Position numbers and translations under genes: made by a program
The notes under the pieces: generated by a model
The model's database searches: none
Seen by the model: the letters and a program-made list of their open reading frames with translations, nothing else
Told to the model about the DNA's origin: nothing
Shown: piece after piece, positions 1 to 29,574 of the stretch
Position numbering within the stretch: the stretch's first letter is position 1
Layout: every line of letters starts with the position of its first letter
DNA from: a virus
Direction: 5' to 3' (one strand)
Length of the DNA stretch: 29,574 bases
IMG/VR virus record: IMGVR_UViG_3300045135_002105
Span: 1 to 29,574 of that record

Positions 1-1
1 T

Positions 2-154
2 CAATTGGAGGAGCTCAAGGATAAAGCAGGTAATGCTATCCTAGACACATCAGACAATGTATTTACTGGTGCAGAGCTAAAGAAAATCAGAATGCTAGAA
101 GCTTGGGCTATTATTGGGCCTATTGCTGGGTTGTTGATTGGATTGTTATTTTAA
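2..154 (+). CDS. C-terminal fragment of a plus-strand protein with a terminal membrane segment
   Basis: The frame is open from the window edge to a TAA at 152-154 and gives 50 residues, with the start outside the window. The visible part is charged (LEELKDKAGN, then a stretch with GAELKKIRMLE) and ends in one hydrophobic segment, AIIGPIAGLLIGLLF, directly before the stop. This suggests a C-terminal membrane anchor. It is the only gene on this strand and converges on the minus-strand cluster, so it probably ends a separate transcription unit. A good intrinsic terminator follows six bases after the stop, which supports a real gene end. I do not recognise the family. Confidence 0.6.
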   Translation, partial: QLEELKDKAGNAILDTSDNVFTGAELKKIRMLEAWAIIGPIAGLLIGLLF

Positions 155-160
155 ATAAAG

Positions 161-198
161 AATGGGGTACTGCTTAATTGCAATACCCCATTTTTTTT
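161..198 (+). terminator. Intrinsic terminator between convergent units
   Basis: AATGGGGTA (161-169) pairs perfectly with TACCCCATT (184-192). The 14-base loop can add two inner G-C pairs. A run of eight T follows (191-198), giving a classical rho-independent terminator for the plus-strand gene that ends at 154. On the minus strand the stem is followed only by ATTCTTTATTT, so termination of the late operon there would be weaker but possible. The T run overlaps the stop codon of the last minus-strand gene. Confidence 0.85.
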
Positions 199-592
199 AT
201 TTTAAATTAGGAATAAATCTAAAGTTAGGCGAAGATTCATTATTTTTTGGATCTTCAACATTTATTTCAGTAGTAACACCCCCAAAATCTTGTGTATATC
301 CAACTCTATCTCCCTCTTTATTTTCAACACTTTTTCCTTGAACTGTACTTTTTAAAAGTTCAGCACTTCTTGCTTTTATTCCTCGCAATTGGTCAAACCT
401 ACCTAAAGCTTGTTCTCTTGTTAATATGCCTTTACCTTCCATTTTATCAGCATATCTTTCCCTTTTAGCGTCAACTCTTTCTTTGTGAGCAGCATATCTT
501 TTTTGTTTACGCTGGTCTCTAGCTTTTATGCGTTTTTTTCTTTCTTCACTAGCATCAGCGTAGCCGACATATTTTTTATTTAAATCATCCAT
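197..592 (-). CDS. Small basic protein, last gene of the late cluster
   Basis: 131 residues. The first half is very rich in Lys and Arg and probably one long helix (ERKKRIKARDQRKQKRYAAH and onward to about residue 60). The second half is polar and more acidic, with no membrane segment. The start follows the stop of the 2624-aa gene by two bases (TAA-AT-ATG), so it is probably translated with it. The charge pattern and position after the cargo genes would suit a small DNA- or RNA-binding virion or assembly protein, but this is only inference. Its stop lies inside the convergent terminator. I do not recognise the family. Confidence 0.75.
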   Translation of the reverse strand: MDDLNKKYVGYADASEERKKRIKARDQRKQKRYAAHKERVDAKRERYADKMEGKGILTREQALGRFDQLRGIKARSAELLKSTVQGKSVENKEGDRVGYTQDFGGVTTEINVEDPKNNESSPNFRFIPNLK

Positions 593-594
593 AT

Positions 595-3500
595 TTATAC
601 TTTTACATTGTTAGCAGATTTTTCCCACGGTAAATGTTTATGGCCTTCGTTATAAGCAACCCCATCATAAATTATTTTTTTATCAGGTGTTCTTGGATAA
701 GCATTACCATTCCAATAAACATTTTGGGCATCATAATTTAACTTACCGGATTTCATATCAGCAATGTGCTTTTTTTCGTGCGCTAATACCTCTTTCTTTT
801 TTTCTTTAGAAAGTCCTGGTGCTAATTGAATTGTACCGTCTTTATGCGCTTTACCTAATACACCTTGCGGTAATGCCTCTTTTTTAAATATAGGCGTAGT
901 TGATTTTTTCTTTTTCTTTTTAGCTGCCGCAGGTTTTTTTGTTTCAATACCTAATTGATAAGGACTCCACCCTAAGCTTAACAAAATATTTTGCCAAGCC
1001 GCGTTTTTATCCATATCAATAGCTTTTAAGTTTTCCGCTTTTTTAAAGGCTCTATCTAAAGGCACATTAGCTATTGCAGCTGTGTAATTTGCAATTGCAA
1101 ATCCTTGATAAAATGGGTCGTTTTTATATTGTCTCCAATTTTCAAATTTTTGTGCTTCTACAATATCACCAATTTTTTTACTTACAGGTGGCGATATTGT
1201 AAGGCCAGCCTGTATTAAGCCTAAAGCAGGATCATATACTCTTTTACCATCTTTACGCTTTTGATATTGATCGTAGTATTCCATACCAAGGTTTTTAAGC
1301 GCAGCAATTACAGCACCTGAATAACCCATACCTCTTAAAAATCCATCTAAAAGTCCGTTAGCAAAATAACCTAATTGTTTTTCGGCTTTTTCGTCATCAT
1401 CATCATCAGATAATAATAAACTAAATATTGCACTTTGTAAACCAGAAAATATAATATTTTGGGCAGCACCATAATAAATTATTTTAGATGCATTTGTTTT
1501 CCAGTCCCCTCTACCGTTAATTAAATCAAGCGTTGCTTTTTTAGTTTCACGAGCATATTGTAGAGGTGTATTTGCAAATGCTAATATAAACCTTCCAATT
1601 TCAGAGGCTTGTTGTCTAGAAATTTTATCTGGTCTAGATGATTGCTGGGATGTTTCTGCTACTTCTTGAAATTCAAGCATAGCTTGCTCTTTAGCTTCTG
1701 TTTCATTCATTCCTTGTTTTACTAACTGGTTTATCTTATTTCTATACCAGCTAGCACCTCCAAATGAAATAGCAAAGCTATCTCCCCATTGCGTAGGTTT
1801 AAATCCTAATTCTAAAAGTTTTTTATGCGTTCTTAAAAACCAATTTCCAGGTTCTGAATCAGCAAGATCAGCGGTATTAATTTCAATTTTTAATCCGCCA
1901 CGACGTTCAGTTAAAAATGTAGAATTCCAAAGCTCAACAAAATCACTGCTAAATTGAGGCGCATTTGCCATAGCTTTAGCCATCATAAATGGATTATTAA
2001 AGCTCCAATTCATAAAGTTAACAATAGATAACTGCTGAAGAACCGCGGATCTAAGGTTTATAGCCATAACGTTTGCTACAGATTGATTAATCCAATTCAT
2101 AGCAGCATTAAACTCTTTATCTTTACCTTTTTTACGATTTACGCCAGTCTCCATGCGCTCTAAAACATTCTTCAATGCATCCGTAAAATCATTACCATGC
2201 ATCTGCTTTATAAGCGTCATATTTATATCAGAAAATATTTGGTTTTTATTATTAATAAATTCTGTTAAAAATAGCTTCCTTTGTGCTTTATTTGAAACGT
2301 TGGCTAAGTCTGTTTGAATATTCCCACCTAACCAGTCTTCAGTTATAGGAGGGTATCCTTCAGGTACTTTTGTTATTTTAGCAAGATCATCAGCAAAAGC
2401 TTTTAGCTCTGAATTACCATTTACAATAGCAACTAATCCAGCTGCATCAGCTTTATTTAATCCTAAATCATAACCTGCTTTTTCATACAAATAAGCTCTA
2501 ATAGCTTGTTCATTAGTATATAAACCATCAAGAACTTTTTGTTTTAAAAGCTTTTTATTTTTATATCTTTTCTTTAATGATTTATAATCTCTAACTAATG
2601 ATACTTTTGCTGCTTCATATGCTGCAATGCCTTTAGCAAAAGGTGTCATTAAATTATCTTGGAAAAACTTCATTTGAGCTTCCCCTATTGAGCCACGACC
2701 TAGGAATGTGTATAGCAATCCCATGAAATCATCCGCCCCAGGAGGAACATATATATTAATTTTTCTAAATAAAGAACCTTTAGTTGGTTTTTTAGATCTT
2801 AATATATTATCCATTTCATCTTCAAGCGAAGGAGCTTCAGCTTCTTTAGCAACTTGTACTTTCTTTTTTACGCCTAAATCAGTAAGCATTTTATCTACAG
2901 CAGCTACATTTTTAGGAGCATCATCAGCAAAGAATATATCATTATAACCTTCTGAAACTTTTTCCGCCATCCAAAATGCTTTTGCACTTGGCTTGCCGTC
3001 ACCTAATCCAGTTATATTTTCTAAAGGTATACTTATCCCTAAAGCTGATCGTAAAAAACTTTGTATTGCTTCTGCTGCGTTAGCAGGTCTAGCTGTTAAT
3101 ACAAATACATCCCGATCACCTTTTGCTTCAGTTAGTTTTTTAGCAAGAACAGCAAGAGGGCCTTTCTTACCTTCTTTAACTTGACTAAATTCAGAAAAAT
3201 CAAATTCAGCTCCAGCTTCCGTAAGCTCTTCAGAACGAGCTGCAAATTCTGTTGCTGATAAAGTACCAGAAGTCCCGTCTGGAAGCGTATAAAGCACGTT
3301 AGATTTGCTCTGCGCAAGTGTATCATCAAAGTCAAATACCCTTGCTTTCTTTTTAGGAGCTTTTTTATCTAATGCAGCATTTCTTGCTTTTCTTAAAGTG
3401 TCTAATTTATTATTTATTTCTTCTGTTGATAGCCCTTCTGTTTCAACGCCAAGATCTTTTAATAATTTTTCACTTTGTTTTCTAACTTGCTCTTGAGCTT

Positions 3501-6500
3501 GCGCAACGCCAGCCTCATTTAGTATGGCTAACCTTACTTGTGCAGGAGTTTTTTCATTTGTTATTTCTTTAATAGCTTGATTAGCAAATTCTAGCCACTC
3601 AAGCTCTGTCATATAATTTTTAACAAATTCATATCCAGCATCAATAGCTTTTGCAATGTTTTTACCGGTTTTATATGTAACCTTAATAGCTCTTAATCCG
3701 CCGATTAATACATTTAAACTAACATCTTTTGCGGCTAATATTAAAAACGGATCTATAGCTAAACCTTTTGTACCCGTAAGTTCGCTAAGCTTAGCAATGG
3801 CTCTATCAATAACAAATTCAACTTTATCTTCTAAAACAACATTATTCCCCGCTTTAATAGCATCAGGTGTTGAGGGGCTCTCTACATTTGTTTCTTGAGC
3901 TAATGTTTGTCCGCTTTCTATATTTTCTATTGAATTTAAATCAATACCAGCAGCAGCAAATCTAACAGATGGGTTATCAAATATACTATAGCCAGCAGGC
4001 AAAGTTGCATCTAATTTAGCATTATCAAGCTGTTCATCTGCTTTTTTAGAAAGCTGAGTTTGATAATAATTTTCTTTTATTTTTTCAAGAACGCCCGCTA
4101 TTTGATTATTTTTTAAGCCCCAAATAATGCTAGCACCAACTACAGAAGAAGGTGGGTTATGCTCTTCTCTAAATAGTCTTCCTGTAGCTTGTTTTAAGCT
4201 TTTCCCGTATTCAAATATTTTTGATTTATATTTAAAAGGAGCAGCAACCTTTATTAACCCTGTTGTAGTTGCATAAGAATTATAAATAAAAGTAGAGGCT
4301 CTTTCTACAGATATTTTTTTAGCTTTAACAAGAAAATCTAAATGCTCCGCAAAATAAATTAATGCGTTCATGTTTTCTTGCTCTTGCAAATTGTTTTTAT
4401 TTTTCCAATTAGAATCAATTTCTTTTTTAGGAATTGTAATTCTTTTTATTTTAAATTCCTTGCCTTTCCAGTTTTGTTTAGCGGCGTTTGCGGCTTTTAA
4501 AAAAGCAGGATCATTTTTGCCATAGTATAAGCTAAATAGTTTTGGTTTTTGTAATCTTTCGCCTGTTTTAATATCTTTAGCTCTCCCATGAAACGCAAAA
4601 TTAGCGGCTCTACTAATCATCCAAGGCGCTAAGTCCCCGTTTTCTGCTAAATTTTGAATTTCGTCTTGGATACTTTTTCTATTTGAATCGTTTATAACAA
4701 CGTCTTCCTTTAATCCGTTTAATTTTATAACTTCATTTATAGATCTAGCTTGAGAAATTTCATTTAAATTAGCAATATCTTGATTTGCAGCTCCCGATAT
4801 TTCAGCTACAATGTTTTGTTTAAGCTCATTTAAATCTACAATTTTATTTTTTAAATCCTCATTAGTGTTAAGTATTTTAACAGCTTGTGAAGCAGCTACA
4901 GAAACAGCAACAGCATCTTTAAATCTATTTTGTCTATTTGATCTAGCTTGCTTAGTTAGCGAAGCTTCTGTAAAATAGTTTATTAAATTATCAACATTTA
5001 TATTTTTAAATGCAACTTTTTCTAATTTGCCATTTTTTTCAATAAGCATACCAGCTTCTTCAAATGGGTTGATCCCATCTTTACCGCGAGCCATTCGCAT
5101 TCCTTCAGCAGTTAAAATATTATAAAAAGCCTCTGGATTAGATTTAATTTTATCACTAAAATCTTTTTTAGTTTTAGTATCCTTACCCATGAATTCATAA
5201 ACCTGGTCTTTAAACTTAGTTATAAATCCACCCGAAATATCTTTTTTAAATGATTTAGTATCTGGGTTATAATTTTTTAATAATTCTCTTGTTACTTCTG
5301 CTTCATCAAATTTTAATCCTAGTGCTTTAGCAGAGTCAATCATTTCTTGTGCTTCTTCAACAACCATTTCGGTTTTCATTTGAGAATCAATAGCAGCAGT
5401 TGCATTATCTATATTTTCTTTAAATGATTGATCAAACATCTCATTATTAAATCGCATTGCTCTAAGATTGCCGCGGCTACTTAAAAAAGCGTCTAATCCT
5501 TGCTTTTCAGGATCAAACTCATTTTGTATGAGCATAACCATATTGGTCTTTGTGTCCTGAATAAATTTTTTTCTGTCTCCATACGATGCTTTTAAATCAT
5601 CTGGAACAGGATCATATAATCTTTTAGCTATTGATTCAACAATACCCCCCATAGCGCTTTGAAATTCTAAAACAGCCTTATTAGATATTGTTTCGCCTTT
5701 TTTAATATTGTATTTATCATAAATAGCTTGAAGCTTAGTAAAGCTTTTTGTTTTACCTACTAATTTACTTTTTTGTCTTTGGTAATTAGCCTGAAGCTCT
5801 TTATATCTACTATCGTATTCTTGTTGGCTAATCTTTAAGCTGGGATCTTTTGTATTTAATAATTCTAATAATTCTCTACTTTTATTTACAAAATCTAAAC
5901 TAACTTTTTTAAGACCACTAGCCGACGAAAAATCATTACCCACGAGTCCCATAGCGCTTGGCACGGAGTAAGCTAATTGTGCTTGTCTATTTTTTATTTT
6001 AAGATCAAGCATAGCTAATCTTTCAGGGTCTTTAACACCCTTTTTTATTTCTTGTAAATTTTTAATTTCATTATTTAGCAGCTCAATTCTTTTATTAAGG
6101 TAATCGTCTCTTGTTAGACCTTTGCTTTTAGCTAATTCAAATGTACTTCTTTCTAAACTAACGGGATCATAATTATTTTCATTAGCAGATTGTAAGATAG
6201 TGTCTTTTCTTTCTATTAAAGAGTTATATTTTTCATTTAAAGGCTGTATTGCTAAATCATAAGCATTTTTTGTTTTAGAATTATTAGAAATTTCAGCCGC
6301 ATCTAATCTTATTTTGCCAATTTCAGAATTAAGTTTTATTAATTCTTCTTTTTGACTTACTGTAAGATTATCAATATTATTTAAATCTTTTGCTAAATAC
6401 TTTACTTGTTTTGTTTTAATATCATTAACAGCATTAGCTAAATATTCTAATTGCTTTTTATCAGCAGGATCGCCTTGATTTAGCTTGCTCATTTCTTGAT

Positions 6501-8469
6501 TTAGGCTTTCTATAATTTGATTGCCTCGAGCTATTTCTAATTCAGTATCACGAGATCTAAATGGGTTAAATACTTGCTTAAATATTAAAGGTGCTTTAAA
6601 TATACCCGCGCTCATGACCGCTCCCGATGCAAAAGCATCTATTAATCCCCTATCAAGGCTAATATCTTTGTCAAGCATGAAAGCATCCACTAAATTTTCA
6701 GACGCCTGCGCAATAACCTCCGAGCCTCCTTCTTGTATAATACCTCCAGCAACGCCTTTAGCCGTTACTCCTTTTACATAGTTTGTAACAGCTTCTTTAA
6801 AAGAAGGTGATTTTTTAAAAGCAGATTTTAAAACATTTAATTGATTAAATGTAACTCTTTCACTCAAGGCTTCTGCAGTACCAACAATAGCGGGAGCAGC
6901 AAATAGTTGACCTCTTGAATAAGAAATTAATGGATTTTTATCCATTTCTCCCATCATTTCTGCATACTTACTACCCGCTGTAGTTGCTCCCATTGCCCAT
7001 AATCCAGCTGTACCACCCGTTGCAGCTAATGTACCAATTATAGGTAATTGATTACCTACTAAATTACCAAACCAAGTCCCAAGATCACCCAATCCATCAA
7101 GCTCTTCAACGCTTTTATCTCTAGCTAATCCACCTCGTATTTCTTGACCCATGCCAGATAATAGCTTTCCTAGCATTAATCCGGATTCTTCAAAATTACC
7201 TAAGTTTACATTTTCTTCAGTAATTGCATCAATACCGCCTTCAATAGCACTAAAAATATATGCGGGAATATTCAAAAGACCTCCCCCTAATTCGTAAGTG
7301 CTAGCAATTGTTCTGCCTACTATATTTGAAACTGTTCCGTAATCTTTTCTTATTATATCATTAATTTCATCTGCTTTATCAAGCTTTTCAATAGCCTTAG
7401 CTAGCTCTTTATCTGTGTTTTGAAATTCTTTATTAATATAAGAAGCTTTACGTGTTACATTTTCTTGTATAGCTTTATATTCGTCAAGCTCTTTTTCATT
7501 TTTTAAAACTACATTGTTTAATTTACCAACATAATCTTTTATTTTTTGAGCTTCTTCTTGTATTACTTTATTTTTTATTAAAGTATTTCTGCTATCAAGA
7601 TTTCCTACATCAGAAAGACCTTTAGCAATTTTACCTTCTTCTTTTAAAAGCTTTACTCTATTTTTAGATTTTTCTGCAATATTTTCAATATTTAAATTGA
7701 ATTTTTTATTTCTTTTATCTTCAATATAATAATCTTCTGCTAGATTATAAATTTCATTATCAGAAATTATTGCATCAACTGCTTTATTGGCTTTTAAATC
7801 TTTTTCTGCTTTATTTAAAAAAGATCTTTTATATGCATCAGCTTCTAATAATTGGCTGGATAAAAATTCACCAGTTTCTTCATCAGGCATAGCACCAAAT
7901 GCAGTTGTTTTGGGATTTTCATAATAAGATTTAAATTCTTGCCTAGCAGCTTCCTCTTCTTCTTTTTTTAATACTTGCGCTTTAGCCTCTTGCCCTGTAG
8001 CAGTTAAAAAAGGATCTTCTGCATATTCATTTACAAATTTACCCTTTTTAAATTGATATTGCAAATACTTTTGTAAGTCTTCTTCGGAATTAATATTTAA
8101 GCTTTTGTTTTCAAATAGCTCTTTTTTACTTACAATATATTCACCTTCAAAATCTAAATTACCAGGTATTGTTCCTTTTTCTGCACGAAATATATATTTT
8201 TTATCAGCTTCTTGTTGTTCTTTTGCTATTCTATTTGGAAGAGTTTCCTCTAGTGATTCCAAAAAACCACCTTCCCGCTGCAAATCCATAACGTTTTGCC
8301 CCACTGCAGGTGCAGCTTCCTCCGCAGCAGGTTCCATCTTTTTTGTTTCTTCTTGTTCTTCGCCTACTGTTGCTATTAATTCAGCATTAGGATTTTCTGA
8401 TAAAAACTTTTGTTCTCCCGATGGGTATACATGATAATCCTGATCTTTTATTCTATAAATTTTATACAT
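595..8469 (-). CDS. Giant virion cargo/ejection protein with HAD phosphatase and zinc-peptidase domains
   Basis: 2624 residues, the largest gene here and probably packaged and injected with the DNA. Residues about 1-370 are charged and helical. Gly/Ala-rich hydrophobic stretches lie near 380-410, 463-497, 573-593 and 610-627 (for example GGIIQEGGSEVIAQASEN) and could insert in or cross a membrane. Residues about 640-1650 are mostly helical. A complete HAD-type domain follows (about 1708-1875): DFDDTL with D1713 and D1715, T1792 in VLTARP, K1826/K1830, and D1849-D1850 in FADD. Then comes a helical region (about 1890-2500) containing GRFILAFANTPLQYARE, which resembles the 'large polyvalent protein associated' domains of phage giants. 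A DDDDDE run (about 2355) and a Lys-rich linker (about 2510-2520) follow. The last domain has H2564-E-K-K-H2568 and PWE with E2616, a gluzincin-like zinc site. Position and size parallel T7 gp16. The overall role is inferred; both catalytic signatures are visible. Confidence 0.85.
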   Translation of the reverse strand: MYKIYRIKDQDYHVYPSGEQKFLSENPNAELIATVGEEQEETKKMEPAAEEAAPAVGQNVMDLQREGGFLESLEETLPNRIAKEQQEADKKYIFRAEKGTIPGNLDFEGEYIVSKKELFENKSLNINSEEDLQKYLQYQFKKGKFVNEYAEDPFLTATGQEAKAQVLKKEEEEAARQEFKSYYENPKTTAFGAMPDEETGEFLSSQLLEADAYKRSFLNKAEKDLKANKAVDAIISDNEIYNLAEDYYIEDKRNKKFNLNIENIAEKSKNRVKLLKEEGKIAKGLSDVGNLDSRNTLIKNKVIQEEAQKIKDYVGKLNNVVLKNEKELDEYKAIQENVTRKASYINKEFQNTDKELAKAIEKLDKADEINDIIRKDYGTVSNIVGRTIASTYELGGGLLNIPAYIFSAIEGGIDAITEENVNLGNFEESGLMLGKLLSGMGQEIRGGLARDKSVEELDGLGDLGTWFGNLVGNQLPIIGTLAATGGTAGLWAMGATTAGSKYAEMMGEMDKNPLISYSRGQLFAAPAIVGTAEALSERVTFNQLNVLKSAFKKSPSFKEAVTNYVKGVTAKGVAGGIIQEGGSEVIAQASENLVDAFMLDKDISLDRGLIDAFASGAVMSAGIFKAPLIFKQVFNPFRSRDTELEIARGNQIIESLNQEMSKLNQGDPADKKQLEYLANAVNDIKTKQVKYLAKDLNNIDNLTVSQKEELIKLNSEIGKIRLDAAEISNNSKTKNAYDLAIQPLNEKYNSLIERKDTILQSANENNYDPVSLERSTFELAKSKGLTRDDYLNKRIELLNNEIKNLQEIKKGVKDPERLAMLDLKIKNRQAQLAYSVPSAMGLVGNDFSSASGLKKVSLDFVNKSRELLELLNTKDPSLKISQQEYDSRYKELQANYQRQKSKLVGKTKSFTKLQAIYDKYNIKKGETISNKAVLEFQSAMGGIVESIAKRLYDPVPDDLKASYGDRKKFIQDTKTNMVMLIQNEFDPEKQGLDAFLSSRGNLRAMRFNNEMFDQSFKENIDNATAAIDSQMKTEMVVEEAQEMIDSAKALGLKFDEAEVTRELLKNYNPDTKSFKKDISGGFITKFKDQVYEFMGKDTKTKKDFSDKIKSNPEAFYNILTAEGMRMARGKDGINPFEEAGMLIEKNGKLEKVAFKNINVDNLINYFTEASLTKQARSNRQNRFKDAVAVSVAASQAVKILNTNEDLKNKIVDLNELKQNIVAEISGAANQDIANLNEISQARSINEVIKLNGLKEDVVINDSNRKSIQDEIQNLAENGDLAPWMISRAANFAFHGRAKDIKTGERLQKPKLFSLYYGKNDPAFLKAANAAKQNWKGKEFKIKRITIPKKEIDSNWKNKNNLQEQENMNALIYFAEHLDFLVKAKKISVERASTFIYNSYATTTGLIKVAAPFKYKSKIFEYGKSLKQATGRLFREEHNPPSSVVGASIIWGLKNNQIAGVLEKIKENYYQTQLSKKADEQLDNAKLDATLPAGYSIFDNPSVRFAAAGIDLNSIENIESGQTLAQETNVESPSTPDAIKAGNNVVLEDKVEFVIDRAIAKLSELTGTKGLAIDPFLILAAKDVSLNVLIGGLRAIKVTYKTGKNIAKAIDAGYEFVKNYMTELEWLEFANQAIKEITNEKTPAQVRLAILNEAGVAQAQEQVRKQSEKLLKDLGVETEGLSTEEINNKLDTLRKARNAALDKKAPKKKARVFDFDDTLAQSKSNVLYTLPDGTSGTLSATEFAARSEELTEAGAEFDFSEFSQVKEGKKGPLAVLAKKLTEAKGDRDVFVLTARPANAAEAIQSFLRSALGISIPLENITGLGDGKPSAKAFWMAEKVSEGYNDIFFADDAPKNVAAVDKMLTDLGVKKKVQVAKEAEAPSLEDEMDNILRSKKPTKGSLFRKINIYVPPGADDFMGLLYTFLGRGSIGEAQMKFFQDNLMTPFAKGIAAYEAAKVSLVRDYKSLKKRYKNKKLLKQKVLDGLYTNEQAIRAYLYEKAGYDLGLNKADAAGLVAIVNGNSELKAFADDLAKITKVPEGYPPITEDWLGGNIQTDLANVSNKAQRKLFLTEFINNKNQIFSDINMTLIKQMHGNDFTDALKNVLERMETGVNRKKGKDKEFNAAMNWINQSVANVMAINLRSAVLQQLSIVNFMNWSFNNPFMMAKAMANAPQFSSDFVELWNSTFLTERRGGLKIEINTADLADSEPGNWFLRTHKKLLELGFKPTQWGDSFAISFGGASWYRNKINQLVKQGMNETEAKEQAMLEFQEVAETSQQSSRPDKISRQQASEIGRFILAFANTPLQYARETKKATLDLINGRGDWKTNASKIIYYGAAQNIIFSGLQSAIFSLLLSDDDDDEKAEKQLGYFANGLLDGFLRGMGYSGAVIAALKNLGMEYYDQYQKRKDGKRVYDPALGLIQAGLTISPPVSKKIGDIVEAQKFENWRQYKNDPFYQGFAIANYTAAIANVPLDRAFKKAENLKAIDMDKNAAWQNILLSLGWSPYQLGIETKKPAAAKKKKKKSTTPIFKKEALPQGVLGKAHKDGTIQLAPGLSKEKKKEVLAHEKKHIADMKSGKLNYDAQNVYWNGNAYPRTPDKKIIYDGVAYNEGHKHLPWEKSANNVKV

Positions 8470-8471
8470 AA

Positions 8472-10058
8472 TTATTTAACAGTAATAGGTTGTTTCCAAG
8501 TTTCATTATTTAAAGCGGCTATTTCTTTCATTAAAAATTCAACATTTTTAATTCTAGACGGATCAATTACTCTTTTTTTCTTTTGATCTTTCATTCCTGC
8601 TTTTCCTAATAAATAGTTTCCTTCTTCATCCAAATCAATAAAATATTTTTCTGGCCCTGATTGTAAAGCTGATTTTATTCTATCTATATAAGGGTCAGTT
8701 GAGCTAGCAAGTTCTCTAGGATCTCTTGATAGCCCTCCAACAGGAGTTGCCATAATTTGATTATAAATTTGCGTAAGCCCTATTGAGTTGCCTTTAGATG
8801 TGCTTTCTTTTAATTTTTTTGCGTAATCTAGTTTAGCAGATTCAAGTTGGTATTGTGCTTTTTGTGCATTAGCAGCATCTTTTTGTTGCTGTAATTTAGC
8901 TTCTTTTTCAGCTGCTTCTGCTTGGTCAATTATTTCTTGATTTTTATTTAAAGCGGCATTTATAGTTTTTTCTTTCCATTTAGGTTTTAAAACGTCATCA
9001 ATAAATTCATCTAATCTATTAGCTTTTTTTAATTCATCAATGCCTCCACCTACGGTTTTTAGCCCTAGCCCCAAATCATCTTCTTTTTTACCCAATTTAT
9101 TTCCTAAGCTTGATATTAATGCTAATTTATCTACAGAGTTAGCTGCATCTAATATATATTGTTTTATCCCTGCAGCTTTATCGCCCTGGCCTAAGCTTTT
9201 TAAATAAGTATCAAAGCTTTCTTCAGCAAGAGTATTTACCCATTCTTTAACGTTGCCCTTTTCATCGTATATTTCTTGTATTTGCGGTTGAAATTTGCCA
9301 TCAACCATCTTTGATCCTGTATTAGCTTTTTTAGTATCAATTATATTCGCAACATCAGCTTTTATTTGATCATCAATTTTTGTTTTAGGCTTTTTTAATA
9401 TTTCAGGCAACTCTTCCATTCTATTAAGAGCAATTTGTAAAGCTTCTTCTTTCCCGTCTGGGGTAATCCAATTTCCTAAAAATTCAACTTTACCACTATC
9501 AGTAACATTAAATTCCATATTTACATCACCTCTAACCATAGCCGACATAAATTCTTTTGTTTTAGAATCTATAGTATCTGATAAATTTCCAGCATCAATA
9601 CCTTCCATATACTGATCAATTTTACCTAGCCATACTTTTTCAGCCGACTTAAAAGCACCCACCTGTGATTCAAGCATACTTACTCCTTTTGCGTAGTCTG
9701 CTGCGGTTACTTGTCCGTTGTCTCTTAATTTTTTTAAATCATTTAGTTTATTAACTATTTTTTCTGAAAAATCAACGCGAGAATCTTTTATGGAATTTGC
9801 TTCAACCTCATCTGCCGGTAAAATTAATCCCGTTTCAGTTGCTTTATCTAATTTTTGTAAAGCTAAAGCATCTGCAATTTTACCTCTATTTCTTTCTTCT
9901 AAGTCAACTTCAAGTTGTTTGCTTTTTAAAATATTTTGACCAATCATTTGACCAAATTGCATACCTTGCTCTATGCCTTCATTTATAGCTTTTAAATCTT
10001 CTACATAAGAAGGACCATAATATGTTGGATCAAACCAACCTAAACCTGTATTAGCCAT
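8472..10058 (-). CDS. Middle cargo/ejection protein candidate (528 aa)
   Basis: 528 residues, mostly charged and probably helical. There is no membrane segment and no recognisable enzyme motif. The N-terminus carries WFDPTYYGPSYVEDLKAINEG, then long helices. A strongly coiled-coil-like part near residues 370-420 is rich in Ala, Glu, Lys and Gln (EAAEKEAKLQQQKDAANAQ). The start codon overlaps the stop of the 398-aa gene (TAATG), and its own stop is two bases before the 2624-aa gene, so the three are coupled. Sitting second in a membrane-segment / helical / giant trio, it corresponds by position to T7 gp15 or to a crAss-like cargo protein. This assignment rests on context only. Confidence 0.7.
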   Translation of the reverse strand: MANTGLGWFDPTYYGPSYVEDLKAINEGIEQGMQFGQMIGQNILKSKQLEVDLEERNRGKIADALALQKLDKATETGLILPADEVEANSIKDSRVDFSEKIVNKLNDLKKLRDNGQVTAADYAKGVSMLESQVGAFKSAEKVWLGKIDQYMEGIDAGNLSDTIDSKTKEFMSAMVRGDVNMEFNVTDSGKVEFLGNWITPDGKEEALQIALNRMEELPEILKKPKTKIDDQIKADVANIIDTKKANTGSKMVDGKFQPQIQEIYDEKGNVKEWVNTLAEESFDTYLKSLGQGDKAAGIKQYILDAANSVDKLALISSLGNKLGKKEDDLGLGLKTVGGGIDELKKANRLDEFIDDVLKPKWKEKTINAALNKNQEIIDQAEAAEKEAKLQQQKDAANAQKAQYQLESAKLDYAKKLKESTSKGNSIGLTQIYNQIMATPVGGLSRDPRELASSTDPYIDRIKSALQSGPEKYFIDLDEEGNYLLGKAGMKDQKKKRVIDPSRIKNVEFLMKEIAALNNETWKQPITVK

Positions 10059-11254
10059 TATTTATCTTTATTTAAAAATCCGCCTGCTGACAAAGCATTA
10101 ATACCTCCAGCCGCTGCTTGTGTAATACCGCCTAATAGCATATTTCTTTGTGCTTGATTAGCCGCCGCTTTAACTCCTGCCTCTTGAGATTTTAAACCTA
10201 AATTAGCTGCTAATCTATTATATTCAGCCGCTTGTATATCAGCAGCTCCTTGTGCTTGCAACCTTTGTGCCTCCATGCCCATTTGAGCGCCAAATTGTGA
10301 TGCTTGGTTTTGAGCTTGCATATTAGCTTGATTAAAAGCATTTTCGGCTTGGAATTCAGCCATTGTAAATTTATTTTGAGCATCTGCATTAAATCTATTC
10401 ATTTGAGCTTCTTGGTTAAATTTACTTAAAGCAAATTGATTAGCTGCTTGTGCTCCAAATTGAGATGCTCGATTTTGAGCTCCAGCTGTAAACTGAGCCG
10501 CTTGATTTGTTGAATTAGCACTAAATTGAGCTGCTTTATTAGCTTGCGCTACATTAAATTGCTCCTGGCCTAAAGCAAATTGAGATGACAAATTGCTTTG
10601 AGCTAATTGATCTCTTTGTAATTTCATTTCACCCTCTGCACGCCGCAATTCATTTGCTTTTACTTGTTGATCAATATTAGCAGCAATGCTTGCTTTTGAT
10701 TTTGCAGCAGCGGCAGCTAACGCCGTAGCTCCCCCAGCCCCTGTTCCAGCCTGAGCAGCTAAGTCTTGGGAGGCCGCTAAGGCTTGGTCTGCTTCTTGGG
10801 CAGCTAATTCAGCCCCAGCTGTAGAAACTTGAAGATTATTAAATTCATTTGTTAATCCCGTAGAGTCACCGCTTAATAATGCTCCAATATTAGTGCCCTG
10901 CGCTGTGTAACCTTGAGCTGTATAACCTGTAGAATCATAACCTTGAGCTTTACCTAAAGAAGGCATTTCAGCTGTTTGAGCTGCTCCAATTTGAGCTGCT
11001 TTTGCCGCTATAGGGTCATAAGAAGCTCCCTGCATTCCTTCAAAAGCATTTTTAAAATTATAATTTAAAACTTTTGATTCTGCTCTATTTTTTGCTTTTT
11101 CTGACTGTTCAGCAGCTTCTCTTTTTTTCTTTCTTCCGAATAAAGAGCCAATGCCTTTAATAATCCCTGGGGCTGCCCCCGCCGCTATAGCTATTAAAGG
11201 TGCTATTGAATAACTTATAGCTTCAACTAATGGTAAATGTACTATTTCTTCCAT
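10058..11254 (-). CDS. Internal virion protein candidate with N-terminal membrane segment and Gln/Ala repeats
   Basis: 398 residues. Residues about 13-37 form a hydrophobic Gly/Ala-rich segment (SIAPLIAIAAGAAPGIIKGI) followed by a basic cluster GRKKKREAAE, as expected of a membrane-inserting protein. The rest is extremely rich in Ala, Gln and Asn. Residues about 219-332 hold a degenerate repeat of the form NQAxQFxA / AQNxASQFGAQ, which should give a long extended helical bundle or coiled coil. The C-terminus is again Gly/Ala-rich (GGITQAAAGGINALSAGGF). It starts two bases after the 79-aa gene (TAA-AT-ATG) and overlaps the next start by one base. Order and design recall T7 gp14, which is ejected into the outer membrane. 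Function is inferred. Confidence 0.7.
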   Translation of the reverse strand: MEEIVHLPLVEAISYSIAPLIAIAAGAAPGIIKGIGSLFGRKKKREAAEQSEKAKNRAESKVLNYNFKNAFEGMQGASYDPIAAKAAQIGAAQTAEMPSLGKAQGYDSTGYTAQGYTAQGTNIGALLSGDSTGLTNEFNNLQVSTAGAELAAQEADQALAASQDLAAQAGTGAGGATALAAAAAKSKASIAANIDQQVKANELRRAEGEMKLQRDQLAQSNLSSQFALGQEQFNVAQANKAAQFSANSTNQAAQFTAGAQNRASQFGAQAANQFALSKFNQEAQMNRFNADAQNKFTMAEFQAENAFNQANMQAQNQASQFGAQMGMEAQRLQAQGAADIQAAEYNRLAANLGLKSQEAGVKAAANQAQRNMLLGGITQAAAGGINALSAGGFLNKDK

Positions 11255-11256
11255 AT

Positions 11257-11496
11257 TTATTGACTTGAATAAACAGCCTCAGAATTAATTGCAAATAATT
11301 CAGCTTTGTTAATTGATTTATCTGTCGGTAATTTAATACGTGTTCGCATAAATGTACCTTTTGTACCAGAAACAAGTTTAGTAGCATCAGCTACAATAGC
11401 TCCATTAGAAACTTTATATGTTGTTTCTTCTGAAACTATTGGCGCAAAATATTTACCTTCTTTTGCTTCAAAAGGAAATTTAATTATTGTACTCAT
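11257..11496 (-). CDS. Small protein after the muzzle gene, unknown function
   Basis: 79 residues, probably beta-rich, with no membrane segment or cysteine. Start MSTIIKFPFEAKEGKYFAP; the middle part reads like short strands (TYKVSNGAIVADATKLV, then GTFMRTRIKL). The ATG overlaps the muzzle stop by one base (TAATG), and the stop is two bases before the next gene, which argues strongly for a real coupled gene. A small tail or neck accessory protein is plausible from context, but I do not recognise the family. Confidence 0.65.
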   Translation of the reverse strand: MSTIIKFPFEAKEGKYFAPIVSEETTYKVSNGAIVADATKLVSGTKGTFMRTRIKLPTDKSINKAELFAINSEAVYSSQ

Positions 11497-14400
11497 TATG
11501 CATTTTGTGTTATACTAATTGTTTGATTAGCTACAGCAGAACCTGTTACGCGACTATTGTTATATTTACTAATTGTAATAGTAGCAGTTCTTTGTGACCC
11601 TGTAGTATTATCAGCTACATTAATTGTAAACGGATAATTTGATCCTAAAAAGTTAATACCATCAGGATCTACAACTTTTGTTCCAGGAGAACCGTTTATT
11701 AATACCCAGTTTTGATTAGCAGATATTTGTATTGGAATAGTTGCTCCATTAGAATTAGTTATAGAAGTATCTGGATCTCCAGAAGCTGCAAATGTAATTG
11801 AAGCTACATAAGTACCAACAGACGCAGTAACTTCACCAGATCCTGTTATTGTAGCAGTAGCTACAGTGTTTTCAAATATTTTAGGCAAAACAATTGTTTT
11901 TTCTAAATATTCTTGTGTAGAACTTTCAAGAACAGTAGTAATGCTATTTCCAACAACATCATAGCTTAACCCATGTCCATCCGGTAAGAACACCTTAGTA
12001 GTATCAGAAGCTGTCCATCTAAGTGTAGCTGTTCTTCTATCTACTGTGTCATAAGGCGTTGCATCATAAGCTACATTTATAGTAGTTGAGCTTGGTGTTG
12101 TTAATGTACCGCTAGCAGGCGTTGCCCAAGTTAAAGTAGGTTTGATAATTGCAGTTCCGCTAATTCCAATTGAATTGTTTGTTGCAACTGTTGGTACTGT
12201 TATTGGAAAACCTGCAGTAAGTCCGGTATTTGATATAGTTATATTAAACGGAACTATATTTGTGCCGCCACCCATATTACTATGATTGCTACAATAATAA
12301 TATAAAGTTGGTGTTGTAGAAGTAATTACAATTTGCGTATATGCTCCAGCACTTCCAGGTGTTCCGTTAGTTGTTACCCCAGTAGTATATTCAGTACCGC
12401 CCCCATGCGTTCCATTAGAAGTTGTACTAAATCTTAAAGGATGATTAACGTTTGAACTATCACTTTGATCAAATATATAAGTTTTACCTTTAGTAAGTGG
12501 AACAGTTGGCTGTTTTAAATCATCAATAGCGAAGGCATTACTGCCGTAGTTTCTAACAACAACTGTTTTAGTTTCTGTACCAGATATACCTGAAATATTA
12601 TATGAACCAAACGATGATGTATTAGCTACAATATTGCCCGGCTCTATATAATGAGTGCTTAGTGGTGTTACTAATATATCTAAATTTGTATCACCTGCAT
12701 TAGTAAATGTTGCTAAAGCGGGACTTACAGCAGCATTTGAAACAGAATCCCCAACGCTTATTGTTAAAAGATTTACTTCGTAAATAAGATCAGCACCAGT
12801 ACCAGAAATAGCTACTGTTTTTGTCTCATCAATAGTTCCAGCAGTGTAACTTATTAAAAATACCAAATTGCCATCTGTAATTGCTGATGGGCTTTGTATT
12901 GTTAACCCACTACCTGTTAGAATAATATCAGTAATTGAGTCAAATGAATAATCTGCGTTTTTAGGTTTTGCTGTAATTGTCCATTGAATTACATCATTTT
13001 CTTTTGCATATATAGATCTTTCACCTACAATAACGCTATTATTAGCGGCTCCTGATAACTGTAATGATATTAAATTATAATTATCTAAAGCTGGAGCGTT
13101 GCCAACAGATCCTAAATCAGTTTCTAAAAAATCAAGCTCCCATCCATCAGTTCCTTCATAGCTTATATTATTAAAGGTTTTAACTGTTGATGGATTGTCA
13201 TTTAATATAGGCTCAATATATGATTCATTAGCAGACCCGCCGTAAAACGTATTTCTATTTACAGTGTCTTCATTATGTTTCCATAATTTACCATTTTTGA
13301 AAGTATAATAAATATTATTTAAACTTATACCCCCTTCTTGTTCAAAGGATTTAAAACTAGTCCAACCTTGCGAGCCTTCATCAAATGATATTGTAAAATA
13401 ATTATCAGAAGCAGTTGCTACATTTGTATCTTTAAATCCACTAAATCCTTCCCCTATAATTGTTAAATGATAAAGACCTTGATATTCATCATAAGAGCCA
13501 ATAATATCTGTTGATTTTTTTAATGCGTCTCTAAAAAAGTCACTCATACCATTTCTAGATATTTCAACTAATCCATTTTGTGATAAACGCATTACAGATC
13601 CTCGGTTTTTATCTGTAAAGTATTTGGCATAGCCATAATAAGCAAAAGACTTTGCGTCTTTTGAGATACCAAATTCACCAGCATATGGTGCTATTGTTCC
13701 TAAAAACTTTGTGCTTGTAGTAACAGGTATAGCCCCGCCTTCAGCTGAAAATATAAAATCTTTATCTATAGGGGATCTTGAAATTTTATCTTCCTGGAAT
13801 ACAACTACTTGCGTATCATCAGCAAATAGTTTTTGTATTGATCCGTCCTGAGGGTCTAAAGAAATAGTAAGCCCACCCTCGGATTCATTAAATTGATTTA
13901 TATAATTTATATTTGTTCTTGAATTAAATAAACCACTCGAATGAATTAAAGTATTAAATCTTCTTTCTTCAGCAAAGTTTTCTTTTACTAAATATGCTCT
14001 TACTCCAACATCAAATGCTTTTTCATTATATCCAGCGCGTAATCTATTTATTTCAATATGAGCACCAGAACTGAATGTTAATAAGTAGCAATTGTAAAAT
14101 TGAATATCTATAGCTGTTGTTGTTAAGCTTGATATTAATCCCCCTGTAGACGTTTCATAAAATATGTCTAAGTCAGAAATAACTGGTTCAGTTTCAAAAA
14201 CACAAATTCCACTAGTAACTCCATCTGTAGGCACGGTTGCATTTCCAGAAGGATTTGCAATAGACTGCACTTTTGTAAGGCTAGATGTTGTTTTATTTAC
14301 ACCATTTAAAATTTTAGGATATACAGATACATTACATGGTGATATACTTGTTCCTGTACTTGGAGGTATAACAGCTGTTTGATCTCTTGGTATTTTATTT

Positions 14401-15827
14401 ATACTATCCCCTAAGCGAACAACCGTGTTTAAAGATGTAATACTAGAAATCCAGTTATAGTACTCTTGTTCTCTTTGTTTTACTACTATTCTATATGAAT
14501 AACACCAATCTAAAGCTTGTAATGCATTAATTGAAGCCTGTGAAAATGCTATACGCAACGAGTTAAATGCAGTAGTGCTGTCAGCTTCCCCAGTAGATGC
14601 ATCAATAAATACTGTATCACCACCTGTTTCAGATAAAAGTACAGGTGTTTGTCTACCAAATTTATCAGCTAAAACTACACCAACCTGGTATGTTCTACGT
14701 GATTTTACAGACATAGCTTCATCTAAAGCGGCATACCTAGAAGAGGCTTCCCCAGTTCTTGTTACTGTAAAAGATAATGTTGGAATATTATAGTTTTGTA
14801 AATAATTACCATATATTAGTCTTCCACCAGCTAGCTCTTGTGATTTAGCCTTACGAGGTACTGAATCATACACACGTGTTAGCTGATCGCTAGGTAATGT
14901 TTTAAATGGGTCTTGAGATTTGTAAAAGAAGTTAACAGATGTTTCTGTTGTTACAATCTTTTTTTCAACAACATAAAGAGCATTTGATCCTGTTTCTTTA
15001 TATATTAGTTCAACTTTTTGTATCCCATAATTTGACGGTGTTGGCACAGAGAGCTGTACCGATTTGATAGCATTAACAAATGTTTCAATTTCACCAAAAT
15101 CATTTATATTTGATGATATTGTGTCAACATTATCTAATCTTGAAAAGCATACTGGTGTAAAAGGGGCCAATACGCTATATTCACCATCTTCAAATTGGTA
15201 TCTATAAGAAAATCTAATTAATTTGTTTTCTAAAAAGTTTGATGTAATAGGATCACCATTTTCATCAACATCAGATACACCAACAATTGTTGCTGCATTA
15301 TATGGAGCATATTTTGCTACTGATATTAAATTATCAATATCTGATGCTAAATTATAATAGCTTGCGTTGTTTTTTGCGGTTTCTACGTTTATTTTTCTAG
15401 GCGGATTACGATCATCTGTCCAAAACAATAGTTTATCTACTAGATTAACCCCTGTTATTGGATAATCTTGATGAAAGTTTAAAGCCGTACTGTTTACTAT
15501 TATAGTTGATTTATTTGCTTTTTGATCGTATTCAATTATTTGGTGTGAGCCAGAATTAATATGGTTATACGAATCATTGCTGGTAATGAAATAGTATATT
15601 TTTTCATCACCATTGTCTCTATATTGCCCAATTGTTTTAGCATTAGATATACCTGTATCAACAATAAGCTTATTTCCTAATATATTTTCAACTGAGCCTA
15701 TATCTGAACTTTCTGACTTGCTAACATTTATATTTAATGCTTCTCGATATTCACCGGGCTTAAGCATTTTTTCATCTAAATCGCGATTCATTCGACTCGC
15801 GTTAAAGAGTCTTTTGATTTCTGGCAT
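11496..15827 (-). CDS. Tail muzzle / stabilisation protein with Ig-like, cupredoxin-like and BACON-like C-terminal domains
   Basis: 1443 residues. The N-terminus (FNASRMNRDLDEKMLKPGEY, then REALNINVS) and the early LLFWTDDRNPPRKIN motif match what I know of the large muzzle or stabilisation proteins at the distal tail of crAss-like phages. Residues about 40-900 look beta-rich and would form the hub. Beta-sandwich segments follow from about 950. Residues about 1100-1195 form a plastocyanin-like module: H1129 in NHPLRFS, then C1179-S-N-H1182-S-N-M1185, the arrangement of a type-1 copper site. Residues about 1350-1443 resemble a BACON domain: QNWVL around W1374, GSQRTATITIS, and a final ISITQNA. 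The start is three bases after the upstream stop. The role is inferred from similarity and gene order; the domain motifs are directly visible. Confidence 0.8.
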   Translation of the reverse strand: MPEIKRLFNASRMNRDLDEKMLKPGEYREALNINVSKSESSDIGSVENILGNKLIVDTGISNAKTIGQYRDNGDEKIYYFITSNDSYNHINSGSHQIIEYDQKANKSTIIVNSTALNFHQDYPITGVNLVDKLLFWTDDRNPPRKINVETAKNNASYYNLASDIDNLISVAKYAPYNAATIVGVSDVDENGDPITSNFLENKLIRFSYRYQFEDGEYSVLAPFTPVCFSRLDNVDTISSNINDFGEIETFVNAIKSVQLSVPTPSNYGIQKVELIYKETGSNALYVVEKKIVTTETSVNFFYKSQDPFKTLPSDQLTRVYDSVPRKAKSQELAGGRLIYGNYLQNYNIPTLSFTVTRTGEASSRYAALDEAMSVKSRRTYQVGVVLADKFGRQTPVLLSETGGDTVFIDASTGEADSTTAFNSLRIAFSQASINALQALDWCYSYRIVVKQREQEYYNWISSITSLNTVVRLGDSINKIPRDQTAVIPPSTGTSISPCNVSVYPKILNGVNKTTSSLTKVQSIANPSGNATVPTDGVTSGICVFETEPVISDLDIFYETSTGGLISSLTTTAIDIQFYNCYLLTFSSGAHIEINRLRAGYNEKAFDVGVRAYLVKENFAEERRFNTLIHSSGLFNSRTNINYINQFNESEGGLTISLDPQDGSIQKLFADDTQVVVFQEDKISRSPIDKDFIFSAEGGAIPVTTSTKFLGTIAPYAGEFGISKDAKSFAYYGYAKYFTDKNRGSVMRLSQNGLVEISRNGMSDFFRDALKKSTDIIGSYDEYQGLYHLTIIGEGFSGFKDTNVATASDNYFTISFDEGSQGWTSFKSFEQEGGISLNNIYYTFKNGKLWKHNEDTVNRNTFYGGSANESYIEPILNDNPSTVKTFNNISYEGTDGWELDFLETDLGSVGNAPALDNYNLISLQLSGAANNSVIVGERSIYAKENDVIQWTITAKPKNADYSFDSITDIILTGSGLTIQSPSAITDGNLVFLISYTAGTIDETKTVAISGTGADLIYEVNLLTISVGDSVSNAAVSPALATFTNAGDTNLDILVTPLSTHYIEPGNIVANTSSFGSYNISGISGTETKTVVVRNYGSNAFAIDDLKQPTVPLTKGKTYIFDQSDSSNVNHPLRFSTTSNGTHGGGTEYTTGVTTNGTPGSAGAYTQIVITSTTPTLYYYCSNHSNMGGGTNIVPFNITISNTGLTAGFPITVPTVATNNSIGISGTAIIKPTLTWATPASGTLTTPSSTTINVAYDATPYDTVDRRTATLRWTASDTTKVFLPDGHGLSYDVVGNSITTVLESSTQEYLEKTIVLPKIFENTVATATITGSGEVTASVGTYVASITFAASGDPDTSITNSNGATIPIQISANQNWVLINGSPGTKVVDPDGINFLGSNYPFTINVADNTTGSQRTATITISKYNNSRVTGSAVANQTISITQNA

Positions 15828-15830
15828 ATT

Positions 15831-16754
15831 TTAGTGTTTAATCCACTTAGACTTACCTCTTAATACTTGTGTTAATTCTTCTAATTTAAGATTACTTAAT
15901 CTTATTTTAGCGTTACGCATTTTTGCAGCCGCTTCCTTTTTATATAAAGCTGCAGTTGGGCCACCTGAGGGTCTTAATTTAGATAAATTATAAAGCATAT
16001 TAGCATAAACAGCATCTTCAGCTAGCTTAGGCACTAATACGTTGTCAAAATTACCGTTATCACCTAGCCCATCAGATATATATTGTATTGATATTAAATC
16101 TCCTTCGCTAAAAAATGAATCAAAATATATTTTTCCAGCTTCTAAGTCTAGCACATAACTACCATTTATATTTTGTCTTTCAGGCTCTGACCCATATCTT
16201 CTGCCGTAAGCGGATAGATCATCATCATCATAATAACCATCATAATAGTTTTGAAAGTCTTTGGTTGTAAGAAATCTTTCAGAAGCTTGAAAACGCTCTG
16301 CTGTTTCAGACATTTCATTAAATGTTAAATTACCTTCTTGATCATATATGTATTTATAATCTTGGTCTTGTGAAACAGCCTTTGTAGGTTTTACATATTT
16401 AGCGTTTTGGATTGGTCTATGGTTACCATTAGAATCTACATAAGCAATTTTAACATAGTTAACGTAGTCAGAGGGTAAAGATAGTTGTAATGTAGAGCTT
16501 AGTTCAATTTCAATATTTTTTTCTGCATGAAATATATCATAACTAAATTCTTGTACTGAACGCTGGGCCCAGAACGCAACTTCATATCGTGGTATTTTTG
16601 TAAGTACTTTACCATCACCAATATAAGCAATCATAAAGTTATTTATAATATCATTTAAATGAACTCTACTATAATATCCTGGAATTGCTGTTCCCGTGCC
16701 TCCGTCTAAAGCAGAGTAATTATCTACGTCTAAAGGTTTTCTTGATATTGCCAT
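15831..16754 (-). CDS. Ring / head-to-tail adaptor protein (307 aa)
   Basis: 307 residues. It contains an adaptor-like pattern of helices and strands: the helix in LTKIPRYEVAFWAQRSVQEF, then a strand pair with LQLSLPSDYVNYVKIAYVD, a Tyr/Asp-rich insertion (NYYDGYYDDDDLSAYGRR, about residues 165-185), and a C-terminal helix bundle ending GKSKWIKH. The SLPSDYVxYVKI signature recurs in portal-proximal ring or tail-tube-like proteins of podoviruses and crAss-like phages. Its start overlaps the 256-aa stop by one base (TAATG). The muzzle follows directly, as with the R1 ring and muzzle of crAss-like phages. Assignment as a ring protein is moderately sure; which ring it forms is not. Confidence 0.65.
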   Translation of the reverse strand: MAISRKPLDVDNYSALDGGTGTAIPGYYSRVHLNDIINNFMIAYIGDGKVLTKIPRYEVAFWAQRSVQEFSYDIFHAEKNIEIELSSTLQLSLPSDYVNYVKIAYVDSNGNHRPIQNAKYVKPTKAVSQDQDYKYIYDQEGNLTFNEMSETAERFQASERFLTTKDFQNYYDGYYDDDDLSAYGRRYGSEPERQNINGSYVLDLEAGKIYFDSFFSEGDLISIQYISDGLGDNGNFDNVLVPKLAEDAVYANMLYNLSKLRPSGGPTAALYKKEAAAKMRNAKIRLSNLKLEELTQVLRGKSKWIKH

Positions 16755-17497
16755 TATTGTTCAGTTACTTGTAATTGTTGTTCTTTTGCTTGGCCAAAAC
16801 CAGCTACATCCGCTTGTTTTATAGTTACACCAGCTAATGTTAATATTTTATATACTAACTCATTTTTTTCTGATGAATGTAATTCAAAATTTAATGACTT
16901 ACTAGTTGCTCCATAATCGTCCACAGATGGATCAAAAACTGTTGAATCATATATAGGCTTATTTGGTATACCCGAAGCAATCTGGGACGACGTAGGCATT
17001 AAATAACCCCATTTTGGTTTGTTTGGTTTCTTTAAATATTCTAATGAAACCCCTGACGTTACAGTTAATGGATATACTTTTATTGCATTGCCATTTATTG
17101 TATAAACAGGTTGGTCAGAAACAGGTGATGTTAGCGGTGATAAATTAATATATTTTAAATCTTTATGTGATGCTAAATCTGCATCTACGTTATTCACTGA
17201 AACAACACCTATTTTATAAAGATTGCTAGGCAAGCTCCATAAATTATTAGAAACAGAAAGTGAAGCTGATGTATAAAATAAATTTATTTTTTCCGAAGTA
17301 AGTAATACCGGATCAGCAAAATCAGTTTCTACTGCAACACTTGATTCATACATTAGCTCTTTATTAAAATAACTTTCAAATATTTCGTTTTGAGCTTGAT
17401 CAGCTAAATTATTAAACTCTTCGGGAGTTATATAACCTCTATTATCTTTATTAGTAATAGTAAGTACGATATTATATACTTCGTTTATATTTACCAT
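16754..17497 (-). CDS. Ring / head-completion protein (247 aa)
   Basis: Read from the ATG at 17497 this is 247 residues starting MVNINEVYNIVLTITNKDN. An upstream TTG at 17524 would add nine residues, but it lies inside an RNA hairpin, so I prefer the ATG. The N-terminal helix-turn motif NKDNRGYITPEEFNNLADQA followed by QNEIFESYF is typical of a ring/adaptor family that I associate with crAss-like and related phages. The rest is mixed alpha/beta with a conserved-looking KPNKPKWGYL. Its stop overlaps the next start. Together with the 307-aa protein it probably forms the neck between portal and muzzle. No catalytic motif is seen. Confidence 0.65.
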   Translation of the reverse strand: MVNINEVYNIVLTITNKDNRGYITPEEFNNLADQAQNEIFESYFNKELMYESSVAVETDFADPVLLTSEKINLFYTSASLSVSNNLWSLPSNLYKIGVVSVNNVDADLASHKDLKYINLSPLTSPVSDQPVYTINGNAIKVYPLTVTSGVSLEYLKKPNKPKWGYLMPTSSQIASGIPNKPIYDSTVFDPSVDDYGATSKSLNFELHSSEKNELVYKILTLAGVTIKQADVAGFGQAKEQQLQVTEQ

Positions 17498-17516
17498 GCG
17501 TAGATTATTAATTAGT

Positions 17517-17547
17517 GAGCACAAGGCTGATTTCTCGCCTTATGCCC
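17517..17547 (-). promoter_or_regulatory. RNA hairpin between the 274-aa ORF gene and the 247-aa ring gene
   Basis: Read as minus-strand RNA, GGGCATAAGGC (17547-17537) pairs with GCCTTGTGCTC (17527-17517) over 11 pairs, two of them G-U, with a nine-base loop. On the plus strand the two wobbles become A-C mismatches, so the structure fits the minus transcript. No T run follows, so it is not a plain terminator. It may be a processing, stability or attenuation element. Confidence 0.55.
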
Positions 17548-17553
17548 TGTATC

Positions 17554-18327
17554 TTATGAAAGTTTTTTCATAATAGACTTCATTAAATCAACACCTTCAT
17601 CTGTTTTAAAGTATGCAGCTAATGCTCCATAAGGGTGTTGATCAAAAGGTACAGTCATTACCTTTTTACCATTTGCTAATTTAAATACAGTACCATCATC
17701 AGTTAAATTTAATAAACCAATTTCAACTGCTCTATTAGCTAAGTTTCTAAGTTTTATATCTTCATCTTGAGATAATTCAATAAACAGCTCTGGATCATCC
17801 TGAGCAAATCTATAAGCATCTCTTTTTAATTCTTTAGAAGACATTCCTGAAACAGCAGAACCAAGTTCAGTTCTCATAATTGCTTCTAAATGTTCAATAT
17901 CTAAAGTTCTAACAAGGTTTAATGCTTCTAGTTCTAACTCTAATGATTCAATTTCATCAGTAGCTTCTTTTACTTCATCAATCTCTGCCCAAAGCTTGTT
18001 TGCTTGTGGATGATATAAAGACATTAATTTTTGTAAATTTTGTTGCTGTCTTGGCACTTCTAGAACGCCATCATAAAAAATAACGTGCCCTAAAGTAGCA
18101 TAGCCAGTTTGTTCATCAACAAATAATGATTTTTGATTTGTTGCATAACGGATTTCTTTATTTTCACCGTTTTCTTCATCAAACCAAAAAAGCGGTTTTC
18201 TAATTGTATGTTTTGATTGGACGGTCCAGCTAATTGGAGCTTTACCACCAGATAAAACATATATTCTATCTTTTATTTCCCAGCCTTTTTCAATTTTACG
18301 TACCGGGGCTTTTTTTGTAGCTTCCAT
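17554..18327 (-). CDS. Unknown protein following the major capsid gene (257 aa from the preferred start)
   Basis: The open frame extends 17 codons upstream, but those residues (MAYAAPYPLYLILLYYI) translate the RNA hairpin and AT leader. I take the ATG at 18327, giving 257 residues beginning MEATKKAPVRKIEKGWEIKD. The N-terminal 100 residues look beta-rich (DRIYVLSGGKAPISWTVQ and so on). A strongly acidic helical segment follows (AEIDEVKEATDEIESLELEL), then a helical C-terminus ending MKSIMKKLS. No enzyme motif is seen. It lies between the major capsid and ring genes, flanked on both sides by RNA hairpins, so its dose may be set separately from its neighbours. A capsid-accessory or head-completion role is plausible but only inferred. 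Confidence 0.65.
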   Translation of the reverse strand: MEATKKAPVRKIEKGWEIKDRIYVLSGGKAPISWTVQSKHTIRKPLFWFDEENGENKEIRYATNQKSLFVDEQTGYATLGHVIFYDGVLEVPRQQQNLQKLMSLYHPQANKLWAEIDEVKEATDEIESLELELEALNLVRTLDIEHLEAIMRTELGSAVSGMSSKELKRDAYRFAQDDPELFIELSQDEDIKLRNLANRAVEIGLLNLTDDGTVFKLANGKKVMTVPFDQHPYGALAAYFKTDEGVDLMKSIMKKLS

Positions 18328-18342
18328 AATATAATATAATAA
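18326..18342 (-). repeat. AT leader 17-mer, copy 1 (start of the 274-aa ORF gene)
   Basis: TTATTATATTATATTAT on the minus strand runs into the ATG at 18327. An identical 17-mer stands just upstream of the scaffold gene. There is no Shine-Dalgarno sequence here. It could be a ribosome-loading leader or part of an AT-rich promoter. TATATTTAA lies further upstream, resembling the Bacteroidota -7 element TAnnTTTG but without its final G. Confidence 0.5.
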
Positions 18343-18353
18343 GATTAAATATA

Positions 18354-18387
18354 GAGGGTAAGGGGCAGCGTATGCCACCCCATCCTC
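18354..18387 (-). promoter_or_regulatory. RNA hairpin just downstream of the major capsid gene
   Basis: In the minus transcript GGGGTGGC and GCTGCCCC pair around a four-base ATAC loop (18381-18362) with two G-U pairs. An outer GAGG/CCTC pairing extends it after a small internal loop. The wobbles pair only in the minus-strand RNA. No poly-U follows, so it is better read as an attenuator, 3'-end stabiliser or processing site than as a full terminator. Confidence 0.6.
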
Positions 18388-18396
18388 TAATAAATA

Positions 18397-19923
18397 TTAA
18401 GCTTTAAACAATACGAAATTGTTAGCTCCTTGTACAATTAAACATCTTTCAGATAGATAATGCATTCTCATCTCATCAATTGGTGAGTTAGAAGCACCTC
18501 CAACAGATCCTGTAACCCAAGATTTGTTCTTTCTGTTTTCTGTTTCAGAAGCACGATAACGAACATGCAAGAACGGTCTCTTGATGTTTTTACCAAGTAC
18601 TTGATCATAAACTGTAGAAGTACCAGCAGGAACTAATACACCTTCAATATCTTTGAAACCTCCACGAGTAGAGAAATCATTTAAATATTTCCAGTCAGTT
18701 TTATAGAAATCATAAGAACCTCTACGGTATCCAGTAAATCCTAAGTTAAGAGCCATATCCTCGCTGTTGTTGAATACACCAAAAGAAGTACCTCCTGAGT
18801 ATCCACCATTTTGTTGTGCTAGGATGTCATCAATTTCTAAAGAAAGATCACGACCTAAGAAAAGCATATTTTCTTCAATTGCTCCTTGCTTATCTAATTG
18901 TTTAAGAACAGCATCAAAATCAGTTAATGCACCTCCAGAAGCTTGAGCCCCAAAGTCAGAGTATACATTACCGCGAGCTTCAATAGCAGCAAAGAATCCT
19001 TCAGAACCTTTAGCAGTAGCTGTAATGTTTGAATCGTAAAAGTCTAGAGTAGCTCCAGTACCATTTTGCTCAACACCTTCAACCATTGCCATTTCTAAAT
19101 AATCTTCCCAACGTAATCTATTTTCGTGCTCAGATTTTAAATACCATAAGTATCCAGAAGCTCCGTTTTCAGAAGTAACCTCAATCCATCCGATTTGAGC
19201 AGTGTCAGAACCGTTGATAGAATAGTGCTCTTTAAGAATAACAGGGCTATTTTTAAATGTAGCATAGCTAGGATCTAGCTTTTCAGTAAAGTTAGAAGAT
19301 CCTTTTGCAAATTCAGATCCGTAAGCAAGAGCTGTAAATCTTTCAGTTGTAAGAATAGCTGGAGTTCCAGTTAAAGATTTAACCTGGAAATATTGTCCAG
19401 ATACATTAGTTACAATACCTTTAACAACAGCACCAGTTCCTCCAACTCCTGAAGTAGCTGATGATTGTGCTTGGATCATAACTGTTTGTCCTTTACGGAA
19501 GTTAACAGCTGTTGTCCCTTGAGATGTAATACCTAAGCTAGTTGGTTGTGCAGCAGGAACAGTAAAGTTCATTACTTGCCCACCAGCAGCAGAAAGAGTA
19601 GCCGTTCCAGGAGTAGTTCCAGAAGTAGGCATAGTAGCTGCTGAGCTTAAATAAATAATATTAGCATAACGAGTATGCAATCTACCTTGCTCAGTCCAGA
19701 TAATTTGGTCTGAAGATGAAGGCATTTCTGCTGATACCATACGAAGGAAAGATCCAATAGAACGATTTCCGTAACGCTCTACTTCTTGTTCGTATACATC
19801 AGGTAAAAATTGTTGAGCCCATTGATTAAATGAGCTATCTGTAAAATCAATATAGTTACCAGTATAAAGAGCTTTGCTTTGAGTTGGTTGCAAAGCTGCT
19901 GGTATTCCACTTGTAAAAGCCAT
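18397..19923 (-). CDS. Major capsid protein
   Basis: 508 residues, the length usual for crAss-like major capsid proteins (about 490-510), which have an HK97-type fold. Visible features are an N-terminal arm with FNQWAQQFLPDVYEQEVERY, then SSDQIIWTEQGRLHTRYAN. A Gly/Ala/Thr-rich beta insertion follows at about 95-200. Next is SEHENRLRWEDYLEMAMVEG, a helix like the HK97 spine helix. The C-terminus reads MHYLSERCLIVQGANNFVLF. The gene follows the scaffold candidate by 23 bases and precedes a strong RNA hairpin. Lines counted by eye are more GC-rich than those of the giant gene, which fits codon tuning for high expression. No maturation protease gene is seen nearby. The call rests on position, size and recognised sequence style. 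Confidence 0.85.
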   Translation of the reverse strand: MAFTSGIPAALQPTQSKALYTGNYIDFTDSSFNQWAQQFLPDVYEQEVERYGNRSIGSFLRMVSAEMPSSSDQIIWTEQGRLHTRYANIIYLSSAATMPTSGTTPGTATLSAAGGQVMNFTVPAAQPTSLGITSQGTTAVNFRKGQTVMIQAQSSATSGVGGTGAVVKGIVTNVSGQYFQVKSLTGTPAILTTERFTALAYGSEFAKGSSNFTEKLDPSYATFKNSPVILKEHYSINGSDTAQIGWIEVTSENGASGYLWYLKSEHENRLRWEDYLEMAMVEGVEQNGTGATLDFYDSNITATAKGSEGFFAAIEARGNVYSDFGAQASGGALTDFDAVLKQLDKQGAIEENMLFLGRDLSLEIDDILAQQNGGYSGGTSFGVFNNSEDMALNLGFTGYRRGSYDFYKTDWKYLNDFSTRGGFKDIEGVLVPAGTSTVYDQVLGKNIKRPFLHVRYRASETENRKNKSWVTGSVGGASNSPIDEMRMHYLSERCLIVQGANNFVLFKA

Positions 19924-19946
19924 TATTAAATGTTTTTAAAATTAAG

Positions 19947-21164
19947 TTATTTATTCCATTTTATGCGCAATCGATCTGAAGAATCACCTTGTACAACTCT
20001 TACTTTATTATCACTTTGTGGAATAGCTGAATTATCAGTTCGTGGGCTCATATCAATATTTTTAGACTTCAGCGCGGCATCTTTAATAGCATCGGCACGG
20101 CCCTGCTCGTAAAAATGATTTGCAATCCTATCTGCATTATTAGCTGCAAATAAAGCCTTATGATAATCACCAACTCTTTCCATATGACCATCTTTGTTTA
20201 AAAATGGTTTAATAAAGTTTTCAATTGACGATTGTGAAGTTTTTACTTTTTGCGTATTATCAACTTTAAATCTATATTTTTTTTCACCAACTTTGAAATC
20301 AAAACCTTTGAATTCATCTGAGAAAAACTTTTCAGACCTAGTGTCAAATACTTCTTTTGCTTTTTGAGATTTTTCTTCGTATTCTCTCGCTTCATTATAA
20401 AACGCATAAGCTTCTTTATAATCCTCAGGAATATCAGTTTGCTTTCTTAACTTAAGATCAGCGTAATATTTCTCCTTTGAATCATTAAAAAACTTTTGTG
20501 CTTCATATAGTCTTTCTTTAAATGCAAGTTGTTTTGCTTTAACTTCGGATGGTTCAGCCATCTCTTCATCATAAGCAAATTCTTTTTGCATTAAAAAATT
20601 TATATCCTCGCTATCTAAATGAGGCTTAGTGCTTTTTAAATATTCAAATACTAATGAAGTATTATTCATAGTAGAGTAATCTTTATTAAGATTTACATAA
20701 TCTTCTAAAGTTCCTCCTGTTTCTTCCATAAAGCTTACAAGCTTTTGAATATCTTCAGGATACTCTACTGTTTGTTGTTGTTGTGGTTCTTCAACTACAG
20801 CTTGTTCAACAACTTTTTCTTCTTGCTGAACAACTTCTTCTTCTATTACCTCTTCAAGTACGCTTACCTCTTCTTTTTGGTTTTGGTCTTCCGTACTTTC
20901 GACCCGTACTTGTTCGTCCACTTTCTCGCTATCTCCGGATGTTTCATCCACAGATACGCTCTCTGTTTCTTGCTTTTGAATGGCATCTTCTTCTTGTTTT
21001 GGCGGGGCGTCAACATTTACACGATAAACACCGTCATCTTGAAACCCATAATTAGAATCTACTTCGCCGCTATCAATAGCCTCTTGCAAAACAGCAGCTT
21101 CTTTTTCTTGTGTTGAAACATTATCTGTTCCTTCAACAACTTTTACTTCAACTTGTTCTTCCAT
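19947..21164 (-). CDS. Scaffolding protein candidate
   Basis: 405 residues. Residues 1 to about 145 are very acidic and low in complexity, dominated by Glu, Val, Gln, Asp and Ser (EEVIEEEVVQQEEKVVEQAV). Residues about 145-350 are helical and highly charged (for example KAKQLAFKERLYEAQKFFND). The C-terminus is basic and short (DSSDRLRIKWNK), like the capsid-binding tail of scaffolds. It lies exactly between portal and major capsid genes, the usual place of a scaffold. No protease motif is seen, so I do not call it a fused protease. It is preceded by an AT leader. The role is inferred from composition and position. Confidence 0.7.
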   Translation of the reverse strand: MEEQVEVKVVEGTDNVSTQEKEAAVLQEAIDSGEVDSNYGFQDDGVYRVNVDAPPKQEEDAIQKQETESVSVDETSGDSEKVDEQVRVESTEDQNQKEEVSVLEEVIEEEVVQQEEKVVEQAVVEEPQQQQTVEYPEDIQKLVSFMEETGGTLEDYVNLNKDYSTMNNTSLVFEYLKSTKPHLDSEDINFLMQKEFAYDEEMAEPSEVKAKQLAFKERLYEAQKFFNDSKEKYYADLKLRKQTDIPEDYKEAYAFYNEAREYEEKSQKAKEVFDTRSEKFFSDEFKGFDFKVGEKKYRFKVDNTQKVKTSQSSIENFIKPFLNKDGHMERVGDYHKALFAANNADRIANHFYEQGRADAIKDAALKSKNIDMSPRTDNSAIPQSDNKVRVVQGDSSDRLRIKWNK

Positions 21165-21167
21165 GAT

Positions 21168-21184
21168 ATAATATAATATAATAA
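21168..21184 (-). repeat. AT leader 17-mer, copy 2 (before the scaffold gene)
   Basis: This is the same 17-mer as at 18326-18342, ending three bases before the ATG at 21164 and filling most of the 27-base gap after the portal stop. Two identical copies next to two separated genes suggest a function in translation or transcription, though AT-rich sequence makes some similarity likely by chance. Confidence 0.5.
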
Positions 21185-21191
21185 TTTATTT

Positions 21192-23615
21192 TTATTTTGG
21201 TTCAAACCTTGAAAGGTCAAAACCGCCTAAAACATCATTTCCTTTTGATTCAAATGATTGCTTAGGCTTTTCAGTTTTTGGTGGTCCCGCAATAGAGCTT
21301 GTAGATATTTTTTTGTCAGCTATTCTTTCTTGCGTTTCCGATTGTTTATCTACCAATTCTTTTTGAGCAGATAACTCTAATTCTTTTAATTTAACATTAA
21401 GGTCATACTCAAATTGCATTAACTCTTTTTTAGTTTGAGCCTCAAATTGTAATTTTTTAATAGATAACTCATTTTCGGCAGTTGATATTTGAATAGCCGA
21501 TTCTGATTTAACTTGTTGTGCTTGTGCTTTAGCATTTTCTATTTCAATTTGTGCTTTACCTTGAGCTTCTGCTTGAGCAACAGCGGCCGCTTGGGCTGCT
21601 TGCTGATCAGTCATTTGCTTTTTAAGCCTTCTGAATTTTAACAATTGATTAGCAAGTTTTATATTTCTAACTTCTCTAATATCAATTGCATCTTCCAAAA
21701 ATATACTTTGCTGCGCTAAAGCTGCTTGTATATTATTTTCTAAAGCTTGTTTTTCAAGTTCATCCGGCTGGAGGTCTAAAAATATACCAAAATCATGTAA
21801 ATGCAAATTTTGTAATTCTTTTAATGATCCCACACTGAACTGCCCTAGGCTTGAAATGAATACATCTCTTGTTGGATGAAACTCTAGTATATCTTTAAAT
21901 CTTAATGATATTGCTTCAGCTAAGGTTTTTGTAATAAATAAGCTAGACTCTAATATATGTCTTGTTGCTACATTACTATTTGCCGCGGCCATTTTTTGAA
22001 CACCAACCAAAGCTTTAGGATCTGGATCTGAACCATCACGTGCTTCATTTAAACCAGTAATATCACGTATCATTTGTAAATACTGATTATAAGCCCCAAT
22101 CAATAGCTGAACTTGATTTCCACCGCCACCAGGTAATTCTTGGATTGGTACTTTACCAGGATTAGGGTCACCTTCAACAGTTAATGATCTACCAATAATA
22201 GATCCTGTTTGAAAGTACATGTTTAATGCCTCTTGTGGATTATAGCTTGTTCCATTTCCTAAATCAATTTCAGCTAATCCGTCAGCGTCAATATATACAC
22301 CAGATGGTGTCATTCTTTGTATTGCTTGCTGTAATTTTAAATGTGTTAACTGAATTAAATCAGCATAGGGTGTCATTTTAGATACAAGCGAATCTATTTT
22401 ACCTTTATATATTCTTGGAGCAGCAACAATATAGTTCATTAAAACTTTATTAGCATTTGAATGTGGTCTAACCATATTAGATGCTTTTTTCCAACGCAAT
22501 AATTTGTTTGCTCCTAAAATATATACTCCTTCGTATATTACTTCTTGTGCTTTAGCAACTTTTTGAAATCTTGTTCTTTTGTCTTTTGGTGGATCAAAAG
22601 AATCATCTTTTTCAATTGCTTTTTCTGCACCAGAATTGATTTCTTTTATTTTATAAACGTTATTTTCCCATGTTTTCCAGTTAAAATATAATACGTTTAC
22701 ACTATTATCAGCTGAATCAGTTGTATTTTCAACACTATAATTATTAGAGTAATTATTCCAACCTCCACTTTTTTTACTTAAATTATCAATATCTTCATCA
22801 AGCAAATCTGGAAATTGTTTTTTCAGTTCATTTACTCTTGTTGATTTTATTTCACCAAAGTAGTAACAGTCTTGAAAATACGGATCTTCTGTATATGACC
22901 AAATTAAATTAGCCGGATCAACATAGTCTAATTTAACACCATCTGAATTATTAAATGAATGTTTTGCAGCACCAATACCTAATACGGCTATATCATAATC
23001 AATTCTTGATTTTGTATATTCATATTTATTCTGGTTAAAAATATTTGATATTGCTTGTTCTTGTGCAATCTCAATGCCTTGCTTATAATTAAGCTGCATA
23101 AATAAATCAAGCTCCTCGCTTGATCCTGGTAATTTTTCTTTTTCAATATTACGAACATTAGTACCAAGCTCTGCTTCAACTAAATCAAGCATCGAGTTAG
23201 TATTCATATCTCTTTGAATCCCCTCAACATACTTAGTTCGCTTGCCCGTAGATATTGGATCTTCACCTATTGCTCTAATATTATATAAACGATCTTGCAT
23301 GCCGTTTACAACAATATCAATGAATTTTGGAATAATAGGCACTGGCTTCCAATCTAAATTAAGATATGATAAATCCCCATTAATTGCAAATTCATCTTTA
23401 TATTTTCTTATAGACTGTTCACCTCTAGCGTATAAACGCAATCTATGGAATTCATCCCTTAAAGCATAATATCTTCCTTGCGAACCACGCCCTGAATTAA
23501 ACCATTCTTGCTCTATGGCTTTTGCAACTTGCGTACCATATTCAGCAGTTTTTTTCTCTGAGTCAGACACAGCCTGACTTGGAAATTGAGAATAGCTATT
23601 TTTAATTTTTGCCAT
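21192..23615 (-). CDS. Portal protein
   Basis: 807 residues, close to the large portals of crAss-like phages. The N-terminal and middle parts carry portal-like segments: RYYALRDEFHRLRLYARGEQ, then INGDLSYLNLDWKPVPIIPK, later IQLTHLKLQQAIQRMTPSGV and IRDITGLNEARDGSDPDPKA. The last part, about 640-775, is a long Gln/Ala/Lys/Glu-rich coiled coil (QAEAQGKAQIEIENAKAQAQ) that would form the barrel and crown above the ring. It starts two bases after the terL stop (TAA-AT-ATG) and precedes the scaffold candidate. It forms the twelve-fold ring through which DNA is packaged and ejected. Confidence comes from position, size and recognised motifs. Confidence 0.85.
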   Translation of the reverse strand: MAKIKNSYSQFPSQAVSDSEKKTAEYGTQVAKAIEQEWFNSGRGSQGRYYALRDEFHRLRLYARGEQSIRKYKDEFAINGDLSYLNLDWKPVPIIPKFIDIVVNGMQDRLYNIRAIGEDPISTGKRTKYVEGIQRDMNTNSMLDLVEAELGTNVRNIEKEKLPGSSEELDLFMQLNYKQGIEIAQEQAISNIFNQNKYEYTKSRIDYDIAVLGIGAAKHSFNNSDGVKLDYVDPANLIWSYTEDPYFQDCYYFGEIKSTRVNELKKQFPDLLDEDIDNLSKKSGGWNNYSNNYSVENTTDSADNSVNVLYFNWKTWENNVYKIKEINSGAEKAIEKDDSFDPPKDKRTRFQKVAKAQEVIYEGVYILGANKLLRWKKASNMVRPHSNANKVLMNYIVAAPRIYKGKIDSLVSKMTPYADLIQLTHLKLQQAIQRMTPSGVYIDADGLAEIDLGNGTSYNPQEALNMYFQTGSIIGRSLTVEGDPNPGKVPIQELPGGGGNQVQLLIGAYNQYLQMIRDITGLNEARDGSDPDPKALVGVQKMAAANSNVATRHILESSLFITKTLAEAISLRFKDILEFHPTRDVFISSLGQFSVGSLKELQNLHLHDFGIFLDLQPDELEKQALENNIQAALAQQSIFLEDAIDIREVRNIKLANQLLKFRRLKKQMTDQQAAQAAAVAQAEAQGKAQIEIENAKAQAQQVKSESAIQISTAENELSIKKLQFEAQTKKELMQFEYDLNVKLKELELSAQKELVDKQSETQERIADKKISTSSIAGPPKTEKPKQSFESKGNDVLGGFDLSRFEPK

Positions 23616-23617
23616 AT

Positions 23618-25846
23618 TTATTTAATTAGCACACTTCTGTCTCCTTCATTCTTATATCTTGAGAATGAAAAATTAAGTTTTTTTGTTGATCTTTCTTGTC
23701 TTGGTCTATATAAATGTTTTCTGCAAGCCATTATTGCAAGGCCGCTACTAATTGACGCGTCATGCGCTGTTCGTTTTGATATATCAAATTTGGCCCAATC
23801 TTCAAGTGTTCTTTGAAAATACATATTTCCATAGCTATCACCAAGATTACCAACATTTTCTTCTATATAAGATTCAATAGCAGCAGCATGAGCTTGCCGT
23901 ATATCTTCTGATGTATTTGGTATACCTCCAAGTTCAGCTTCTGTTTTTGATAATGCTGCCCGTAATTTATCTGGGCGGTTCATAGAAAAACCTCTATAAC
24001 CTCTTCTTTTAAAATGATATAATAATCTAGGTTTGTTATTTTCTGCAAGTATTGCCATGCCATAAAACACTGTAGCCATTAATACATCTTCAAAAAATAT
24101 TTCAGCTGTTTGTGGTCTAGCAATATATTCTAAAAAAAACCTGCTTGACGGAAAATCGGGATTCATTGAAAACGTTGTTAAACCGTGCAATGCTCCATTA
24201 GAACCGCCCCCTCCAACTGTACCAGATATATCATATGAGTCACATCCAAAATAACCAAAGCCTTCATTGCCTGGATATTTTATTCCATTTTTTTCAATTA
24301 CATTATTTCTTAATTTAGCTTTTGGTAACCAGCTTACTAAAAATCTTCCACTTCTATTTGGTGTCCAAATAACTTCTGAATCTTTTATACCGTTTTTCCA
24401 AGAAAAACTTCCGCGAACAACATAACCGTTCATTGCCATTTCTTCATTATGGTCAATTTGTTCGTATATTTTTGTTAAATTAAATAATGAGTTTAAAGTT
24501 TCATCTCTAAACGCATGCTTTTCGCTTCTTGGAAATTGTCTATAATATTCATTTAAAGCATCTGCGTCATTTTTTAATCCTTCAACTTCGTTTTCCCAGT
24601 GTTCAATAACTCCTGTAGTGATAGTATCCCCGCTAATTCCTTCAACCGCTTCTGATGGTGTATTGAAGACAGGATAGCCATACTTATCAATGAATCCCTC
24701 GTATCCCCATTCCATAGGTATGAACAAAGAGTATAATCCACTTGCAGTCTGGCCATTCTTATTTCGTTCTCTAACGTCTGAGCCATAATAAAGTTTTTTA
24801 AAGTTATCGCCACCTTTGTCTAAAGCATTAGACGTAGAACCCATCATACATTTGCCAACAACTCTTGCCCCTAAGCGTAAACACGTTTTAGTTACACGCC
24901 AGTTGTTAAGAATGTTATCAGGCCGCTCCCATTTACCAGATTCATCATGCACTAATAAAATTAATTTTTCACCGTCATAACTATTGTCTCCAGTATTTTT
25001 CCAATCTATTGTAGTATCAAGGCCTTGACCTGCTAGTTCGTCGTCACTTTCTTTAAATGAATTTCTAGTAAGTCTTCTTGATGGAACTTTATATGACAAT
25101 TCTGTTTTAGGCCGTTCCATACCATCTTGTATTGGCTTAAAAAAGAAGGGATAATTAATAGATATTGGAACTACTTTATCGGTAAACATTTTTTTTGCAT
25201 CGCCTCCTGTTTTTGATAAAATACCAAATCTTGAATCTCTTGAGGTTGTTGCAATATTAACAGTTTCTGATGATGCCATAAAGCTAAAGCCAGACCGTCT
25301 ATTTTTGAGGTAGCACATTCCGTAACACCTATCGTCTGCTTTGCACGCTTCCCAGAAGTAATAAAATATTCTGTTTGCTTGCCTAAAGTCTGGTGCTCCA
25401 ACATCAATCTTTGTCCAGTTGAGGTACATATAATGTGATCCTGTAATATAACAGGGTTCACCATTACACATAAACCAATAGCCGTCATTACGCCTATTAA
25501 ACTCAGTATCAATATACTGGTAATAGTTTTCTTTAACTTCTTCTGGCTGATGTTTAAAATCGTGTACAGATTTAATTTTTCTTAATGATTCTGGTCTTTC
25601 CCTTCTTTTAAATACCTGATCTGTTTTTTTTAAATTTTGACCATCTATTTTTTCAGGGGTTTGAGGTATCGCCACCTTAAGACCTTGAATCTCATATATC
25701 TCACCAATTGTACCGTCTTTACTTATTATAACACAATCAAGATCTTCGTTATAACCGTATTTGTACTTTTTGCTTTTGTTATTTTTTTTAACCTCTTTGG
25801 TATCAACGTGGTCTATAATTATATTGTAGAGTGTTTGCTTATACAT
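23618..25846 (-). CDS. terL: Terminase large subunit (packaging ATPase and nuclease)
   Basis: 742 residues; it drives ATP-dependent packaging of DNA into the prohead and cuts the concatemer. The ATPase signatures are a deviant Walker A, KNRRSGFS (181-188), a Walker B, LILLVHDE (295-302, with acidic D301 and E302), and a coupling motif GST (336-338). The nuclease has an RNase H-like layout: D536 in FGCDSYD, E602 in AILAEN and D696 in TAHDAS as probable metal ligands. The ILSKTGGDAKKMF and SGLYSLFIPMEWGYEGFID segments are what I expect of crAss-like TerL proteins. The start overlaps the 83-aa gene stop by one base (TAATG). Confidence 0.93.
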   Translation of the reverse strand: MYKQTLYNIIIDHVDTKEVKKNNKSKKYKYGYNEDLDCVIISKDGTIGEIYEIQGLKVAIPQTPEKIDGQNLKKTDQVFKRRERPESLRKIKSVHDFKHQPEEVKENYYQYIDTEFNRRNDGYWFMCNGEPCYITGSHYMYLNWTKIDVGAPDFRQANRIFYYFWEACKADDRCYGMCYLKNRRSGFSFMASSETVNIATTSRDSRFGILSKTGGDAKKMFTDKVVPISINYPFFFKPIQDGMERPKTELSYKVPSRRLTRNSFKESDDELAGQGLDTTIDWKNTGDNSYDGEKLILLVHDESGKWERPDNILNNWRVTKTCLRLGARVVGKCMMGSTSNALDKGGDNFKKLYYGSDVRERNKNGQTASGLYSLFIPMEWGYEGFIDKYGYPVFNTPSEAVEGISGDTITTGVIEHWENEVEGLKNDADALNEYYRQFPRSEKHAFRDETLNSLFNLTKIYEQIDHNEEMAMNGYVVRGSFSWKNGIKDSEVIWTPNRSGRFLVSWLPKAKLRNNVIEKNGIKYPGNEGFGYFGCDSYDISGTVGGGGSNGALHGLTTFSMNPDFPSSRFFLEYIARPQTAEIFFEDVLMATVFYGMAILAENNKPRLLYHFKRRGYRGFSMNRPDKLRAALSKTEAELGGIPNTSEDIRQAHAAAIESYIEENVGNLGDSYGNMYFQRTLEDWAKFDISKRTAHDASISSGLAIMACRKHLYRPRQERSTKKLNFSFSRYKNEGDRSVLIK

Positions 25847-26097
25847 TATTTTATTCTATCTTCTACACCTAAAAATTTTACAGACTCCTTTTTTGATTCT
25901 TTTTGGTTTTCTTCGCTAAGGTCTTCTATTTTTTCAATTATTTTAAATGAATCTTCAATTGCTGCCCATTTTGCTTGCGCAGCTATTTTTGCTTTTTCAG
26001 GTTCTAATTCAGTCAAATCTATTCTTTGACGTATAACCTTGTCAAGTTCTTTTAATGCAACTTCAGCCGCTTCAATTACTTTTTTGCGTCGATCCAT
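25846..26097 (-). CDS. Small helical protein before terL, candidate small terminase subunit
   Basis: 83 residues, entirely helical and highly charged: RRKKVIEAAEVALKELDKVI at the N-terminus, then AAQAKWAAIEDSFKIIEKIE. The gene is directly upstream of terL and shares TAATG with it, the classical place of terS. It is shorter than most small terminases and I see no clear helix-turn-helix, so the call is contextual. Its ATG stands in the sequence TTAAATATGG, while the reading frame of the preceding gene continues 26 bases past this start. Confidence 0.45.
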   Translation of the reverse strand: MDRRKKVIEAAEVALKELDKVIRQRIDLTELEPEKAKIAAQAKWAAIEDSFKIIEKIEDLSEENQKESKKESVKFLGVEDRIK

Positions 26098-26650
26098 ATT
26101 TAATTGTTATATGATTTGATAAAACTCTATATAATTTTTGATCTTCTATATTAAACTCGTATTCTGAATCAGGTGAAAACCCTACCACGTCTCCAATAGC
26201 AAACCCTAACGCTTCCAAATGCCTGTTGCTATACACAAGCTTTCCAACTAATTTTTGCTCAAGCACGGTGGCCCATTGTGAATCTTCTTGTAATGGTGCT
26301 ACAAAACAATAATCATCTAAACATAGCCATTCATCATTTCTTTTATACGCGTATATCTGCTCGGGTGAAACCATGTACTCCATTTCATTCAAATAGCTTG
26401 ATGAATTTTTTTCATTACCGCGTATATCAATCCATCTTCTAAATACATTGTGATGTAAAATTACTTCGTCGCCTTTTTTAATAGGCGTAGGCACCATTAG
26501 TGGCGTTGCCATAACACGACCTACTCTATTTGTGAACATATAATCTCTTTCTGTTATTTCAGTATTTAAGATTAACTCTTGTCCTTCTACATCTGTAGAG
26601 TTATTATATCTTTGATTAGAGTAAATAATAAAATTGTAAATTGAGCGCAT
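26072..26650 (-). CDS. GroES-like (co-chaperonin-type) protein candidate
   Basis: 192 residues, mostly beta. The segment VGRVMATPLMVPTPIKKGDE followed by VILHHNVFRRWIDIRG looks like the GroES core, in which a short strand, a Pro-rich turn and IKxGDEV lead into the next strand. T4 gp31 is the known phage example, replacing host GroES for capsid folding. A mobile-loop equivalent is not obvious, and the protein is longer than the usual 95-110 residues. It is coupled to the 72-aa gene by TAATG and overlaps the 83-aa gene by 26 bases. The alternative is an unrelated small beta-barrel structural protein. Gene reality is sure; function is tentative. Confidence 0.5.
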   Translation of the reverse strand: MRSIYNFIIYSNQRYNNSTDVEGQELILNTEITERDYMFTNRVGRVMATPLMVPTPIKKGDEVILHHNVFRRWIDIRGNEKNSSSYLNEMEYMVSPEQIYAYKRNDEWLCLDDYCFVAPLQEDSQWATVLEQKLVGKLVYSNRHLEALGFAIGDVVGFSPDSEYEFNIEDQKLYRVLSNHITIKYGSTQKSN

Positions 26651-26868
26651 TAGTAATCTAGATTGTATTCAACCGATACAGCCATATTTTTATTAAAATG
26701 TTTCCATGGTAATACTTCATCCGATTTTTTAATAAATATATTATAAGAGCCTTCTTCTTCTATAATATCAGATATTGTATGCCCACCGTAAACTTCTTGA
26801 CCAACAGCATAATGCATTGCTTCATTTTTATAGTCTTGGCCAATTGATATTTTTCTAATTAATTTCAT
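26650..26868 (-). CDS. Small conserved-looking protein, unknown function (72 aa)
   Basis: Read from the ATG at 26868 it has 72 residues starting MKLIRKISIGQDYKNEAMHY. The frame is open 20 codons further upstream, but that part would overlap the endolysin gene, while this ATG is one base after the endolysin stop (TAG-A-ATG). The protein alternates short strands (GQEVYGGHTISDIIEEEGSY, NIFIKK) and ends in DEVLPWKHFNKNMAVSVEYN. There is no membrane segment and no cysteine. It is translationally coupled to the following gene by TAATG. I have no functional call. Confidence 0.7.
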   Translation of the reverse strand: MKLIRKISIGQDYKNEAMHYAVGQEVYGGHTISDIIEEEGSYNIFIKKSDEVLPWKHFNKNMAVSVEYNLDY

Positions 26869-26869
26869 T

Positions 26870-27214
26870 CTAGTAAGTCCAAATTGTTGTTTCAGGTGCT
26901 CCAGGATAACCAATACCCACATGCACAAAATTGCTTTTTCTTGATATGCCTATTCTTTTAAAGCCAACTTCTATAGCGGCTTTAACTAATCTAAAGGTTG
27001 CTTCACCTCCTACGCATGCAATATCAACAGCTGCGCCATGCGCATGTTCTCCAGGCTTTGCTTTTTTAGCTTCAATAGGATGTTCCGGACTTCTGTATGT
27101 AGATGTTAATTTAATTGGAAAGCCGTAAACTTCTCTTAGATTATCAAGCATATCTAAAAGCTTTGGATCCATTTTATCAAATTCATTAAATTCAGATTCA
27201 TTAAAGTATTTCAT
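26870..27214 (-). CDS. M15-type peptidoglycan peptidase (endolysin)
   Basis: 114 residues, the normal size of a single-domain peptidase M15 of the D-Ala-D-Ala carboxypeptidase / L,D-endopeptidase type (Peptidase_M15_3-like). The zinc motif is complete: GEHAHGAAVD places H57 and D64 in the HxxGxAxD pattern, and FVHVG gives H98. A probable catalytic Glu is in AIEVGF (E82). The STYRSPEHP segment before the motif is also typical. There is no signal peptide, so it needs a holin, and the two preceding genes encode membrane proteins. It would cut cell-wall peptides at the end of infection. It starts four bases after the 50-aa membrane gene. Confidence 0.88.
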   Translation of the reverse strand: MKYFNESEFNEFDKMDPKLLDMLDNLREVYGFPIKLTSTYRSPEHPIEAKKAKPGEHAHGAAVDIACVGGEATFRLVKAAIEVGFKRIGISRKSNFVHVGIGYPGAPETTIWTY

Positions 27215-27218
27215 TATA

Positions 27219-27371
27219 TTAATTTTTAAGTTTACTATGTATATTAATTAAAGTATAAATAATTGTTAATAATAAAACCCCAGTTTGTAATAAGGGATTT
27301 AAACCTTCTGCCAACGGCGAGCTTGCTAATAATGCTGTTATATTTATACCGTATATTTTTAAATCTGTCAT
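27219..27371 (-). CDS. 50-aa single-span membrane protein in the lysis cassette
   Basis: A short gene that minimum-length gene callers would miss. The sequence begins MTDLKIYGINITALLASSPL and has one hydrophobic helix at residues 27-44 (LQTGVLLLTIIYTLINI) followed by a basic tail HSKLKN. Its ATG overlaps the holin-like stop as ATGA (27371-27368), and its TAA is four bases before the endolysin ATG. This tiling of an otherwise empty 153-base gap is strong evidence for translation. Likely roles are a second holin, an antiholin or a spanin-like partner. The short C-terminal tail makes a true i-spanin unlikely. No family is recognised. Confidence 0.72.
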   Translation of the reverse strand: MTDLKIYGINITALLASSPLAEGLNPLLQTGVLLLTIIYTLINIHSKLKN

Positions 27372-27784
27372 TTGTGTCTGTTATTACCCATAATCTTTTC
27401 AGCTCCACGCGATCCAAAATAACCTATGAATACAATTGTCATTAACTCTTTTACTGTGTCTAATTGTTCTATTTGCATATACCACCCAATAACAAAAGCT
27501 ACTGTTAAAAATACTAATGTTAAAGGCCGCACATTAGAAGCTAACCAAGATCCGGATCTTGCATCAGCAACCCAACGACGCGTTATGCCATCGATTTCAG
27601 TTCTTTCTAATTCTAGTTTTTTAAGTGCTAATTCTTTATCAGCATCTGACATTTCAGAACCACCAATAATTGCTTGAATAACACTTCCAACCGGAGTATC
27701 TTCTGCTATTGCACCAACCACGGATGGTATTTTATTTAATAAAAATTTACCAACCGCAGTTTCTTTAAATTTCTTTTTTTCCAT
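27368..27784 (-). CDS. Holin-like protein (GTA/3TM holin-type)
   Basis: 138 residues. The N-terminal half is amphipathic and charged (AIIGGSEMSDADKELALKKL) and is followed by WVADARSGSWLASNVRPLTL, a motif I associate with the '3TM holin' family of gene-transfer agents and phages. Two hydrophobic helices follow, at about 87-103 (PLTLVFLTVAFVIGWYM) and 111-124 (VKELMTIVFIGYFG). The C-terminus is basic (GNNRHK). It is directly upstream of a small membrane protein and an M15 endolysin, a normal lysis cassette. It would open the inner membrane at the end of infection. It is coupled to the adhesin gene by TAATG. Confidence 0.75.
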   Translation of the reverse strand: MEKKKFKETAVGKFLLNKIPSVVGAIAEDTPVGSVIQAIIGGSEMSDADKELALKKLELERTEIDGITRRWVADARSGSWLASNVRPLTLVFLTVAFVIGWYMQIEQLDTVKELMTIVFIGYFGSRGAEKIMGNNRHK

Positions 27785-29442
27785 TATGCTATTGCTAAAT
27801 AAACGTAGCTACTACCATTTCCGTTGATATCACCATTGCTTTGCCCTGCTACAAAATAAAACCCATTAGTACCAAAATAAGCATATGCATAAGTTTCTGA
27901 AGATGCATTATATTCTGCGCTATCTAAATTTGCATTTAGATTGAAATCTATTCTTGTAGGCAAACTACCAGAGTCTCTTGCTCTGTCATATAATCTCCAG
28001 TTGCCTGTAGAATCTGTTCTTTTTATTAATAAGAATCTTGGAGCAAAACCCGTGTTAATAGTATTAGCCCCTCCTGTTCCTGTATAACTTCCTATCTTCT
28101 GATAACCGGTTACAGAGTGGAAGCAGTAGGCTACTAAATTATCGCTGCTTTGGTTTACGTTAGCAGATGTCCCTATATTTACTACACTACTAGTAGTCGT
28201 ATTAATTCTAGCGGTAGAAGTCGCATTTGCGTTATTACCATTTAATAACATATAAGCTCCTGCGCTTAGACTAGAAAAATGAGTAATCCAACTTCTAGTA
28301 GATTGGTCTCTACTTTTAATAATTACTAGCTCCGGTGCGGAGTCTAACCCGTGCCCAAAACTAGTATTAGAACCTGTACCTGTATATGTGCAAATAGAAA
28401 AACCAGCTTCTGTATTAGCACTTACAGAAGAAGTAATAGAGCCGTCTGTATTTGATACCGCGGCGCCTCCTGCTTTCCAGCACCATCCTACAAAGTTTTG
28501 TCCGTTATTATTTACTGCGTAACTAGCACCCCCCACAGAAAAACCATCTGAATTAAAAGAATAAATATAATTATTACCACTTGAAACCGATTCTGCGTTA
28601 GTTAGATTAGGAAAAAGTGCTGCTCTTCCACCTCTTACTATATCTCCAACTACGTGGGGATTAGTTGCTGACCTTGATTTAACCCAAACCAAATCGGGTT
28701 GGAATCCTACACCTGTAATAGATTGTGTCCCGCCATTACCTGTATAAAGTACTGTATTAAAGTTATCTGTAGATACAATTTGTTTTTGAACAGTTATAGT
28801 AAATGTTCTTGGTGTTGTTTGATTTTCATCATCTGTTGCAGTAACAGTAAATGTATATAATGTATTTGCATTCAATATAGATGTTGTACCATCAATATTA
28901 GCACCTGTAAGCGATAATCCTGTAGGTAAAGCCCCATTTGTAATATTAAATGTAATTGTTCCGGCATCAGGCTCTGTAGCTTGTAGTGTAATTGTAGATA
29001 TAGTTTCGCCAGAAGCAAATGTACCTAAACTACCCGCTGCTGTTGTCCATGATGGAATACCATTATAAGATATGCCATTAACATAAGTAGCTGAACCTGT
29101 ATCTGTATTGGTTACAACAATATCGTAATCTCCGGCTGTTTTAGCAGGAGTGGTGATGGTAAGTTCTGTGCCAGATACATAAGATACAGAAGGGGCGGCT
29201 GTTCCCCCAATGGTCACAGTAGCGCCAGTTTGAAAATTACTCCCTGTTATAGTTACAGATTCTCCCCCAGCAGGATCTGCTGCAGTTGCTGTGCCAGGAT
29301 AGTCAATACTAGCTATAGTGGGATTTATAATAATAGAAGACCAGGTCATAGTTCCATCTCCGTTGGACATTAAATAATATCCGTCAGTGCCATTTCCAAT
29401 TATGCCTTCAAATAATCCAGCTTTTATTTTTGTTTGTGCCAT
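27784..29442 (-). CDS. Receptor-binding fibre/adhesin-like virion protein
   Basis: 552 residues. The N-terminus (AGLFEGIIGNGTDGYYLMSN) looks like a fibre attachment or collar segment. Residues about 40-128 resemble an IPT/TIG Ig-like domain (GGESVTITGSNFQTGATVTI). Residues about 129-220 resemble a cadherin/He_PIG-type Ig domain (GALPTGLSLTGANIDGTT, then TFTVTATDDE). Residues about 222-552 hold three copies of a beta repeat that begin YTGNGGTQSITGVGFQPDLV, YTGTGSNTSFGHG and YTGTGGANTINTGFAP (Y233, Y353, Y453), each leading to an IK-x-R strand. The C-terminal signature (NGFYF, then GNGSSYVYLAIA) is repeated in the preceding partial gene. Such proteins occur widely as fibre or tail-surface proteins of aquatic phages. 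Receptor binding is inferred. Confidence 0.75.
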   Translation of the reverse strand: MAQTKIKAGLFEGIIGNGTDGYYLMSNGDGTMTWSSIIINPTIASIDYPGTATAADPAGGESVTITGSNFQTGATVTIGGTAAPSVSYVSGTELTITTPAKTAGDYDIVVTNTDTGSATYVNGISYNGIPSWTTAAGSLGTFASGETISTITLQATEPDAGTITFNITNGALPTGLSLTGANIDGTTSILNANTLYTFTVTATDDENQTTPRTFTITVQKQIVSTDNFNTVLYTGNGGTQSITGVGFQPDLVWVKSRSATNPHVVGDIVRGGRAALFPNLTNAESVSSGNNYIYSFNSDGFSVGGASYAVNNNGQNFVGWCWKAGGAAVSNTDGSITSSVSANTEAGFSICTYTGTGSNTSFGHGLDSAPELVIIKSRDQSTRSWITHFSSLSAGAYMLLNGNNANATSTARINTTTSSVVNIGTSANVNQSSDNLVAYCFHSVTGYQKIGSYTGTGGANTINTGFAPRFLLIKRTDSTGNWRLYDRARDSGSLPTRIDFNLNANLDSAEYNASSETYAYAYFGTNGFYFVAGQSNGDINGNGSSYVYLAIA

Positions 29443-29472
29443 TTATTTATAAATATATCTTTAGTTGTTCCA

Positions 29473-29574
29473 TTATTTAATTGCTAAATAGATGTAAGTG
29501 CTTCCATTTGCGTTTTGGTCGCCTGAATCCCCACTAATCGTAAAACCATTCGAATCAAAGCTAATATATCTACC
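29473..29574 (-). CDS. C-terminal fragment of a second fibre/adhesin-like protein (paralogue of the 552-aa protein)
   Basis: The last 33 residues of a gene that begins outside the window, ending at the TAA at 29475-29473. The visible part, GRYISFDSNGFTISGDSGDQ and then NANGSTYIYLAIK, closely follows the C-terminus of the downstream 552-aa protein (FGTNGFYFVAG, then GNGSSYVYLAIA). It is therefore very probably a tandem duplicate or a related fibre. An 8-codon ORF (MEQLKIYL) begins at its TAATG, followed shortly by the ATG of the 552-aa gene. It may be chance. Confidence 0.75.
   Translation of the reverse strand, partial: GRYISFDSNGFTISGDSGDQNANGSTYIYLAIK

Follow-up and report, generated by a model that had tools for sequence, protein, structure and literature searches.

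T7 and N4 are podophages whose largest ejection protein, encoded beside two smaller ones, reaches the inner membrane or the cytoplasm (PMC8954989, PMC12633501). In crAss001, the three genes that follow the muzzle gene (gp45, gp46 and gp47) specify virion cargo, located inside virions by mass spectrometry (PMC10172136). Phage-type polyvalent proteins, in turn, combine several disparate domains in one large chain, and a zincin marked by an HEXXH helix and a Glu in a later helix is one of the domains described for them (Iyer et al. 2017, PMC5512222). Can a single protein belong to both kinds? We analysed a window of 29,574 nucleotides, a viral stretch from IMG/VR record IMGVR_UViG_3300045135_002105, in which the minus strand is open throughout from 8469 to 595 and specifies a protein of 2,624 amino acids, while the plus strand over the same span is full of stops. 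Relatives of this polyvalent, ejection-type giant are 44-71% identical to it. We consider it probable that the giant combines two roles, as the large ejection protein of an Elemovirus/Pervagoviridae/Pachyviridae-type podophage and as a polyvalent protein, with a hydrophobic module that would contribute to a membrane channel, a HAD phosphatase that would heal 3' ends and a terminal zincin that would release the parts.

In a cluster read leftward, the giant is the most distal large gene; the order is fibre-type protein, holin-like protein, M15 peptidase, terminase large subunit (TerL; 23618..25846, minus strand), portal, capsid candidate, ring-type proteins, muzzle, a 398-aa protein, a 528-aa protein and the giant itself. 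The muzzle/nozzle protein (11496..15827, minus strand) carries a crAss_MUZ_C match at residues 857-898. The 398-aa protein (10058..11254, minus strand) has a hydrophobic N-terminal segment at residues 7-35 and a weak similarity to phi40:1 gp099, which is annotated from MS/MS. The adjoining 528-aa protein (8472..10058, minus strand) is a conserved neighbour in the near clade and, judged by its position against crAss001 and phi40:1 gp100, would take the role of cargo protein 2 or of a T7 gp15-type protein. Near the terminase lie a protein with DUF7483, TIG and He_PIG domains (fibre-like, 27784-29442), the endolysin-like M15 peptidase (26870-27214) and a weak three-TM holin match (27368-27784).

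Which phage does this cluster belong to? The first-pass annotation had called it crAss-like, and that is true of the muzzle alone. TerL, which was used to place the phage, shares 62% identity with its counterpart in an uncultured Manatee Spring podovirus, 44% with those of Flavobacterium elemo phages and about 37% with those of Cellulophaga phages such as phi38:1; at 1e-5, it matched flavobacterial-type podophages only. The phages phi38:1, elemoF and MW202828 each have matches, in unchanged order, to TerL, portal, capsid, three further genes and the muzzle. Against the compared stretch of crAss001, from which the crAss001 TerL and portal fall outside, the muzzle gave the sole match, in keeping with its crAss muzzle C-terminal domain (E 1.2e-7), and the capsid candidate gave none by tblastn. 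As judged from TerL, portal and capsid, the phage is of the Elemovirus/Pervagoviridae/Pachyviridae type and falls outside the Crassvirales; it is a marine phage of flavobacterial type. Residues ~1020-1190 of the muzzle (12258-12770) match tail fibres of cyanophages, pelagiphages and methylophages, which suggests that its C-terminal tip domain may have been swapped. The end of the muzzle protein also shows a weak BACON match.

By position and size, although not by sequence, the giant fits the podovirus ejection class. Its gene closes the virion cluster, following the nozzle/muzzle gene in the company of genes for two smaller proteins, and the order terminase-portal-capsid-muzzle-smaller proteins-giant recurs in relatives and in crAss001, where gp45, gp46 and gp47 come after the muzzle. 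With T7 gp16, N4 gp50 and crAss001 gp47, it shares its place as a large protein beside smaller ones in an ejection cassette, its hydrophobic segments (weak in the giant) and an embedded enzyme; unlike in those proteins, neither an RNA polymerase nor a transglycosylase was identified in the giant, and sequence homology is not detectable. T7 gp16 and N4 gp50, each represented by a single sequence, gave chance-level scores against the giant in HMM and hhalign comparisons, and we dismissed both as homologues. crAss001 gp47 was likewise set aside, as no similarity was detected. Like the giant, gp47 has an HExxH motif, at 2157. The gp47 gene (L063:31120-38145), an 'RNA polymerase subunit' cargo gene that follows gp46, also encodes an N-terminal hydrophobic helix at 106-124.

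Evidence for a place in the virion comes from cultured relatives. GenBank records annotate phi40:1 gp097-gp101 and phi18:3 gp112-gp115, gp120, gp121 and gp123 from 'experimental MS/MS proteomics', and it is on this wording of the records that we draw; homologues of the giant, phi40:1 gp101 and phi18:3 gp123, are among the proteins so annotated. The presumed source of the Cellulophaga proteomics is Holmfeldt et al. 2013. Delivery at infection, as proposed in the first-pass annotation, thus agrees with a locus that is that of ejection and cargo proteins and with homologues annotated as present in virions. The same annotation had set delivery against a role solely as a tail structural component; this opposition is too sharp, because ejection proteins of podoviruses belong to the virion and are injected as well. 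For the window giant, packaging is argued from the homology of one module and from position, because isolates that carry the HAD version are not known. From its homologues, we infer that the giant is packaged along with the two smaller proteins whose genes lie immediately upstream, and by the example of crAss001, it would leave through the muzzle, ahead of the DNA or together with it.

Could the giant instead be an assembly or maturation protein that acts in the producing cell, as a core scaffold matured by its zincin, so that its enzymes are never delivered? Its gene does sit in a structural cluster, and autoproteolysis before packaging has been discussed for P1 DdrB (PMC5512222). We regard this as unlikely, in view of homologues annotated as detected in mature virions, of the crAss001 giant cargo proteins of the same locus that are inside virions (PMC10172136), and of invariant HAD catalytic residues that an assembly role alone does not explain.

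Searched as a whole against Pfam with HMMER, the giant showed no significant family, and with tblastn it had no match in cultured phages, because the hydrophobic module alone is common to both. This Gly-rich module, residues 390-635 (6565..7302, minus strand), lies in a variable N-part and was delimited by composition and by a profile HMM with reversed-sequence controls. It holds 35 Gly (14.2%, vs 6.4% overall) and 18% charged residues, and no 246-residue window outside it exceeds 24 Gly; the hydrophobic, Gly-rich stretch noted on first reading is thus borne out by Gly and charge composition. The module is common to the giants of phi38:1/phi40:1 (gp101), phi46:3 (gp120), phi18:3 (gp123), elemoF (gp18), Gundel_1 (gp074) and Panino. 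In small databases and with the first profile, E values were 2e-7 to 1e-14 for phi38:1/phi40:1 gp101, Gundel_1 gp074, elemoF gp18, phi46:3 gp120 and phi18:3 gp123, as compared to 0.05 or worse for the reversed-sequence controls. Giants of cultured flavobacterial podophages therefore resemble ours in this homologous module and, in most, in the locus (in Gundel_1 the giant gene gp074 precedes TerL, unlike in the window), but none has the HAD, and their HExxH is either internal (elemoF, Gundel_1) or absent; searches by sequence did not find the HAD half in cultured relatives. Hydrophobic segments of the giant are weak (612-630, 1571-1592 and 2335-2353, best Kyte-Doolittle ~1.5). The module is probably membrane-active: its composition and the analogy with T7 and N4 suggest that it, perhaps with hydrophobic C-terminal helices, would insert in the inner membrane as part of a DNA channel.

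Beyond the module, AlphaFold predicts long helices at residues 640-1140 (5050..6552, minus strand), which evolve fast and belong to no family, and a helical region with a small alpha/beta part at residues 1141-1690 (3400..5049, minus strand). The model of residues 381-1560 has a pLDDT of 58.5 overall and mostly 24-50 in the hydrophobic part; its fold matches were set aside for this low confidence. Modelling is mostly helical over ~640-1690 and again over 1885-2500, in keeping with the long helical regions reported earlier, and the roughly 1,000 residues between ~640 and 1650 that then had no family still have none, being helical with a small mixed alpha/beta part. Residues 909-1032 (5374-5745) show a weak likeness to a sigma-S fold (VIA Z 6.5, 3.6 A over 110), and a pattern there, FDPSK...L..F/Y, recalls sigma region 2. 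No sigma match was obtained in Pfam or PDB sequences, and we keep the sigma-factor-like fold as a lead only.

The HAD phosphatase, residues 1700-1880 (2830..3372, minus strand), is the only part firmly assigned as an enzyme. All motifs I-IV are present on a Rossmann-like fold (DFDDT 1713-1717, TAR 1792-1794, K1830 and DD 1849-1850), and the catalytic residues are invariant in all aligned relatives (30-34), so that the HAD domain first recognized by reading the sequence proves to be a complete phosphatase. What does it act on? PHROG_415, 'polynucleotide kinase', matches the window HAD with an E of 8e-4 and also matches 11 out of 15 relatives, with an E of 6.9e-9 at best. In the AlphaFold model of residues 1690-2624 (34 sequences, pLDDT 77.5), the domain takes a fold like that of the T4 Pnkp 3'-phosphatase: on re-alignment to solved structures, this enzyme came first (Z 13.7, 2.4 A, 127 residues), and the best seven solved matches (VIA) are all polynucleotide kinase-phosphatases, with other HADs at 11.7 or below. 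Sequence comparison was less telling. A HAD profile run against PDB sequences at E<=10 did not find T4 Pnkp, and in a direct profile comparison with it, motif I alone aligns well (hhalign 79%).

The residues required by the T4 Pnkp phosphatase are D165, D167, R176, R213, D254 and D278. Counterparts of D165, D167, R213 (R1794) and D278 are present in the window HAD; R176 is replaced by N1724 (Lys in most relatives), and D254 is not conserved. With these last two differences, the assignment of a Pnkp-type substrate is tentative. Like the T4 PseT 3'-phosphatase domain, the window HAD has the HAD fold and the DxDxT, TAR/SGR, Lys and DD motifs; unlike it, it has a larger insert after motif I, lacks D254 and has Asn for R176. 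The kinase of PseT is absent from the window protein but is inserted in some relatives. In four of these (L054 and L060-L062, e.g. L062:9260-10540), a P-loop kinase lies inside the HAD just after motif I (AAA_33, best E 6.1e-14), a kinase-phosphatase pairing as in Pnkp, which counts for end healing. The inserted kinase resembles polynucleotide kinases and zeta-toxin-type kinases and gives a nested kinase-phosphatase. Taken together, the fold, the match to PHROG_415, the arginine of motif II and the inserted kinases point to an action on nucleic-acid 3'-ends.

A HAD injected as an effector could instead attack or edit a host or defence molecule, such as a signal nucleotide, a phosphoprotein or the nucleotide pool, with no healing of DNA ends, in line with the disarming of host defences put forward in the first-pass annotation. 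Polyvalent proteins have been proposed to carry such activities (PMC5512222), relatives contain other modifying domains (a weak GNAT in Gundel_1), and Foldseek's own ranking in PDB, in which no E fell below 0.001, places the Legionella effector phosphatases Ceg4 and Lem4 highest. Upon re-alignment, however, Pnkp phosphatases (Z 13.7) outrank Lem4 (10.4) and Ceg4 (9.3), and the kinase insertion and co-occurrence with DNA ligase point to nucleic acid ends instead; we find the effector explanation doubtful.

Among 11 HAD-bearing contigs with lengths of 57-69 kb, nine (G002, G007-G010 and G012-G015) encode an ATP-dependent DNA ligase (258-314 aa); none of seven distinct complete or near-complete HAD-less relatives (elemoF, phi38:1/phi40:1 counted once, phi46:3, phi18:3, Gundel_1, Panino and MW202828) does. 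Five shorter HAD-bearing contigs (33-52 kb) showed no ligase, as fragments might. The exact test gives 0.001, uncorrected for relatedness, and the association is suggestive only, because the HAD-bearing contigs are relatives of one another; contigs may also be fragments. NAD-dependent ligase was absent from the records searched, and its positive control was detected.

The alternative that the phosphatase heals RNA, repairing tRNA cut by anticodon nucleases of the host in the way T4 PseT works with RNA ligase, draws on the T4 Pnkp-like HAD fold and on the T4 record, where tRNA repair in prr hosts is ascribed to PseT and RNA ligase. Yet RNA_ligase (PF09414) was absent from 13 related records, while its positive control was detected, and DNA ligase was found in its stead; we judge tRNA repair to be very unlikely and prefer the healing of DNA ends for this reason. 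A search with PF09511 gave no match, with its controls silent as well.

Under the preferred reading, the HAD would arrive on the cytoplasmic side, beside the incoming genome, and, as fold and context suggest, would most likely convert 3'-phosphate ends to 3'-OH, so that nicks and breaks could be sealed or primed. A more specific version can be put forward only tentatively: the ejection apparatus would bring its own 3'-phosphatase, with a kinase-like insert in some relatives, to the mouth of the DNA channel as a virion-delivered end healer, entry breaks and genome ends would be healed before expression, and the phage DNA ligase would then seal them. If the HAD does heal DNA ends, a virion protein would have the new function of repairing DNA on entry, ahead of phage transcription.

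The helical C-part, residues 1885-2500 (970..2817, minus strand), is conserved. It contains FANTPLQY (2298-2305) and the hydrophobic segment 2335-2353; GRFILAFANTPLQY, at 2292-2305, lies within the best-conserved part of the family. A part of this region is also present in Gundel_1 gp074 (E about 1e-12). Searched with Foldseek against predicted viral proteins, the 1690-2624 model returned 56 matches with E below 0.001, several of them named 'large polyvalent protein associated', 'PolyVal ADP-ribosyltransferase' or 'MuF C-terminal' and often extending over 750-900 columns at 10-17% identity. The polyvalent-named matches have TM-scores of 0.3-0.5, so that the agreement is one of arrangement and not of fine detail. 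By sequence, LPD Pfam models had no match in the giant or its relatives, and the LPD38 HMM was silent in the giant's family and in controls alike. The resemblance to 'large polyvalent protein associated' domains, which the first-pass annotation had read from the sequence, is therefore supported at the level of fold and was not found at that of sequence.

With HAD, HEXXH domain and hydrophobic module, several disparate domains are indeed joined in one large chain. The giant resembles the phage-type polyvalent proteins in its multiple activities, its zincin-like motif, the context of packaged proteins and the fold of its C-part; it differs in that the window giant has no LPD Pfam match. The words 'phosphatase' (at word start), 'haloacid' and 'polynucleotide kinase' are absent from the text of PMC5512222, and the conserved HAD is an addition to the polyvalent and ejection kinds that this text does not mention. 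Taken as a whole, the earlier interpretation keeps its layout of one chain with a Gly-rich hydrophobic module, long helices, HAD and a probable peptidase, its polyvalent character (C-part fold, and enzymes swapped among relatives) and its delivery, and loses the 'crAss-like' wording; its suggestion that such proteins disarm host defences stays a conjecture.

The chain ends in a zincin-like domain, residues 2538-2624 (598..858, minus strand), with HEKKH at 2564-2568 and E2616 as putative third ligand, both conserved in the eight near-clade sequences aligned. At the level of motif, an HEXXH helix and a Glu in a later helix are present (helices H866-885 and H925-931 of the 1690-2624 model). Its PHROG matches are PHROG_16532 (uncharacterised, E 4.5e-4) and, weakly, PHROG_87, a metallo-protease (E 0.07). 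The terminal peptidase of the first reading, for which motif and modelled helix speak, is here a probable zinc protease. By its motif, and following a proposal in PMC5512222, it would most likely cut the chain and free the modules.

How widespread is this architecture? Direct and profile scans of viral contigs yielded about 50 marine loci related to the giant, with complete relatives of ~2,470-3,810 aa and neighbours of the same kind; 84,980 bacterial and archaeal genomes, searched with the patterns used, contained none. Matches of Bacillus SPbeta to one distant relative (L020) had E values of 0.02 or worse and were taken as chance. Within the near clade, HAD and C-part are 69-93% identical, and identity in the hydrophobic part falls to ~20% in more distant members. 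In three pairs (Nei-Gojobori), dN/dS is about 0.04-0.19 for HAD and helical C-part and about 0.2-0.5 for most N-terminal regions; in two pairs, the hydrophobic module is an exception. Limited to the HAD and the main helical C-part, the range is roughly 0.04-0.13, with the HAD at about 0.1. HAD and main helical C-part are under purifying selection, beyond chance.

Between the common ends the contents vary: HAD in the window, a weak GNAT in Gundel_1 and DUF3293 in elemoF. In most of the distant clade (among L020-L062), HExxH with a later Glu precedes the HAD by ~1,000 residues, and the near clade has its HEXXH domain at the C-terminus, in surroundings unlike the internal one of the distant clade. 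Relatives exchange enzymes around one common frame, a conserved membrane/helical frame with different enzymes slotted in, and the giant links podovirus ejection machines with injected polyvalent proteins in a large group of marine phages that has scarcely been characterised. Three relatives (L016:10028-11020, L046:9977-11152 and L047:9977-11032) have another domain of ~130 residues in or after the HAD, with the pattern FSS..SR..LY...LGW. It lies within the HAD in one relative and at the HAD end in the others, as if hopping inside the protein.
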